Shown here piece after piece: positions 1 to 64,000 of a stretch of DNA of 64,000 bases. Location of the stretch: positions 9,424,001-9,488,000 of the forward strand of contig NZ_CP045096.1 of the NCBI RefSeq assembly GCF_009184865.1, read 5' to 3'. Origin of the DNA: Streptomyces phaeolivaceus. Lineage in GTDB: Bacteria; Actinomycetota; Actinomycetes; Streptomycetales; Streptomycetaceae. The translations under genes were made by a program, and so were the position numbers. Within the stretch, counting starts at the first letter, position 1; each line of letters starts with the position of its first letter. Under the pieces are notes generated by a model, which was given only the letters and a program-made list of their open reading frames with translations, did no database searches and was not told the DNA's origin.

Positions 1-1107
1 CACCCGCACCGGGACGTCCGCGTACTCCTCCTGCGCGGCGACCTCCAGCACGGCCGTCGCCATGGCGAAGACCCCCGGGTCGCCGCCGGAGACGACCGCG
101 ACCCGCCGCCCGCGCCGGGCCAGATCGAGGGCGAACTCGGCGCGCTCCGACTCGACCCGGTTGTCCGAGCCGTGCCGGACCTGCCCCGCCCGCCGCGGCA
201 CCCGGTCCAGATAGGTGGTGTAGCCGACCAGGTCGTCGGCGGCGGCCAGCGCGCCCCGCGACTCGGGCGTCAGCCACAGCGGACCGGCCGGACCGGTACC
301 GACCACCACGACCTCACCCCGCTCCCGCGCCTCGGGCCGTTCGGCGTCGACCTGGCTGGGCAGCACGGCCACCGCGAAGTACGGCACCGACTCCGCGTCC
401 ACGTCCGCCAGTTCGGCGATCCGCTCCCCGGCCATGGTGGCCCGCTCGACATAGCGGGCCTCGTCGAGCCGCCCCGCCCCCTCCAGCGCGCTCCGCACCT
501 TGGTGAAGGTCCGCCCCAGCTTCATCACCACGGCCACGTCCGTCGCGGCGAGGCGTGCGGTCAGCTCCTCCTCGGGCAGGGTGCCCGGCAGGATCGTCAG
601 CACCTCCTCGCCCTCGACGAGCGGGGTGCCGAGACGGGCCGCGGCGGCGGACACGGACGTGACCCCGGGGACGACCTCGGTGTCGTAGCGGTCCACGAGC
701 CGCTTGTGCATATGCATGTACGAGCCGTAGAAGAGCGGGTCGCCCTCCGCGAGGACCGCGACCGTGCGCCCCGCGTCGAGATGCGCCGCCAGCCGGGCCG
801 ACGCCTGCGCGTAGAACTCCTCCATCGCGCCCTTGTAGCCGCCCGGATGATCGGTGGTCTCCGTCGTCAGCGGATACATCAGCCGCTCCTCGATCTGGTC
901 GGCGCGCAGATGCTTCGCCGCGATCGAGCGGGCGATGGAACGGCCGTGCCGGGCACAGTGATACGCGATCACATCCGCCCCGGAGATCACCTCGACGGCC
1001 CGCACGGTCATCAGGGACGGGTCACCGGGGCCGAGCCCCACCCCGTACAGCTTGCCGCGCACCGGCTTCTCGCCCACTGTCCCGCCGTTCACTGTCCCGC
1101 CGTTCAC
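1..1107 (-). CDS. cobIJ: CobIJ: precorrin-2 C20- / precorrin-3B C17-methyltransferase fusion (3' end outside window)
   Basis: A bifunctional SAM-dependent methyltransferase of the aerobic cobalamin pathway. The first domain (about residues 15-250) carries the tetrapyrrole methylase opening [33 protein letters not shown] and [13 protein letters not shown] second domain opens near residue 262 with [17 protein letters not shown], and [13 protein letters not shown] follows; this is the CobJ half, cut by the left edge. The start is uncertain. Three in-frame GTG codons at 1107, 1092 and 1077 arise from a tandem 15-bp duplication. The first overlaps the cobH stop as GTGA, so cobG-cobH-cobIJ look translationally coupled. 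Confidence in family is high; exact N-terminus is low. Confidence 0.93.
1078..1107 (-). repeat. Tandem 15-bp duplication at the cobIJ start
   Basis: Two exact 15-bp copies occupy 1078-1092 and 1093-1107. Each copy carries an in-frame GTG, and a third GTG follows directly at 1077. The repeat adds five residues per copy to the possible N-terminus. Confidence 0.9.
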
Positions 1108-1817
1108 TCTTCCTCACTCGCGATCGCGTTGAGCGCGGCGGCGGCGATGGCACTTCCGCCGCGACGGCCGCGTACGACGATGTGGTCCAGGCCCGACGGA
1201 TGCGCGGCCAGCGCGTCCTTGGACTCGGCTGCGCCGACGAACCCGACCGGCACCCCGATGACGACGGCGGGCCGGGGCGCGCCCTCGTCGATCATCTCCA
1301 GCAGCCGGAACAGCGCGGTCGGCGCGTTGCCGACGGCCACGACCGAGCCCTCCAGCCGGTCCCGCCACAGCTCCAGGGCGGCGGCGCTGCGGGTGGTGCC
1401 CAGCTTCGCCGCCAGCTCGGGGACGGCCGGGTCGGAGAGCGTGCACAGCACGTCGTTGTCGGCGGGCAGCCGCTTGCGGGTCACCCCGCTGGCCACCATC
1501 CGCACATCCGTGAAGATGGGCGCCCCGGCGCGCAGGGCCGCACGGGCGCGGGCCACCGCGTCGGGCGTGTACACCAGGTCCCGTACGAGGTCGACCATTC
1601 CGCAGGCGTGGATCATCCGGACCGCGACCTGGCTGACATCGGCGGGCAGCGCCGCGAGGTCCGCCTCCGCGCGGATGGTGGCGAAGGACTGCCGGTAGAT
1701 CGCCGGGCCGTCCTTCTCGTACTGGTAGTCGTACGTGGTCACGGTGGTCTTCTCGCTGCTCTCGGTCGTCTTCGTACGGGTGTTGTTCACAAGGGTCATG
1801 AGGTTCGTGCGGCTCAT
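1104..1817 (-). CDS. cobH: CobH: precorrin-8X methylmutase
   Basis: Precorrin-8X methylmutase, about 237 residues, moves the C11 methyl group to C12 to give hydrogenobyrinic acid. Family signatures include DYEKDG-like [59 protein letters not shown] and [18 protein letters not shown]. The ATG at 1817 overlaps the cobG stop as ATGA. This start gives a Thr/Ser-rich leader of about 25 residues before the family core; an ATG at 1799 would shorten it. It ends by overlapping cobIJ. The same reading frame stays open upstream into cobG, but that part is only a shadow. Confidence 0.93.
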
Positions 1818-3157
1818 GAGGTGATCGCCGCCAGGGCGGTGGCGAGCCGACCGGGGTCGGCCATGTGTGTGGTGCGGGGTTCGTGCGCGGTGCTGGTGCT
1901 GGTGCTGGTGCGGGTCAGGTCGTAGCCGCCGCCCGGCACGGCCACCACGTCGATCCGTTCGCCGCGCGGGTGGCCGCAGCGCCGCTCGCAGCCGGACCAG
2001 TACAGGGGGAGGCCCGCGCGCCCGGCCGCCGTCAGGCTCGTGGTCGCGTCCGCCCGTACGTCCGCCAGGGACTTCGCGCAGCCGGGCCGCCCGATGCAGG
2101 CGCCCACGCGCAGCCAGGGAGAAGCGGGATCGGTGACCAGGCCGGTCACCGAGAGCCGGGCGAGCGCCTCGCCCGCCCGTTCCTTGCCCGTCCGTTCCTC
2201 GCCCAGGCCCGGGACCGGGACGACGACTCCCCGCCAGGGGGTCAACCGCAGTTCCCGGCCGGCGGTGGTGGCCGCGAGCGCGGTCAACTCCCGCCACTGG
2301 AGGCCGGTGAGGCGCCCGAGCGGGACATGTACGGAGAGGGCGTCACCGACGGCGCCGGGCGGCGGCCCCTCGGCTCCGGCCGGGGCCGTCCCCGGGACGG
2401 TCCGGCTCCCGACAGCGATCCCGTCGGCGGTCAGCCGGTCGCGGACCAGGCCGGGCAGCCCGCCCCGCCGTGGGAGTTCCGTCACACGCCAGACCCGGGC
2501 CCCGCTCTCCCGGGCCGCCGTCAGAAAGGTCTCGGCGGCCGTCAGCGCGGCACGGGCCGCGTCCTCGGCGGGCACCGACAGGACCTCGTCGGCCGTGCCG
2601 AGGCTCAGCAGCGCGCCGCCGTCCTCGGCCGCCCGGACGGTCACATCGGCGTCGAGTCCGGCCACATCCCCGCGCCCGTCGTCGAGCGCGAACAGGAACC
2701 GGCCCGACAACTCCGGGGCCGCCGCGCTCGCGCACAGCGCCGTGTCGAGGGCCGTCAGCCAGGGCCGTACGTCCCGCAGGCCCCGCCCGTCGAGGCCGGA
2801 CAGGGGAGAGGCCACGATGTTGCGCACCCGTTCGTGCCCGGCGGAGGGCAGCAGTCCGGCCGCGTCCAGGGACTCGGCGAGCGCGCCCCCGCAGCCGTCG
2901 GCCAGCCCCCGCAGCTGGACATTGCCGCGCGAGGTGAGGTGAAGATCACCGTCGCCGAGCCGCCGGGCCGCCTCCGCGAGCGCCTCGGCCTGGCGCACGG
3001 TCAGCACCCCACCGGGGACCCGGACCCGGGCCAGCGGCCCGTCGTCCGCCGCGTGCAGCCGCAACGTCCCCGGGCAGGCGTCGCCCCGGTCCCGTGGGGC
3101 CACTGTGGCCTGGGACGATGAGGGAAGGGGAGACGCGGAGGACATGGCCGCGAGCAT
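1814..3157 (-). CDS. cobG: CobG: precorrin-3B synthase
   Basis: Monooxygenase of the aerobic cobalamin pathway converting precorrin-3A to precorrin-3B. It belongs to the nitrite/sulfite reductase fold with siroheme-type ferredoxin half-domains. [15 protein letters not shown] lies near residues 70-85, and the cluster ligands appear late as [12 protein letters not shown] and [10 protein letters not shown] (about residues 350-395). It is the first gene of the minus-strand run cobG-cobH-cobIJ. The ATG at 3157 is used here; a second ATG at 3145 is equally possible. The C-terminus holds a Thr-Ser stretch (RTSTSTSTA) made by a hexanucleotide repeat near 1886-1912, which is unlike the conserved core. 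Confidence 0.9.
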
Positions 3158-3299
3158 ACCTACCGGTACTACGGACGTACCCCCCGCCCTTTTGAGGCGA
3201 CCCTTACTATGCTGCTTGGTGGATCATCCGGTCCGCCGACGCCACGAAGGCGCTAGGTGCTGCCGTCACATTCCCGTCGTCGCCCGAAGGGCGGCTCCG

Positions 3300-3520
3300 C
3301 GGCGTCTGGTGCGTGCTTTCGGCGTGCCGGGCGCAAGACCTCGTACTGGACGTACTTGGGCTTGTGCCCGGTGCGGCGAGAGTGCGTGCCAGACGTCGCG
3401 GAGCAGACGGGAACGTGACAGCAGACCCTAGAGGGAGGAAGCCGGTGTGAGTCCGGCGCGGTCCCGCCACTGTGAGTCCGTCCCAGGAGGGGCGGGCGAG
3501 TCAGGAACTCCCTTTCCCGT
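3300..3520 (+). promoter_or_regulatory. Adenosylcobalamin (B12) riboswitch upstream of cobN
   Basis: The invariant B12 box is clear at 3441-3473, where GCCGGTG, GAGTCC and CCCGCCACTGT occur in the right order after GGGAGGAA. A downstream element resembling the 3' closing segment (GTCAGGAACTCC) lies near 3508-3520. The orientation matches cobN. Outer boundaries are approximate because I could not fold the RNA. The cobN start chosen here is about 85 bases beyond this element, which leaves room for a ribosome-site-masking expression platform. The family represses translation or transcription when adenosylcobalamin is bound. Confidence 0.88.
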
Positions 3521-3603
3521 ATCCCTCGGTCCCGCCCGAGCCGGGAAGACCGAAGATCCGTACACCGCCCGGGGCGCGGACCCCGAGGAAGGCCAGCAGC
3601 CGC

Positions 3604-6600
3604 ATGCAGCCATCGTCCGGGGAGCGCTCCGCGCAGCCCCACATCCTGCTCCTGTCGACCTCCGACACCGACCTGCTCAGCGCCCGCGCGGCCGACGGCC
3701 CGGTCCCGTACCGCTTCGCCAACCCCTCCCGCCTCGCGCTGGACGACCTCCCGGCCCTCCTCGACGGCGCCGGCCTGGTCGTCGTACGGCTCCTCGGCGG
3801 CATCCGCGCCTGGCAGGAGGGCCTCGACCTGCTGCTCGCCGACGGCCGCCCGGTCGTCGTCCTCACCGGTGAACAGGCCCCCGACGCCCAGCTGATGGCC
3901 GCCTCCACGGTCCCGGTCGGTATCGCCGCCGAGGCGCACGCCTATCTCGCGCACGGCGGCCCCGCCAACCTGGAGCAGCTGGCGCGCTTCCTCTCCGACA
4001 CGGTCCTGCTCACCGGCCACGGCTTCGACGCCCCCGCGCCCGCCCCCTCCTGGGGCCCACTGCCCCGGGAAGCGAGGGACACCGACGGCCCGACCGTCGC
4101 CGTCCTCTACTACCGGGCCCATCACATGAGCGGCAACACCGCCTTCGTGAACGCCCTGTGCGAGGCGATCGAGGACACCGGCTCCCGGGCGCTCCCGCTG
4201 TACGTGGCCTCGCTGCGCGCCCCCGAGCCCGAGCTGATCGAGGAACTGCGCGCCGCCGACGCCATCGTCACCACCGTCCTCGCCGCGGGCGGCACCAAGC
4301 CCGCCGAGGCCTCGGCCGGCGGCGACGACGAGTCCTGGGACGCGGGCGCCCTGACCGGCCTCGACGTACCGATCCTCCAGGCGCTGTGCCTCACCGGCTC
4401 GCGCGCCAACTGGGAGGAGAACGACGAGGGCGTCTCCCCGCTCGACGCGGCCAGCCAGATCGCCGTCCCCGAGTTCGACGGCCGCCTGATCACCGTCCCG
4501 TTCTCCTTCAAGGAGATCGACGAGGACGGCCTCCCGGCCTATGTCGCCGACCCCGAGCGCGCGGCCCGCGTCGCCGGAATCGCCGTACGCCACGCGCGAC
4601 TCCGCCACATCGCCAACGCCGACAAGCGCCTCGCCCTCGTCCTCTCCGCCTACCCGACCAAGCACTCCCGCATCGGCAACGCGGTCGGCCTGGACACCCC
4701 CGCCAGCGCCGTGGCGCTCCTGCGCCGACTCCGTGAGGAGGGCTACGACTTCGGCGACACGGACGTCCCCGGCCTCGCCTCCGGCGACGGCGACGAGCTG
4801 ATCCGCGCGCTCATCGAGGCGGGCGGGCACGACCAGGACTGGCTGACCGAGGAGCAGTTGGCCCGCAACCCGGTGCGTATCCCGGCGGCGGACTACCGCC
4901 GCTGGTTCGCGACGCTTCCCGAACAGCTGCGCACCGCCGTCGAGGAGCACTGGGGACCGGCGCCCGGTGAGATGTTCGTGGACCGCAGCGCCAACCCGGA
5001 GGGCGACATCGTCCTCGCGGCCCTGCGCTTCGGGAATCTGCTGATCCTCATCCAGCCGCCGCGCGGCTTCGGCGAGAACCCGATCGCGATCTATCACGAC
5101 CCCGATCTCCCGCCGTCCCACCACTACTTGGCGGCCTACCGCTGGATCGCCGCCCGCACGGACGACGGCGGTTTCGGCGCCGACGCGATGATCCACCTCG
5201 GCAAGCACGGCAACCTGGAGTGGCTCCCCGGCAAGAACGCGGGCCTCTCGGCGGCCTGCGGCCCCGACGCCGCCCTCGGCGACCTGCCGCTCGTCTACCC
5301 GTTCCTGGTCAACGACCCGGGCGAGGGCACCCAGGCCAAGCGCCGCGTCCACGCCACCCTCGTCGACCACCTGGTCCCGCCGATGGCCCGCGCGGACTCC
5401 TACGGCGACATCGCGCGCCTGGAGCAACTCCTCGACGAATACGCCCAGATCAGCTCGATGGACCCGGCGAAGCTCCCGGCGATCCGCGCCCAGATCTGGA
5501 CCCTCATCCAGGCCGCCAAGCTCGACCACGACCTCGGCCTGAACGACCGCCCCGAGGACGACGGCTTCGACGACTTCCTCCTGCACGTCGACGGCTGGTT
5601 GTGCGAGGTCAAGGACGCCCAGATCCGCGACGGACTGCATGTCCTCGGCACCCCGCCCGGCGGCGCCGACCGGGTCAACCTGGTCCTCGCCATCCTGCGC
5701 GCCCGCCAGATCTGGGGCGGCACCCAGGCCCTGCCCGGCCTGCGCGAGGCCCTCGGCCTCGACGAGTCCGCCGCGACCCGTACGACCGCCGACGAGGCGG
5801 AGGCCAAGGCCCGCGCGCTGGTCGAGCGGATGGAGGAACTCGGCTGGGACCCGGACTCCGTACCCGACGAGCACGGCGAACAGGTCACCGCCATCCTGGA
5901 GTTCGCCGCCCGCGAGGTCGTCCCCCGCCTCCGGGCCACCACCGCCGAACTCCACCACACCGTCCACGCCCTCAACGGCGGCTTCGTCCCGGCGGGCCCC
6001 TCGGGCTCCCCGCTCCGGGGCCTGGTCAACGTCCTGCCGACCGGCCGCAACTTCTACTCCGTCGACCCCAAGGCCGTCCCCTCCCGCCTCGCCTGGGAGA
6101 CCGGCCAGGCCCTCGCGGACTCCCTCCTGGAGCGCTACCGCGCCGACAACGGCGAATGGCCCACCTCCGTCGGCCTCTCGCTGTGGGGCACGAGCGCGAT
6201 GCGCACGGCGGGCGACGACGTGGCGGAGGCGCTCGCCCTGCTCGGCGTCCGCCCGGTCTGGGACGACGCCTCCCGCCGGGTGACCGGCCTGGAGGCCATC
6301 CCCGCCGAGGAGTTGGGCCGTCCCCGGGTGGACGTCACCCTGCGTATCTCGGGCTTCTTCCGGGACGCGTTCCCGCACACCATCGGGCTGCTCGACGACG
6401 CCGTACGGCTGGCCGCGTCCCTCGACGAACCGGCCGAGGCCAACCACGTACGGGCCCACGTCCAGGCGGACCTCGCGGACCACGGCGACGAACGCCGGGC
6501 CACCACCCGCATCTTCGGCTCCCGCCCCGGCACGTACGGAGCGGGCCTCCTCCAGCTGATCGACTCCCGCGACTGGCGCACCGACGCCGACCTCGCCGAG

Positions 6601-7230
6601 GTCTACACGGTGTGGGGCGGCTACGCCTACGGCCGGGAACTCGACGGCCGTCCGGCGCGCGAGGAGATGGAGACCGCGTACAAGCGGATCGAGGTGGCCG
6701 CGAAGAACACGGACACCCGTGAGCACGACATCGCCGACTCCGACGACTACTTCCAGTACCACGGCGGCATGGTGGCCACCGTCCGTGCCCTGCGCGGCAC
6801 GGCCCCCGAGGCGTACATCGGCGACTCCACCCGCCCGGAAACGGTCCGCACCCGCACGCTGGTGGAGGAGACGTCCCGGGTCTTCCGGGCCCGCGTCGTC
6901 AACCCGAAGTGGATCGAGGCGATGCGCCGCCACGGCTACAAGGGCGCCTTCGAACTCGCCGCGACGGTGGACTACTTGTTCGGCTACGACGCCACGACGG
7001 GCGTGATCGCCGACTGGATGTACGACAAGCTCACCGAGACCTACGTCCTCGACGAGACCAACCGCGAGTTCCTCCAGCAGGCCAACCCCTGGGCCCTGCA
7101 CGGCATCGCCGAGCGGCTGCTGGAGGCGGAGTCGCGCGGCATGTGGGAGAAGCCGGACCCGACGGTGCTGGAGGGCCTGCGTCAGGTGTACCTGGAGGCG
7201 GAAGGGGACCTGGAGGGCGGCGAGGACTGA
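3604..7230 (+). CDS. cobN: CobN: cobaltochelatase large subunit
   Basis: The 1208-residue ATP-dependent cobaltochelatase subunit inserts Co2+ into hydrogenobyrinic acid a,c-diamide together with CobS/CobT or the ChlI/ChlD-type partners. Family motifs are VLYYRAHHMSGNTAFVNAL, LCLTGSRANWEEND, LSAYPTKHSRIGNAVGLDTP, HLGKHGNLEWLPGKN, VNVLPTGRNFYSVDP and VYTVWGGYAYGREL. Length fits the family. An in-frame start exists at 3472 but lies inside the riboswitch. The ATG at 3604 follows GAGGAAGG and begins the conserved part, so it is preferred. The gene is divergent from cobG and under the B12 riboswitch. Confidence 0.95.
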   Translation: MQPSSGERSAQPHILLLSTSDTDLLSARAADGPVPYRFANPSRLALDDLPALLDGAGLVVVRLLGGIRAWQEGLDLLLADGRPVVVLTGEQAPDAQLMAASTVPVGIAAEAHAYLAHGGPANLEQLARFLSDTVLLTGHGFDAPAPAPSWGPLPREARDTDGPTVAVLYYRAHHMSGNTAFVNALCEAIEDTGSRALPLYVASLRAPEPELIEELRAADAIVTTVLAAGGTKPAEASAGGDDESWDAGALTGLDVPILQALCLTGSRANWEENDEGVSPLDAASQIAVPEFDGRLITVPFSFKEIDEDGLPAYVADPERAARVAGIAVRHARLRHIANADKRLALVLSAYPTKHSRIGNAVGLDTPASAVALLRRLREEGYDFGDTDVPGLASGDGDELIRALIEAGGHDQDWLTEEQLARNPVRIPAADYRRWFATLPEQLRTAVEEHWGPAPGEMFVDRSANPEGDIVLAALRFGNLLILIQPPRGFGENPIAIYHDPDLPPSHHYLAAYRWIAARTDDGGFGADAMIHLGKHGNLEWLPGKNAGLSAACGPDAALGDLPLVYPFLVNDPGEGTQAKRRVHATLVDHLVPPMARADSYGDIARLEQLLDEYAQISSMDPAKLPAIRAQIWTLIQAAKLDHDLGLNDRPEDDGFDDFLLHVDGWLCEVKDAQIRDGLHVLGTPPGGADRVNLVLAILRARQIWGGTQALPGLREALGLDESAATRTTADEAEAKARALVERMEELGWDPDSVPDEHGEQVTAILEFAAREVVPRLRATTAELHHTVHALNGGFVPAGPSGSPLRGLVNVLPTGRNFYSVDPKAVPSRLAWETGQALADSLLERYRADNGEWPTSVGLSLWGTSAMRTAGDDVAEALALLGVRPVWDDASRRVTGLEAIPAEELGRPRVDVTLRISGFFRDAFPHTIGLLDDAVRLAASLDEPAEANHVRAHVQADLADHGDERRATTRIFGSRPGTYGAGLLQLIDSRDWRTDADLAEVYTVWGGYAYGRELDGRPAREEMETAYKRIEVAAKNTDTREHDIADSDDYFQYHGGMVATVRALRGTAPEAYIGDSTRPETVRTRTLVEETSRVFRARVVNPKWIEAMRRHGYKGAFELAATVDYLFGYDATTGVIADWMYDKLTETYVLDETNREFLQQANPWALHGIAERLLEAESRGMWEKPDPTVLEGLRQVYLEAEGDLEGGED

Positions 7231-7239
7231 CGGCGGCGC

Positions 7240-7268
7240 GGATCGGGCCGTCGCAGACGGCCCGATCC
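7240..7268. terminator. Strong hairpin between cobN and the M1 peptidase
   Basis: A perfect 13-bp stem with a 3-base loop (GCA) lies between the convergent cobN and M1 peptidase genes. There is no T tract, but such stable stems are common terminators in GC-rich actinobacteria. It could serve both genes. Confidence 0.7.
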
Positions 7269-7371
7269 GGTGTCCGTCCCGGGCGGCCCGCACCGGCTGT
7301 TCCCTGCCCGTCCTCGTACGACAGGGTGGGAACTCGTCGGTTCCGAGGGCCGTTTCCGAGGGCCCGTTCGG

Positions 7372-8787
7372 CTATGGGTGACCGGGCTTGCCCTTGGTGT
7401 GCAGCCAGGTCTTGAACAGTTTGTCGAGGCGCACCCCCGACTCCTGCTCCGCCAGCCGCTCGAACTGGGCGGTGGTGCCGTGGCCGTAGCGGTGCTGCTT
7501 CGCCCAGGCGCGCAGGATGCGGAAGAAGTCGCGGTCGCCGACGGCGGTGCGCAGCACGTGCAGGGTCATCGCGCCGCGTGCGTAGACGGGGTCGCTGAAG
7601 ATGTGGGCGCCGCTGCCGGGGTCGGCGGGCGGGAACTCCCACAGGCTGTCGCTCGCGGGTCGGGCGTACAGGGAGTCGAAGGTCTTCTGGGCGCTTTCGC
7701 CGCCGTGCTGTTCGTCGTAGAGCCACTCGGTGTAGGTGGCGAAGCCCTCGTTGAGCCAGATGTCCTTCCAGGAGGTGAGCGACACGGAGTTGCCGAACCA
7801 CTGGTGGGCGCTCTCGTGGACGAGGGTGCTCAGGTCGGGGGCGCTGCTGTAGACGGGCCGGGTCTGGGTCTCCAGGGCGTAGCCGACGCTCGGCGCTCGG
7901 TCGACGATGGAGCCGGCGGCACGGTACGGATACGGCCCGAACAGTTTACTCTCCCAGTCCAGCACGGACGGCAGTTTCTTCAGCACGGGCGCCGCGGCGG
8001 AGGCCTCACGTGGGTCGACGGCGTCGTAGACCTTGACGCCGCCTCGGGTCGTGTACTGCTTGACCTTGAACTTCCCTACGGTCGCGGTGGCGAGGTAGGC
8101 CGCCATCGGCTCCTTCTGGCGCCAGCGGAAGGTGGTTCTGCCGTTCTTGGTGCTCTGCCCGAGCAGGACGCCGTTGGCGACGGCGGTGCGGCCCTTGGGG
8201 ACGGTGATCGTGAAGTCGTACGACGCCTTGTCGAGGGGATGGTTGTTGGCCGGGAACCAGGTCATGGCGCCCTGGGGCTCGCCGGCGACGAACGCGCCGT
8301 CGTCGGTGGGGACCCAGCCGTCGAGGGAGCCGTCGGGGTCGGTGACCGGGCCGGGCTTTCCGTTGTAGCGGACGGTGATGCGGAAGGTCTGACCCTTGCG
8401 CAGGGCGCGGCTCGGCGTGACGACGAGTTCCTGCCCGCTGCGCTTGTACGCCGCCTTGTCCCGGTCGACCGTCAGACCGGTGATCTTCAGGCCCTTGAAG
8501 TCGAGGTCGAAGCGGGTCAGCTTCTGGGTGGCGCGGGCGACGAGGACCGCCGTGCCGGTGAGGTGACGGCTCGCCGGGTCGTAGCCGAGCGTCAGGCCGT
8601 AGTGGTCCACGTGGTAGCCGCCGTTGCCGGCGAACGGGAAGTAGGGGTCGCCGACGCCGGAGGCGCCCACGGTTCCCGCCGCGGTGGCGGGTCCGGCAGC
8701 CGTGAGCAGCGCCGCCACGGCTACGGGCACGGTGGCGACGACGGCACCTCGGCCGAGCACGGCGGGACGTCTGCGGGGGTGGTTCAC
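7372..8787 (-). CDS. Secreted M1-family zinc aminopeptidase
   Basis: A 471-residue exported metallopeptidase. The zinc site is HESAHQWFGN followed about 20 residues later by NEGFATYTEWLY, which gives the HExxH-(18)-E pattern of the gluzincins. The exopeptidase region lies earlier, with EPQGAMTWFPANNHPLDKA in the M1 N-terminal beta domain. An N-terminal signal peptide is evident: basic NHPRRRP, a hydrophobic stretch, then ATAAGTVGA. The GTG at 8787 is chosen because AAGGAG precedes it. It lacks the large C-terminal ERAP domain of full-length PepN, as is usual in the short Streptomyces form. It should trim N-terminal residues from extracellular peptides. Confidence 0.92.
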   Translation of the reverse strand: MNHPRRRPAVLGRGAVVATVPVAVAALLTAAGPATAAGTVGASGVGDPYFPFAGNGGYHVDHYGLTLGYDPASRHLTGTAVLVARATQKLTRFDLDFKGLKITGLTVDRDKAAYKRSGQELVVTPSRALRKGQTFRITVRYNGKPGPVTDPDGSLDGWVPTDDGAFVAGEPQGAMTWFPANNHPLDKASYDFTITVPKGRTAVANGVLLGQSTKNGRTTFRWRQKEPMAAYLATATVGKFKVKQYTTRGGVKVYDAVDPREASAAAPVLKKLPSVLDWESKLFGPYPYRAAGSIVDRAPSVGYALETQTRPVYSSAPDLSTLVHESAHQWFGNSVSLTSWKDIWLNEGFATYTEWLYDEQHGGESAQKTFDSLYARPASDSLWEFPPADPGSGAHIFSDPVYARGAMTLHVLRTAVGDRDFFRILRAWAKQHRYGHGTTAQFERLAEQESGVRLDKLFKTWLHTKGKPGHP

Positions 8788-8889
8788 GTGCGCTCCTTGG
8801 GGGGTGGCGTGTGAGGAAACGATCCTCACACTAACCAGCCGTCAGGTCGGTTTCCCCTCGTTCAGGTAAAGCCACGCGGCTGTGCGACC

Positions 8890-9609
8890 TCAGGTACGCG
8901 GGCACCCCTTCAAAGTGCGTCTCCAGATCATCCAGATCATCCAGATCATCCAGATCATGCGGATCATGCGGATCATGCGGATCTGGCTGTGCAGCACCAG
9001 GGCGTCGAAGAGGGCCTGGTGCGCGGGGTCCTCCGCGGCGGTGTCCTCGGGGTGCCACTGGACGGCCGTGAACCAGCCGGGGGCGTCCGGGAGTTCGAGT
9101 CCCTCCACCGTGCCGTCGGCGGCGCGGGCGGTGACCTCCAGGCCCGTGCCGAGGCGGTCGACCCGCTGGTGGTGGTAGCAGGACGCCTCCACCTTCTGGG
9201 CACCGGTGGCCCGCTCCAGCAGGGTTCCGCGGCGGAGCGCCACCGGGTGCACGAGGTGGCGGTGTTCGTGCTCGGGGCCGCCCATGTCCTGTTCCAGGGT
9301 GCCGCCGAAGGCGACGTTGACGACCTGGAGGCCCCGGCAGATCGCGAGCGGCGGGATGCCCGATTCCAGGGCGGCGCGGGCGACTTCGAGGTCGAAGGTG
9401 TCCTGCGTCTCGTCCACGTCGTGGACGCTGGCGTGGGTGTCGGTGGCGCCGTAGCGGTGCGGGGCGAGGTCCCCGCCGCCGGGCAGCGGCACGCCGTCGA
9501 AGCGGGCGAGGCGCGCGGCCACGTCTCCGGGGGCCGGATGGAGGGAGGCCGGTTCACCGCCCGCCCGCCAGACCGCCTCGACGAGCGCGCGGGCGTTGGG
9601 TCCGGAGGT
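8890..9609 (-). pseudogene. Truncated class-I glutamine-amidotransferase-like hydrolase (peptidase C26, PuuD-like)
   Basis: This frame encodes most of a gamma-glutamyl-gamma-aminobutyrate hydrolase. It has FDGVPLPGGGDLAPHRYG, the nucleophile elbow LAICRGLQVVNVAFGG, and the late catalytic pair AVQWHPED. The protein begins abruptly inside the family at ARALVEAVWRAGGEP (near 9600), without the usual first 25-30 residues and without a start codon there. Immediately upstream is the interrupted sugar isomerase. The C-terminus is also odd: it runs into a 9-bp tandem repeat that gives IRM/IWM triplets. I read this as a deletion remnant. A shorter product from an internal start near 9522 cannot be excluded. 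Confidence 0.75.
8923..8985. repeat. Seven-unit 9-bp tandem repeat
   Basis: Four copies of CCAGATCAT are followed by three of GCGGATCAT, the last ending CTG. It lies in frame within the 3' end of the broken C26 hydrolase and encodes a repeated Ile-(Arg/Trp)-Met triplet on the minus strand. Confidence 0.95.
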
Positions 9610-10123
9610 GGCTGTCGGCGTGCGGGTGGACGACGAGCCGTACGTCGTACTCGTCGAGCAGCAGCCGGCCGAGTCGGTCGGCGGCCTTGCCGAAGCCCGC
9701 CCACTGCCCGGCGGTCAGCTCGGGCGGCTCGGTGAACGCGCCGGTCTTCTCGTCGCGGTACATCGGCGGGATGAGGACCAGATGGTGGGCGCCCGCGGCG
9801 GCCGTGAGCGCGGCGACCTGTCGGACATGGGCGAGCGTCTCGTCCCACGCCTCGGGCCGGTGCAGCGCGCCGAACGCGGTGCCGCCGGAGACCTGGAGGC
9901 CGCGCACGGCGAGTTCCTCGGCGAGGACGGCCGGGTCGGTGGGGAGGTAGCCGTACGGGCCCAGCTCCAGCCACCGGTACCCGGCCTCGGCCGGCTCGTC
10001 GAGGAAGCGGGTGTACGGGACCTGGTGCTCGTCCTCGGGGAACCAGACGCCCCAGGAGTCGGGGGCGGAGCCCAGGCACAGATTGCCCGCGGTGGTGCGG
10101 AGCGGGGTTGGCGCCGTTGCCAT
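9554..10123 (-). pseudogene. Sugar phosphate isomerase/epimerase, N-terminal half only
   Basis: A TIM-barrel xylose-isomerase-like protein starts cleanly at the ATG at 10123. It shows LGSAPDSWGVWFPEDEHQ, GYRWLELGPYGYLPTD, LVLIPPMYRD and the metal-site strand LVVHPHADSH, then loses similarity near 9604 and closes after a nonsense tail of about 20 residues at 9554. Family members need roughly 100 more residues, including the last two metal ligands, so the product should be inactive. The break point coincides with the headless C26 gene, indicating one deletion that joined the two. A separate C-terminal isomerase piece lies at 12.5-12.9 kb. Confidence 0.78.
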
Positions 10124-10286
10124 GACGTGTGTCCTTCGGGGAGAGGGGCAGGGACGATCCGGGAGATCTCGACAGATCAGTCCGCTCCGGTCGTTCGCCC
10201 GCCCACCCGACCGGAGCGGGCACAGGATGTCGGGTGCGGCAGGCTGTCCGCTTCCTAGCGTGGTGGCCGAAAGGAAGGAGACCGGA

Positions 10287-11153
10287 GTGCTGGAACGGCT
10301 CAACCAGGCCATGGAGCACATCGAACGCCGTCTCGATCAGCCGATCGAGACGGCCGACCTGGCACGGATCGCGGTCACGTCGGAGTACCACCTGCGGCGG
10401 CTGTTCTCCGCGCTCGCGGGCATGCCGCTGTCGGAGTACGTCCGCCGCAGACGGCTCACCGTCGCCGGCGCCGAGGTGCTGGCCGGCGAGCGGACCCTGC
10501 TGGAGATCGCGGTGCGCTACGGCTACGGCTCGGGGGAGGCGTTCGCGCGGGCCTTCCGCGCCCTGCACGGCGTCGGCCCCGGGGAGGCCCGGCGGACCGG
10601 CGCGAGCCTGCGCTCCCAGCCCCGGATGTCCTTCCGTCTCGTCGTCGAAGGGAGCAGCACCATGCGATACCGCGTCGTGGAGAAGGAGGAGTTCCGGGTG
10701 GTCGGGAGGAAGACCCGTGTCCCCCTCGTGCACGAGGGGATGAACCCGGCGATCGCCGACTTCGTCCGAGGCATCGGACGGGAGACGCTCGACCGGATCG
10801 AGGCCCTGTCCGACCAGGAACCGAAGGGGATCGTGTCGATCAGCGACAACCTGGACGAGAGCCGGGCCGAGGGGACCGAACTCGACTACTTCCACGGGGC
10901 CGTGACCGGCGCGCCCACCCCCGAGGACATGGACGAGCTGACCGTCCCCGCCGGGACCTGGGCCGTCTTCGAGAACTCCGGGCCGTTCCCGCAGGCGTTG
11001 CAGTATCTGTGGCGGGACGTCTTCACCCAGTGGTTCCCGTCCAACCCGTACCGCAGCCGACCGGGACCCGAGGTCCTGCGCACCCGGCTGTCGCCCGACG
11101 CGGCGCGGGCGGACGCCGAGCTGTGGATCCCGGTGGAGCGGACCGCGCTCTGA
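10287..11153 (+). CDS. AraC-family regulator with GyrI-like effector domain
   Basis: A 288-residue regulator. The N-terminal AraC double helix-turn-helix covers about residues 1-105, with LADLARIAVTSEYHLRRLF-type spacing and IAVRYGYGSGEAFARAFRA. The C-terminal half (about residues 130-288) is a GyrI/SOUL-like effector-binding domain recognised from YRVVEKEEFRVVGRKTRVP, VPAGTWAVFENSGPFP and AELWIPV. This is the architecture of Rob and related drug-responsive activators. The GTG at 10287 follows AAGGAAGG. It diverges from the broken sugar isomerase, whose control it may once have had, but that is only inferred from position. Confidence 0.9.
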   Translation: MLERLNQAMEHIERRLDQPIETADLARIAVTSEYHLRRLFSALAGMPLSEYVRRRRLTVAGAEVLAGERTLLEIAVRYGYGSGEAFARAFRALHGVGPGEARRTGASLRSQPRMSFRLVVEGSSTMRYRVVEKEEFRVVGRKTRVPLVHEGMNPAIADFVRGIGRETLDRIEALSDQEPKGIVSISDNLDESRAEGTELDYFHGAVTGAPTPEDMDELTVPAGTWAVFENSGPFPQALQYLWRDVFTQWFPSNPYRSRPGPEVLRTRLSPDAARADAELWIPVERTAL

Positions 11154-11245
11154 GCGCCGGCGCGCGGCGACTTCACGTCGTCGCGCGCCTGCCCCTCCTC
11201 CCGGTCCGCCGGTAGCGTGGAACGACATCGACCTGAGGTGGGGGC

Positions 11246-12421
11246 ATGCGGGCGATCGTCGTGGGGGCGGGCATCGGGGGACTGGCCGCGACACTGAGTC
11301 TGCGGCGCGCCGGGTGCGAGGTGACCCTCGTCGAGCAGGCGCCACGGTTCACCGAGATCGGCGCGGGCATCCAGCTCGCGCCCAACGCCACCCGCGTCCT
11401 GCGCGGCCTCGGCCTGCTCGACGCGGTCGGCGCCCGGTCCGCCCGGCCGGCCCGGCTGAGCTTCCGCACCTGGTCCGACGGGAGCGAGATCTGCCACTAC
11501 GCGCTGGGGCACGAGGCCGAGGACGCGTTCGGCGCGCCGTATCTCCAGGTCCACCGGGCCGATCTGCACGAGGTCCTGGCCGCCGCGGTGCCGCCCGGCT
11601 CGGTGCGGCTGAACACCGTGGTCGTGGGCATCGGGCAGGACGACGCGGGCGCGCGGGTGACCACGGACGGCGGGGAGACCCTGGAGGCGGACCTCGTCGT
11701 CGCCGCGGACGGAGTACGGTCTCCGGCCCGCCGCCGGCTGTTCGGCGCCGACGAGGCCCTGTACTCGGGGACCGCCGCCTACCGGGCCCTGCTGCCCGCC
11801 GACGAGGTCGCCGGCCTCGATCTTCCGGAGTACGGGCTCTGGCTCGGCCCGGGACGGCACTTCGTGCACTACTGGGTGCGGCGCCGGGAACTGCTCAACG
11901 TCGTCGGCGTCGTCGGGACCGCGACGGCACAGGAGTCGTGGACCGCCCGTGCGGAGCCGGGCGAACACCTGCGCGCGTTCGACGGATGGGACCCCCGGGT
12001 GCGCGCCCTCCTCGCCCGGACGGGGACGGTGCTCCGCTACGGCATCCACACCCGCGCCCCGCTCGACCGCTGGAACATCGGCCGCGTCACCCTGCTCGGC
12101 GACAGCGCCCACGCGATGGTGCCGTTCCACGCCCAGGGTGCCGCCCAGGCCCTGGTCGACGCGGCCGTCCTCGGCGACTGCCTCACGGGCGCGGCACCGG
12201 CCGACGTACCCGAGGCGCTGGAGCGGTACGTACGCCGACGGCTGGCCACCGCCACCCGGGTACAGGCCGGTTCGGCGCGGGCCGGCGAGGACTACCACCT
12301 CCCGGACGGGCCGGAGGCACACGCACGGAACGCCCGCCTGGCCGCGCGGGCGGCGGAGAACGGGTTCGGCCCGCACGCGTACGCGTGGGGGATCGACGCG
12401 GTGGAGGAGCGGGCGTCGTAG
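11246..12421 (+). CDS. FAD-dependent monooxygenase (salicylate-hydroxylase-like)
   Basis: A 391-residue group A flavoprotein monooxygenase. The Rossmann fingerprint AIVVGAGIGGLAATLSLRRAG is at the extreme N-terminus, the DG motif appears as VVAADGVRSPARRRLF, and the second FAD motif as RVTLLGDSAHAMVPFHAQGA. Between them lies the substrate sheet. The enzyme would use NAD(P)H and O2 to hydroxylate an aromatic or similar substrate; the substrate cannot be read from sequence. It lies between gene remnants and is itself intact, with no visible operon partner. The start ATG follows GAGGTGGGGGC. Confidence 0.9.
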   Translation: MRAIVVGAGIGGLAATLSLRRAGCEVTLVEQAPRFTEIGAGIQLAPNATRVLRGLGLLDAVGARSARPARLSFRTWSDGSEICHYALGHEAEDAFGAPYLQVHRADLHEVLAAAVPPGSVRLNTVVVGIGQDDAGARVTTDGGETLEADLVVAADGVRSPARRRLFGADEALYSGTAAYRALLPADEVAGLDLPEYGLWLGPGRHFVHYWVRRRELLNVVGVVGTATAQESWTARAEPGEHLRAFDGWDPRVRALLARTGTVLRYGIHTRAPLDRWNIGRVTLLGDSAHAMVPFHAQGAAQALVDAAVLGDCLTGAAPADVPEALERYVRRRLATATRVQAGSARAGEDYHLPDGPEAHARNARLAARAAENGFGPHAYAWGIDAVEERAS

Positions 12422-12533
12422 ACCGACACCGGGGTGGTGAGCGGGTGCGCCCGCGTGGGTCGGCACGGCCTCGGGCCCCGCGTCCACCGGAGGGTGGGCG
12501 CGGGGCCGGGGTGCGGGCGTGGCGCGCTGTCCG

Positions 12534-12900
12534 TCAGACGGCCGCCGACGCCGCGTGCAGGTTCTTCGCCGCCAGGGCCAGCCCGTCCGTCCGGGAGTAG
12601 GCCGCGTCCTCGTGCTCGATGTTGACGGCCGTGTCCGGGTCGATCTCGGCGAGGGCGCGCAGGAACTCGGTCCGGAACGGGACGTCGTTGCCCTCACCGA
12701 CGGCCACGAACTTCCACGCCGGGTTCTCGGGCCAGGCGTTGCACCAGAAGCCGTAACCGGTGGGGACCTTGCCGGGGTCGGAAGCCGGCACCCGGGTGAA
12801 CGATGTGTCCAGGACACCCCGGATGTCCGCGCCGGGGCACAGCGTCGCGTCCTTCGCGGCGGCGTGGAACACCAGCGGCCCCAGCCACTTGACGGAGGCG
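12534..12900 (-). pseudogene. Sugar phosphate isomerase/epimerase, C-terminal fragment
   Basis: The last 120 or so residues of a xylose-isomerase-like TIM barrel, with LVFHAAAKDATLCPGADIRG, WKFVAVGEGNDVPFRTEF and VNIEHEDAAYSR, are preserved up to the stop at 12534. No N-terminal half or start precedes them. The frame upstream runs antisense through the hydroxypyruvate isomerase fragment and into the idonate dehydrogenase fragment. The frame is open but not one coherent protein. It belongs to a different subtype from the half gene at 9.6-10.1 kb. Confidence 0.78.
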
Positions 12901-12902
12901 CG

Positions 12903-13233
12903 ATGTACACGTTGGCCGTCTGTGCCGAGATGGTCCACCGGGACCTGCCGATCGAGGAGCGGGCACGGGCGGATCCACGAGGCCGGGTTCGAGGTGGAGA
13001 TCTGGGACTGGACGCGGCACGATCTCGACGCCCTGGCCCGTACACCGGCGCGGTTCTCCTCGATGACCGGCCACATCCGGGGCACCCTCACCGACGAGGA
13101 CGGCGCGGCCGAACTGCCGCGCACCGCCGAGGAGTCGGTGACGGCGGCGGCCCGGCTGGGCTGCCCCCGGCTCAATCCGCACGGCACCGGACTGGACGGC
13201 GAGGGGCTGCCCGTGGTGCCGGTGGCGGGCGAG
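12903..13233 (+). pseudogene. Hydroxypyruvate isomerase (Hyi-like), N-terminal fragment with frameshift
   Basis: The plus strand opens at the ATG at 12903 with YTLAVCAEMVHRDLPIEER. After one extra G near 12965-12972 it continues in the next frame with RIHEAGFEVEIWDWTRHDL, IRGTLTDEDGAAELPRT and LNPHGTG. It stops being recognisable at about 13233, where the minus-strand idonate dehydrogenase fragment begins. About half of the barrel is missing. Both the frameshift and the truncation mark a dead gene. The family interconverts hydroxypyruvate and tartronate semialdehyde in glyoxylate metabolism. Confidence 0.72.
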
Positions 13234-13235
13234 GC

Positions 13236-13622
13236 CGCGAACCCGCCCTGCACATGCGGGGTGTGGGCCGCGCTGCCCAGATAGCGGGTGTGCGCGCAGA
13301 CGTTGCGCGAGCCGCGTACGCACTCGGGGCACACCCCGCAGGGCGTGGCCGGATGGATCGCGACGGCCGCGCCGACCGCCGGGGCGTCCGGCCCCTCCAC
13401 CCCGTCCCCGAGGGCGGCGACATGGCCGACCACCTCATGGCCGAGCACCATCGGCTCGCTCACCGCGAAGTCGCCCACCCGGACCCGGTGGTAGTAGTGC
13501 AGATCGGAACCGCGGATCCCGCCGAGCGCGACGGCGACCGCGATCTCGCCGGGCGCGGGACCGTCGTACGGCCGCTCCTCGACCCGGAGGTCGCCGGCTC
13601 CGTGGACAACACACGCGTGCAT
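13236..13622 (-). pseudogene. L-idonate 5-dehydrogenase-like zinc alcohol dehydrogenase, N-terminal fragment
   Basis: ATG at 13622 with AAGGAG five bases upstream. The MDR N-terminus follows: MHACVVHGAGDLRVEERPY, ALGGIRGSDLHYYHRVRVG, the zinc motif GHEVVGHVAALGDGVEG, and the structural zinc cysteines CGVCPECVRGSRNVC. The conserved text ends at HTPHVQGGFAA near 13236, so the entire NAD-binding domain is lost. The first catalytic ligand position reads IRGSDLHYY, where the family usually has CGSDLHYY; the zinc cysteine is replaced by Arg. It lies downstream of, and in frame with, the 2-hydroxyacid dehydrogenase. Confidence 0.8.
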
Positions 13623-14684
13623 GGGGGCTCCTTGAGAGGTCGGCCGGGATCGGCGGGTGTGGCTGGACGTGCCGGGCCGGGGGGTGGCGTCGGAAGCGGG
13701 AGTCCCGGGGTGTGCGGCACCGCCCGGCAGCGGGGTCCGCGCCGGGCCGCCCGCGAGGACGTCGAGGATGTTGTCGACCGCGAGGTCCACCATGGCGGCC
13801 CGGGTGGCCTCGGTGGCCGAGCCGACGTGGGGGAGCGCCACCACGTTGGGCTCGCCGACCAGCGGCGACAACTCGGCGCCCATCGGCTCGCGTTCGAAGA
13901 CGTCCAGCCCGGCGGAGTGGATGGTCCCGTCGCGCACCGCCTTGAGCAGGGCGTCCTCGTCGACGACACCGCCGCGCGCGGTGTTGATCAGGGTGGCGGT
14001 CGGCTTCATGGCCGCCAGCTCGGCCGCGCCGATGAGATGACGGGTCTCGGGGGTCAGGGGGAGGTTGAGGGAGACCACGTCGGACTCGGCGAGCAGGGTG
14101 GGCAGATCCACCCGTGTGGAGAGCGTGTCCTCGTGCGCGGACCGGCTGTGGTGCGGCACCCGCATGCCGAAGCCATGGGCGCGGCGGGCCACCGCGCGCC
14201 CGATCTGGCCGTACCCGACGATGCCGAGCGTGGCGCCGTACACGTCCAGGCCCAGGTAGTCGCCCATGCGGGGCACGTCCCACCGGCCCGCGGTGAGCGC
14301 GTCGTCGGAGGCGCCGAGCAGGCGGCGGGCCATCAGGACGAGCGCGAACGTCAGATCGGCGGTGGTCTCGGCGAGGACGCCGGGGGTGTGGGTGACCACG
14401 ACCCCGCGCTCGGCGGCGGCCTCCCGGTCCACGGCGTCGAAACCCGTGCTGGCCAGCGCGACGACCTTCAGCGACGCCCCGGCGGCGTCGAGCAGCGCGG
14501 CGTCCACCCGGTCGTTGCCCAGACGGAGGATGCCGCTCGCTCCGGGGGCGAGGGCGCGCGGCTCGGCCGGTTCGGGTTTGCCGGGCCCGTCCCAGCGCAC
14601 CGCCTCCACCCGGCCGGTCAGCCGGTCGAGGCCGCCGCCGGGGCCCACGCTCCCGCCGCGCACGGTCGTCGAGGAACTGGTCAT
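13623..14684 (-). CDS. D-isomer-specific 2-hydroxyacid dehydrogenase without its own stop
   Basis: NAD(P)-dependent 2-hydroxyacid (glyoxylate/hydroxypyruvate-type) dehydrogenase of about 320 core residues. The NAD motif is GIVGYGQIGRAVARR. The catalytic set is complete: Arg in LINTARGGVVDEDAL, Glu in LDVFEREPMG, and His in VALPHVGSATEATR. The ATG at 14684 is the first plausible start but lacks a convincing ribosome site, and the N-terminal 25 residues look unlike relatives. At the other end the core finishes near 13740, and the frame passes through about 40 low-complexity residues straight into the idonate dehydrogenase fragment with no stop. A working enzyme with an abnormal tail is possible; so is a decaying gene. 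Confidence 0.75.
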
Positions 14685-14854
14685 CGCCCCCACCCGGCTG
14701 CGGGACACCTCCGCCGACGTCGAGGCGAGCCGCTGGATCGGCGCCCCGGAGGACGCCCGCCCGGCATGACACAGGCGCGGCACGACAGAGGCGCGGCATG
14801 ACGAACGTCCGGGCCGGTCCCGAAGGGCCGACCCGGACGCGGCTTGCCGGAGGA

Positions 14855-17543
<2,689 letters not shown>

Positions 17544-17550
17544 GGCGACC

Positions 17551-17580
17551 AACCTACCCTCATAAACACGACTGATTCAA
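17551..17580 (-). promoter_or_regulatory. Probable leaderless promoter of furA-katG
   Basis: On the minus strand TTGAAT (17575-17580), an 18-base spacer and TAGGTT (17551-17556) form a vegetative-type promoter. Only seven bases separate the -10 box from the furA ATG, and there is no ribosome site in between. Transcription therefore most likely begins at the A of the start codon. The AT-rich spacer is a natural place for FurA binding. Confidence 0.65.
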
Positions 17581-17661
17581 GAAAACGAACGAACCAAGTC
17601 TGTCGTGCCGCGCCGACCACCGTCCGTGGCCGCCCGGTGGCACGGGTGACCCCGAAACGCG

Positions 17662-17683
17662 AAAAAGCCCGCTGCGCGCGGGC
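17662..17683 (-). terminator. Terminator downstream of lutC
   Basis: Read on the minus strand, GCCCGC, a 5-base loop and GCGGGC are followed at once by five T residues. It lies 70 bases past the lutC stop and would end the rha-lut transcript before the furA promoter. This is the only classical T-tailed hairpin I noticed in the window. Confidence 0.8.
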
Positions 17684-17752
17684 GGGGTCGACGATCCGGT
17701 GCCTCACCCGGCGGATCGCGTCACCGATCCGCCGGTCGTTCTCGTACACGGC

Positions 17753-18445
17753 CTAGTCGCCGCTCCCGGTCACCAGCACCACCTCCAGGGTGCGGGGGCC
17801 GTGCACCCCCTCCACCCGGTCCAGTTCGATGTCGCTGGTGGCGGACGGGCCCGAGATCCAGGTCAACGGGCGGGTCGGGTCGAGGAGTTCGAGGGCCTGG
17901 GGGACCGACGACACGACCTGCTCCGGGACGCGTACGACGCAGATGTGGTGGTCGGGCACGAGGGTGATCCGGCGGCGGCCCTGGTCGGGGGAGCCGTCGA
18001 GGACGAGGGTGCCGGTCTCGGCGATCGCGAGGGCGCAGCCGGTGACCACGCTGTCGACCCGGTCCAGCTCGTGCGCGGTGCTCTCCCCGCGATCGGGCAC
18101 CCGCGTCACGTCCGTCGCCGCCGACAGCCACTCCTCGCGCAGCCCCGACGGCACCAGCACCGTGGCCGAACCGTGCGCGCGCAGCAGCCCCGCGACGACC
18201 TCGGCGAGCCCGTCCGCGTCCGTCCGGTGCACGAGCGCCCGGTAGTCGGCCAGGTTCTCCGCCAGCAACTCCACCGTCTCCGCGACGCTGCGCCCGCCGT
18301 GCTCCCGCAGATACCCCCGCTCGACGGCCCGCTCGTACGGAGCGTCGTCCCGTCGTTCGTCGCCGCGTTCGTCGCCGCGTTCGTCGGCTCGTACGTCGGC
18401 GAGGGCGCGCCGGACCCGGCCCAGGATCAGTTCCCTGCTGCTCAC
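17753..18445 (-). CDS. lutC: LutC: L-lactate utilisation protein, LUD domain
   Basis: A 230-residue LUD-domain protein, the third component of the LutABC L-lactate-oxidising complex. TGCALAIAETGTLVLDGSPDQ and TLVPDHHICVVRVPEQVV are the family's C-terminal core, with ISGPSATSDIELDRVEGVHG close to the end. The GTG at 18445 overlaps the lutB stop as GTGA. A short Asp-Glu-Arg repeat (ERGDERGDERRDD) near residues 20-32 comes from a 12-base DNA repeat around 18358-18393 and looks dispensable. It is the last gene of the minus-strand rhamnose-lactate run. Confidence 0.92.
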   Translation of the reverse strand: MSSRELILGRVRRALADVRADERGDERGDERRDDAPYERAVERGYLREHGGRSVAETVELLAENLADYRALVHRTDADGLAEVVAGLLRAHGSATVLVPSGLREEWLSAATDVTRVPDRGESTAHELDRVDSVVTGCALAIAETGTLVLDGSPDQGRRRITLVPDHHICVVRVPEQVVSSVPQALELLDPTRPLTWISGPSATSDIELDRVEGVHGPRTLEVVLVTGSGD

Positions 18446-19920
18446 TTGCCCGTCTCCTTTCCGCCGTTCGTCCGCTGCCACCAGTCCCGGAACGGCTCGG
18501 CGGGCAGCGCGGGAAGATCACGGCTGGCACTCCAGGCCCTGCCGGGGCCCGGCAGCGTACGGGGATGGAAGCGGCGGGTGCGGGACGCGAGCCGCTGTCC
18601 GGTGCGCAGCACGCCGGGGTGGCCGAACGCCCAGCGGGCCGCCCGCATCGCCGCCCGCTCGGCGGCGTGCCCCTTCGCGGGCTTGAGCACGACCTTGTCG
18701 CCCCGCTCCGTCACCGGCCCGCCCTGTGCGACCCGTTCCCGCAGATGCACCAGCACCTCCGGGATGTCGATGGCGACCGGGCACACCTCGTAGCAGGCAC
18801 CGCACAGTGAGGAGGCGTACGGCAGGGAGGAGTCGATCTCGCTTCCCGTGCCCCGGAGCTGAGGGCTGAGGATGGCACCGATCGGGCCCGGGTACACCGA
18901 GCCGTACGCGTGCCCGCCGGCACGCTCGTACACCGGGCACACGTTGAGACACGCCGAGCAGCGGATGCAGCGCAGGGCCTGCCGGCCGACCTCGTCGGCG
19001 AGTGTGTCGGTGCGGCCGTTGTCGATCAGGACCAGATGGAAGGTCTGCGGTCCGTCCTCGTCCGTCGTGCCCGTCCAGGTGGAGGTGTACGGGTTCATCC
19101 GCTCGGCGGTCGAGGAGCGGGGGAGGGTCTGCAGGAACACCTCCAGGTCCCGCCAGGTGGGCACGATCTTCTCGATGCCGACGACCGAGATCAGGGTCTC
19201 GGGGAGGGTGAGGCACATCCGGCCGTTGCCCTCGGACTCCACGACCACCAGCGTGCCGGTCTCGGCGACCATGAAGTTGGCGCCGGAGATCCCGACCTTG
19301 GCCCGCAGGAACTTCTCCCGCAGATGCAGCCGCGCGGCCTCCGCCAGTTCGGCGGGCGTGTCGGTGAGGCCCTCCGGCGCCGGGCGCCCCCACTCGCTCA
19401 TCTCGCGCGCGAAGATGTCCCGGATCTCGCCCCGGTTGCGATGGATCGCGGGGACGAGGATGTGCGAGGGCCGGTCCTTGCCCAACTGCACGATGAGTTC
19501 GGCGAGATCGGTCTCGTAGGCGGCGATGCCCTCGGCCTCCAGCGCCTCGTTCAGCCCGATCTCCTGCGTGGCCATCGACTTGACCTTGACGACCTCGCTC
19601 TCCCCGGTCGCCTTCACGAGATAGGTGACGATCCGGTTGGCCTCGTCCGCGTCGGCGGCCCAGTGCACCGTGCCGCCGGCCGCCTGCACCGACTCCTCCA
19701 ACCGCACGAGATACCGGTCGAGATGACGGAGCGTGTGGTCCTTGATCTGCTTGCCCGCCTCGCGCAGCTCCGCCCAGTCGGACATCTCCGCGACCGCGTT
19801 CGCGCGTTTGGCGCGGATGGTGTGGGTGGCGTGCCGCAGATTGCCGCGCAGGGTCGTGTTGTGCACGGCCTCGTGCGCGGCCTTCGGAAAGGCCGGCATG
19901 CCGAGATACGTTCCGCTCAT
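18442..19920 (-). CDS. lutB: LutB: iron-sulfur L-lactate oxidation protein
   Basis: A 492-residue LUD plus ferredoxin protein. The LUD part has NFMVAETGTLVVVESEGNGR. The two [4Fe-4S] motifs are CIRCSACLNVCPVYE and CGACYEVCPVAIDIP, about residues 320-390. LutABC oxidises L-lactate to pyruvate and feeds electrons to the respiratory chain. The ATG at 19920 overlaps the lutA stop and the gene overlaps lutC, so the three are translationally coupled. A longer open frame upstream lies inside lutA and is not used. Confidence 0.94.
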   Translation of the reverse strand: MSGTYLGMPAFPKAAHEAVHNTTLRGNLRHATHTIRAKRANAVAEMSDWAELREAGKQIKDHTLRHLDRYLVRLEESVQAAGGTVHWAADADEANRIVTYLVKATGESEVVKVKSMATQEIGLNEALEAEGIAAYETDLAELIVQLGKDRPSHILVPAIHRNRGEIRDIFAREMSEWGRPAPEGLTDTPAELAEAARLHLREKFLRAKVGISGANFMVAETGTLVVVESEGNGRMCLTLPETLISVVGIEKIVPTWRDLEVFLQTLPRSSTAERMNPYTSTWTGTTDEDGPQTFHLVLIDNGRTDTLADEVGRQALRCIRCSACLNVCPVYERAGGHAYGSVYPGPIGAILSPQLRGTGSEIDSSLPYASSLCGACYEVCPVAIDIPEVLVHLRERVAQGGPVTERGDKVVLKPAKGHAAERAAMRAARWAFGHPGVLRTGQRLASRTRRFHPRTLPGPGRAWSASRDLPALPAEPFRDWWQRTNGGKETGK

Positions 19921-20672
19921 TTCAGCGGCTCCTCTTCCGTACTCGCCAGGATCTCCGCGATGTGCACCGGCCGCAGGTCCGTCCGCAGCCGGGTCATCGT
20001 GCCGCCGAGGTGCATCAGACACGAGTTGTCGGCCGCGCACAGCACCTCGGCGCCCGTCGACTCGGCGTTGCGCACCTTGTCCAGACCCATCGCCGCCGAG
20101 ACATCGGCGTTCTTCACGGCGAACGTACCGCCGAAGCCACAGCACTCGTCGGCACCGGGCAGCTCCACCAACTCCAGCCCCTTCACGGCCTGGAGCAGCC
20201 TGCGCGGCCGTTCCCCGAGCCCCAGGCTCCGCAGCCCGTGACAGGTCGGGTGGTAGGTCACCTTGTGCGGGTAGTACGCGCCGACGTCCGTCACGCCCAG
20301 CACGTCCACCAGGAACTCGGTCAGCTCGTACGTCTTCGGCACGACCGGCGCCAGCGTCCGCGCCAGGGTGTCCCCGCGCCCCTCCGCCCGCGCCCGCTCA
20401 CCCATCCGCGGATACAGCTCCCGCACCATCGCCCCGCACGAGCCGGACGGTGTCACGATCGCCTCGTACTCCCGGAATACATCGGAGAACTGCCGGGCCA
20501 GCGGCTCGGCCTCCTGTCGGTACCCGGTGTTGTAGTGCGCCTGTCCGCAGCAGGTCTGCCCCATCGGGAAGTCGACGTCGACGCCCAGCCTGGTCAGCAG
20601 TTTCACCACGGCGCGGCCGGTGTCCGGATAGAGCGTGTCGTTGACACAGGTCAGGAACAGGGCGACACGCAT
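19917..20672 (-). CDS. lutA: LutA: cysteine-rich L-lactate oxidation protein
   Basis: A 251-residue protein of two CCG (DUF224-type) domains, seen as MGQTCCGQAHYNTGYRQ with PSGSCGAMV, and as YHPTCHGLRSLG with DECCGFGGTFAVKN. These ligate non-cubane iron-sulfur clusters. The ATG at 20672 follows AAGGAGCCGCG. It starts the lutABC segment 88 bases after rhaB on the same strand. The placement fits a role in handling lactate made from rhamnose. Confidence 0.94.
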   Translation of the reverse strand: MRVALFLTCVNDTLYPDTGRAVVKLLTRLGVDVDFPMGQTCCGQAHYNTGYRQEAEPLARQFSDVFREYEAIVTPSGSCGAMVRELYPRMGERARAEGRGDTLARTLAPVVPKTYELTEFLVDVLGVTDVGAYYPHKVTYHPTCHGLRSLGLGERPRRLLQAVKGLELVELPGADECCGFGGTFAVKNADVSAAMGLDKVRNAESTGAEVLCAADNSCLMHLGGTMTRLRTDLRPVHIAEILASTEEEPLK

Positions 20673-20760
20673 CGCGGCTCCTTGGGGGTCGATCATCGGA
20701 TGAGTGCAGAGTACGACGCGCGTACGCGGAGGGCGAGAGGCCCTCCGGGTACGGTTCCGC

Positions 20761-22242
20761 TCACCGCGCGGTGAGCCGGGCCTGAGCCGCGCGCCAGGCC
20801 GCCGGGTCGCCCTGCGGCTCGTACCGCACCAGCGGCTGGGTACGGGTGAGGAGTTGCCGCATCGAGGCCCGGTCGCCCACCAGGCCGTGCGCACGGGCCT
20901 GGACGAGGACATTGCCCAGGGCCGCCGCCTCCGCCGGTCCCGCCACCACCGGCAGCCCGCAGGCGTCGGCGGTGAGTTGGCAGAGCAGCGCGTTGCGGGT
21001 GCCGCCCCCCACGATGTGGACGACGTCGACCGGGTGGTCGGCCAGGGCCTGGGCCTCGGCGACGGCCCGCCGGTGGGCGAGGGCCAGCGAGTCGAGGATG
21101 CACCGGGTGATCTCGGCGGGCGTCTCGGGCACCGGCTGCCCCGACTCCCGGCACGCCTGCGCGATCCGCTCCGGCATCCGGCCGGGCGCGAGGAACGCCG
21201 AGTCCCCGGCGTCCACCACCGACCGCAGCGCGGGCACCCCCGCCGCGGCCCGCAGCAGCTCGCCGAGATCCGGGTCCCCCCACTCCCGTACGCACTCCTG
21301 GAGCAGCCACAGCCCCATGATGTTCCGCAGGTAGCGGACCGTGCCGTCGAGCCCCAGCTCATTGGTGAAGTTGGCGGCCCGGCTCGCCTCGGTCAGCACC
21401 GGGGCCGCCAGCTCAAGGCCGGCCAGCGACCAGGTGCCCGTGCAGATGTACGCGAACCGCTCGCCGCCGGTGGCCGGGACGGCGGCCACCGCCGAGGCGG
21501 TGTCGTGCGACCCGACCGTGGTCACCGGAACCGGCCCGGTCAGCCCGGTCTCCTCCAGCACCCGTTCCCGCAGCAGCCCCGCCGGATCCCCGGGCCGCCG
21601 CAGCGGCGCGAACAGCCCCAGATCGATGCCGAGCCGTTCGGCCACGTCGTACGACCAGTCACCCGTCCGGGGATCGATCAGCTGCGTCGTGGAGGCATTG
21701 GTCAGCTCGGTGCCCTGCTCCCCGGTCAGCCAGTACGTCAGCAGATCGGGGATGAGCAACAACCGCTTGGCGTACGCCAGTTGGGCGGACGACCGGGCGG
21801 CCGTCAACTGATACAGCGTGTTGAAGGGCGCGTACTGCAACCCGGTCGCCGCGTACAGCTCGGCGGCGGGCACGGTGGCCCACACCTTCTCCGGGACGCC
21901 CTCGGTACGGGCGTCCCGGTAGTGCACCGGATTGCCCAGCAGGGCCCCGTCCGCGTCCAGCAGCCCGTAGTCGACGGCCCAGCTGTCGATCCCGACGGAG
22001 TCGACCTGCCCGGCGGCCTTGAGCCCGTCCAGCACCCCGGCGTACAGCGACAGCACGTCCCAGCGCAGCCCCTCGGGCGTGCGCACGGGCCGGTTCGGGA
22101 ACCGGTGGGCCTCCACCAGCTCCAGCGAGTCCCGCCCCGCGCGGCCGACCATGACCCGACCGCTGGACGCGCCGAGGTCGACCGCCGCGTACGCCTTCAC
22201 GGACCCGTTCGAAGGAGTTCCGCTCATCGCCTGCGTGCTCAT
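20761..22242 (-). CDS. rhaB: RhaB: L-rhamnulokinase
   Basis: A 493-residue FGGY-type sugar kinase that phosphorylates L-rhamnulose at O1. VDLGASSGRVMVGR is the first phosphate loop; VGIDSWAVDYGLLD, HYRDARTEGV, PVTTVGSHDTASA, CTGTWSLAGLE and HIVGGGTRNALLCQL are kinase motifs. The ATG at 22242 overlaps the rhaE stop as ATGA; a second ATG five codons later is possible. It lies between the isomerase/aldolase genes and lutABC, in pathway order. Confidence 0.95.
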   Translation of the reverse strand: MSTQAMSGTPSNGSVKAYAAVDLGASSGRVMVGRAGRDSLELVEAHRFPNRPVRTPEGLRWDVLSLYAGVLDGLKAAGQVDSVGIDSWAVDYGLLDADGALLGNPVHYRDARTEGVPEKVWATVPAAELYAATGLQYAPFNTLYQLTAARSSAQLAYAKRLLLIPDLLTYWLTGEQGTELTNASTTQLIDPRTGDWSYDVAERLGIDLGLFAPLRRPGDPAGLLRERVLEETGLTGPVPVTTVGSHDTASAVAAVPATGGERFAYICTGTWSLAGLELAAPVLTEASRAANFTNELGLDGTVRYLRNIMGLWLLQECVREWGDPDLGELLRAAAGVPALRSVVDAGDSAFLAPGRMPERIAQACRESGQPVPETPAEITRCILDSLALAHRRAVAEAQALADHPVDVVHIVGGGTRNALLCQLTADACGLPVVAGPAEAAALGNVLVQARAHGLVGDRASMRQLLTRTQPLVRYEPQGDPAAWRAAQARLTAR

Positions 22243-24278
22243 CGCAGGAACGCGGCGGCCACGCCGGCGTCGACCGGGACGTGCAGCCCGGTGGTGTGGG
22301 TCAGTTCCCCGCCGGTCAGCGCGAACACCGCGTTCGCCACGTGCTCCGGCAGCACCTCGCGCTTGAGGATGGTCCGCTGGGCGTAGAACTCGCCGAGCTT
22401 CTCCTCCTCGATGCCGTAGGTCGCCGCGCGCTGGGCACCCCACCCGGCGGCGAAGATCCCCGAACCGCGCACCACACCGTCGGGGTTGATCCCGTTGACG
22501 CGGATGCCGTGCTCGCCCAGCTCGGCGGCGAGCAGCCGCACCTGGTGCGCCTGGTCGGCCTTGGTGGCGGAGTAGGCGATGTTGTTGGGCCCGGCGAAGA
22601 CGGCGTTCTTGGAGGCGATGTAGACGATGTCGCCGCCCAGCCCCTGCGCGATCATCACCCGGGCCGCCTCACGCGACACCAGGAACGAGCCACGGGCCAT
22701 GATGTCGTGCTGGAGGTCCCAGTCCTTGGCGGAGGTCTCCAGCAGCGGCTTGGAGATCGAGATCCCCGCGTTGTTGACGACCAGATCGACCCCGCCGAAG
22801 GCCAGCGCGGCGGCCTTGAAGGCCTCGGCGATCTGCCCCTCGTCCGTCACGTCGACGGTCACGGCGACGGCCTTGTCCGCCCCGCCCAGCTCCTCGGCCA
22901 CGGCGGCGGCGTTCCCCGCGTCGAGATCGGCGACGACGACACACGCCCCCTCGGCGACGAGCCGGTGCGCGATGGCCTTCCCGATCCCGCTGCCCGCGCC
23001 GGTCACCAGCGCGACCCGGGTCGCCAGCGGCTTCGGCCTCGGCATCCGCTGGAGCTTGGCCTCCTCCAGCGCCCAGTACTCGATGCGGAACTTCTCCGAC
23101 TCCTCGATCGGCGCGTACGTCGACACCGCCTCGGCGCCCCGCATCACGTTGATCGCGTTGACGTAGAACTCGCCGGCCACCCGCGCGGTCTGCTTGTCCT
23201 TGCCGAAGCTGAACATGCCCACGCCGGGGATCAGCACGATCGCCGGGTCGGCGCCGCGCATCGCGGGGGAGTCGGGCTCGGCGTGCCGCCGGTAGTAGGC
23301 GGCGTACTCCTCCCGGTACTCGGCGTGCAGCTCCTTCAGTCGGCCGATGGCCTCGTCGAGCCCGGCGGTCGGCGGCAGATCCAGCACCAGCGGCCGGACC
23401 TTGGTCCGCAGGAAGTGGTCCGGGCACGAGGTACCCAGCGCGGCCAGCCTCGGGTGCTCCGCGCTCGCCAGGAAGTCGAGGACGACCTCCGCGTCGGTGA
23501 AGTGCCCGACCTGCGCCTTGTCCTGCGAGGCGATCGCCCGGACGTACGGCGCCAGCGCGGCGGCCCGCTCCCGGCGCGCGGCGGCTTCGAGGGCCTCGTA
23601 TCCCGCCACGACGGGCCCGAAGGGCTCCGCCTTCCCCTTCTCCTCCAGGAACCGCTCAGCCGTACGAATGATGTGCAGCGAGTTCTTCTCGCACTCCTCG
23701 GCGGTGTCGCCCCAGGCGGTGATCCCGTGCCCACCGAGCACACACCCGACGGCCCCCGGGTTCTCCCGCTTCACGGCGGCGATGTCCAGGCCCAGCTGGA
23801 ACCCGGGCCGGCGCCAGGGCACCCACACCACGCTGTCCCCGAAACACTCGGCGGTCAGCTTCTCCCCGTCGGCCGCGCAGGCGAGCGCGATCCCGGAGTC
23901 CGGGTGCAGATGATCGACATGCGCGGCGTCGACGAGCCCGTGCATCGCGGTGTCGATCGACGGCGCCGCGCCGCCCTTCCCGTGCAGGCAGTAGTCGAAC
24001 GCGGCGACCATCTCGTCCTCGCGCTCGACCCCCGGGTACACCTCGACGAGCGCCCGCATCCGGTCCAGCCGCAGCACGGCGAGCCCCGCCTCGGTGAGCG
24101 TCCCCAGGTCACCCCCGGACCCCTTCACCCACATCAGCTCCACATCACCCCCGGTGACGGGATCGGTGTCGGTCCCCTTCGCGGACGCGTTGCCACCGGC
24201 GTAGTTGGTGTTCCGCGGATCGGCACCGAGCCGACGGGAACGAGCGAGAAGGGCGGCGGCTTCGGGATGGGTTGCCAT
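22239..24278 (-). CDS. rhaE: RhaE-type bifunctional L-rhamnulose-1-phosphate aldolase / L-lactaldehyde dehydrogenase
   Basis: A 679-residue two-domain protein. Residues about 1-400 form a class II aldolase with zinc ligands in VDHLHPDSGIALACA and GCVLGGHGITAWGD. Residues about 425-679 form a short-chain dehydrogenase with VALVTGAGSGIGKAIAHRL, LVVNNAGIS and the YSATKA active site. Homologues (RhaEW/RhaD-SDR) split rhamnulose-1-phosphate into DHAP and lactaldehyde and oxidise the latter to lactate. Adjacent lutABC would then oxidise the lactate. It is coupled to rhaB by overlap and separated from rhaI by an inverted-repeat element. Confidence 0.95.
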   Translation of the reverse strand: MATHPEAAALLARSRRLGADPRNTNYAGGNASAKGTDTDPVTGGDVELMWVKGSGGDLGTLTEAGLAVLRLDRMRALVEVYPGVEREDEMVAAFDYCLHGKGGAAPSIDTAMHGLVDAAHVDHLHPDSGIALACAADGEKLTAECFGDSVVWVPWRRPGFQLGLDIAAVKRENPGAVGCVLGGHGITAWGDTAEECEKNSLHIIRTAERFLEEKGKAEPFGPVVAGYEALEAAARRERAAALAPYVRAIASQDKAQVGHFTDAEVVLDFLASAEHPRLAALGTSCPDHFLRTKVRPLVLDLPPTAGLDEAIGRLKELHAEYREEYAAYYRRHAEPDSPAMRGADPAIVLIPGVGMFSFGKDKQTARVAGEFYVNAINVMRGAEAVSTYAPIEESEKFRIEYWALEEAKLQRMPRPKPLATRVALVTGAGSGIGKAIAHRLVAEGACVVVADLDAGNAAAVAEELGGADKAVAVTVDVTDEGQIAEAFKAAALAFGGVDLVVNNAGISISKPLLETSAKDWDLQHDIMARGSFLVSREAARVMIAQGLGGDIVYIASKNAVFAGPNNIAYSATKADQAHQVRLLAAELGEHGIRVNGINPDGVVRGSGIFAAGWGAQRAATYGIEEEKLGEFYAQRTILKREVLPEHVANAVFALTGGELTHTTGLHVPVDAGVAAAFLR

Positions 24279-24375
24279 GTGCGATCAATCCTTACGGTGA
24301 GATGGGTACGGGGTGCGGCTCGGGGGGTGGGGGTGCGTTGCGGGGTGCGTTGTCGGGCGCGGGTGAGTGGGGCTT

Positions 24376-24470
24376 CGCGCGGTTCCCCGCGCCCCTAAGG
24401 GATCAGGCCCTGCGGGCCTGAAAAGCACGGGGCGCAGCCCCGGCTTTTCAGGGGCGCGGGGAACCGCGCG
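24376..24470. repeat. Long inverted repeat (Streptomyces REP-like element) between rhaE and rhaI
   Basis: A perfect 21-bp inverted repeat (arms 24376-24396 and 24450-24470, each containing GGTTCCCCGCGCCCCT or its complement) encloses two smaller hairpins: AGGCCC/GGGCCT near 24405-24419 and AAAAGC/GCTTTT around 24421-24448. The same arm sequence is familiar from many intergenic sites in Streptomyces genomes. Located inside the presumed rhaI-rhaE transcript, it could attenuate or process the mRNA. Confidence 0.88.
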
Positions 24471-24554
24471 ACCAGCCGCGAACCGGCCCGCATTCCGCAT
24501 CCGACAGAACTCGGCAGACGAAACGCGGCAATCGGCTCCAGCCCAGCGCGGCGG

Positions 24555-25724
24555 TCACGCCCCCCAACCCGCCTGGTCCCCTCCCACCCGCTCCTCCACG
24601 ATCTTCGACGCCCACCCGGACCGCCGATACGCCCCCATGGGATCCGCGTCCAACCCCATCTCCTCCCGCACCTCCCGAAGCAACGGCCGCACATCCGTGT
24701 TGTACGCGTCCATCACGACCGCGTTCGCCTCCAGCACATCCCCGTCCCGCTGAGCGACGGCAAGCGCCCCCCGGTCGACCAGGAGCGCCTTCGCCGTGGC
24801 CTCCTGCACATTCATCACGGACCGGATGATCGCCGGGATCTTCGCCTCGATGTTGTGGCACTGGTCGAGCATGAACGCGACCTCGGGAGTGAACCCACCC
24901 CCACGCACGACCTCGTACATGATCCGGAACAGCTGGAACGGATCGGCGGCCCCGACCATCAGGTCGTCGTCGGCGTAGAACCGGGAGTTGAAGTCGAACG
25001 CCCCGAGCTTCCCCTCCCGCAGCAGCGTCGCCACGATGAACTCGATGTTGGTGCCCGGCGCGTGATGCCCGGTGTCGACCACGACCTGCGCCTTCGGCCC
25101 GAGCTTCAGGCAGTGCGCGTAGGCGGTGCCCCAGTCCGGGACGTCCGTCGAGTAGAACGCCGGCTCGAAGAACTTGTACTCCAGCAGCATCCGCTGGTCG
25201 TCGCCGAGCCGCGCGTACACCTCGGCGAGCCCCTCGGCCAGCCGGTCCTGCCGCTCACGGATGTCGTCCTGGCCGGGATAGTTCGTACCGTCCGCGAACC
25301 ACAGCTTCAGATCCCGCGAGCCGGTCGCGTCCATGATGTCGACGCACTCCAGCAGATGATCGACGGCCTTGCGCCGGACCGTCGCGTCCGGATGGCAGAT
25401 GCTCCCCAGCTTGTAGTCGTCGTCCTGGAAGGTGTTGGAGTTGATGGCGCCCAGCTTCACGCCACGCTCCTGCGCGTGCTTGGCCAGCTCCGCGTATCCG
25501 TCGGAGCCCTCGACCTTGTCCCAGGGGATGTGGAGCGCCACGGTCGGGGCCACGCCGGTGAACTCGTGGACCTTCCCGGCGTCGTCCAGCTTCTCCCATG
25601 GATCACGGGGGACACCCTGTTGGGCGAACACCTTGAAGCGGGTTCCGGAGTTGCCGTACGCCCACGACGGCGTCTCGACGGCCTGTGTCTTGAGGGCGGC
25701 CTTCACCGCGGCGAGCTCGGTCAC
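24555..25724 (-). CDS. rhaI: RhaI: L-rhamnose isomerase
   Basis: A 389-residue xylose-isomerase-like enzyme of the Pseudomonas stutzeri/actinobacterial RhaI type, converting L-rhamnose to L-rhamnulose. Metal-site strands include LGAINSNTFQDDDYKLGS, LKLWFADGTNYPGQDD, LLEYKFFEPAFYSTDV, VVDTGHHAPGTNIEF and FDFNSRFYADDDLM. It is the first gene of the minus-strand rhamnose unit and diverges from the importer operon, with LacI-like palindromes in between. About 276 bases separate it from rhaE and contain only the inverted-repeat element. Confidence 0.95.
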   Translation of the reverse strand: MTELAAVKAALKTQAVETPSWAYGNSGTRFKVFAQQGVPRDPWEKLDDAGKVHEFTGVAPTVALHIPWDKVEGSDGYAELAKHAQERGVKLGAINSNTFQDDDYKLGSICHPDATVRRKAVDHLLECVDIMDATGSRDLKLWFADGTNYPGQDDIRERQDRLAEGLAEVYARLGDDQRMLLEYKFFEPAFYSTDVPDWGTAYAHCLKLGPKAQVVVDTGHHAPGTNIEFIVATLLREGKLGAFDFNSRFYADDDLMVGAADPFQLFRIMYEVVRGGGFTPEVAFMLDQCHNIEAKIPAIIRSVMNVQEATAKALLVDRGALAVAQRDGDVLEANAVVMDAYNTDVRPLLREVREEMGLDADPMGAYRRSGWASKIVEERVGGDQAGWGA

Positions 25725-25750
25725 GTCAGGGCTCCTACCGGCATTGATGT

Positions 25751-25764
25751 CTGAAACGATTCAG
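25751..25764. promoter_or_regulatory. LacI-type operator near the rhaI start
   Basis: CTGAAACGATTCAG is a 14-bp near-perfect palindrome with a central CG, 27 bases upstream of the rhaI start. It matches the usual LacI-family layout and shares the TGAAA half-site with the importer operator. The local LacI regulator at 32.6 kb is the likely ligand-responsive binder. Confidence 0.7.
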
Positions 25765-25847
25765 CACCGGAAACTATGAGCGCCTCGCCGGGCTGTCAAC
25801 CCCTGTGCTCAATACCGTTCTCCGTGACCCGGTTGTGACCACTTCTA

Positions 25848-25862
25848 TCGAAAGAATTTCGA
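25848..25862. promoter_or_regulatory. Palindrome in the rhaI/importer intergenic region
   Basis: TCGAAAGAATTTCGA is a perfect palindrome of 6+3+6 bases, midway between the divergent genes. Its spacing differs from the two TGAAA operators, so it may be a different site, or a weak auxiliary one. Confidence 0.5.
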
Positions 25863-25872
25863 CCGAAACCCA

Positions 25873-25902
25873 TTGACGTGACATGCGACTGGTGCCTAAC
25901 GT
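25873..25902 (+). promoter_or_regulatory. Candidate promoter of the rhamnose importer operon
   Basis: TTGACG (25873-25878) and TAACGT (25897-25902) are separated by 18 bases. Transcription would start near 25909, directly before the palindrome at 25917-25928, which is a good position for repression. Confidence 0.6.
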
Positions 25903-25916
25903 CCCGGCAACCTAGT

Positions 25917-25928
25917 TGAAACCTTTCA
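25917..25928. promoter_or_regulatory. LacI-type operator of the importer operon
   Basis: TGAAACCTTTCA has perfect 5-bp arms around a central CC. It lies just past the predicted transcription start and 55 bases before the ATPase start. The half-site TGAAA is shared with the rhaI-side operator. Confidence 0.7.
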
Positions 25929-25982
25929 CGACGCAGTGGGGCAGCTTCTCCGCTAGCCACCGGCCGTCGTCGAGGAGCCCCC

Positions 25983-27500
25983 ATGACCCACCGGTCCGAC
26001 ACGGGTCCGGCCCCCGTTCTCGCGTTGAAGGGCGTTTCCAAGTCCTTCGGTGCCGTACGCGCCCTGCGGGACGTGTCCCTCGAACTGTTCCCGGGCGAGG
26101 TGCACGCACTCGCCGGGGAGAACGGCGCGGGCAAGTCGACCCTGATCAAGAGCCTCGCCGGGGTGCACCGACCGGACTCCGGTCAGGTGCTCCTCGACGG
26201 CGAACCCACGGTCTTCCACGGCCCGGCCGACGCCCGGGACGCGGGCATCGCCGTGATCTACCAGGAGCCCACCCTCTTCCCCGACCTTTCGATCGCCGAG
26301 AACATCTTCATGGGCCGCCAGCCGCGCCGCGCCCTCGGCCGGATCGACCACAAGGCCACCCACGCGGCGACCCTCGCCCTGATGGCGCGGCTCGGTGTCG
26401 AACTCGACCCCGACCGCCCGGCGCGCGGCCTGTCCATCGCCGACCAGCAGATCGTCGAGATCGCCAAGGCGCTCTCCTTCGACGCCCGCGTCCTGATCAT
26501 GGACGAGCCGACGGCGGCCCTCACCGGCAGCGAGGTGGCCCGGCTCTTCGGGGTCGTCCGCACCCTGCGCGAGCAGGGCTCCGCCGTCCTCTTCATCTCC
26601 CACCGGCTGGAGGAGATCTTCCAGATCTGCCAGCGGGTCACCACCCTGCGCGACGGCGCCTGGATCTCCAGCGAGCCGATCGAGGGCATGACCGAGGACG
26701 ACCTGGTCCGCCGCATGGTCGGCCGCGACCTGGACGAGCTGTACCCGAAGCAGGACGTCGAGGCGGGCGAAGTCGCGCTGAGCGTACGCCGGTTGACCCG
26801 CGAGGGTGTCTTCACCGATGTCTCCTTCGAGGTCCGCCGAGGCGAGATCGTCGGCCTGGCCGGCCTCGTCGGCGCCGGCCGCACCGAGGTGGCACGGGCC
26901 GTCTTCGGCATCGACCGCTGGGACGCGGGCGAGGTCGACCTCGACGGCAAGGCGCTCACCAACGGCGCCCCGTCCACCGCCATGGCCGCCGGGCTCGCCC
27001 TGGTCCCCGAGGACCGCCGCGCCCAGGGCCTGGTGATGGACATGTCCATCGAGCGCAACATCGGCCTCACCGGACTCCGTACGACCGTGAAGGGCGGCCT
27101 CGTCGACCGCGGCGCCGAGCGCAGCCGCTCCCTCGACTGGGCGGTCAAGCTCCAGGTCAAGTACGCCCGGATCGCCGACACCGTGAACACCCTGTCCGGC
27201 GGCAACCAGCAGAAGGTCGTCCTCGCCAAGTGGCTCGCCACCGGCCCGAAGGTGCTGATCGTCGACGAGCCCACCCGAGGCATCGACGTCGGTACGAAGG
27301 CCGAGGTGCACCGCCTCCTCAGCCGGCTCGCCGCCGACGGGGTCGCCGTACTGATGATCTCCTCCGACCTGCCCGAGATCCTCGGCATGGCCGACCGCGT
27401 GCTCGTGATGCACGAGGGCCGGCTCACCGCCGAGATCCCTCGCTCCGAAGCCACCGAGGAATCCGTGATGGCCGCAGCCACCGGGAGGGCCGCCGCATGA
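25983..27500 (+). CDS. Rhamnose ABC importer, double ATPase subunit (RhaT/RbsA-like)
   Basis: A 505-residue protein with two ABC domains, as in the CUT2 sugar importers. Domain 1 (about residues 12-240) has [47 protein letters not shown] and [11 protein letters not shown]. Domain 2 (about 255-500) has a degenerate Walker [15 protein letters not shown], signature [15 protein letters not shown] and [14 protein letters not shown]. It energises the two permeases whose genes follow with overlapping ends (ATGA). Substrate assignment rests on the flanking rhamnose genes, not on this sequence. Confidence 0.93.
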
Positions 27501-28537
27501 CGGTGACCACCCCTCAGACCCCTCCCGTCACCGAGGTGCCCAAGTCCAGCGGCACCCGGCTCGTGGACCGCGTCTTCAAGATGCGGGAACTCGCCATCCT
27601 GGTCGTCTTCCTGGTGATGATCGTCGTCACCCAGCTCGGCAACAGCGAGTTCCTCACCGAACAGGGCATCAAGGACCTGCTGCTCAACGCGACCATCCTC
27701 GTGCTGGTCGCGGTCGGCCAGTCCCTGGTCGTCATCACCCGGAACGTCGACCTGTCCGTCGGCTCCACCCTCGGCATCAGCGCCTTCGCCGCCGGTACGT
27801 ATCTCCAGGGCGGCGGCAACGCGGTCGTGGCCGTGGCGCTCGCGGTCCTGATGGGCATCGGCTTCGGTCTGCTGAACGGACTGCTCGTCAGCCTCGGCCA
27901 GGTGCCCGCCCTCGTCGTCACCCTGGGCACGCTGTACATCATCCGGGGCATCGACTCGATCTGGGTCGGCTCCCGCCAGATCACCGCGTCCGCCCTCCCC
28001 GACGGCTTCGTCGACTTCGGCTCCGGCGGCATCTCGGCGGTGCCGTATCTGGCGCTGATCGCGGTGGTGGTGCTGGTGGCCACGGCGTACTACATGAAGC
28101 ACTTCGGCAGCGGGCGCGAGCTGTACGCCCTCGGCTCCAACCCGGAGGCCGCCCGGCTCGCCGGCATCCCGGTCCGCAAGCGGATCCTGGTCGCCTACAC
28201 CTTCTGCGGCGCCCTCGCCGGCCTCGCCGGGGCGCTCTACCTGGCCCGCTTCGGCAACGTCGACTCCAGCACCGGCAACGGCTACGAACTCACCGTCGTC
28301 AGCGCGGTCGTCGTCGGCGGTGTCGTCTTCACCGGCGGCTCCGGCAGCGTCTACGGCGCGGCGCTCGGCGCGCTGCTGCTGACCTCCATCAACAGCGTGC
28401 TGCCCGCCCTCGGCGTCAGCTCGGTGTGGGTGCTGGCCATCAACGGCATCCTGCTCATCCTCGCCATCGCCGTGGACCGTGTGGTCGCGCTGCGGGTGGC
28501 GGCAGCCCTGAAGAAGAGGAACGCCCGCCATGGCTGA
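27497..28537 (+). CDS. Rhamnose ABC importer permease 1
   Basis: A 346-residue CUT2 (RbsC-like) permease. Eight to ten hydrophobic segments are visible. The family landmarks [39 protein letters not shown] and [17 protein letters not shown] are present; the last is the cytoplasmic loop that docks to the ATPase. The ATG overlaps the ATPase stop, and the 3' end overlaps the next permease by 8 bases. The two permeases would form a heterodimer. Confidence 0.92.
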
Positions 28538-29504
28538 CTCCACGCTCTCTCGCGCGGTCCGCTGGGACACCGTGGTCGGCGCCACCCTGATCGTCGTGCT
28601 CCTGCTGTCCTTCACCACCGTGGACGGCTTCGGCAACGCGCTCAATCTGTCCTTCCTCATCGGCAACACCCTGCCGATCGCCCTGGTCGCCCTCCCGATG
28701 ACCCTCCTCGTGGTCTCCGGCGAGATCGATCTGTCGGTCGCCTCCACCGCCGGACTGTCCGGCGCGGTGATGGGCGCCCTGTGGAACCAGGGCCTCACCA
28801 TCGAGGCGATCATCCCGATCTGCCTGCTCCTCGGCGTGGTCTGCGGACTGATCAACGGCCTGCTGGTCACCCGGCTCGGCCTGTCCTCCCTCGCCGTCAC
28901 CATCGGCACCCTCGCCGCCTACCGGGGCATCGCACAGATCGTGCTCGGCTCCGACGCGGTGACCGACTTCCCCACGCAGTACCTGGACTTCGCGGCCGGC
29001 CGGATCGGCGACAGCTTCGTCCCACAGGCCTTCATCCCCTTCCTGGTGCTGCTGATCATCGCCGTGATCGCCCTGCACGCCACCCCGTTCGGGCGCTCGC
29101 TGTTCGCGATCGGCGCCAGTGAGGAGGCCGCGCGCTTCACCGGTATCCGCGTCAAGCGGCAGAAGCTGATCCTGTTCACGGTGACCGGCCTGATGGCCTC
29201 GCTCACCGGCATCTTCTGGGCACTGCACTACGCCAGCGCCCGCTACGACAACGCGACCGGCCTCGAACTCTCCGTCATCGCCGCGGTGCTCCTCGGCGGC
29301 ATCGACTTCGACGGCGGCAAGGGGACGCTCGGCGGCGCGATCGCCGGGGTGTTCCTGCTGGGCGCTCTGCAGAACGTGATGAGTCTGCAGGACGTCTCGG
29401 CACAGTCGCAGATCGTCGTCACCGGCGTGCTGCTCGTTCTCTCCGTGCTCGGGCCGAGGGTGGCACGGCAACTCGCCGTCGCGCGTGCCCGATCGACCGG
29501 CTGA
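28530..29504 (+). CDS. Rhamnose ABC importer permease 2
   Basis: A 324-residue CUT2 permease, paralogous to its neighbour. Landmarks are VVSGEIDLSVASTAGLSGAV, LVTRLGLSSLAVTIGTLAAY and IGASEEAARFTGIRVKR, with hydrophobic membrane spans throughout. It starts 8 bases inside the previous gene. It is followed after 64 bases by the substrate-binding lipoprotein. Confidence 0.92.
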   Translation: MADSTLSRAVRWDTVVGATLIVVLLLSFTTVDGFGNALNLSFLIGNTLPIALVALPMTLLVVSGEIDLSVASTAGLSGAVMGALWNQGLTIEAIIPICLLLGVVCGLINGLLVTRLGLSSLAVTIGTLAAYRGIAQIVLGSDAVTDFPTQYLDFAAGRIGDSFVPQAFIPFLVLLIIAVIALHATPFGRSLFAIGASEEAARFTGIRVKRQKLILFTVTGLMASLTGIFWALHYASARYDNATGLELSVIAAVLLGGIDFDGGKGTLGGAIAGVFLLGALQNVMSLQDVSAQSQIVVTGVLLVLSVLGPRVARQLAVARARSTG

Positions 29505-29568
29505 CGTCCACCACTTCTCCCTTCTCTCTTCCCTCGCTTCTCCCTTCCCTGTAAAGGACTCCATCGCC

Positions 29569-30651
29569 ATGCGCAGAGCAACCCTCCGTCGTTCCTGTGC
29601 GGCCCTCGCCGCCGTCACCTCCTTCGCGCTCGCCGTCACCGCCTGTGGCGGCACCACGAAGAGCGACGTCAAGGACGACTCCGCCTCGGCCGCGGCCACC
29701 GGCAAGGCCGACCCGAACGCCGAGCTGAAGAAGGGCCTGACCGTCGGCTTCCTGCCGAAGCAGGTCAACAACCCGTACTTCACCTCCGCCGACAAGGGTG
29801 GCGAGGCGGCCCTGAAGGAGCTGGGCTCCAGCTACAAGGAGGTCGGCCCGTCCAGCGCCACGGACACCTCCGGCCAGGTCAACTACGTCAACACGCTCAC
29901 CCAGCAGCAGGTCGACGCCATCGCCGTCTCCGCGCAGGACCCGGGCGCCCTGTGCACCGCGCTCAAGCAGGCCATGAGCAACGACATCAAGGTCGTCACC
30001 TACGACTCCGACACCAAGCCGGAGTGCCGCAACGCCTTCGTCTCGCAGGCCAGCGCCGAGGACCTGGGCCGCACCGAGGTGCAGCTGCTCGCCGAACAGA
30101 TCGGCTACAAGGGCGAGATCGCCGTTCTGTCGGCCGCGCAGACCGCGACCAACCAGAACACCTGGATCGACTTCATGAAGGACGAGCTGAAGGACGCCAA
30201 GTACAAGGACATCAAGCTCGTCAAGGTCGCCTACGGTGACGACGACGCCCAGAAGTCCTTCCAGCAGACCCAGGGCCTGCTGCAGGAGTACCCGAACCTG
30301 AAGGGGATCATCTCCCCGACCACGGTCGGCATCAAGGCCGCCGCCCAGTACCTGTCGGGCTCCAAGTACAAGGGCAAGGTCAAGCTGACCGGCCTCGGCA
30401 CCCCCAACGACATGCGCAAGTACGTCAAGGACGGCACCGTCGAGGGCTTCGAGCTGTGGGACCCGGCGAAGCTCGGCGAGCTGGCCGCCCGTACCTCGGT
30501 GGCGCTGGTCTCCGGCCAGATCACCGGCAAGGAGGGCGAGACCTTCACCGCCGGCGACATGGGCGAGTACACCATCGGCAAGGACGGTGTGATCAGCCTC
30601 GGCAAGCCGACCGTGTTCAACAAGGAAAACATCGACCAGTTCGACTTCTGA
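29569..30651 (+). CDS. rhaS: Rhamnose-binding lipoprotein (RhaS)
   Basis: A 360-residue periplasmic-binding-protein-like (PBP type 1) receptor. The signal peptide ends in a lipobox, FALAVTACGG, so the mature protein should be anchored by Cys. GFLPKQVNNPYFTSADKGGE and VNTLTQQQVDAIAVSAQDPG are characteristic of CUT2 sugar receptors. The ATG at 29569 follows AAAGGA; an upstream in-frame start would remove the signal from the N-terminus. Residues after the lipobox are Ser/Ala/Thr-rich, as usual for a linker. RhaS naming is by context. Confidence 0.92.
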   Translation: MRRATLRRSCAALAAVTSFALAVTACGGTTKSDVKDDSASAAATGKADPNAELKKGLTVGFLPKQVNNPYFTSADKGGEAALKELGSSYKEVGPSSATDTSGQVNYVNTLTQQQVDAIAVSAQDPGALCTALKQAMSNDIKVVTYDSDTKPECRNAFVSQASAEDLGRTEVQLLAEQIGYKGEIAVLSAAQTATNQNTWIDFMKDELKDAKYKDIKLVKVAYGDDDAQKSFQQTQGLLQEYPNLKGIISPTTVGIKAAAQYLSGSKYKGKVKLTGLGTPNDMRKYVKDGTVEGFELWDPAKLGELAARTSVALVSGQITGKEGETFTAGDMGEYTIGKDGVISLGKPTVFNKENIDQFDF

Positions 30652-30668
30652 ACTACGAAGGGGTGTTG

Positions 30669-30989
30669 ATGAAGCGCGTGTGCTTTCTGCTGAAGGTCAG
30701 GGCGGACCGCCTCGACGAGTACCGCGAGCGGCACGCCGCCGTGTGGCCCGAGATGCTTGAGGCGCTCTCGGCGACCGGCTGGCACAACTACTCGCTCTTC
30801 CTGCGCGAGGACGGCCTGCTGGTCGGCTACTTGGAGACCGAGGACTTCGAAGCCGCCCTGGCCGGCATGGAGGCCACCGACGTCAACGCCCGCTGGCAGA
30901 CGGAGATGGCGCCGTTCTTCGAGTCGCTGGACGGCGCCCGCCCCGACGAGGCCATGAAACCCCTCACCGAGGTCTTCCACCTCGCCTAG
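30669..30989 (+). CDS. rhaM: RhaM: L-rhamnose mutarotase
   Basis: A 106-residue alpha/beta-barrel-dimer enzyme interconverting rhamnose anomers. It shows CFLLKVRADRLDEYRERHAA, VWPEMLEALSATGWHNYSLF and YLETEDFEAALAGME, including the conserved His and Tyr region of the family. It follows rhaS by 17 bases with GAAGGGG before the ATG, so it is part of the importer transcript. Mutarotase would speed supply of the anomer used by RhaI. Confidence 0.93.
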   Translation: MKRVCFLLKVRADRLDEYRERHAAVWPEMLEALSATGWHNYSLFLREDGLLVGYLETEDFEAALAGMEATDVNARWQTEMAPFFESLDGARPDEAMKPLTEVFHLA

Positions 30990-31048
30990 ACCCCCCACGT
31001 CGCAGCACCCTCCCCCTCCCCACCTCGCTCGACAATGGAGTCCCCGAG

Positions 31049-32473
31049 ATGAAGAGACGTACCCTGCTCGGTGCCGCACTCGCCGGTGCCGTCGTGTCCC
31101 CCGTCCTCGGCGCCGCGACCGCCCGTGCCGCGGACCCCGGCCCGTCCGTCAGCCAGACCGGCAACACCCTGCTCGACAGCCAGGCCCTCTTCTTCGTGTC
31201 CTACGACGGCCTGGTCAACAACAACTCGTTCCAGAAGAACGGCCTGTTGACCTACAAGGGTTACCAGTACGCCGTCTGGTACACCGCCGACCGCAACGCC
31301 GTCGTCGGCCGCCGCGTCCTCGGCTCCAGCACCTGGTCCACCGTCAAGGTCGGCCACACCCTGCGCTACAACGACTCCCACAACGTCATCTCCATGGGCG
31401 TCTCCAAGGTCGACGGCCGCCTCCACCTCAACATGGACTCGCACAGCGACGGCTTCACCTACGTCAAGTCGGTCGCCGGACTGCTGGACAACCCGGCCGG
31501 ACTCAGCTGGATCGCGAGCCGCTTCGGCGCCCCGCAGTCCACCCTCGACGGGCTCGCGCTCACCTCGCAGTTCACGTATCCGCAGTTCGTCTCGATGCCC
31601 GACGGCAAGCTCCAGCTGAGCTACCGCGTCGGTGTCTCGGGCAACGGCCGCAACGCCATCGCCGAGTACAACGGGACCTCCTGGACCAACCTCGGCGAGT
31701 GGACCAGCTCCACCGGCACCTACACCAGCGAGCACGGCTCCAGCACCGTCCGCAACATGTACCTGCACGGCATCGACTACGACAAGAACGGCCGGCTGCA
31801 CTCGTTCTTCACCTGGCGCGAGCAGAACGGCGCCGTGATGTGCAACGGCGGCGGCATCACCAACCACGACACCGGCTACGTCTACTCGGACGACCTGGGC
31901 CGCACCTGGCGCAACAACGCGGGCGCGGTCGTCGGCACCACCGGCGGCTCCGACAGGGTCGCCGTCACCGACAGCGGCCTGGTCGTCGACGCGCTGAACC
32001 CGGACCACTCCCTGATGAACCAGGAGAGCCAGTTCACCGACTCGGCCGGCCGCCCGCACGCCATCATCAGCTACGTCCCCGGCCGATTCGGCCAGTGCAC
32101 CACGAACTACGTCACCAACCGCACCGCCAACGGCCGTGCCTTCCACGTCCGCAGGAACGCCTCCGGCACCTGGCAGAAGACCGAGATCCCGGTCGCCCTC
32201 GGCTCCAGCCAGCGCACCAAGCTGGCCCTGGACAAGTACAACAACGCGTACGCGATCCTGCCCTTCGGCCGGATATGGGGGGCGTCGGCCGCCTCCGGCT
32301 ACACCGACTGGAAGGTGCTGTTCGACGCCAGCGGCCTCAACGCCTTCGGGGAGGTCGTGATCGACGAGACGCGGATCGCCCAGGACAACGCGCTGTCCGT
32401 GATGTACCAGGTGAAGTCCAGCGGTACGACCCCGTCGGCGCTCCGCGTCGTCGACTTCGCCCTGCCCGCCTGA
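31049..32473 (+). CDS. Exported BNR-4 beta-propeller protein, candidate rhamnosyl-uronate polysaccharide lyase
   Basis: A 474-residue secreted protein with a Tat-like signal (MKRRTLLGAALAG ... ATARAADPG). The mature part looks like the BNR_4 propeller, a fold shared by ulvan lyases and rhamnose-glucuronate lyases. NDSHNVISMGVSKVDGRLH and LNMDSHSDGFTYVKS provide His111 and His132, FTYPQFVSMPDGKLQLSYR provides Tyr177 and Arg193, and MYLHGIDYDKNGRLHSFFTW follows. These spacings are close to those I recall for the PL25 active site. It lies between rhaM and the LacI gene in the rhamnose block. Cleavage of a Rha-GlcA-containing glycan to release rhamnose is an inference; no enzymatic class is certain. 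Confidence 0.7.
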   Translation: MKRRTLLGAALAGAVVSPVLGAATARAADPGPSVSQTGNTLLDSQALFFVSYDGLVNNNSFQKNGLLTYKGYQYAVWYTADRNAVVGRRVLGSSTWSTVKVGHTLRYNDSHNVISMGVSKVDGRLHLNMDSHSDGFTYVKSVAGLLDNPAGLSWIASRFGAPQSTLDGLALTSQFTYPQFVSMPDGKLQLSYRVGVSGNGRNAIAEYNGTSWTNLGEWTSSTGTYTSEHGSSTVRNMYLHGIDYDKNGRLHSFFTWREQNGAVMCNGGGITNHDTGYVYSDDLGRTWRNNAGAVVGTTGGSDRVAVTDSGLVVDALNPDHSLMNQESQFTDSAGRPHAIISYVPGRFGQCTTNYVTNRTANGRAFHVRRNASGTWQKTEIPVALGSSQRTKLALDKYNNAYAILPFGRIWGASAASGYTDWKVLFDASGLNAFGEVVIDETRIAQDNALSVMYQVKSSGTTPSALRVVDFALPA

Positions 32474-32586
32474 TTCCCGTACGAGCGGCGTGTCCGCGCA
32501 CCTGACCGGGCCGTTCCCGCGGCGGCCCCGAAGGTAATGTGACCGTAGGCCCGCCGCTCCCGTACCTTCCTGGAGGTCCCTGTCCG

Positions 32587-33618
32587 ATGTCGCAGCCGGT
32601 GGGTATCAAGGACGTCGCCGCAGCCGCCGGAGTCTCCGTCGGCACGGTCTCCAACGTCATCAACCGGCCCGACTCGGTGGCCTCCGGTACCCGGGCCCGG
32701 GTGCTGGCCGCGATCGACCGCCTCGGCTATGTCCGCAGCGAGTCGGCACGCCAGCTGCGGGCCGGGCGGAGCCGGATCATGGGGCTGCTCGTGCTCGACA
32801 TGGGCAACCCCTTCTTCGTCGACGTCACGCGCGGTGCGGAGCGGGCCGCGCGCGACGCCGGACTCGGTGTGATGGTCTGCAACAGCGCGCAGAGCGCGGG
32901 CGAGGAGGCCGAGTACCTCTCGCTCTTCGCCGAACAGCGGGTGCGCGGTGTGCTGCTCACCCCCGCCGACGCGACGGGACGCAACATCGAGGCGTTCCGC
33001 CGCCACGGCATCCCCTTCGTCCTCGTCGACCGGGTCGCCGAGGGCACCACCGAGTGCTCCGTCTCCGTTGACGACGTCGCGGGCGGCGCCCTCGCCGCAC
33101 GGCATCTGGTGGACGCGGGCCACCGCTCCCTGGCGTACGTCAGCGGACCGGCGGGTCTCAACCAGGTCCGCGACCGCCGTACGGGCGCCCTGAACGCCCT
33201 GCGGGAGGCGGGACTCGGCCCCGAGGCGCTGCGCGAACTGCCCACCGAACGCCTCGACGTGGCCGCCGGCCGGGACGCGGGCGCCCGCCTCCTCGGCCTC
33301 GCCGAACGCCCCACCGCCGTCTTCTGCGCCAACGACCTGCTCGCCCTCGGCGTCCTCCAGGCCATGTACGCGGCCGGGGTGAGCGTCCCCGACGACCTCG
33401 CCATCGTCGGCTACGACGACATCGAGTTCGCCGCCGCGGCGGCCGTCCCCCTCACCTCCGTACGGCAGCCCGCCGTCACCATGGGCGCCCTCGCCGCCGA
33501 ACTCCTCCTGGAGGAGACCGAGACCGAGGCCGAGACCGCGCCCGTCCCGCACGAGCACCGGCGGGTCGTCCTCCAGCCGGAACTGGTGGTACGGCGCTCC
33601 AGCCTCTCCGCGCGCTGA
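32587..33618 (+). CDS. LacI-family regulator of the rhamnose genes
   Basis: A 343-residue repressor. The helix-turn-helix is at the extreme N-terminus, IKDVAAAAGVSVGTVSNVIN, followed by the hinge SARQLRAGRSRIMG and a PBP-1 ligand domain with VLDMGNPFFVDVTRGAE, FCANDLLALGVLQAM and IVGYDDIEFAAAAAVPLTS. The ATG at 32587 follows CTGGAGG. Its place at the end of the importer block, and the matching palindromes at 25.75 and 25.92 kb, suggest control of both divergent units with rhamnose or a derivative as inducer. Confidence 0.92.
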   Translation: MSQPVGIKDVAAAAGVSVGTVSNVINRPDSVASGTRARVLAAIDRLGYVRSESARQLRAGRSRIMGLLVLDMGNPFFVDVTRGAERAARDAGLGVMVCNSAQSAGEEAEYLSLFAEQRVRGVLLTPADATGRNIEAFRRHGIPFVLVDRVAEGTTECSVSVDDVAGGALAARHLVDAGHRSLAYVSGPAGLNQVRDRRTGALNALREAGLGPEALRELPTERLDVAAGRDAGARLLGLAERPTAVFCANDLLALGVLQAMYAAGVSVPDDLAIVGYDDIEFAAAAAVPLTSVRQPAVTMGALAAELLLEETETEAETAPVPHEHRRVVLQPELVVRRSSLSAR

Positions 33619-33750
33619 GCCCGGTGGTCGCGCGCTGAGCGGTCGTTCAGTAGACCGCCTCGGGAATTTCTTGATCCACGGGGTCGGCCGGACGGAGAAT
33701 CTGTGCTGGACTGGACCACGGCCTGGAATCCGTCCGCCCAAGGAGCCCTG

Positions 33751-35052
33751 TTGTCCGTCAGCTACCGGCAGCCCGGTGTCGTCCTCACCGACCGCCGCTT
33801 CACCGTCCCCCTCGACCACGACCGCCCGAAGGGGGAGCGGATCGAGCTCTACGCGCGCGAGGTCGTCGCCGGCGACAAGGCGGACGCCGAACTGCCCTGG
33901 CTGGTCTATCTGCAGGGCGGCCCCGGCTTCGGGGCGAACCGTTTCGTCGGCCGTGAGGCCTGGCTGGACCGGGCCCTGGAGGAGTACCGGGTGCTGCTCC
34001 TGGACCAGCGCGGCACCGGCGCCTCCACCCCCGCCAACCGCCAGACCCTCCCATTGCGCGGCGGCCCCGTCGAACAGGCCGACTACCTCGCCCACTTCCG
34101 CGCCGACTCCATCGTCCGCGACTGCGAGAGCATCCGCCCCGAGGTCACCGGCGGCGCCCCCTGGGCCGTCCTCGGCCAGAGCTTCGGCGGCTTCTGCGCG
34201 GTCACCTATCTGTCCACCGCCCCCGGGGGCCTGAGCACCGCCGTCATCACCGGCGGACTGCCGACCCTGGACGGCCACGCGGACGACGTCTACCGCGCCG
34301 CGTACCCGCGTATCGAACGCAAGGTCGCCGCCCACTACGCCCGTTACCCGCAGGACGTGGAACGGGCCCGTCGCATCGCCGAGCACCTCCTCGAACACGA
34401 GCCCGTCCTGAACGGCGGCCACCGGCTCACCGTCGAGGCCTTCCAGTCCCTCGGCATCCTCCTCGGTCGCGGCGACGGCAGCCACCGCCTGCACTTTCTG
34501 CTGGAGGACGCCTTCGTCCGCACCCCGCGGGGCCCCGCGCTGTCCGACGCCTTCCAGGAGGACGTGCGGAGCCTGCTGTCGTTCGCCGGGCATCCGCTGT
34601 ACGCGCTGCTCCACGAGGCCTGCTACGACCAGGGCGAGCGCCCCACCGCCTGGTCCGCCGAGCGGGTGCGCGCCGAGTTCCCGCAGTTCGACGCCGCCAA
34701 GACGCTCACCGGGGACGGGCCGATCCTCTTCACCGGCGAGTCCGTCCACCCCTGGACCTTCGACACCGACCCGGCCCTGAGCCCGCTGCGCGACACCGCC
34801 GAGGAACTGGCCGCCCGCACCGACTGGGCGCCCCTGTACGCCCCGGCCCGCCTCGCCGTCAACGAGGTCCCGGTCGCCGCCGCGATCTACCACGACGACA
34901 TGTACGTCGACACGGCCCACTCCCTGCGGACCGCCCGCGCGATCCGGGGCCTGCGCACCTGGGTCACGGACGAGTTCGAACACGACGGGGTACGGGCCGG
35001 GGGGCCGAGGGTGCTGGACCGGCTGCTCGCACTGACGCGCGACGAGGAGTGA
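33751..35052 (+). CDS. Prolyl aminopeptidase-like alpha/beta hydrolase (S33)
   Basis: A 433-residue alpha/beta hydrolase. The oxyanion region is [15 protein letters not shown], followed by [13 protein letters not shown], the nucleophile elbow [15 protein letters not shown] and the late acid/His region [15 protein letters not shown]. The large cap between residues 190 and 340 fits proline iminopeptidase. The TTG at 33751 is chosen because AAGGAG stands five bases upstream; an in-frame start at 33703 has no such site. No signal peptide is seen, so it is probably cytoplasmic. Confidence 0.88.
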
Positions 35053-35092
35053 ACGCGGGCCGGTTGTCGGTGCGCGGGGCTACTGTGCCGAT

Positions 35093-35845
35093 ATGACCGA
35101 CCCGCGGAAGGACCAGCCGGATCAGCTGAAGCCCCTGCCCGACGACTGGACACGCGCCCTCGCCGTCGTGGCCCACCCGGACGACCTCGAATACGGCTGC
35201 TCGGCGGCGGTCGCCGCCTGGACCGACGCCGGCCGTGAGGTCGCGTACGTCCTGGCCACCCGCGGCGAGGCCGGCATCGACACCCTGGAGCCCGCGCGCT
35301 GCGGCCCGCTGCGCGAGCGGGAGCAGCGGGCGAGCGCGGCCGTCGTGGGGGTGTCGGTGGTCGAGTTCCTCGACCACGCGGACGGCGTCATCGAGTACGG
35401 GACCGCCCTGCGCCGGGACATCGCGGCGGCCATCCGCCGGCACCGCCCCGAGCTGGTCGTCACCCTCAACCACCGCGACACCTGGGGCGGGGTCGCCTGG
35501 AACACCCCCGACCATGTGGCGGTGGGCCGAGCCACCCTGGACGCCGCCGGGGACGCCGGGAACCGCTGGATCTTCCCCGAACTCGTCGAACAGGGCCTGG
35601 AACCCTGGGACGGCGTCCGCTGGGTCGCCGTCGCCGGTTCGTCCAGCCCCACCCACGCCGTCGACGCGACGCCCGGCCTGGACCGCGCGGTCGCCTCCCT
35701 CCTGGAACACCGCACCTATCTGGAGGTGCTCACCGAGGAGGACCCCGAGACGTACGCCCGCGACTTCCTCACCGGCTTCGCCCGGACCACGGGGGAGCGG
35801 TTCGGCGGCAGACCGGCCGTCGCCTTCGAGGTGTTCCCCCGGTGA
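35093..35845 (+). CDS. PIG-L family zinc deacetylase
   Basis: A 250-residue LmbE/PIG-L fold protein, with metal motif [20 protein letters not shown] and the later ligand in [37 protein letters not shown] and [10 protein letters not shown] are family elements. Members deacetylate GlcNAc-containing small molecules such as mycothiol or bacillithiol precursors, or secondary metabolites; the substrate here is unknown. Its 3' end overlaps the GNAT gene by 4 bases, so the two probably act together. Confidence 0.88.
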
Positions 35846-36360
35846 CGGGCGCCGAGGGCCCCGGGCACGGGGTGCGGCTGGAACCCTGGTCCGAGGACGA
35901 CTTCTGCCTCCTGCGGCGCATCAACAGCCCCCGGATGACCGAGCACTTGGGCGGCCCGGAGACCGAGGAGGAGCTGACCGCACGGCACCACCGCTATCTC
36001 GACGTGGCCGCCGGACAGATGTACCGGGTGACGCTGGCCGACACCGGCGAGACCGTCGGCTCGATCGGCTACTGGGAACACGAGTGGCGGGGCGAGACCG
36101 TCTGGGAGACCGGATGGGGGATCCTCCCCGAGTTCCAGGGCCGGGGCCTCGCCGTACGGGCCGCACGTGCGGTCGTCGAGGTGGCGCGGGAGTCGCGGAC
36201 GCACCGCTATGCGCACGCGCTGCCGAGGGTGGCGAACACCGCGTCGAACGCGGTGTGCCGCAAGGCCGGGTTCACCCTGCTCGGCGAGGTCTCCGTGGAG
36301 TATCCGAAGGGGCACTGGAGCATGTCGAACGACTGGCGGCTGGCGTTGGCACGGGACTGA
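35842..36360 (+). CDS. GNAT-family N-acetyltransferase (RimJ/RimL type)
   Basis: A 172-residue acetyltransferase. [19 protein letters not shown] opens the fold, and the acetyl-CoA loop is [20 protein letters not shown], with [17 protein letters not shown] as the last strand motif. The GTG start overlaps the PIG-L stop as GTGA, so a coupled deacetylase/acetyltransferase pair is likely. The acceptor cannot be read from sequence. Confidence 0.9.
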
Positions 36361-36387
36361 CCGCCGGGGCCAGGGGCGCTCGTTAGG

Positions 36388-37236
36388 GTGGACCATGTGG
36401 AACAAACCTCAGGTGAGCCCCTTACCCTGCGTGACCTGCGTGACCTGCGCGCCGACTGCGGCGACTGCTTCGGTCTGTGCTGTGTCGCCCTGCCCTTCGC
36501 CCGCTCGGCGGACTTCGCCGTGGACAAGCCGGCGGGCAAGGCGTGCGGCAACCTCCGGGACGACTTCGGGTGCGGCATCCACACCCGGCTCAGGGACGCG
36601 GGCTTCAACGGCTGTACGGTCTACGACTGCTTCGGCGCCGGACAGCAGGTCTCCCAGGTCACCTTCGGCGGCGAGAACTGGCGCACCGGCGGCCCCGAGC
36701 ACGCCCGGCGGATGTTCGACGTGTTCCCCGTGGTCCGCCAACTCCACGAACTCCTCTGGTACCTGACCGAGTCGCTGACCCTCCCCGCCGCCCGCCCGGT
36801 ACACGCCGATCTGCGCCGGACACGCGACGAGACCAAGGAGCTGACCATGAAGTCCGCCCGGGAACTGGGGGAGTTGGACGTCGCCGCGTACCGGGGACGC
36901 GTCAACGAGCTGTTGCTGAAGGTCAGCGACCTGATGCGAGCGGGCGCGGGCCGCGGACGGAACCACCGGGGCGCCGACCTGATGGGCGCCCGTCTCAAGG
37001 GCGCCGACCTCCGCAGGGCGAGCCTCCGCGGCGCCTACCTCATAGCCGCCGACCTGACCGGCGCCGATCTGCGCGGCGCGGACCTGATAGGCGCCGACCT
37101 CCGCGACACCGACCTCACCGACGCGGACCTGACCGGCGCCTTCTTCCTGACCCAGCCCCAGCTCGACGCCGCACGCGGCAGCGCCGGCACCCGCCTGCCG
37201 GCCTCAGTCACCCGCCCCGGCCACTGGACCACGTGA
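36388..37236 (+). CDS. Cys-rich pentapeptide-repeat protein
   Basis: A protein of about 282 residues in two parts. The first (residues about 20-100) has ten cysteines grouped as RADCGDCFGLCCVALPF, ACGNLRDDFGCGIHTR and NGCTVYDCFGAG, resembling metal or Fe-S binding YkgJ-like domains. The second (residues about 188-250) has at least ten pentapeptide units, A(D/N/S)LxG, as in GADLMGARLKGADLRRASLR, predicting a short right-handed beta helix. GTG codons at 36388 and 36397 are both possible starts. The 3' end overlaps the convergent P450 gene by 33 bases. Function unknown. Confidence 0.85.
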   Translation: MDHVEQTSGEPLTLRDLRDLRADCGDCFGLCCVALPFARSADFAVDKPAGKACGNLRDDFGCGIHTRLRDAGFNGCTVYDCFGAGQQVSQVTFGGENWRTGGPEHARRMFDVFPVVRQLHELLWYLTESLTLPAARPVHADLRRTRDETKELTMKSARELGELDVAAYRGRVNELLLKVSDLMRAGAGRGRNHRGADLMGARLKGADLRRASLRGAYLIAADLTGADLRGADLIGADLRDTDLTDADLTGAFFLTQPQLDAARGSAGTRLPASVTRPGHWTT

Positions 37237-38706
37237 CGGCACCCCGGCCGCCCGCCGCTCCACGTGCAGCCGCAGCCCGTCCGGCATCAGGGTGAGCCGT
37301 TCCGCGACCCGCAGCCGGTACGCCGGATCCGGCCTCAGCTCGTACCGGCGCAGCAGCAGCCCCAGCACCAACGTGGCCTCGTGGAGCGCGAACTGACGGC
37401 CGATACAGGCCCGCGCCCCCGTGCCGAACGGCTTGAACGTGTGCGGGGCCCGCGCGCGTACGGCCGCCGCGTCGAAGCGGTCCGGGTCGAACCGCTCCGC
37501 GTCCGCGCCCCACACCTCCGGGTCCCGGTGCAGCATCGCCGTCAGCACCAGCGCCCAGGCACCCCGCCGCATCGGATGCACCCCGCCCAGCACGGTGTCC
37601 TCCCGGGCCTCCCGGGAGAAGGCCGGCGCGGTCGGCCACAGCCGCAGCGCCTCGTCCAGCACCCGGCGCACGTACCGCAGCCTGGCCACCTGCTCGTAGT
37701 CCGGCCGCACGGCACCGCCCCACACCCGGTCCACCTCGGAGCGGGCACGGGCGGCCAGGTCCGGGTAGCGGGCGAGGTAGTGCAGGGCGAAGGAGAGGGC
37801 GCCCGAGGTGGTCTCGTGCCCGGCGACCAGGAAGGTGATGACCTGCCGCCGCACGTTCTCGGCGGACAGCCGCTCCCCGCTCTCCGGGTGCGCGGTCTCC
37901 AGCATCCGGTCGAGCAGATCACCGTCACCACCCCCGGCGCCACGGCCACCGCCCCCGGAGGCCTGCCGCGCCCGCACCACCGCGTCGACCGTCTCGTTCA
38001 GGAACGCCATGTCCGCCCGGTCGCGCCGGGCGGCACCGCGCAGCAGCAGCGGCAGCAGCGGGTCGGGGACGATGTTGCGGCGCTGCGCGTACGTCAGGGT
38101 GCCGACCATCGCGGCGACGAACGGGTGCGGCCGGGTGCGCTCGAAGGAGCCGAAGTCATGGCCGAAGCCGGTACGGGCGATCGTCTCCAGCGTCAGCTTG
38201 GTCATGTCGCCGGGCACGTCCACTGCGCTGCCCGCCGCGCCCGCCCGGTCCCAGTGCTCCATCAGCCGCTCGGCGACGTCGAGCATCATCGGGTGGTAGC
38301 CGGCCATGGCGTCCCGGCTGAAGCCGGGGGCCAGGACGTCGTGCGCGAGCTGCCAGTTGGGCTCGTGGTTGTACGCCGTGAACAGCCCGTCCCCGGCCAC
38401 CGGGCGCAGATTGGCGACCCCGACGCCCACATGCTTGGCGAACCGCGCCTCGTCCGCCAGCTCGGCCGCGAGCCCGGCACCCCCGATGAACACGACCTCC
38501 TTGCCGAACGCCTTCCGCCGGAAGATCGGCCCGAGGCGCCGCCCCAGACGCACCGACTCCTGGACGGGCGTGCGCACATTGGTGCCGAGCGCGTCGCCGA
38601 CGACGGGTATCCGGTACGGCGGATGCGGGATGCGGTGCAGCTCGGGCCAGCCCAGCTCCGCGCTGCGGAATCCCTTGACAGCCGTGGCCCCTGTCGTCGC
38701 CGTCAT
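37204..38706 (-). CDS. CYP102-like cytochrome P450 heme domain (stand-alone)
   Basis: A 500-residue P450. The oxygen-binding helix has LVAGHETTSGALSFAL, the ExxR motif is VLDEALRLWPTAPAFSREA, and the heme thiolate loop is FKPFGTGARACIGRQFALHE. GDGLFTAYNHEPNWQLAHD, GYHPMMLDVAERLMEHWDRA and THFKPFG-type spacing match the P450 BM3 heme domain, not the common soluble actinobacterial CYPs. The reductase half normally fused to CYP102 is absent: the protein ends 25 residues after the last heme-domain strand. The ATG at 38706 follows GAGGGAGATG. It diverges from a TetR gene with shared operator DNA. Confidence 0.9.
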   Translation of the reverse strand: MTATTGATAVKGFRSAELGWPELHRIPHPPYRIPVVGDALGTNVRTPVQESVRLGRRLGPIFRRKAFGKEVVFIGGAGLAAELADEARFAKHVGVGVANLRPVAGDGLFTAYNHEPNWQLAHDVLAPGFSRDAMAGYHPMMLDVAERLMEHWDRAGAAGSAVDVPGDMTKLTLETIARTGFGHDFGSFERTRPHPFVAAMVGTLTYAQRRNIVPDPLLPLLLRGAARRDRADMAFLNETVDAVVRARQASGGGGRGAGGGDGDLLDRMLETAHPESGERLSAENVRRQVITFLVAGHETTSGALSFALHYLARYPDLAARARSEVDRVWGGAVRPDYEQVARLRYVRRVLDEALRLWPTAPAFSREAREDTVLGGVHPMRRGAWALVLTAMLHRDPEVWGADAERFDPDRFDAAAVRARAPHTFKPFGTGARACIGRQFALHEATLVLGLLLRRYELRPDPAYRLRVAERLTLMPDGLRLHVERRAAGVPSRGPVAGAGD

Positions 38707-38761
38707 GACCACATCTCCCTCGTGCGCACGCCGTGCCGCGGTCGTCGCGGCTGTTGTACTC

Positions 38762-38802
38762 GGGTTCAATAGCGGTGTCAGTCTCGTCCCGTTGTTGAAC
38801 CC
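38762..38802. promoter_or_regulatory. Inverted repeat between the P450 and TetR genes
   Basis: GGGTTCAA (38762-38769) and TTGAACCC (38795-38802) are perfect 8-bp inverted arms 25 bases apart. They sit in the 116-base divergent region, 20 bases before the TetR start. This suggests a TetR operator acting on both genes. Confidence 0.65.
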
Positions 38803-38822
38803 ACGTCAAGTAAGGTGACGGT

Positions 38823-39431
38823 ATGGCAGCCAGGCAGGGAGAGCGCCCGCGTCGTCGGCTCAGCACCGGGGAACGCCGCGAACAGCTCCTCGCGGTGGGC
38901 GCCCGGCTCTTCTCCGAGAGCCCCTACGACGATGTGTGGATCGAGCAGGTGGCCGAGATCGCCGGTGTCTCCCGGGGGCTGCTCTACCACTACTTCCCGA
39001 ACAAGCGGGTCTTCTTCGCCGCCGTCGTCGAGCGCGAGAGCGAGCGGATGCTGCGGATCATGACCCCCGCGCCGGGCCGGTCGGCGCGCGAGCGGCTGGC
39101 CAACGGCCTCGACGCCTTCCTCGCGTACGTCGAGGAACACGCCCACGGCTTCCGGGCGTTCCATCGCGCCGACGCCACCGGCGACCAGGCCGTGCGCAAG
39201 GTCTACCAGCGCGCGCTGGCCGCGCAGGAGGCGCGGATCCTGGCGGCCCTGGCCTCGGACGCGGAGTTCGCGGCGGCGCTGGAGGCGCGGCCCGAGACGC
39301 GGCTCGCGGTGCGTGGCTGGCTGTCGTTCACGACGGCCGTCTGCCTGGAGTGGCTGCGGGGTGCGGAGTTCTCCCGGGAACAGGTGCGGGAGCTGTGCGC
39401 GCGGGCGCTGTTCGGAGTGCTCGCGCCCTGA
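38823..39431 (+). CDS. TetR-family regulator beside the P450
   Basis: A 202-residue TetR regulator. The helix-turn-helix is VAEIAGVSRGLLYHYFPNKR at about residues 42-61, preceded by ERREQLLAVGARLF. The C-terminal ligand domain ends with WLSFTTAVCLEWLRGAEF. Divergent orientation and an 8-bp inverted repeat make it the probable local repressor of the P450, with a fatty-acid-like ligand possible given the CYP102 relation. The ligand is a guess. Confidence 0.9.
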   Translation: MAARQGERPRRRLSTGERREQLLAVGARLFSESPYDDVWIEQVAEIAGVSRGLLYHYFPNKRVFFAAVVERESERMLRIMTPAPGRSARERLANGLDAFLAYVEEHAHGFRAFHRADATGDQAVRKVYQRALAAQEARILAALASDAEFAAALEARPETRLAVRGWLSFTTAVCLEWLRGAEFSREQVRELCARALFGVLAP

Positions 39432-39527
39432 GCCGATGCCCTGGTCGGTACCCCGTTCGGTACCCCGTTCGGTACCCCGGGCGGTTCGCTGCGGCGAACG
39501 GGAAGTCCACAGACTGGACGCCGGTGG

Positions 39528-39556
39528 TTGGCGTACGCCCCGATCTTCGATAGGTT
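39528..39556 (+). promoter_or_regulatory. Promoter of the DUF2470 gene
   Basis: TTGGCG (39528-39533), a 17-base spacer and TAGGTT (39551-39556) form a standard vegetative promoter. The iron box begins at the end of the -10 element. Confidence 0.65.
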
Positions 39557-39573
39557 AGGCAAGGCTTACCTAA
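39555..39573. promoter_or_regulatory. DmdR/IdeR iron box
   Basis: A 19-bp near-palindrome beginning TTAGGCAAGG and ending CTTACCTAA matches the IdeR/DmdR1 consensus (TTAGGTTAG-CTAACCTAA type) at nearly all positions of both arms. It overlaps the -10 region, so iron-loaded DmdR should repress the downstream gene. Confidence 0.88.
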
Positions 39574-39585
39574 TGGAGGTTTGGG

Positions 39586-40311
39586 ATGGGTGACCGTCAC
39601 ACCTGGACGGCCGCGCCCGCCGCGGCGGAGCGTGCCCGCTCCGTGCTCGCGGCGGCGTGGTCCTGCGCGGTGACCGCCGAGGGCGGGCGCGAGGAGTTCG
39701 TCGGCGCGCACAGCGTCACGGAGGACGGCCGGGTGATCCTGTGCGTCCCCGAGGACAGTACGCTCGTCGCCGCCGCGATCTGCGCGCCCCGCGGCGAGCC
39801 CTCCGCGGTACTGGAGTTCGCCGACGTGGCGCCGGTCCCCGTGCGCAACCGTATCCGGGCCCGGCTGTGGATCGCCGGCTGGTTCGCGCCCAAGGACGGC
39901 GACCTGGAGTTCAAGGCCACCCGCATCGTGCTGCGCGAGCCGTCCGGCGCGGTCGTGGTCGACCTCGACGAGTTCGCCGCCGCCGCACCGGACCCCCTGG
40001 CCACGGCCGAGTCCCGGCTGCTGACCCATCTCGCCGACGCGCACCCCGACGCCGTCGAGCGCCTCACCCGGCTCGTCCCGCACGACAGCCTGCACGGCGC
40101 CGTCCGCGTCCAGCCGCTCGCCGTCGACCGGCACGGCCTGACCCTGCGCATCGAGCGGGCCCGCGGCAACGGCGACGTACGGCTGACGTTCCACAAGCCC
40201 GCCGACGACATGGCGCAGCTCACCGAGCGGATGCACATCCTGCTCTCCCAGGCGAGCGCCGCGTCCTGCCCGCGGACCCTACAGCGGCAGCGCACAGACG
40301 GCGACGGGTGA
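39586..40311 (+). CDS. Iron-regulated DUF2470 (HugZ-like) protein
   Basis: A 241-residue protein. The N-terminal part resembles a pyridoxamine-oxidase-like split barrel with RVILCVPEDSTLVAAAICAP and IRARLWIAGWFAPKDG. The C-terminal DUF2470 region is SRLLTHLADAHPDAVERLTR with LTLRIERARGNGDVRLTFHK. HugZ-family relatives handle heme iron. GGAGG precedes the ATG, and an iron box and promoter lie just upstream, so expression under iron limitation is likely. A role in heme-iron release is an inference from regulation and fold. The 3' end overlaps the convergent lactonase by 33 bases. Confidence 0.85.
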   Translation: MGDRHTWTAAPAAAERARSVLAAAWSCAVTAEGGREEFVGAHSVTEDGRVILCVPEDSTLVAAAICAPRGEPSAVLEFADVAPVPVRNRIRARLWIAGWFAPKDGDLEFKATRIVLREPSGAVVVDLDEFAAAAPDPLATAESRLLTHLADAHPDAVERLTRLVPHDSLHGAVRVQPLAVDRHGLTLRIERARGNGDVRLTFHKPADDMAQLTERMHILLSQASAASCPRTLQRQRTDGDG

Positions 40312-41532
40312 CGCGAACGGCGCGCCCGCGCGCCGCAGTTCACCGCTTTCGGCCTCGACCCGGAAGACACTGACCGCGCTCGACCGCTGCAGCGCCGCGA
40401 ACAGCAGACCGCCGTCCGGCGACAGGGCGATCTGCCGCGGGAAGTCCCCGCCGACCGGCACCGTGTCGAGCAGCTTCAGCCGGGCGCCGTCCGCCTCGAC
40501 GGCGTAACGCGTCAGGCTGTCGTGCCCCCGGTTGGCGAGATACGCGTACGAGCCGTCCGGCGTCACGACCAGCTGCGCCGGGTAGTTACTGCCCGCCCCC
40601 GTGCCCGTGGACCGCGGGTCGCCCGGGGTGAGCCGCCCGCTGCCGGGGTCGTAGGCACAGACGACCACCGTGTTGTCGACCTCGTTGGCGAGATAGGCGT
40701 ACCGCCCGCCCGGATGGAAGGTGAGGTGCCGCGGCCCCGCACCGGACCGGGTGCGCGCCCGCGAGACCTCCGACAGCGTGCCCCTGGACTCGTCCAGGCG
40801 GTAGGAGTACACCGTGTCGGTGCCCAGATCGACGGCGAGGACATGACCGCCGTCGGGGCTCGTGACGACCTGGTGCGCGTGCGGCCCGTCCTGACCCGGG
40901 CCCGGCGCCGGACTGTCGTGCACGACCAGATCCGTGCGCTCGCCCAGCGCCCCCGAGTCCTCGATCGGGTGCACGGCGACACTGCCCGAGCCGTAGTTCG
41001 CGCTCAGCAGCCACCGCCCGCCCGGATGCACCGACAGCTGACAGGGCGCCTCGCCACCGCTGCTCCGGGTGCCGAGCACCTCGCGGTCGGACAGCCGGAC
41101 GGCGGTCACCCCGCCGTCCGTGCGCTCGTTCACGGCGTACAGCGTCCGCCCGTCCGGGTGCACGGCGAGATACGACGGATCGGCGACCCCGGTGATCGTG
41201 CCCTTCCCCGCGACACGGCCGCTCCTCGCGTCGTACGTCGCCACACCGATGCCGGTGCCGCCGCCCTCGGCCGAGGTGTACGTGCCGATGTAGAGCGGCT
41301 GGGGGCCGGTGCGGGTCGGGGAGGGGGAGGCGGTCGTCGCCCCGGCCTCGGCCTCCGCCCCCACCGAAGGGGCCGTCGGGGCGTTCCGCGCGGGGGAGGA
41401 GGCGGCGGGCCCGACCGTCCCGTCGGAGCCCGCGCAACCGGCCAGACCGGCCGGTACGGCCGCTCCCGCCAGCAGGCCCAGGACATGGCGCCTGCTCCAG
41501 CCGCCTCGGTCCGCCGCCGCCTCACTCGTCAT
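40279..41532 (-). CDS. Tat-exported lipoprotein of the 7-bladed lactonase family
   Basis: A 417-residue beta-propeller protein of the 6-phosphogluconolactonase (Lactonase, PF10282) type. The signal combines a Tat motif with a lipobox: WSRRHVLGLLAGAAVPAGLAG followed by CAG. A Ser/Ala/Pro linker precedes the propeller. Blades repeat as VADPSYLAVHPDGRTLYAVNE, HAHQVVTSPDGGHVLAVDLG, PRHLTFHPGGRYAYLANEVD and PRQIALSPDGGLLFAALQ. As an external lipoprotein it is unlikely to be the pentose-phosphate enzyme; function is open. Confidence 0.88.
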   Translation of the reverse strand: MTSEAAADRGGWSRRHVLGLLAGAAVPAGLAGCAGSDGTVGPAASSPARNAPTAPSVGAEAEAGATTASPSPTRTGPQPLYIGTYTSAEGGGTGIGVATYDARSGRVAGKGTITGVADPSYLAVHPDGRTLYAVNERTDGGVTAVRLSDREVLGTRSSGGEAPCQLSVHPGGRWLLSANYGSGSVAVHPIEDSGALGERTDLVVHDSPAPGPGQDGPHAHQVVTSPDGGHVLAVDLGTDTVYSYRLDESRGTLSEVSRARTRSGAGPRHLTFHPGGRYAYLANEVDNTVVVCAYDPGSGRLTPGDPRSTGTGAGSNYPAQLVVTPDGSYAYLANRGHDSLTRYAVEADGARLKLLDTVPVGGDFPRQIALSPDGGLLFAALQRSSAVSVFRVEAESGELRRAGAPFASPVAVCALPL

Positions 41533-41652
41533 TCATGCACCTCGGGTATCGCTCGTCTCGGCCGCCACCACCTTGACGGGTACGAGCACCTCGGCGCAAA
41601 GGCGGCGCGAGCCCGACGGCGGCGGGACCCCGCCGAACCCGCGGGCAGGACG

Positions 41653-42939
41653 TCACTCGGCACGTCCGACCAGGCCGGACCGGTTCCGCCGGCGGGGGCG
41701 TGCGACGCGCACGCGGTCGCGGAGGCGGGTGAGCCGGGGGGAGCGCTCGCGCTGTTCCCGGGTGCAGCGGTCGAGCTCCTCCAGGAGCCGCTGGGAGCGG
41801 TGCTCGGTGTCCAGCTCGTCGAGCATGCGGTTGACCTCCGTCAGCACGGCACCGTGCAGCTGCCACTGGCTGGGGTCGGCCTGGATGTCCTCCAGGAGCA
41901 GCCGGGCCAGCTTGTCGCGGGTCGCGACGGCCGTCGACAGCTCGGCGGTGAGCCGGGCCTCCGCGGACTCCGCGCTGCGGCTGACATCGGTGGTGACCAG
42001 CACGGCGAAGCTGACGACGGCGTCACCGATCTCGGCGAGCAACTGCTCGACGGCCGCCCCCACCCGCGCCGAGAACAGCGGACTCGGCTCCCGTACCCTG
42101 GCGAGATCGGTGAGGGTACGGGCCAGCACCCGCAGGACCACCGTGCAGATATCCAGCGTGTCCAGCCCGGTGCGCAGCACGACCCGGTGCAGCAGCCCCT
42201 CCCGTACCCGCGGATTGAGCTTCAGGCTGTCCTCGGCCTGCTGGAGGGCGGCGTCCACCTCGACGATGTCGAAGTCGAGCTTGCGGGCCTCGTGCAGCCG
42301 GGCCGCCGCGGCCTCCGCCGGAGTGCGGCCCGCGGCCTCCTCGCCGACACGGATCATCAGCCGCCGCATCCGCCGGGCCAGGTCCTCGATGGACTCACCG
42401 GCCGCCTCGACCCACACCGGGGGAGCGAGCAGCAGATTGAAGGCGAGCCCGACGACCGCGCCGATCAGCGTCTCCAGGACCCGGTCCCACGCCGTGTCGC
42501 CGACCCTGGTCACCCCGAGCACCAGCATCGCGCTGATCGCCACCTCGGGCACGAACTCGCTCACCCGCACCAGATGCCCCACCGCGAGCGAGGCCAGGAT
42601 GATCATCGCGAGGCTCCACCAGGTGAGGCCCACCAGGACGCTGAAGCCGATGGCGATGACGACACCGGCGACCACCGCGTTCACCCGGCGGATACCCGTG
42701 GTGATCGTGGAGTAGAGGGTCACCTGTACGACGAGGAGCGCGGTCAGCGGTGCCGTCAGGGGTGCCGCCTCCAAGCTGAGCCGCAACGCCACCACATAGG
42801 CCACGGTGGCCGCGGCGGCCGATCGCACCGACTGCACGATCACCGGATCCTGCCGCCACTTCCGGACCCGTGCGTCGATCAGGGCACCCACACCACGTAC
42901 GTCTCGCATCCTTGCGCTGTTCCCGTTCCACCGCCCCAC
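41653..42939 (-). CDS. FUSC-family (aromatic acid exporter-like) membrane protein
   Basis: A 428-residue protein with an N-terminal half of about six hydrophobic segments (VRSAAAATVAYVVALRLSL, LTALLVVQVTLYSTITTGIR, VVAGVVIAIGFSVLVGLTWW, LETLIGAVVGLAFNLLLAPP). The C-terminal half is a charged, helical cytoplasmic region (residues about 190-428). This is the layout of FUSC/ArAE proteins. GTG at 42939 is chosen because AGGAG lies four bases upstream; an ATG at 42909 has no such site. A role in extrusion of aromatic or organic acids is family inference only. Confidence 0.85.
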   Translation of the reverse strand: MGRWNGNSARMRDVRGVGALIDARVRKWRQDPVIVQSVRSAAAATVAYVVALRLSLEAAPLTAPLTALLVVQVTLYSTITTGIRRVNAVVAGVVIAIGFSVLVGLTWWSLAMIILASLAVGHLVRVSEFVPEVAISAMLVLGVTRVGDTAWDRVLETLIGAVVGLAFNLLLAPPVWVEAAGESIEDLARRMRRLMIRVGEEAAGRTPAEAAAARLHEARKLDFDIVEVDAALQQAEDSLKLNPRVREGLLHRVVLRTGLDTLDICTVVLRVLARTLTDLARVREPSPLFSARVGAAVEQLLAEIGDAVVSFAVLVTTDVSRSAESAEARLTAELSTAVATRDKLARLLLEDIQADPSQWQLHGAVLTEVNRMLDELDTEHRSQRLLEELDRCTREQRERSPRLTRLRDRVRVARPRRRNRSGLVGRAE

Positions 42940-43049
42940 CGAACTCCTGAGCGAGGACAGTAGTCACCTGGGTGATTCCGCCGGAGGCGGAGGCAGCCCC
43001 CTCGCCGACCCGGGCCCGTCCCACGCGGGGCATCGGCACGGTCTACCCC

Positions 43050-43442
43050 GACCGCGAGTACGACATCGCGCCCGCCCGCGACCACGACATCCTGATCCCT
43101 CTCCACGGGGCCGTCGCTGATCGGGTCGGCGGTCAGCTCCCCGACGCGGTGCGCCCCGTCGGCCGCGTCCCAGCGCACCGACACCGGATAGCGCGAGCGG
43201 TGCCGCAGCCGCAGGGCCTGCGCGATGCGCTCGACCCGTGTCGCCTCCTGAGGCCGGAACAGCTCCAGCACGTCCCGGCCGCGCAAGCTCCCCGGAGCCG
43301 TACCCCACTCGGTGGCCATCGCGGGGTTCGCCAGCACGACGGAGCCGTACACATCGCAGACGGCCACCGGCATCGGAAGACGGTCGAAGAGGGCCATGGC
43401 CCGATTCCGCCACACGACGGCGTCTCCCTGCCGCAGATCCAT
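43050..43442 (-). pseudogene. PAS-domain protein, probably truncated
   Basis: From the ATG at 43442 a clear PAS domain reads FDRLPMPVAVCDVYGSVVLA, NPAMATEWGTAPGSLRGRD, VLELFRPQEATRVERIAQAL and SVRWDAADGAHRVGELTADP. After about residue 115 the text loses family character and runs open to 42879, overlapping the FUSC start. Relatives I can think of continue into a helix-turn-helix domain, which is missing here, so a 3' deletion is likely. A 190-residue protein with an unusual tail remains possible. Confidence 0.5.
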
Positions 43443-43601
43443 CCCGGCCCCGCCTCCGCCTCTCGCCGCTCCACGCAACCCCGTGCCGGGGCTTCCTCCT
43501 GCACAATCATGTAGTCCGGTGGCACGAGTCGGCGGCCGGCGGCGACAACCCTGGAACGCAGTACCCCGTACTCCCGTACCGCGAAAGGCAGTTGTCGCGC
43601 C

Positions 43602-44308
43602 ATGCCCCCCACCGCGCCGCACCGCGAGCTCGCCGAGTCCGTCGCCGCCGTCCCCGTCGTCGACATCTCCGCCACCGGTCCCGGCGGCACCCCCGTCCAG
43701 CAGGTCATGGGGCTGATGCGGGAGCACGGGTCCGTGCTGGTGCGACGGCTGCACGGGCGTCGGCTCCGGCTACCTGAACACGGTCAAGCCCGGCGACACC
43801 GTCCTCGCCCGGATCCAGCCGTGCCGCGAGGCATTCCGGATCGGGCACGACGACCCGGCGCCGGTCATCATGGTCTCCGCCGGTACGGGCCTCGCCCCGT
43901 TCCGCGGCGCCATCGCGGACCGGGTCGCACGGGCCGCCGCGGGCGCCGAACTCGCCCCCGCCGTCTGCTACTTCGGCTGCGACGCCCCCCGACGCGGACC
44001 TTCTGCACGCCGACGAACTCCGCGCCGCCGAGACCGCCGGGGCCGTCTCCCTGCGCCCCGCCTTCAGCGCTGCCCCGGTCGACGGCGCCGCCTTCGTCCA
44101 GCACCGGATCGCCGCCGAGATCGGTGCCCTGCTGGACGCCGGCGCCCGCGTCCACGTCTGCGGCGACGGCTCCCGCATGGCACCCGGCGTCCGCGAGGCC
44201 TTCCGTACGATCCACGCCGGGCGGCACCCCGGCGCGGACGCCGCCCGGTGGCTGGACGACCTGATCGCCGCGGGCCGCCATGTGGAGGACGTCTACGCCG
44301 CGGGATGA
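43602..44308 (+). pseudogene. Internal-deletion remnant of a CYP102-type P450-reductase fusion
   Basis: ATG at 43602 starts about 50 residues, ELAESVAAVPVVDISATGPG and PVQQVMGLMREHGSVLVRRL, resembling the N-terminus of a CYP102 heme domain. At about 43753 the sequence jumps to the end of the FAD/NADPH reductase domain: YLNTVKPGDTVLARIQP, PVIMVSAGTGLAPFRGA, CYFGCDAP, then after one extra C at 43985-43990 DADLLHADELRAAETAG, VHVCGDGSRMAPGVREAF and AAGRHVEDVYAAG with a stop at 44306. The last motif corresponds to the C-terminus of P450 BM3. Some 2.4 kb of coding sequence is missing, and a frameshift follows. Confidence 0.8.
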
Positions 44309-44415
44309 CCGATGGCCTGATCGTTCCCCCGGGGCTGATCAGGGCTGTGGTGGTGCGGGCCCACCTGGCAGAGTGGGCCCGCACCGCCGTGTACGACGAG
44401 ACGAGGGGGACCGGA

Positions 44416-45390
44416 GTGGACGACGAGGAACGGGCCCGGCGTGTCCTGGCGGCGGCGGGGCTGCCGCCCGAGAGCCTCGCCGAGCGGCTGCCGCTCACCG
44501 GCGGCACCTACAACACCGTCGAGGAACTGCGCCTCACCGACGGCACCCGGCTGATCCTCAAGATCCCTCCGCCGCCCACCACCCCCGGCATGACCCACGA
44601 GAGCGAACTCCTCGGCGGCGAGGCCGAGTTCTGCCGGGGCGCCGGGACCGTCGGCGTCCCCGCGCCTCGGGTGGCCGGAGTCGCCCTCGACGAGGGAGCG
44701 CCGACCGGCCGGCACATCCTGCTCAGCCACTGCCCCGGTGGTGGATGGGAGGGCCTGGAGCCCGCCCAGGAGGCCTCGCTGCGGCGGGAGTTGGGCGGTC
44801 TGGTGGCCCGGCTCCACCGGGTGACCGGCCCCGGCTTCGGCTACCCGTCCGGTGTGTTCGGGCCGCTCACCGCCGACTGGCGTACGGCCTTCACCGCCCT
44901 CTACGACGGAGTGCTCGACGACGCCCGCCGCTTCCGGGCCCGGCTGCCCCTCCCCGTGGACGAGGTGGCCCGCACGGCGAAGCTCGCGCACGACGCCCTC
45001 GACGAGGTGACCGTGCCCCGGCTGGTCCACTTCGACCTGTGGCAGGGCAACATCCTCGTGGAGCGCGGGGAGCCGGCGCGGGTCGGCGGCCTGATCGACG
45101 GCGAGCGCATGTTCTGGGGCGACCCGGTCGCCGACTTCGTCTCCCTCGCCCTGCTCGGGGACATCCGGCAGGACACCGCGTTTCTGACGGGCTATCAAGA
45201 AGCGGGCGGAGAGATCGAGTTCACACCCTCGGTCCGCCGCCGCTACGCCCTCTACCGCAGCTACCTCTACCTGATCATGCTGATCGAGGTGGTGCCCCGG
45301 GCGATGGACGAGGGCCAGATCGCGTGGCGGCGGGACGAGGTGGCACCACTGCTGACGGAAGCCCTGGACGAGCTGCGCGACCTCTCCTGA
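44416..45390 (+). CDS. Aminoglycoside-phosphotransferase-like kinase
   Basis: A 324-residue APH/choline-kinase-fold protein. GTYNTVEELRLTDGTRLILK is the nucleotide loop with the conserved Lys, the catalytic loop is VHFDLWQGNILVERGE, and the metal-binding strand is GLIDGERMFWGDPVADFVS. The GTG at 44416 starts just before the family N-terminus. The frame is open back to 44305, beside the end of the P450-reductase remnant, but that region is unlike the family. Substrate is unknown; resistance activity cannot be claimed from this sequence. Confidence 0.85.
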   Translation: MDDEERARRVLAAAGLPPESLAERLPLTGGTYNTVEELRLTDGTRLILKIPPPPTTPGMTHESELLGGEAEFCRGAGTVGVPAPRVAGVALDEGAPTGRHILLSHCPGGGWEGLEPAQEASLRRELGGLVARLHRVTGPGFGYPSGVFGPLTADWRTAFTALYDGVLDDARRFRARLPLPVDEVARTAKLAHDALDEVTVPRLVHFDLWQGNILVERGEPARVGGLIDGERMFWGDPVADFVSLALLGDIRQDTAFLTGYQEAGGEIEFTPSVRRRYALYRSYLYLIMLIEVVPRAMDEGQIAWRRDEVAPLLTEALDELRDLS

Positions 45391-45482
45391 CGGCCGGGAC
45401 GGGACCGGTCCGCGGAACACCTGGTTTGAGCCGGGCGGACCGAGGTACCCGCACGCCGGTGCACGACAGGAAGGAGCACGCC

Positions 45483-45767
45483 GTGACCGATCACCGGCTC
45501 GAGGGTCCCGGCGAGCACGCGGACCCCGTACCGAGGGACCTCCCCGACCAGCAGGCGCACGAGGGCGAGGACCCTTGGGAGGTGACCCCGCGGCACGCCA
45601 CCGGCGACGACCGGGACGAGAACGGCGGGGACCCGCCCGACGAGGCCACCGACACACCCGACACGGACGTGCCCGACACGGACGAGGCGGGCACCGGCAG
45701 GCAGGGCGCCCCGAGGTCGGGCGCCGTCAACCCCGAGCAGCCCGTCCCCGACGAGCCCTCCGGCTGA
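45483..45767 (+). CDS. Small acidic hypothetical protein
   Basis: A 94-residue protein rich in Asp, Glu, Pro, Gly and Thr, with DEATDTPDTDVPDTDEAG at about residues 53-70 and no hydrophobic or Cys-containing segment. GTG at 45483 follows AGGAAGGAG. Composition predicts a disordered protein. No homologue or function is recognised. It lies 92 bases after the kinase gene on the same strand. Confidence 0.6.
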   Translation: MTDHRLEGPGEHADPVPRDLPDQQAHEGEDPWEVTPRHATGDDRDENGGDPPDEATDTPDTDVPDTDEAGTGRQGAPRSGAVNPEQPVPDEPSG

Positions 45768-45860
45768 CCCGCCCCCGCGTTCCGGCGCGCCCGCACCACC
45801 TGAATACTCGGCGCCTCCCCGGTGGGACCCGGGGAGGCGCCGTCACGAGATGATCGGTCC

Positions 45861-46526
45861 ATGACCGAGATCATCCTGATGTCCGACCCGAGGGTGGCGG
45901 CGGTACCCGTCCACGACACCGACGAGCCCCTCGTCGACGTACGCGACGCACGCCCGGCCGGTGCCCTGCTGGTCGACGGGCGCAAGGCCGACGCCACGGG
46001 CGCCTACGCCCATCTCCGCGCGGGCGTGCTGGACCGGCTGGTCAAGGCCCAGTCACTGCTGCCGGACGGGCTGCGACTGCTGTTCGTCGAGGGCTACCGG
46101 CCGCCGTCACTGCAGCGCCGGTACTTCGAGGAGTACGCGGCCGAGCAGCGCGCCCCGCACCCCGACTGGTCCGCCGACCGGATCCGCGCGGCGGCCAGCC
46201 GCCATGTCTCCCCGCCCGAGATAGCCCCGCACTCCGCGGGCGCGGCCGTGGACCTGACCGCGGTGGACTCCGAGGGTCGTGAACTCGACTTCGGTACGCG
46301 GGTCAACGCCAGCCCCGAGGAGAGCGCCGGCGCCTGCTACACGGGCGCGGACGGCATCTCCGCCGAGGCCCGCGCCCACCGGGAGACGCTCGGTGCCGCC
46401 CTCACCGCGGCCGGCCTGGTCAACTACCCCACCGAGTGGTGGCACTGGTCGTACGGAGACCGCTACTGGGCCCTGACGACGGGCGCGCCGGCGGCGCTGT
46501 ACGGCCCGCGCGAACTCGGCGCCTGA
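45861..46526 (+). CDS. D-alanyl-D-alanine dipeptidase (VanX family)
   Basis: A 221-residue M15D peptidase. Zinc ligands and the catalytic residues appear as EGYRPPSLQ (Arg), PHSAGAAVDLTAVD (His and Asp) and PTEWWHWSYGDRYWAL (Glu and His). No signal peptide is seen, as in cytoplasmic VanX. Chromosomal stand-alone members are common in Streptomyces and hydrolyse D-Ala-D-Ala, probably in wall turnover. No vanHA or vanRS genes are nearby, so a complete glycopeptide-resistance cluster is not present here. Confidence 0.9.
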   Translation: MTEIILMSDPRVAAVPVHDTDEPLVDVRDARPAGALLVDGRKADATGAYAHLRAGVLDRLVKAQSLLPDGLRLLFVEGYRPPSLQRRYFEEYAAEQRAPHPDWSADRIRAAASRHVSPPEIAPHSAGAAVDLTAVDSEGRELDFGTRVNASPEESAGACYTGADGISAEARAHRETLGAALTAAGLVNYPTEWWHWSYGDRYWALTTGAPAALYGPRELGA

Positions 46527-46568
46527 GTGCCGGAGCGACCGGACGGACGGGAGAGAAGGAAGAGAGAA

Positions 46569-46602
46569 GCCCCGACCGGGACGGGGGAATCACGGTCGGG
46601 GC
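46569..46602. terminator. Hairpin after the VanX-like gene
   Basis: GCCCCGACCG and CGGTCGGGGC form a perfect 10-bp stem around a 14-base loop, 43 bases beyond the stop. The remaining 247 bases to the next gene hold nothing else I can identify. Confidence 0.7.
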
Positions 46603-46849
46603 GGTCTGTGTGTGGGTGCGGATGGCGGTCGCCTCTCGGCGGAACGCTCCACAGGGCTTCAGCCGAACGATCGTCCCTGTGGGCAAAAGGTGAGGCCCGG
46701 GGACACTGTCCCATCCACACCCACGGCTGGTTCAACGGGAAAATATCAGTGGGTGTTCCTTCCGTATCCGGACATTGCCGGTGATCTGCGTCACGTCCCG
46801 CAAGGCGGTCCACAGCGGTCGTCATCCGGTCCCATCGGTCCTCATCGGG

Positions 46850-47908
46850 TCATTCCTCCAGCCGGGCGCTCAACGCCCGTTCCGGGACCTCCCGATCGCG
46901 GGCCCACTCCAGGACCTCGTCCACCCGCCACGTGGTCACGACGCGCTCCGCAGGCACCCCGCACTCCTCCGCCCGAGCACACCCGTGCGCCTGCCAGGTC
47001 AACTGCCCCGGCGCGTGCGCGTCCGTGTCGATCGAGAACAGCGCCCCCGCCGCCACGGCCGCCCGCACCAGCCGCCGGGGCGGATCCAGCCGCTCCGGCC
47101 GGGAGTTGATCTCCACGGCCGTGCCCGTCTCCGCGCAGGCCGCGAACACCGCCTCCGCGTCGAACTCCGACTCGGGCCGCCCCCGCCCGGTCACCAGCCG
47201 CCCCGTGCAGTGCCCCAGCACATCGGAGTGCGGGTCGCGCACCGCGGCGACCATCCGCCGTGTCATCGCCCGCGCGTCCATCCGCAGCTTGGAGTGCACG
47301 GACACCACCACCACGTCGAGCCGGTCCAGCAGCTCGGGCTCCTGGTCCAGCGAGCCGTCGTCGAGGATGTCGCACTCGATGCCCGTGAGCAGCCGGAACG
47401 GCGCCCAGGTCTCGTTGAGCGCGGCCACCACGTCGAGCTGCTCCCGCAGCCGCTCCGGGGACAGGCCCCGGGCGACGGTCAGCCGGGGGGAGTGATCGGT
47501 GAGCACCGTCCACTCGTGGCCCAGGCGCGCGGCGGTCCGGCCCATCTCCTCGATCGGGCTGCCGCCGTCCGACCAGTCCGAGTGGACATGGCAGTCGCCC
47601 CGGATCAGCCCCCTCAGCCGCGCGCCCGCGTCCCCGTCCGTGAGCGGGGCGGCCTCGGCCGCCCCCTCCAGCCGCCGCAGATAGTCGGGCACCTCTCCGC
47701 CCAGCGCCTCACGCGCCACCCGCGCGGTCTTCGGCCCCACGCCCTTCAGGGACTCCAGGGAGCCCGCTGCGGCCCGCTCGGCCACCTCGTCCGCCGGCAG
47801 CGCGCCGAGCACGGCCGAGGCCGTACGGAACGCCCGTACGCGATAGGTGGGGGCGCCGTCCCGCTCCAGCAGGAAGGCGATCCGGTCCAGGGCCTCGACG
47901 GGATCCAT
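46850..47908 (-). CDS. PHP-domain phosphoesterase with helix-hairpin-helix (PolX-like, no polymerase domain)
   Basis: A 352-residue protein. The N-terminus (residues about 1-90) has a helix-hairpin-helix segment LESLKGVGPKTARVAREAL. The PHP domain follows with GDCHVHSDWSDGGSPIEEM, WTVLTDHSPRL, LTGIECDILDDG, VSVHSKLRMD, LGHCTGRL and DTDAHAPGQL, retaining the metal ligands. The order matches the C-terminal two thirds of bacterial PolX, but the nucleotidyltransferase palm is missing. The ATG at 47908 follows CGGAGG. A DNA 3'-phosphatase or exonuclease role is possible. Confidence 0.87.
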   Translation of the reverse strand: MDPVEALDRIAFLLERDGAPTYRVRAFRTASAVLGALPADEVAERAAAGSLESLKGVGPKTARVAREALGGEVPDYLRRLEGAAEAAPLTDGDAGARLRGLIRGDCHVHSDWSDGGSPIEEMGRTAARLGHEWTVLTDHSPRLTVARGLSPERLREQLDVVAALNETWAPFRLLTGIECDILDDGSLDQEPELLDRLDVVVVSVHSKLRMDARAMTRRMVAAVRDPHSDVLGHCTGRLVTGRGRPESEFDAEAVFAACAETGTAVEINSRPERLDPPRRLVRAAVAAGALFSIDTDAHAPGQLTWQAHGCARAEECGVPAERVVTTWRVDEVLEWARDREVPERALSARLEE

Positions 47909-48087
47909 GACACCTCCGGCATCCGGCCTTCGGCTTCCAGCGTCGCCCAGGCCCCGGACACCCGCACGGCGGTCGGACACCCGCACGGCGGCCGTACGGG
48001 CGCCGGTGACCGGCCTCAGGCCGCCTCAGGCCACCCCAGGCCGCCCCCGGCCGGTCACCGACGCCGGAACCGCTCTACGCTCTAGAC

Positions 48088-48324
48088 ATGACCGAAAGCG
48101 CGAGCCCCTACATTTCCCACCCCCGGGTCCTGGTGCTCGGGGTACAGCCCGGTACACCGCCGTTCCGGATCGTGGAGATCGACGGCCAGGTGGTCGGCGA
48201 GGCGAAGACGTTGACGGATGTGCTGCGGGCCGCGGCGGCGTACGGGGTCGTCGTCCACGACCTCGACGACCCCGACCAGGTCCGCTGGGTGGGCGGCGAC
48301 AAATTCACTTGGAAGCTGCACTAG
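48088..48324 (+). CDS. Small conserved-looking hypothetical protein
   Basis: A 78-residue soluble protein with alternating hydrophobic strands, SHPRVLVLGVQPGTPPFRIV and EIDGQVVGEAKTLTDVLRAA, ending WVGGDKFTWKLH. ATG at 48088. Its last 20 bases overlap the convergent VanZ gene. The codon pattern is that of a real gene. I do not recognise a characterised family. Confidence 0.7.
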   Translation: MTESASPYISHPRVLVLGVQPGTPPFRIVEIDGQVVGEAKTLTDVLRAAAAYGVVVHDLDDPDQVRWVGGDKFTWKLH

Positions 48325-49051
48325 CCCCCTTGCGGCGGCTCACCCGCAGGCGCTGGAGCCACGCGCCGCGCGACCCCTTCGCCTTGGCCGACGCCTTCGA
48401 CGGGGCGGCGGCCTTGGGCTGAGCCGGTGTCTTCCGCTGGGCGGGAGTCTTCCGGCCAGGTGCCTTGCGAGCGACTGCCTTGCGGCCCGCGGGTGCGGCC
48501 TTCGGCTCGTGCGGGGCCCGTGCGTGGACCGTCCGGCCGAGGCGCCGGCCGAGCAGCAGATAGCCCAGCAGTGCCCCCGACGTGTTGAGGATGACGTCGT
48601 CGATGTCGAACGCGCGGCCGGTGACGAGCGCGCCCTGCACCAGCTCCACCAGCAGCATCATCAGCGCGGTCAGCGCGGGTACCCGCAGCAGACCGCGTGT
48701 GCCGGGCGCCAGCACCGGCAGCAGGATGCCGAACGGGACGCCCAGCAGGATGTTGCCACCGACCTGCTTCAGCGCGTCACGCGGGTCCGGGTGGTGCCAG
48801 TACAGCTCCAGCGAACTGCCGGGGCTGAGGTTGCTGTGGGTGAGCGCCTCCGACGCCGGGGACGGCTGGAGGGTGAGCCCGGCCAGCACCACGCCGAACG
48901 CCACCATGGCCACGAAGGCCAGTGCCATCGCCAGCAGCCGCAGCGGCCACGCGAGAGAGTAACGATCGCGCGCGACCGCGGTGGAACCGCGGCCGGTGCT
49001 TGCGGGACGGGAACGTGCCGTGGTGCGGGAACCGGACGTGGTGCGGGCCAT
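48305..49051 (-). CDS. VanZ-family membrane protein with a Lys/Ala/Pro-rich histone-like tail
   Basis: A 248-residue protein. The VanZ-like membrane part (about residues 35-175) includes LAMALAFVAMVAFGVVLAG, GNILLGVPFGILLPVLAPG, VPALTALMMLLVELVQGALV and FDIDDVILNTSGALLGYLLL. From about residue 180 the protein becomes a basic tail rich in Lys, Ala and Pro, for example ARKAPGRKTPAQRKTPAQPK, like histone-H1 or HupS tails. VanZ in other bacteria lowers teicoplanin susceptibility. The tail is unusual for the family. Confidence 0.85.
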   Translation of the reverse strand: MARTTSGSRTTARSRPASTGRGSTAVARDRYSLAWPLRLLAMALAFVAMVAFGVVLAGLTLQPSPASEALTHSNLSPGSSLELYWHHPDPRDALKQVGGNILLGVPFGILLPVLAPGTRGLLRVPALTALMMLLVELVQGALVTGRAFDIDDVILNTSGALLGYLLLGRRLGRTVHARAPHEPKAAPAGRKAVARKAPGRKTPAQRKTPAQPKAAAPSKASAKAKGSRGAWLQRLRVSRRKGASAASK

Positions 49052-49113
49052 GCAACCCTCCAGTTGCGACTTCCCTCGATGTCAACTTCTTCCGGACCGG
49101 AACCGCCTTCCCC

Positions 49114-49770
49114 TCAGGACGAGAAAGTCACCTTCACCTCCTTGAAGCCGAGGGACTTCAGCAGCCCTTCGAGCATGTCGGTGGTGTTGGCCTCGGCGCG
49201 GTCCGTGAGCTTGCTGTCCTTCGCGGCGTCGCCGATGTGCTTGACGGCGAGACGCTGCACGGCCTGCTCGCCGCCCGGGTTGTCGGAGAACAGGTCGCCG
49301 AGCCGGTCGAGCAGCCCGCGCTGCTTGGAGACGGCGTAGGAGTGCTCCGTGTCGAGGGCGGGCTTGCCGAGCTGGGCGCGCGGCAGATCGATCGTGGCCG
49401 ATGTGCGGTCCTCGTTGACCTTCACATCGTTCTCGCCGACCTTGCCGAGGTCGACATAGGCGTCGACGGTGCCCGCGCCGACGTACAGCGTGCGGGTGCC
49501 GCGGATCGCGTCCGGCAGGTACTTGGCGTCCTTCTCCAGGTCGACGACCACCTGGAAGTTGCCCGAGGCGGCGTCGTAACGGCTCATGTCCTGGATGGAC
49601 TTCAGCAGTGTCGGCCCCGAGCGGTCGTGCTCCTCGGTGCCGAACACGTCGTCCAGCCCCCCGAAGACCAGCATCCGCAAGGCGGCCAGCAGCACCACGA
49701 TGAGGATGACCACGGCGGTGAGCAGCTTGGCCCAGCCGGGCACACGCGTGCGCTTGATGGACGTCGTCAT
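49114..49770 (-). CDS. DUF4230 membrane-anchored protein
   Basis: A 218-residue protein with a single N-terminal membrane helix, AKLLTAVVILIVVLLAALRM, then an extracytoplasmic domain of the DUF4230 type: SGNFQVVVDLEKDAKYLPDA, RTLYVGAGTVDAYVDLGKVG, PALDTEHSYAVSKQRGLLDR and TTDMLEGLLKSLGFKEVKV. ATG at 49770 follows GGAGGAAGGAGG. No known role. It stands alone, 62 bases after the VanZ start. Confidence 0.85.
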   Translation of the reverse strand: MTTSIKRTRVPGWAKLLTAVVILIVVLLAALRMLVFGGLDDVFGTEEHDRSGPTLLKSIQDMSRYDAASGNFQVVVDLEKDAKYLPDAIRGTRTLYVGAGTVDAYVDLGKVGENDVKVNEDRTSATIDLPRAQLGKPALDTEHSYAVSKQRGLLDRLGDLFSDNPGGEQAVQRLAVKHIGDAAKDSKLTDRAEANTTDMLEGLLKSLGFKEVKVTFSS

Positions 49771-49966
49771 GTCGACGGCCCTCCTTCCTCCTTCAACGAA
49801 TGCCCTCAAAGACCCTGGGGGAACGCGGAGTTGGTGATTGTCCGCAGTTAGCCGTATTTCGGGGGTGCGGCCCGTCCGGGTGGCCGTACCGAAGGGGCGT
49901 ACGCCGGGCGGCCAGTAGCATGAGCCGCGCCACCCGTAATGATCATGTTCATACGAGGAGCCGACC

Positions 49967-50920
49967 GTGCGTGACATCGCCGTCTTCACCGGCAGCGCCC
50001 ATCCCGAACTGGCGGAGGAGGTCTGCGCCCACCTCGGGGTGCCGCTGAGCCCGTCCCGGGTGAGCCGCTTCGCGAACGACTGTCTGGAGGTGCAGCTCCA
50101 GGCCAACTGCCGTGAGAAGGACGTCTTCCTGGTCCAGCCGCTGGTCGCGCCGGTGCAGGAGCATCTCGTCGAGCTGCTGCTGATGTGCGACGCGGCGCGC
50201 GGCGCCTCGGCGGGCCGGATCACCGTGGTCATGCCGCACTACTCGTACGCCCGCTCCGACAAGAAGGACGCGCCGCGGATCTCCATCGGCGGCCGGCTGG
50301 TCGCCGATCTGATGGTGGCGGCGGGCGCGGGCCGTGTCCTCGCCATGACCCTGCACTCACCCCAGGTACACGGCTTCTTCTCGGTGCCGGTCGATCATCT
50401 GCACGCGCTGCGCGAGCTGGCCGCGCACTTCCGGCGCTACGACCTCTCCCGTACGACGGTGGTCTCACCCGACCTGGGCAACGCCAAGGAGGCGGCGGCG
50501 TTCGCGCGGATGATCGGGGCGCAGGTCGCGGCGGGCGCCAAACAGCGGTTCGCGGACGACCGGGTGAGCATCAACTCGGTGATCGGCGAGGTCGCCGGAC
50601 GGGATGTGATCGTCCTGGACGACGAGATCGCCAAGGGCAGTACGGTTCTGGAACTCCTCGATCGGCTGCGGGAGTTGGGGCCGCGTTCGATCCGGGTGGC
50701 GTGCACCCACGGGCTGTTCGCGGCCGGGGCCCTGAAGCGGCTGAGCGCGCAGCCCGACATCCTGGAGATCGTCTGCACCAACACGGTGCCCGTCCCGCTG
50801 GAGGAACGGACGGAGAAGCTGAGGATCCTGTCCATCGCCCCCGCGCTCGCGGAGGCCGTGCGCCGTATCCACAACGGCGAGTCCGTCAGCGCCCTGTTCG
50901 ACGCGCCGTCGCGCGAGTAG
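49967..50920 (+). CDS. Ribose-phosphate pyrophosphokinase-like protein
   Basis: A 317-residue class I PRPP synthetase fold protein. ANCREKDVFLVQPLVAPVQE, HYSYARSDKKDAPRISIGGR and MTLHSPQVHGFFSVPVDHLH match the family. The PRPP-binding loop reads DVIVLDDEIAKGSTVLE, where housekeeping enzymes have a VDDMIDTAGT-type motif, and the flexible-loop basic pair is GAKQRF. The departures suggest a paralogue rather than the main Prs; the main gene is probably elsewhere. GTG at 49967 is the start. Whether it makes PRPP is open. Confidence 0.88.
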   Translation: MRDIAVFTGSAHPELAEEVCAHLGVPLSPSRVSRFANDCLEVQLQANCREKDVFLVQPLVAPVQEHLVELLLMCDAARGASAGRITVVMPHYSYARSDKKDAPRISIGGRLVADLMVAAGAGRVLAMTLHSPQVHGFFSVPVDHLHALRELAAHFRRYDLSRTTVVSPDLGNAKEAAAFARMIGAQVAAGAKQRFADDRVSINSVIGEVAGRDVIVLDDEIAKGSTVLELLDRLRELGPRSIRVACTHGLFAAGALKRLSAQPDILEIVCTNTVPVPLEERTEKLRILSIAPALAEAVRRIHNGESVSALFDAPSRE

Positions 50921-50956
50921 CGGGCCGAGGAACGCGGGTCGTCGTCCGGGTCCGGG

Positions 50957-51361
50957 TCATAACGTGCCGGACGCGGCCTCGGGCCGCTCCAGCGCCGTGT
51001 CCGGCTGCGCCAGGGCCGCTTCCAGCGACGGGGCGGGTGGCAGCAGCCGGGCCAGGCCGGTGACCTTGAGGACGCGCAGGGTGAGCGGATGGGTGCAGAC
51101 CAGACGCAGTTCGCCGTCGCGGTCGAGCACCCGCTGCCGGGCCCGGTACAGCAGCCGCAGGCCCGAGCAGTCGAAGAACTCGACATGCCGCAGGTCGATC
51201 ACGATCCGGGCACCGTGACGGCCGGTCTCCGCGTCGAGGTGCGGAATGATCTCCACGGCCGCCGCGATGTCGATCTCGCCGTGCAGTTCGAGCACGGTAC
51301 GGCCGCGGTCCGCGCGGACGCGCAGGTACCCGGTCGCGGGCGGAGTGGGGTCGCTCGACAC
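50957..51361 (-). CDS. STAS-domain anti-sigma factor antagonist
   Basis: A 134-residue STAS protein. LRVRADRGRTVLELHGEID begins the fold and VIDLRHVEFFDCSGLRLLYR holds the phosphorylatable Ser in DCSGL. GTG at 51361 has GGAGG ten bases upstream and is preferred to a TTG at 51409, although the longer form is open. Such proteins bind anti-sigma kinases in a partner-switching pathway. No kinase or sigma factor is adjacent. Confidence 0.87.
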   Translation of the reverse strand: MSSDPTPPATGYLRVRADRGRTVLELHGEIDIAAAVEIIPHLDAETGRHGARIVIDLRHVEFFDCSGLRLLYRARQRVLDRDGELRLVCTHPLTLRVLKVTGLARLLPPAPSLEAALAQPDTALERPEAASGTL

Positions 51362-51520
51362 GACGGCATCGCCTCCAACCGGACTCTGTGAGGGCAAGGC
51401 GTAGGGCAAAAGCCTTCCCCGCCCTGCAAGTTACCCTCGTCAGGATGAATTTCAGCATGTTCGATTGACATATGTCTTCGATTTCTCCGCCAATCCGTGC
51501 GGAGTTTTGCGCGGCGCCCC

Positions 51521-51967
51521 CTACGACAGCGCGTGCCACGTCTTCGACAGCGCCTGCCGGAACTGGTCGGCCTGGTGCGCGGTCAGGTCGCTGATCATGC
51601 GTTCCTCCAGGTCACGCATGGGTTCCGCGTAGCGGGCGAGCAGCTCGCGCCCTTCGCCGGTGAGCAGGATCAGCAGCTCGCGCCGGTTGCGCGGGTTGCG
51701 CTCCCGGCGGACGAGCCCGCGGTTCTCCAGGCTGCGGACGAGGTCCGCGACGGACTGGGCCGTGACGAAGGAGTCGCGGGCCAGCTGTGCCGCCGAGAGC
51801 CCGTCGTGCCGCTCCAGCACCGTCAGGGACGTGTACTGCAGGGCCGTGATCCCGGCCGGCCTGACCAGCTCGTCCAGCCGCGAGCGGACAACGAGCTCGA
51901 CCTGCTTGACCATGTAGAGAAGGGAGGGGGGTGCCTTGGTGCCGACCATGGGGTCAGCGTAAGGCAT
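51521..51967 (-). CDS. MarR-family regulator of the ALDH/ADH pair
   Basis: A 148-residue MarR protein with LTVLERHDGLSAAQLARDSF, TAQSVADLVRSLENRGLVRR and the wing ERNPRNRRELLILLTGEGRE. It diverges from the aldehyde dehydrogenase gene. The ATG at 51967 is two bases after a palindrome and has no ribosome site, so a leaderless or operator-overlapping start is possible; a second ATG lies at 51949. Repression of both genes, relieved by an aromatic aldehyde or acid, is inferred from the operators. Confidence 0.88.
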   Translation of the reverse strand: MPYADPMVGTKAPPSLLYMVKQVELVVRSRLDELVRPAGITALQYTSLTVLERHDGLSAAQLARDSFVTAQSVADLVRSLENRGLVRRERNPRNRRELLILLTGEGRELLARYAEPMRDLEERMISDLTAHQADQFRQALSKTWHALS

Positions 51968-51969
51968 TG

Positions 51970-51982
51970 ACAGGAAACCTGT
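51970..51982. promoter_or_regulatory. MarR operator 1
   Basis: ACAGGAAACCTGT has perfect 5-bp arms. It adjoins the MarR start codon and shares the ACAGGA half-site with operator 2. Confidence 0.7.
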
Positions 51983-51998
51983 GTGTAATGAAACTGCG

Positions 51999-52021
51999 AA
52001 CCAACAGGAATCCTGTTGGTT
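51999..52021. promoter_or_regulatory. MarR operator 2
   Basis: A 23-bp palindrome of perfect 11-bp arms around one central base, containing ACAGGA and TCCTGT, lies 55 bases before the aldehyde dehydrogenase start. Size and symmetry match MarR sites. Confidence 0.85.
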
Positions 52022-52076
52022 GAAGACTGGGTGATCAAGGCATGATCACGGCTGGAACAAGGCTGAGGAGTGGGCA

Positions 52077-53534
52077 ATGACGACCACCTTCGAGAGCGGG
52101 CCCGGACGGCTGTTCATCGGTGGACAGTGGGTCGAGGCGACCGACGGGGCGCGGACCGACGTGATCGACCCGTCCACGGGCCAGGTGGTCACGACGGTCG
52201 CGGAGGCGGGCGCCGCCGACGTGGACGCCGCCGTGCGCGCCGCGCGCGAGGCGTTCGACAGCGGCACCTGGTCCGGACTGGGCGGTCGCGAGCGCGGTCG
52301 CGTTCTGCACCGCGTGGCCGAGCTGATCAGGGAGAACGCCGACGAGATCGCGGCCATCGAGAGCCGTGACGTCGGCAAGCCCATCATGCTGGCGCACGCC
52401 GTCGACGTGACGAACGCGGCCAACGACTACGAGTACTACGCCTCCCTCGCCTGGTCCCTGGACGGCGCCGCCCGCGACGTCCCGAACAACCGCCTCGCGT
52501 ACACCAGGCGTGGCCCGATCGGTGTGGTCGGCGCGATCACCCCGTTCAACTTCCCGCTGATCCTGGCCGGTTCCAAGATCGCCCCGGCGCTCGCGGCCGG
52601 CAACACGGTCGTGCACAAGCCGGCCGAGGAGACCCCGCTCAGCGCCCTCTACATGGCGGGCCTCCTCAAGGAGGCCGGTGTCCCGGACGGCGTCTACAAC
52701 GTGGTCACCGGCACGGGCCCGGTCGCGGGCGAGGCGCTGCTGCGCAACCCCGGCGTCGACAAGATCGCCTTCACCGGTTCCACCGCCACCGGCCGGCACG
52801 CGGCGGCCGTCGCCGGCGAGGGCCTGAAGCAGGTCACGATGGAGCTGGGCGGCAACGCGGCGCACGTCGTCTTCGAGGACGCCGACATCGAGAAGGCCAT
52901 CGGCGCCATCATCAAGGGCTTCGTCTTCAACACCGGCCAGTTCTGCATGGGCGGCCCCCGTCTCCTGGTCGCCCGCCCCGTCTACGAGACCGTCCTCGGC
53001 ATCCTCGCCGAGGCCGTGCCCGGCGTGCCCCTCGGCGACCCCCGGCAGCCGGAGACCGTCATCGGCCCGATGGCGGGCGAGCGGCACCTGAAGAAGGTCG
53101 AGGAGTACGTCGAGCTGGCCCGCAAGGAGGGCGGCCGGATCGTCTGCGGCGGCGAGCGTCTGGACCTGAACGGCGGCTACTACTACAAGCCCACCGTCAT
53201 CGCCGACCTCACCAACGACTCCCGGGTCGTCCAGGAGGAGGTCTTCGGGCCGGTCCTCACCGTGCAGCCCTTCGACTCCGAGGACGAGGCCGTCGAACTG
53301 GCCAACTCCACGCCGTACGGCCTGGCCTCCGGCATCCAGACCACCAACCTCACGCGCGCGCACCGCGTCGCCGACCGCCTCCAGGCCGGCATCGTCTGGG
53401 TCAACGACTGGCCGATGCTCGACCCCGCCGTGCCCTTCGGCGGTGTGAAGGCCTCCGGCTTCGGCCGCGAGTACGGGCCCGAGGCCCTGGAGTCCTACAC
53501 CAAGGTCAAGTCCGTCGTCGTCTCGCTCGACTGA
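52077..53534 (+). CDS. NAD(P)-dependent aldehyde dehydrogenase
   Basis: A 485-residue ALDH. GAITPFNFPLILAGSKIAPA is the cofactor site, ELGGNAAHVVFEDADIEKA includes the general base Glu, the nucleophile is the Cys in FVFNTGQFCMGGPRLL, and EVFGPVLTVQPF follows. GAGGAG precedes the ATG. The next gene, 32 bases on, is an alcohol dehydrogenase, and both face a MarR regulator. Together they would oxidise an alcohol to an acid, perhaps benzyl-type, but the substrate is inferred. Confidence 0.93.
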   Translation: MTTTFESGPGRLFIGGQWVEATDGARTDVIDPSTGQVVTTVAEAGAADVDAAVRAAREAFDSGTWSGLGGRERGRVLHRVAELIRENADEIAAIESRDVGKPIMLAHAVDVTNAANDYEYYASLAWSLDGAARDVPNNRLAYTRRGPIGVVGAITPFNFPLILAGSKIAPALAAGNTVVHKPAEETPLSALYMAGLLKEAGVPDGVYNVVTGTGPVAGEALLRNPGVDKIAFTGSTATGRHAAAVAGEGLKQVTMELGGNAAHVVFEDADIEKAIGAIIKGFVFNTGQFCMGGPRLLVARPVYETVLGILAEAVPGVPLGDPRQPETVIGPMAGERHLKKVEEYVELARKEGGRIVCGGERLDLNGGYYYKPTVIADLTNDSRVVQEEVFGPVLTVQPFDSEDEAVELANSTPYGLASGIQTTNLTRAHRVADRLQAGIVWVNDWPMLDPAVPFGGVKASGFGREYGPEALESYTKVKSVVVSLD

Positions 53535-53566
53535 GCACGCCCCCTGGGATCAAAGGAGCAATCAGC

Positions 53567-54676
53567 ATGTCCACCACCACACGTGCCGCAGTGGTCGAGT
53601 CCGGGGGCGCGCCCTTCACCCTCTCCGAGGTCGTCCTCGACCGGCCGGGGCCGGGCGAGGCGCTGGTCCGGATGGTCGCCGCCGGGCTGTGCCACACCGA
53701 TCTGGGCGTCGCGAGCGGCGGGCTGCCCTTCCCGCTGCCCGGTGTGCTCGGCCACGAGGGCGCCGGTGTCGTCGAGGCCGTCGGCCCCGGGGTCACCTCC
53801 GTGGCGCCCGGCGACCACGTCGTCCTGTCCTTCACCTCCTGCGGCGCCTGCCCCAACTGTCGTGACGGGCACCCGGCGTACTGCGCCACGTGGCTGCCGC
53901 TGAACCTGCTCGGCGGCCGGCGAGCCGACGGCACCAGCACCATCAGCCGCGACGGCGAGGACCTCGGCGGCCACTTCTTCGGCCAGTCCTCCTTCGCCGA
54001 GCGGGCCCTCGTCGACGAGCGCGGCCTCGTCAAGGTCGACCCCGACGTACCGCTGGACTCCATCGCCCCGCTCGGCTGCGGTGTCCAGACCGGTGTGGGC
54101 GCCGTCTGGAACGTGCTGGAGCCCCGCGCGGGCAGCACGATCGTCGTCCTCGGCGCCGGAGCCGTCGGCCTCTCCGCCGTGATGGCCGCCGCCCTCACCC
54201 CCGCGACCACGGTCATCGCCGTCGACAAGGTCGCCGAGCGCCTGGAACTGGCGAAGGAACTGGGTGCCACGCACACGGTGAACGGCGGCGAGGTCGCCGA
54301 CCTCACCGAGGCGATCATGGAGATCACCGGCGGCCGGGGCGCCGACGGGATCGTCGAGACCACCGGCAGCGTCTTCGTGCTCCGCAAGGGCGTCGACGCC
54401 CTCGCCGCGCGCGGCACCCTCGTCATCGTCGGCGCCCCGCCGTTCGGCGCGGAGGTCTCCCTCGACGTCAACGGCATGCTCGGCGGCAAGCGCGTCGTCG
54501 GCCTCACCCTCGGCGACAACGAGATCCAGACCGCCATCCCGGTCCTGGTCCAGCTGGTCAAGGAGGGCAAGCTGCCGCTCGACCGGCTGATCAGCCGGTA
54601 CGCGTTCGAGGACATCGGCCAGGCGGTCGCCGACATGAGCGGAGGCAAGGCCATCAAGCCCGTGCTGACGTTCTGA
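53567..54676 (+). CDS. Zinc-dependent alcohol dehydrogenase (aryl-alcohol type)
   Basis: A 369-residue MDR dehydrogenase. Catalytic zinc ligands are in AAGLCHTDLGVASG and LGHEGAGVVEAVGPG, the structural zinc cysteines in TSCGACPNCRDGHPAYC, and the coenzyme motif is VVLGAGAVGLSAVMAA. The general form is close to benzyl-alcohol/XylB dehydrogenases. AAAGGAG precedes the ATG. It is the second gene of the MarR-controlled unit. Confidence 0.92.
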   Translation: MSTTTRAAVVESGGAPFTLSEVVLDRPGPGEALVRMVAAGLCHTDLGVASGGLPFPLPGVLGHEGAGVVEAVGPGVTSVAPGDHVVLSFTSCGACPNCRDGHPAYCATWLPLNLLGGRRADGTSTISRDGEDLGGHFFGQSSFAERALVDERGLVKVDPDVPLDSIAPLGCGVQTGVGAVWNVLEPRAGSTIVVLGAGAVGLSAVMAAALTPATTVIAVDKVAERLELAKELGATHTVNGGEVADLTEAIMEITGGRGADGIVETTGSVFVLRKGVDALAARGTLVIVGAPPFGAEVSLDVNGMLGGKRVVGLTLGDNEIQTAIPVLVQLVKEGKLPLDRLISRYAFEDIGQAVADMSGGKAIKPVLTF

Positions 54677-54729
54677 CAAGCCATCTCCCTCCGGGTCACC
54701 TCACTCCCCACGTGACCTCGGCTCCGTGG

Positions 54730-54751
54730 GTGACCTGGACAACCAGGTCAC
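54730..54751. terminator. Hairpin after the ALDH/ADH unit
   Basis: GTGACCTGG and CCAGGTCAC pair perfectly around the loop ACAA, 53 bases past the ADH stop. No T run follows. Confidence 0.7.
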
Positions 54752-54835
54752 GCACAGACCTGTCGAACCCAACGAGTCCCTCCGACGTCGAAGGAGGGAG
54801 GGACACGGAGCGCGTGAACGAACACGGGGGTGCGC

Positions 54836-55702
54836 ATGCGCGGAGGACTCGCGACGACGGCGATCCTGACGGCCGTCGCGGCGGTGGGGTGCGGGACCGG
54901 GAGCGGGGGCGACCTCGTGGTGACCGGCACGGCACCGGCGACGCCGTACGCCGGGCCGCTGTACGTGCCGCACCGGGAGGTCGACGAGGACGGCGTCGAG
55001 GCGCTCAGAACCGAGTCGGGCGCGGCCGGCCGGGCGCTGGAGTGCGACGGTGAAATCTACGCCGGCGGCGGCGGGCCGGGCGGCTGGAGCGAGAGCGACG
55101 GCGGCGACACTCCCGAGGAGGGCCTGGAGGCGTACTTCGACATCGAGGTGCCCGACGTGCCCGGGGAGGGCTACCGCCGGGAGCGTGAGGAGAAGGACCG
55201 GGTCCTCTTCTCGTACGACGTCGACGGTCGGACCAAGGTCGCCGTGATCGTCGCCGAGGACCGGGAGAACAGGCCCGGTTGGGGGCCGGAGAGCAGCGCC
55301 TCCTGTGATCCGGCCGAGCTGCCGGCGAGCTTCACGGACGGCCGGTGGTACGAGATCTGGACCGACCGCGACGGCGACCGGGTGCCGATCACCGTGGTGC
55401 ACAGCTCCGAGGGTGCGGAGCACTGCGACTGGCAGCGGGCCCACTTCCTGTCCACGGGCGCCGACGCGGCCGGGAAGGGCCGCCTCTACGGACGCGACCC
55501 CGAGGGCGTCCTGCCGGACGGCATGCTCACCTCCGCCTACGACGGCGACGTCCCCATGCCCGTGCACGCGCGCGACACCGGATACCGCCACGGGGACCGG
55601 GCGCTGTGGCTGATCGACGGCGACCCGTCGAAGGCGTACGTCCGCACCCCCGACGCCGTCGAGGTCTGGCCCGAGGTGGCGAAGGGCATGGGCTGCGCCT
55701 GA
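54836..55702 (+). CDS. Predicted lipoprotein
   Basis: A 288-residue protein with a short signal, RGGLATTAILTAVAAVGCG, whose final residues form a lipobox. The mature part is acidic and contains six Cys (ALECDGEIYAG, SASCDPAELPA, EHCDWQRAHF, KGMGCA), of which four or more could pair. ATG at 54836 is preferred to a GTG two codons earlier. No known domain is recognised; a small secreted sensor or antigen-like lipoprotein is a guess. Confidence 0.75.
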   Translation: MRGGLATTAILTAVAAVGCGTGSGGDLVVTGTAPATPYAGPLYVPHREVDEDGVEALRTESGAAGRALECDGEIYAGGGGPGGWSESDGGDTPEEGLEAYFDIEVPDVPGEGYRREREEKDRVLFSYDVDGRTKVAVIVAEDRENRPGWGPESSASCDPAELPASFTDGRWYEIWTDRDGDRVPITVVHSSEGAEHCDWQRAHFLSTGADAAGKGRLYGRDPEGVLPDGMLTSAYDGDVPMPVHARDTGYRHGDRALWLIDGDPSKAYVRTPDAVEVWPEVAKGMGCA

Positions 55703-55715
55703 GCCGAGGCGGCGC

Positions 55716-56288
55716 TCAGCGGCTGCGGTGGAGTGCCACCAGCAGCTGCCACGCCTGGTCGGCGATCTCCTGCGGGGTGCCGTCGAGGAGGCCGTGCAGC
55801 CAGTCGGCGAGGACCCCCGCGAAGGTGGCCGCCACGGCGGACGCCACCAGCGGGGCGTCGGCGGCCCCCGCCAGCTCGCGTTCCCGCAGGCTGTAGGCGC
55901 GCAGGTCCCGGTGCAGGACCCGGCCGAGCGGTCCGCCGCCGCCGGGCGCCAGCAGCGTGCGGTACAGGGCCGCGTGCGGGGCGAGCCCGGCGAAGAACTC
56001 CGGCAGCGCGGCCGGCGCCTTCACCGGGTCGGGGCGCCCGCGCCAGGCGTGCAGCGCCTCCACGGCCTCCCGTACGACATCGGCGCAGGCGTCGACGGCC
56101 AGCGCCTCCAGGTCCGGGTAGTGCACATAGAAGGTGGCCCGGCCGACCCCCGCCCGGCGGACGAGCGCGGCCACACCGATCTCGTGCAGCGGATGCCGGG
56201 AGCACTCGTCCAGCAGGGCCTCCCGCAGCCTGGCCCGGGTCCGGGCGGCCCGGGGGTCCTCGGCGGCCCGGGGGTCCTCCGGGGTCAT
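55716..56288 (-). CDS. TetR-family regulator coupled to DUF1304
   Basis: A 190-residue TetR protein. The DNA-binding domain is GVAALVRRAGVGRATFYVHY preceded by RTRARLREALLDEC. The ATG overlaps the DUF1304 stop as ATGA. An EDPRAAEDPRAAR repeat at the N-terminus reflects a duplicated 15-bp stretch near 56254-56280. The operators upstream of DUF1304 are the probable autoregulatory targets. Confidence 0.9.
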   Translation of the reverse strand: MTPEDPRAAEDPRAARTRARLREALLDECSRHPLHEIGVAALVRRAGVGRATFYVHYPDLEALAVDACADVVREAVEALHAWRGRPDPVKAPAALPEFFAGLAPHAALYRTLLAPGGGGPLGRVLHRDLRAYSLRERELAGAADAPLVASAVAATFAGVLADWLHGLLDGTPQEIADQAWQLLVALHRSR

Positions 56289-56647
56289 CCGGCGACGAGG
56301 ACGGCGGCCAGGGCGAGCGCGCCGGGCAGCGCCTGGGCTACCAGGATGCGGCGGTTGGCGGTGGCGGCACCGTACACACCGGCGACGATCACACAGGCGA
56401 GGAAGAAGATCTGCACCCGGTAGCCGGTCGGGTCCCCGGCGATCAGGCCCCACACCAGACCGGCGGCGAGGAAGCCGTTGTAGAGCCCCTGGTTGGCGGC
56501 CATCGGGGCGGTCCGCCGGGCCATCTCCGCGTCGAACCCGTGGAAGCCCATCCCCGGCTTCTTCTGCCACAGGAACATCTCCATCACCAGGATGTACGCG
56601 TGCAGCAGGGCCACCAGCGCGACCAGCACGTTCGCCAGGATCTCCAT
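56285..56647 (-). CDS. DUF1304 small membrane protein
   Basis: A 120-residue protein with about four membrane helices: ILANVLVALVALLHAYILVM, ANQGLYNGFLAAGLVWGLIA, VQIFFLACVIVAGVYGAATA and AQALPGALALAAVLVAG. EMFLWQKKPGMGFHGFD is the family's conserved loop. The ATG at 56647 is used; an earlier GTG/ATG extension to 56686 adds a non-hydrophobic leader. It forms an operon with the TetR gene. Function of the family is unknown. Confidence 0.88.
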   Translation of the reverse strand: MEILANVLVALVALLHAYILVMEMFLWQKKPGMGFHGFDAEMARRTAPMAANQGLYNGFLAAGLVWGLIAGDPTGYRVQIFFLACVIVAGVYGAATANRRILVAQALPGALALAAVLVAG

Positions 56648-56690
56648 GGTCAACAGACTCCGTCGTTCACTCGATGCCACGCCCATGTCT

Positions 56691-56726
56691 TGGACATGTG
56701 TCCACTATAGCTGGACGACTGTCCAG
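56691..56726. promoter_or_regulatory. Two palindromes upstream of DUF1304-TetR
   Basis: TGGACATGTGTCCA (56691-56704, 6+2+6) and CTGGACGACTGTCCAG (56711-56726, 6+4+6) share the GGAC/GTCC half-site. They are 20 bases apart centre to centre, about 45-80 bases before the DUF1304 start. TetR autoregulation is likely. Confidence 0.72.
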
Positions 56727-56793
56727 GAAGTCCACCCGGTGGCCGGTGATCGCCGCCGACGGGTTGTCAGACCCTGCCGCTAGGTTCCGGTCC

Positions 56794-57300
56794 ATGAGTG
56801 AGCAAGCCACGCGTGAGCAAGCCATGAACGAGCGAGAGGTGATCGTGCGGCGGGCCCGTGCCGAGGAAGTGCCGGGGATCGTCGTCTCCAGTTCCCTGCT
56901 GTTCGCCGAGGACGGCGGGGAGCGGGACCCGAGCCTGAACGTGGACTGGCCTCGCCGCCACGGCGCCGAGGCCTTCACGGCCGCCCTCCAGGACCCCGGC
57001 CGGCTGCTGCTGGCCGCACTGCACGGCGACGAGGTGGTGGGCCATCTGTCGGGCTCGCTGTCCGGGCCCTCCGCCCTGCGGCCCGTCGGATCGGCCACCC
57101 TGATGGCGCTGTACGTCCGGCCCGAGCACCGCCGCGCCCGGGTCGGCGCCCGGCTCGTGGACACCTTCCTGGCCTGGGCGCGCGAACAGGGCGCGGTGCA
57201 CGCCGAGGTGACGGCCTCGGCGGCCAACGCGGACGGCATCCGGTTCTACGAGCGGGAGGCGTTCCGCCCCCAGGCGCTCACGCTGCGGCTGAACCTGTAG
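56794..57300 (+). CDS. GNAT-family N-acetyltransferase
   Basis: A 168-residue acetyltransferase with VRRARAEEVPGIVVSSSLLF, LMALYVRPEHRRARVGARLV (acetyl-CoA loop) and VTASAANADGIRFYEREAFR. ATG at 56794 or 56824; the first 10 residues repeat (EQATREQAMNERE). It stands opposite the DUF1304 promoter. The substrate is not identifiable. Confidence 0.88.
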   Translation: MSEQATREQAMNEREVIVRRARAEEVPGIVVSSSLLFAEDGGERDPSLNVDWPRRHGAEAFTAALQDPGRLLLAALHGDEVVGHLSGSLSGPSALRPVGSATLMALYVRPEHRRARVGARLVDTFLAWAREQGAVHAEVTASAANADGIRFYEREAFRPQALTLRLNL

Positions 57301-57372
57301 CCGGTGGGTACCCGGGGAGCGTATGGGCGGCGGCGGACCTTCCCCCGAGCCCGGTATCCGTACGGAGGAGAC

Positions 57373-57765
57373 ATGGCACTGGTACAGGCGGGCCTCGTGG
57401 TGCTGGACTGCGCCGAGCCGGAGAGACTCGCGGTGTTCTACAGGGAACTGCTCGACGCGCGGGAGACGGACGCGACCGCCAACCGCGTCGAGATCGAGGG
57501 CGCCTGCGGTGCCCGGATGGCCTTCCGCCGGGACGTCAACGCCACCCCGCCCAGCTGGCCCCGCCCCGAGAACTCCCTCCAGGCCCATCTGGACTTCTAC
57601 GTCGACGACCTCGACGAGGCCGAGCGGCGCATCGTCTCCCTCGGCGGACGCCCGGTCGACACCAAGGAACCGAGCGGACCGTTCGAGGAGCGCGGCTACT
57701 CCGACCCGGCCGGCCACTCCTTCACCCTGCGCCGCGAACACCCCACGGCTCCCAAGCAGGGCTAG
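57373..57765 (+). CDS. VOC/glyoxalase-fold protein
   Basis: A 130-residue single-module VOC protein with QAGLVVLDCAEPERLAVFYR, LQAHLDFYVDDLDEAERRIV and GYSDPAGHSFTLRRE. His in AHLDFYV and the late DPAGHSF region are usual. GGAGGAG precedes the ATG at 57373. Members include antibiotic-binding and dioxygenase-like proteins; its job is unknown. Confidence 0.88.
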   Translation: MALVQAGLVVLDCAEPERLAVFYRELLDARETDATANRVEIEGACGARMAFRRDVNATPPSWPRPENSLQAHLDFYVDDLDEAERRIVSLGGRPVDTKEPSGPFEERGYSDPAGHSFTLRREHPTAPKQG

Positions 57766-57807
57766 CCGGGCCGCCCCCGCAGCCCCTGGACGTCGGTTCC
57801 GTGAACG

Positions 57808-58110
57808 TCAGTCCCGGCCGCCCTTCTCGGCGGCCGGCCACACCCCGGTGGACCGTTCGATGGCCTTCGCGCCCGTGCGGTCCACCGCGCTGCGGACGAC
57901 GGCGAAGATCGCGCCCTGGACGGCCGCCGCGAGCAGCACCTCGCCCCAGCCGCGGTCCCGGTCCAGCGCGTCGGGCGCGTCGTCCTCGTCCCGGATCAGC
58001 TTCCAGGTCTTGCGGAACGCGGCCGTCGCCACCGCGCCGCTCACCCAGCCGAGGGCGAAGCCCAGGGGCTGATAGGCGAGGGGGAGCTTCAGCTTCTTCT
58101 TCTTGGACAT
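57808..58110 (-). CDS. DUF4235 protein
   Basis: A 100-residue protein with two short hydrophobic helices, PLGFALGWVSGAVATAAFRK and LLAAAVQGAIFAVVRSAVDR, and the conserved Lys-rich opening SKKKKLKLPLAYQP. The ATG at 58110 follows GAAGGAGGAGG. It is 26 bases after the GST-fold gene and on the same strand. Confidence 0.87.
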   Translation of the reverse strand: MSKKKKLKLPLAYQPLGFALGWVSGAVATAAFRKTWKLIRDEDDAPDALDRDRGWGEVLLAAAVQGAIFAVVRSAVDRTGAKAIERSTGVWPAAEKGGRD

Positions 58111-58136
58111 GGGGTCCTCCTCCTTCACGTAGTGCT

Positions 58137-59126
58137 TCACGTGGTGCCGACCGGCCCCGGCGGCGTGCCGTCGCCGAACGGGCTGCCGCCCAGCTCCTCC
58201 CGGCCGTGCGGGGTGAGCCAGCCCGCCAGATCGGGCCCGAGCGGCACGATCGCGGTCGGGTTGATGCCCGTGTGCACCTGGTAGTAGTGCTGTTTGATGT
58301 GGTCGAAGTCGACGGTGTCACCGAATCCCGGGGTCTGGAAGAGATCACGGGCGTACGCCCACAGCACCCGGTCCTCGGCCAGCTTCCAGCGGTTGCACTT
58401 GAAGTGGCCGTGGTAGACGGGGTCGAAACGCACCAGCGTGGTGAAGAGCCGGATGTCCGCCTCCGTGACCGTCTCCCCGACGAGATAGCGCTGCCGCGCC
58501 AGCCGCTCCGACAGCGCCTCCAGCCGCCGGAACACCCCGGCGCAGGCCTCCTCGTACTCCTCCTGCCCGGTGGCGAAGCCCGCCCGGTACACCCCGTTGT
58601 TGACGTCCTGGTAGACCTCGGCCATCACCGCGTCGATCTCGTCGCGCAGGGCCTCGGGATACAGGTCGGGCGCGCCCGCGCGGTGCAGGTCCGTCCACTC
58701 GGTGGCCAGGTCGAGGGTGAGCCGCTGATGGTCGTTGGTGACCAGCTCGCCGCTCGGCACGTCCACCACCGCCGGAACACTGACCCCGCCGGGGTAGTCG
58801 CTCTCCCGCGCGTCGTACGCCTCCTTCAGGAAGCGGATGCCGAGCACCGGGTCGCGGCCGTCCGGGTCCAGGGTGAACCGCCAGCTGCGGTCGTCCTGGA
58901 TCGGGTCGGCGACGGCCATCGACAGGGCGTCCTCCAGGCCCAGCAGCCGCCGTGAGATCACCGCCCGGCTCGCCCAGGGGCAGGCCCGGCTGACCACCAG
59001 CCGGTAGCGGCCCGGCTCCACCGGCCAGCCGTCGCGGCCGTCGACGGTGATCCGGTCCGCGAAATGGCTCCTGGACCGCTTGAACGCCTTCCGTCCGTAC
59101 GCCGAGTTCCCCTCGCCGACACTCAT
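58137..59126 (-). CDS. Glutathionyl-hydroquinone-reductase-like (GST omega/Xi) enzyme
   Basis: A 329-residue thiol reductase. The nucleophile motif is VVSRACPWASRAVISRRLLG, and the C-terminal helical domain has TEADIRLFTTLVRFDPVYHG, FKCNRWKLAEDRVLWAYARD and HIKQHYYQVHTGINPTAIVP, typical of the S-glutathionyl hydroquinone reductases. Actinobacteria use mycothiol, so a mycothionyl substrate is probable. ATG at 59126. DUF4235 follows. Confidence 0.9.
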   Translation of the reverse strand: MSVGEGNSAYGRKAFKRSRSHFADRITVDGRDGWPVEPGRYRLVVSRACPWASRAVISRRLLGLEDALSMAVADPIQDDRSWRFTLDPDGRDPVLGIRFLKEAYDARESDYPGGVSVPAVVDVPSGELVTNDHQRLTLDLATEWTDLHRAGAPDLYPEALRDEIDAVMAEVYQDVNNGVYRAGFATGQEEYEEACAGVFRRLEALSERLARQRYLVGETVTEADIRLFTTLVRFDPVYHGHFKCNRWKLAEDRVLWAYARDLFQTPGFGDTVDFDHIKQHYYQVHTGINPTAIVPLGPDLAGWLTPHGREELGGSPFGDGTPPGPVGTT

Positions 59127-59232
59127 ACCGCCTGCCCTCCCGATCCGTCCGGTTACGTCTGCCCTGTGGAGGGTTCCCCGATTTCCGCGACGCCCACGGT
59201 GTGAGCGCGACCGGTCGGGGCAATCGGCGAAG

Positions 59233-60300
59233 GTGACCCGGACAGCGACAGACACCGAGACGACGGACGACCGCGGCGGGGCGGTGCACGAGGCAGCGCA
59301 CGAGGGGCCGGGGGCCCACGAGGAGAGCAAGGCACGGCAGGACCGCAGGACCCGGGTCACCGTCCTCGTCGCCCTCGCCGCCAACCTCGTGATCGCCGCC
59401 GCCAAGACCGTCGGCGGGCTCCTCGCCGGATCGCCCGCCCTCCTCTCGGAGGCCGCCCACTCGGTCGCCGACAGCGTGAACGAGGTCTTCCTCCTCGCCG
59501 CGCTGCGCCGCAGCCGCCGCCCCGCCGACGCCCGGCACCCCTTCGGCTACGGCAAGGAACGCTTCTTCTGGTCCCTGCTGGCCGCCGTCGGCATCTTCGT
59601 GATGGGCGGCTGCTTCTCCTTCTACCAGGCCGTCCACGCCCTGACGGGCGGCGGCGGGGAGTCCTACGACGGCTATCTCGCCGGTATCGCCGTCCTCGGC
59701 GTCGCCCTTCTCTCCGAGGGCGCCTCACTGCTGCGGGCGCTGCATCAGGTGCGGACGCAGGGCGGCGGCGCCGAAGGACCGAAGGACCCGGCGCTGCGCA
59801 CGGTCGTCGCCGAGGACGGCACGGCGGTGCTCGGTGTGGCCCTCGCGATCGCCGGGATGGCCCTGCACATGGCGACCGGCCGGGTGATCTGGGAGGCGTC
59901 CGCCTCCTTCGCGATCGGGGCGCTGCTCGTGTACGTCGCCTACCGGCTCGGCCGGGACACCCGCGAACAGCTCGTCGGGGTCGCCGCCGACCCCGAGGCC
60001 GACCGGAGGATTCGCACGCTGCTGGAGGCACAGCCCGAGATCGACACCGTCGAGGCCCTGCTCACCATGCAACTCGGCCTGGACTCCACCCTCGTGGCCG
60101 CCCGGGTCGACCTCGTCCCCGGGCTGGACAGCGAGGAGGTCGAGACGGTCGCCGTCCGTATCAAGGCCTCGATCGCCCATGTCGTCCCCGAGGCCGAGCA
60201 GATCTTCCTCGACGTGACGGAGAAGACGGGGCCGGGGGAGCGGGCGGGGCGGCGGGCAGGGGAAAGCCCCGCCGCGACGGGGGAACGCGGCGGGGCCTGA
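59233..60300 (+). CDS. Cation diffusion facilitator family transporter
   Basis: A 355-residue CDF protein. RVTVLVALAANLVIAAAKTV and SPALLSEAAHSVADSVNEVF (first metal site His/Asp) begin the membrane domain. LLAAVGIFVMGGCFSFYQA and LGVALAIAGMALHMATG are further helices. The second site in helix 5 reads VVAEDGTAVLG; families usually have His/Asp at a spacing of four, here Asp and Ala, so metal specificity may differ. The cytoplasmic domain (about residue 250 on) has VEALLTMQLGLDSTLVAARV. GTG at 59233. A hairpin overlaps the stop. Confidence 0.88.
   Translation: MTRTATDTETTDDRGGAVHEAAHEGPGAHEESKARQDRRTRVTVLVALAANLVIAAAKTVGGLLAGSPALLSEAAHSVADSVNEVFLLAALRRSRRPADARHPFGYGKERFFWSLLAAVGIFVMGGCFSFYQAVHALTGGGGESYDGYLAGIAVLGVALLSEGASLLRALHQVRTQGGGAEGPKDPALRTVVAEDGTAVLGVALAIAGMALHMATGRVIWEASASFAIGALLVYVAYRLGRDTREQLVGVAADPEADRRIRTLLEAQPEIDTVEALLTMQLGLDSTLVAARVDLVPGLDSEEVETVAVRIKASIAHVVPEAEQIFLDVTEKTGPGERAGRRAGESPAATGERGGA
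60266..60296. terminator. Hairpin inside the 3' end of the CDF gene
   Basis: GCCCCGCCGCG and CGCGGCGGGGC pair perfectly around a 9-base loop. The stem ends one base before the stop codon, so the last ten codons of the transporter lie within it. Confidence 0.72.
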
Positions 60301-60391
60301 GGCTCGGGTGCCCGGTGCGCGCGCGCGACACGTCGCAGATTTTTCCCCGGACTCTCCCGCGCCTGTGACCTGCGCTATCTCCGGCGGGCCG

Positions 60392-60838
60392 TCACCCCTC
60401 GGCCGACTCCAGCACGAAGACGGGAATCTCCCGGTCGGTCTTCTTCTGGTAGTCGGCGTACGGCGGGTACGCGGCGACCGCGCGCTCCCACCACTCGGCC
60501 TTCTCGTCGCCGGTGATCTCGCGCGCGGTCAGGTCCTGCCGCGCGGGTCCGTCCTGCAGTTCCACACGCGGGTCGGACTTGATGTTGTGGTACCAGACGG
60601 GGTGCTTGGGCGCGCCGCCCTGCGAGGCCACGACCGCGTACCGCCCGTCGTGCTCCACGCGCATCAGCGGTGTCTTGCGGATCTTCCCGCTCTTCGCGCC
60701 GCGTGTGGTGAGCACGATGACCGGCATACCGGTGTCCAGCAGTGTCGTTCCCTGCGTGCCGCCCGAGCTCTCGTACAACTCGACCTGCTCGCGCACCCAC
60801 TGGGTCGGGCTGGGTACGTATTCGCCCTCAAGTGGCAT
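60392..60838 (-). CDS. Deazaflavin (F420)-dependent nitroreductase family protein
   Basis: A 148-residue split-barrel protein with [40 protein letters not shown] and FVLESAEG, matching the Ddn (DUF385) group. The Lys-Ser-Gly loop binds F420 phosphate. The ATG at 60838 starts at [20 protein letters not shown]; an earlier in-frame start at 60907 has no support. Members reduce nitro-compounds or quinones. Confidence 0.9.
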
Positions 60839-60918
60839 GGCAACCGTCCCTTGCTGTCGCGTTCCGAACTGTCCTCCGCATTCAACACCGGTCGCTGCCG
60901 GAATCAATCCTCACGCGG

Positions 60919-61539
60919 CTACAGCATCAGCACCGCGAGCACCGCGATCACGGCGCTGGACACCAGGCCCGTGACGAGCCGCCCCCGGTGTCCGGTCAGG
61001 GCCCGCCCGAGCAGGGCGCCGCCGCCCGCGAGGAGCAGTTGCCAGCTGGCGGAGGCCAGGAACGCGGCGAGGACGAACACGCCTTGTTCCAGGGCGCTCA
61101 CGGCCTCGGTGGCGCGGCTGCCGAGCACGAGCGCGGCGAAGTAGACGACCGTGGTGGGGTTGAGGAGGGTGATCCCCAGCAGGGTGGCGTAGGCGCGGGC
61201 CGGGCCCACCGGGTCGCGCTGGGCGCGGGTGGTGAGACTCCGGGCGCGGTACCGGCGCAGGGCCGTGACCGCGCCCCGGACCGCGAGGGCGAGGAGCACC
61301 AGGGCGGAGGCCCAGCGCAGGGGCGTCAGTACCGGTTGCAGCGCGGCGGCGAGGGCCGTGCCGCCGAGGGCGGCGAGCAGGGCGTACAGTCCGTCGGCCG
61401 TCGCGACGCCGAGCGCGGCGCAGGCTCCGGTCCGCAGGGACGTACGGGCGGTGAGGGAGACGAGATAGGTCGCGACCGCTCCGACGGGGATGGCGATGCC
61501 ATAGCCGGCGAGGAGCCCCGCGACGAGCGCGGCCGTCAT
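60919..61539 (-). CDS. LysE-family exporter
   Basis: A 206-residue membrane protein with six hydrophobic helices: AALVAGLLAGYGIAIPVGAV, TGACAALGVATADGLYALLA, ASALVLLALAVRGAVTALRR and further helices after LLGITLLNPTTVVYFAALVL. The family exports amino acids. The ATG at 61539 begins at the usual N-terminus; a GTG at 61563 is possible. It is followed by the deazaflavin reductase on the same strand, 80 bases on. Confidence 0.87.
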   Translation of the reverse strand: MTAALVAGLLAGYGIAIPVGAVATYLVSLTARTSLRTGACAALGVATADGLYALLAALGGTALAAALQPVLTPLRWASALVLLALAVRGAVTALRRYRARSLTTRAQRDPVGPARAYATLLGITLLNPTTVVYFAALVLGSRATEAVSALEQGVFVLAAFLASASWQLLLAGGGALLGRALTGHRGRLVTGLVSSAVIAVLAVLML

Positions 61540-61785
61540 GACCGGGGCGGTGTCGGTCCCCACGGTCGGCCGGACCGCTGCTGCCCCCGCACCGGCGAGG
61601 CGGTGGCGGGGGTCAGCGGCAGGGAGGCGTGGTCGATGAGCATGGGCAGATCCTGGGGCCGGGCGCCCGGCCCCGGCAAGCGAATTACCGGCGGCCCCGG
61701 CGGGTGCGGATCACCGCCGGCTCTTGACCATGGTTCCGCGCCCGCACGTGTTGTTTGAACTCAAACGAAAAGCGTGCGGGTGATG

Positions 61786-62358
61786 TCAGGCCTTCGGACG
61801 CCGGCCGCTGCGGCGGGGCGCGGGATCGGCGCCGTTCAGCAGGGTGCGGCGGCGCTCCTCACCGTGCTCCTCGACCTGGAGCACGACACTGCGCAGCCCC
61901 TCGGCGAGGCTTCGGCACTGCGCGTCGTCGAGCTGTCCGGTGACGAAGGCCTCCTCCTCGTTGAACGCGGGGAGTACCCGCCGCATCAACTCCTCGCCCT
62001 TGTCGGTGAGGGCCAGCAGCACCAGCCGTCCGTCCGTCGGATGGTCGGCCCGCCGGACCAGGCCGCGCGACTCCAGCGTCCGGGCCACACCCGTCAGCGT
62101 GCCCTTGGAGATACCCGCCTCCTCGGCCACGTGCCGGGTCTCGGACTCGCCCCACACCCACACCACCCACAGCACCACGAAGGCCGTCCAGGTCAGGTCG
62201 GAGGCGCGCAGCACCGAGTTCTCCAGGTGCTGCCGCACCGCCGACGCGGCCCGGTAGATGTTCGCCACGGCCGCCATCTGCTCCCGGCGGATCGGGAAGT
62301 CCCCCAGTTTCGCCGCGGTGAGCTTCTCGGCTTCGGTGATGGATCGCTGGCCGGGCAC
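61786..62358 (-). CDS. MarR-family regulator with upstream triple-repeat operator
   Basis: A 190-residue MarR protein with LRASDLTWTAFVVLWVVWVW, AEEAGISKGTLTGVARTLES and RGLVRRADHPTDGRLVLLAL. GTG at 62358 follows AGGAG. The C-terminal Arg-rich tail (RRTLLNGADPAPRRSGRRPK) extends beyond typical relatives. It diverges from an LLM-oxidoreductase remnant, and three tandem copies of a palindrome-containing unit lie between them. Confidence 0.88.
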   Translation of the reverse strand: MPGQRSITEAEKLTAAKLGDFPIRREQMAAVANIYRAASAVRQHLENSVLRASDLTWTAFVVLWVVWVWGESETRHVAEEAGISKGTLTGVARTLESRGLVRRADHPTDGRLVLLALTDKGEELMRRVLPAFNEEEAFVTGQLDDAQCRSLAEGLRSVVLQVEEHGEERRRTLLNGADPAPRRSGRRPKA

Positions 62359-62403
62359 GGGTGCTCCTCGGATAGATGGTGCGGTCGGGTCGACGGTGCG
62401 GTC

Positions 62404-62457
62404 CGGACCGATGGTTCGGTGCGGACCGATGGTTCGGTGCGGACCGATGGTTCGGTC
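62404..62457. repeat. Three tandem 18-bp units, each with an inverted repeat (MarR operator array)
   Basis: Three copies of CGGACCGATGGTTCGGTG (the last ends in C) occur with an 18-bp period. Each holds ACCGA-TGGT-TCGGT, a 5-bp inverted repeat. The array begins 46 bases upstream of the MarR start and ends 38 bases before the opposing ATG. It is well placed for cooperative binding of MarR dimers on one helix face, as 18 bp is less than two turns. Confidence 0.85.
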
Positions 62458-62495
62458 ATTCGGGATCAAATTGTACGGAGGAGAGGGACTGGACC

Positions 62496-63435
62496 ATGAG
62501 CACCACCCCCCCGCGTGCTGCTGGTCCTCAGCGAGAACTGGACCCTCACCGGCGGCCGGGCCGACCTGCCCGCCGCCGTACGGTGGGCACGCGAGGCCGA
62601 GGACGCCGGGTTCGACCCCGTCGTGGTCGGCGAACACATCGTGCTCGGCCCCGACGCCGCCGCCGACGGCATCATGGGCAACCCCCGCGACTACGCCCTC
62701 CCCGGCAATCAGGACCCGTACACCCCCTGGCCCACTCCCTGCTGCTGCTCGCCTCCATCGCCTCCGTCACCGAGCGCCTGCGGCTGGCCGCCGCGGCCGT
62801 CCTCGCCCCGCTGCGCCACCCCCTGCTGATGGCCCGTGAACTCGGCACCCTCGATCTGCTCACCGAGGGACGGCTGCTGGTACAGCCCACGGTCAGCTGG
62901 AGCGCGGACGAGTACGACGCGCTCGGCGTGCTCTTCGGCAGGCGCGGCCGGCTGCTCGACGAGCACCTGGCGGTCTGGGCCAGGGCCTGGGGGCCGTCCC
63001 CGATCTCCCACGACAGCGAGCACTACCCGTTCCGGGACGTCTACTTCGAGCCGAAGGCGTACCGCCCCGGGGGCCCGAGGCTGTGGTTCGGCGGCCAGCG
63101 CCTGCACGGCCCCGTACTGCGCCGGCCGGTCCGGTACGGCCACGGCTTCCCCCCCCGGCAGGCCCACCCCCGACGACCTCAAGACGCTCCACGAGGCGAT
63201 GGCCGCCGCCGGACGGGACGCCGCCGAACCGGAGATGATCGGCGGCACCCAGGCGGTCCTCCCCGACGACCACTCCCCGGCGGACCTCGGCGCCGCCCTC
63301 GCCTCGATACCGGAACAGCTGGAACAGGGCTTCACGACCTTCTGCGTCAAGCCCAACCAGTTCATCGACGGCCCCGGCGGCGTGGGCGCCTTCTGCAAGG
63401 ACGTCATGCGACGGGTGGAGGCGCTCACGGGCTGA
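62496..63435 (+). pseudogene. LLM-class (luciferase-like, F420/FMN) oxidoreductase with three frameshifts
   Basis: The protein is readable only by changing frame three times. After ATG 62496, a C7 run at about 62506-62512 moves to LLVLSENWTLTGGRADLPAA and VGEHIVLGPDAAADG. A missing C near 62730 leads to HSLLLLASIASVTERLRLAA and VQPTVSWSADEYDALG. A C8 run at 63149-63156 leads to PTPDDLKTLHEAMAAAGRD and FTTFCVKPNQFIDGPGG, ending at the stop at 63433-63435. The reconstructed length is near 310 residues, normal for the family. Either a pseudogene or a run of sequencing errors. Confidence 0.85.
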
Positions 63436-63457
63436 CGGCACGGTGACGGCACGGGGA

Positions 63458-63483
63458 GGCCGACGCCGTCGCCGGCGTCGGCC
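63458..63483. terminator. Hairpin between the LLM remnant and the amidohydrolase
   Basis: GGCCGACGCCG and CGGCGTCGGCC form a perfect 11-bp stem with a TCGC loop, 22 bases after the LLM stop, between convergent genes. Confidence 0.75.
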
Positions 63484-63499
63484 CCTTCGCAAGTGCCGG

Positions 63500-64000
63500 C
63501 TCGGCGCTCGAAGACGATGCCGCCGTCGAACACGGTCATGTCCACCTGGATGCCGGTGATGTCGTGCGCGTCGAGGTCCAGCAGCGGCCGGTCCAGGACG
63601 CAGAGGTCGGCCACCTTGCCCACCTCCACGGCCCCCTTCCACTCCTCGGCGAAGTCCTGCCGCGCCGGGTTGATCGTGTACGCCCGCAGCGCCTCGGCGA
63701 GTTCCACACGCTGTTCGGGGCCGTTGACCCGGCCGCTGGCCTTCGACTCGCGCAGCAGCATCCCGGCGACACCCTGCCGCCAGTCCGGCTCGGTGATCGG
63801 CGCGTCCGAACTGGCGCACACCGCCACACCCGCGTCGAAGGCCGAACGCGCGGGCCACTGGTACGCCGACCGCTCCGCGCCCACGACCTCCGCCATCAGA
63901 TCGGAGATCGTCCACTTGATCGCCGGGTTCATGTTGACGCCGTAGCCGTGCGCGGCCAGCCGGGCGAGGCTGTCGGCACCGATGAAGGCGACCCGTACGC
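63500..64000 (-). CDS. Amidohydrolase family protein (YtcJ-like), C-terminal part, cut by window edge
   Basis: The minus-strand frame entering from the right edge reads a metal-dependent amidohydrolase: GADSLARLAAHGYGVNMNP, RSAFDAGVAVCASSDAPIT, LAEALRAYTINPARQDFAE, GAVEVGKVADLCVLDRPLLD and ITGIQVDMTVFDGGIVFERR. The final metal-ligand Asp in SSDAPI is present. The conserved core ends near 63500 but no stop follows in this frame; it stays open to about 62709, antisense through the LLM remnant. A lost stop or an indel near 63500 is likely. The N-terminus is outside the window. Confidence 0.8.

Follow-up and report, generated by a model that had tools for sequence, protein, structure and literature searches.

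The window, a 64,000-nucleotide stretch of Streptomyces phaeolivaceus DNA from a genome of 10.2 Mb in 2 contigs, carries rhamnose (rha) and lactate (lut) genes in a block at 17753-33618, bounded by the lutC stop and the lacI stop. Proteins were assigned by NCBIfam bit scores against curated cut-offs and, for the remainder, by Pfam domains. The features, in window coordinates, are as follows:

17667..17683, minus strand: terminator-like stem with TTTTT, 3′ of lutC (pattern match)
17753..18445, minus strand: lutC (LUD_dom, 76 bits)
18442..19920, minus strand: lutB (TIGR00273, 447.5 bits, over the cut-off of 444.8)
19917..20672, minus strand: lutA (CCG domain, 135 bits; start chosen by an RBS-like AAGGAG)
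20689..20713, minus strand: conserved leader TACTCTGCACTCATCCGATGATCGA before lutA, a candidate -10 box and possible operator (kept in relatives)
20761..22242, minus strand: rhaB, rhamnulokinase (TIGR02627, 470 bits, below the cut-off of 528; FGGY N and C domains)
22239..24278, minus strand: rhaEW, rhamnulose-1-P aldolase/lactaldehyde dehydrogenase fusion (TIGR02632, 1106 bits, over the cut-off of 568)
24555..25724, minus strand: rhaI, L-rhamnose isomerase (TIGR02635, 662 bits, over the cut-off of 531)
25752..25763, unstranded: RhaR-like operator TGAAACGATTCA, rhaI/importer gap (pattern match)
25917..25928, unstranded: RhaR-like operator TGAAACCTTTCA, rhaI/importer gap (pattern match)
25983..27500, plus strand: importer ATP-binding protein (sugar ABC ATPase models, each below its cut-off)
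27497..28537, plus strand: importer permease 1 (profile search)
28530..29504, plus strand: importer permease 2 (profile search)
29569..30651, plus strand: importer rhamnose binding protein (TIGR02637, 493 bits, over the cut-off of 342)
30669..30989, plus strand: rhaM, L-rhamnose mutarotase (PF05336, 112 bits)
31049..32473, plus strand: exported BNR_4 protein, PL42-like rhamnose-glucuronate lyase (FoRham1 7esl, 6.1e-31; 12 of 13 active-site residues)
32587..33618, plus strand: LacI-family regulator, probable RhaR (LacI and Peripla_BP_3 domains)
33703..35052, plus strand: proline-iminopeptidase-like alpha/beta hydrolase, next to the rha block at the end opposite lut and used as search anchor

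The minus strand thus reads rhaI, rhaEW, rhaB, lutA, lutB, lutC, and the importer genes, rhaM, the BNR_4 gene and lacI run divergently from rhaI; the gene list and strands of the earlier note were borne out by the NCBIfam and Pfam matches. rhaI, rhaEW and rhaB are all present together, rhaB falling under its model's cut-off but carrying FGGY domains and standing in context. The lutABC domain order is as expected (CCG; LUD, 4Fe-4S and LutB_C; LUD), and in the profile search LutA and LutC reached no curated NCBIfam cut-off. As already pointed out in that note, three of the five junctions are 4-base overlaps (rhaEW/rhaB, lutA/lutB and lutB/lutC); rhaI and rhaEW lie 276 nt apart, and rhaB and lutA 88 nt apart. 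The rhaI-rhaEW gap is 103-150 nt in 41 of 59 relatives, and in the window it contains, at 24376-24510, a dispersed palindromic repeat with at least 78 match rows genome-wide (best 40 of 460 candidates). The proposed T-tailed terminator after lutC does have its stem and TTTTT, but such sites are no commoner in the region than in shuffles (4 versus a mean of 4.5). Past it, at 14855-17552, lie a katG-like catalase-peroxidase gene and a Fur-family-like gene, both named by inspection.

The pattern TGAAACNNTTCA matched six times in the 10.2-Mb genome and its reversed control not once. Two of the six matches lie in the divergent rhaI/importer gap, in agreement with the earlier proposal that the divergent genes share operator DNA, and the 57 divergent gaps from named relatives all contain an exact operator site, a count that includes three identical contigs of one assembly. 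Both a LacI-type regulator and a palindromic site 5′ of the rha genes are therefore present, RhaR-likeness being set here independently of a published logo. Of the other four matches, one stands directly 5′ of a secreted GH78-type alpha-L-rhamnosidase gene (L092:7052-10334) and another directly 5′ of genes for an ABC binding protein and permease (L091:6148-12894), with a PcRGLX-like secreted protein encoded farther along the same strand. The last two, at C2:3354727, inside an ORF, and at C2:6977198, adjoining a transposase-like ORF, were discarded as chance.

RhaEW activity has been published for other species. Judging by the protein families, rhamnose would be freed extracellularly, then imported, isomerised and phosphorylated; cleavage by RhaEW would yield DHAP and L-lactate, and LutABC would convert lactate from any source, including rhamnose, to pyruvate. 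The route from rhamnose to pyruvate laid out in the earlier note fits these families and the reading of RhaEW-type Actinomycetales in the available portion of a 2013 study (PMC3870299), which placed lactate dehydrogenase genes in RhaR regulons and so extended the pathway to pyruvate. That note had also called the lut-rhamnose linkage established in some RhaEW-type regulons, and rightly so: the linkage is not new. According to the part of the paper available, rha operon 2 of Paenarthrobacter ilicis CR5301 likewise contains three lactate dehydrogenase genes, reported as up-regulated (PMC10174432). In the present genome lutB occurs in one copy only, and the single full-length FMN alpha-hydroxy-acid enzyme falls under the cut-offs of all lactate-oxidising models.

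The exported BNR_4 protein matched FoRham1 over most of its length, and the conserved residues include the equivalents of Asp83, His85, His105 and Arg166. The equivalent of Tyr26 is Phe, which is common to the 37 homologues aligned. What had been put forward as a candidate lyase gains support from this similarity and can be named PL42-like. As its role is drawn from the PL42 family, the protein probably releases the rhamnose that caps arabinogalactan side chains; in the literature on PL42, nothing relevant was found among the matches listed. The gene is optional, occurring in 32 of 53 loci in which lacI and rhaM are both visible; it was found in 38 loci overall, all with lut.

To follow the linkage across relatives, we collected 80 loci by a RhaEW search of named genomes; three of the loci (L071-L073) are identical contigs from a single assembly. 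rhaB was present in 79, and in 59 of these the next gene, in the same orientation, is lutA; two of the other 20 are cut off by a contig end near rhaB, and one of those two (L063) shows the lutA start. Across the order, RhaEW exceeded its cut-off in 130 of 197 genomes; in at least 91 of the 130, lutB follows co-directionally no more than 8 kb downstream. Among the matches listed, lutB lay elsewhere in 12 and was missing in 27; in one of the 12 (G124), rhaB sits beside lut and the separation is due only to a contig split. LutB matches, one of them weak (4.8e-10), occurred in 191 of the 197 genomes, with or without rhaEW, and the rows nearest to the window's own in the LutB tree came from Streptomyces albicerus, S. 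tauricus and S. dioscori. Two Geodermatophilus loci (L087, L090) have lut near rha on the opposite strand. In L050, L064, L069, L071-L073 and L083, the last 1 or 10 bases of rhaB also belong to lutA. There is therefore no room for a promoter between them, so that lut is probably expressed with rhaB, and in these Streptomyces loci rha-lut coupling is probably real. Overlapping and gapped arrangements both occur in the genus, and the window is of the gapped type.

The linkage and the overlaps are what would be expected if rhaI-rhaEW-rhaB-lutABC formed one RhaR-controlled transcript, with lutABC chiefly the last step of rhamnose use and the leader before lutA an RNA or translation element. The regulon inference available from PMC3870299 and the reported up-regulation in Paenarthrobacter (PMC10174432, as far as available) point the same way, as does the lactate that RhaEW would yield in a genome whose only full-length FMN enzyme scores below every lactate-oxidising cut-off. 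We nevertheless consider a single transcript unlikely because of the leader, a gap devoid of RhaR-like sites and the persistence of lut, mostly with its leader, where rha is missing.

The leader was examined in 53 rhaB-lutA gaps of at least 41 nt, including that of this genome. TACNCT occurred 25-75 nt 5′ of lutA in 45 of them, compared with a mean of 1.03 and a maximum of 5 in shuffles, and it fits TANNNT, a loosely defined -10 pattern in Streptomyces. Aligned on TACNCT, the 45 gaps share roughly TAC[GC]CTGCACTCATCCGATGATCGA, with weakly conserved columns just upstream and a second block, approximately GTCTCCCC, 19-26 nt upstream of TAC. With up to 3 mismatches allowed, the genome has a single copy of the 25-mer. 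Locus L057, outside the 53 gaps, has the leader with TAGGCT, its computed gap of 0 being an artefact. A RhaR-like site in the gap was rejected, as TGAAACNNTTCA gave zero matches in all rhaB-lutA gaps examined with up to 2 mismatches allowed; a RhaR site belonging to the lactate genes themselves, as would be expected of a member of the Actinomycetales RhaR regulon, is accordingly absent here at that tolerance. The palindrome TCATCCGATGA is exact in just 29 of 50 gaps, and an operator within the leader is for this reason suggestive only. The two further exact matches to TCATCSGATGA in the genome fall inside or between genes that look unrelated, and revealed no lut regulator. Stem-loops 3′ of rhaB were rejected as strong evidence (37 of 50 gaps versus 26.9 expected). 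As the palindrome is exact in so few gaps and stems are hardly above chance, there is no visible block to read-through from rhaB. Across the region, a scan for the standard sigma-70 pattern gave no promoter-like site, and no standard -35 box was seen. In the literature on lutABC, rhamnose and lactate regulators in Streptomyces, including the available part of an Endozoicomonas paper (PMC6955870), we found no published account of a lut promoter at this locus. Separate promoters were among the findings that the earlier note named as telling against its reading, and the conserved promoter-like leader suggests that lut has one.

Loci that have lut but no rha were sought by anchoring on the flanking hydrolase, not on lut. 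The count drew on the first 105 rows listed, with hydrolase identity of at least 75%. Of the 81 genomes whose hydrolase reaches 80% identity, 68 had rha and lut, 10 had lut only and none had rha only; in the remaining 3, the contig ends inside the rha block (G155, G143) or neither set lies in the 15 kb read on one side (G031). G043 has both sets; its rhaEW spans two frames, and so does its lutB. The 24 rows below 80% comprised 5 with both, 1 with lut only and 18 with neither, and the eleventh lut-only locus read has a hydrolase identity of 78%. The leader was found in 10 of these 11 loci (TACNCT in 9, TAGGCT in L109), with L105 having a decayed form. lacI is intact between hydrolase and lut in L128, L131 and L142, and is likewise kept in the lut-only G151. 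L107 retains a lacI fragment (aa 277-335, 7e-12) and a rhaB-like remnant visible in DNA only (68% over 356 nt, partly the leader), for which a rhaB protein search gave no match; L125, outside the eleven, retains lacI and pieces of importer genes next to lut. The kept or fragmentary lacI and the importer fragments point to deletion of the rha block. rhaEW is found elsewhere in the genomes of G162 and G183, two of the eleven, and of G151, and what is missing there is therefore the block at this site. In G183, the lut-only locus (L131) coexists with another locus, of the overlapping kind, that has both rha and lut (L132), and their LutB group together. Lut-only rows do not form a single clade in the LutB tree, which suggests several losses of the rha block; the automatic lut-only label in this tree includes L121, a distant and probably chance match, and omits L105. 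The distant standalone lut loci L111-L124 are otherwise without the leader.

That lut outlasts rha, and that lutB lies apart from rhaEW in the 12 genomes among the matches listed (G124 being merely contig-split), could also mean that the two are mere neighbours, with lutABC playing no part in rhamnose use and its position inherited and functionally neutral. This seems very improbable, as most RhaEW-bearing genomes retain the linkage, divergent lineages have overlapping rhaB and lutA genes and the substrate of LutABC is the product of RhaEW.

Overall, we favour, with a probability of roughly 0.7, a model where lutABC is a separate L-lactate unit driven by a promoter of its own between rhaB and lutA, directly downstream of a LacI/RhaR-type regulon that would comprise lacI, the PL42-like lyase gene, rhaM, the importer genes, rhaI, rhaEW and rhaB. 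Read-through from rhaB may raise lut expression on rhamnose, but would not be required. Speaking against a separate unit are the same-strand linkage in most RhaEW genomes, the rhaB/lutA overlaps, the missing -35 box and sigma-70 match, and the lack of anything to stop read-through. Comparison with relatives nonetheless suggests that lut has its own promoter and outlives rha, and that the two are neighbours able to cooperate rather than one sealed unit. The earlier description of the block as self-contained is supported for the pathway, given the families and the available text of PMC3870299, but not for lutABC inside one rhamnose unit, against which the leader, the missing RhaR-like site and the retention of lut without rha all argue. 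More tentatively, and with somewhat less than even odds, the 25-nt leader might be the operator-promoter of a lut-specific lactate regulator, the sole LutABC being doubly controlled by rhamnose read-through and a lactate promoter, and the rha block having been repeatedly deleted in Streptomyces with lut kept.

These comparisons caution that genes on the same strand with a short gap need not be one operon; natural deletions may reveal where the functional border runs. They also provide a testable candidate lut promoter in Streptomyces, and link a PL42-like lyase, a possible extracellular source of rhamnose, to a rhamnose importer and regulator.

The rha genes of the window are an ordinary, previously described type of rhamnose cluster. 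With the Actinomycetales RhaR regulon (Rodionova et al. 2013, PMC3870299) they share RhaI, RhaEW, RhaB, an ABC importer, a LacI-type regulator, a rhamnosidase and an oligosaccharide importer, the rhamnosidases and the latter importer lying under like sites in that LacI-type regulon too; some of those regulons include lactate dehydrogenase genes, as found here beside rha. Unlike the regulons in the available portion of that account, the present locus has, 5′ of lut, a conserved leader in place of a RhaR-like site, and it carries a PL42-like lyase gene within the cluster. Rha operon 2 of P. ilicis CR5301 (PMC10174432, available in part) is also actinobacterial and combines rha with three lactate dehydrogenase genes, a likeness drawn from its description alone. 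The lutABC (lldEFG) L-lactate oxidation operon has the same three-gene order as here, where LutB exceeds its curated cut-off; in the window it adjoins rha genes, and neither a lactate permease nor a GntR-type regulator was recognised next to it. Finally, the exported protein shares sequence similarity and 12 of 13 named active-site residues with the PL42 enzyme FoRham1, but, in contrast to FoRham1 as described in the available parts of PMC8377490 and PMC10951650, it is bacterial, lies in a rhamnose gene cluster and has Phe in place of Tyr26.
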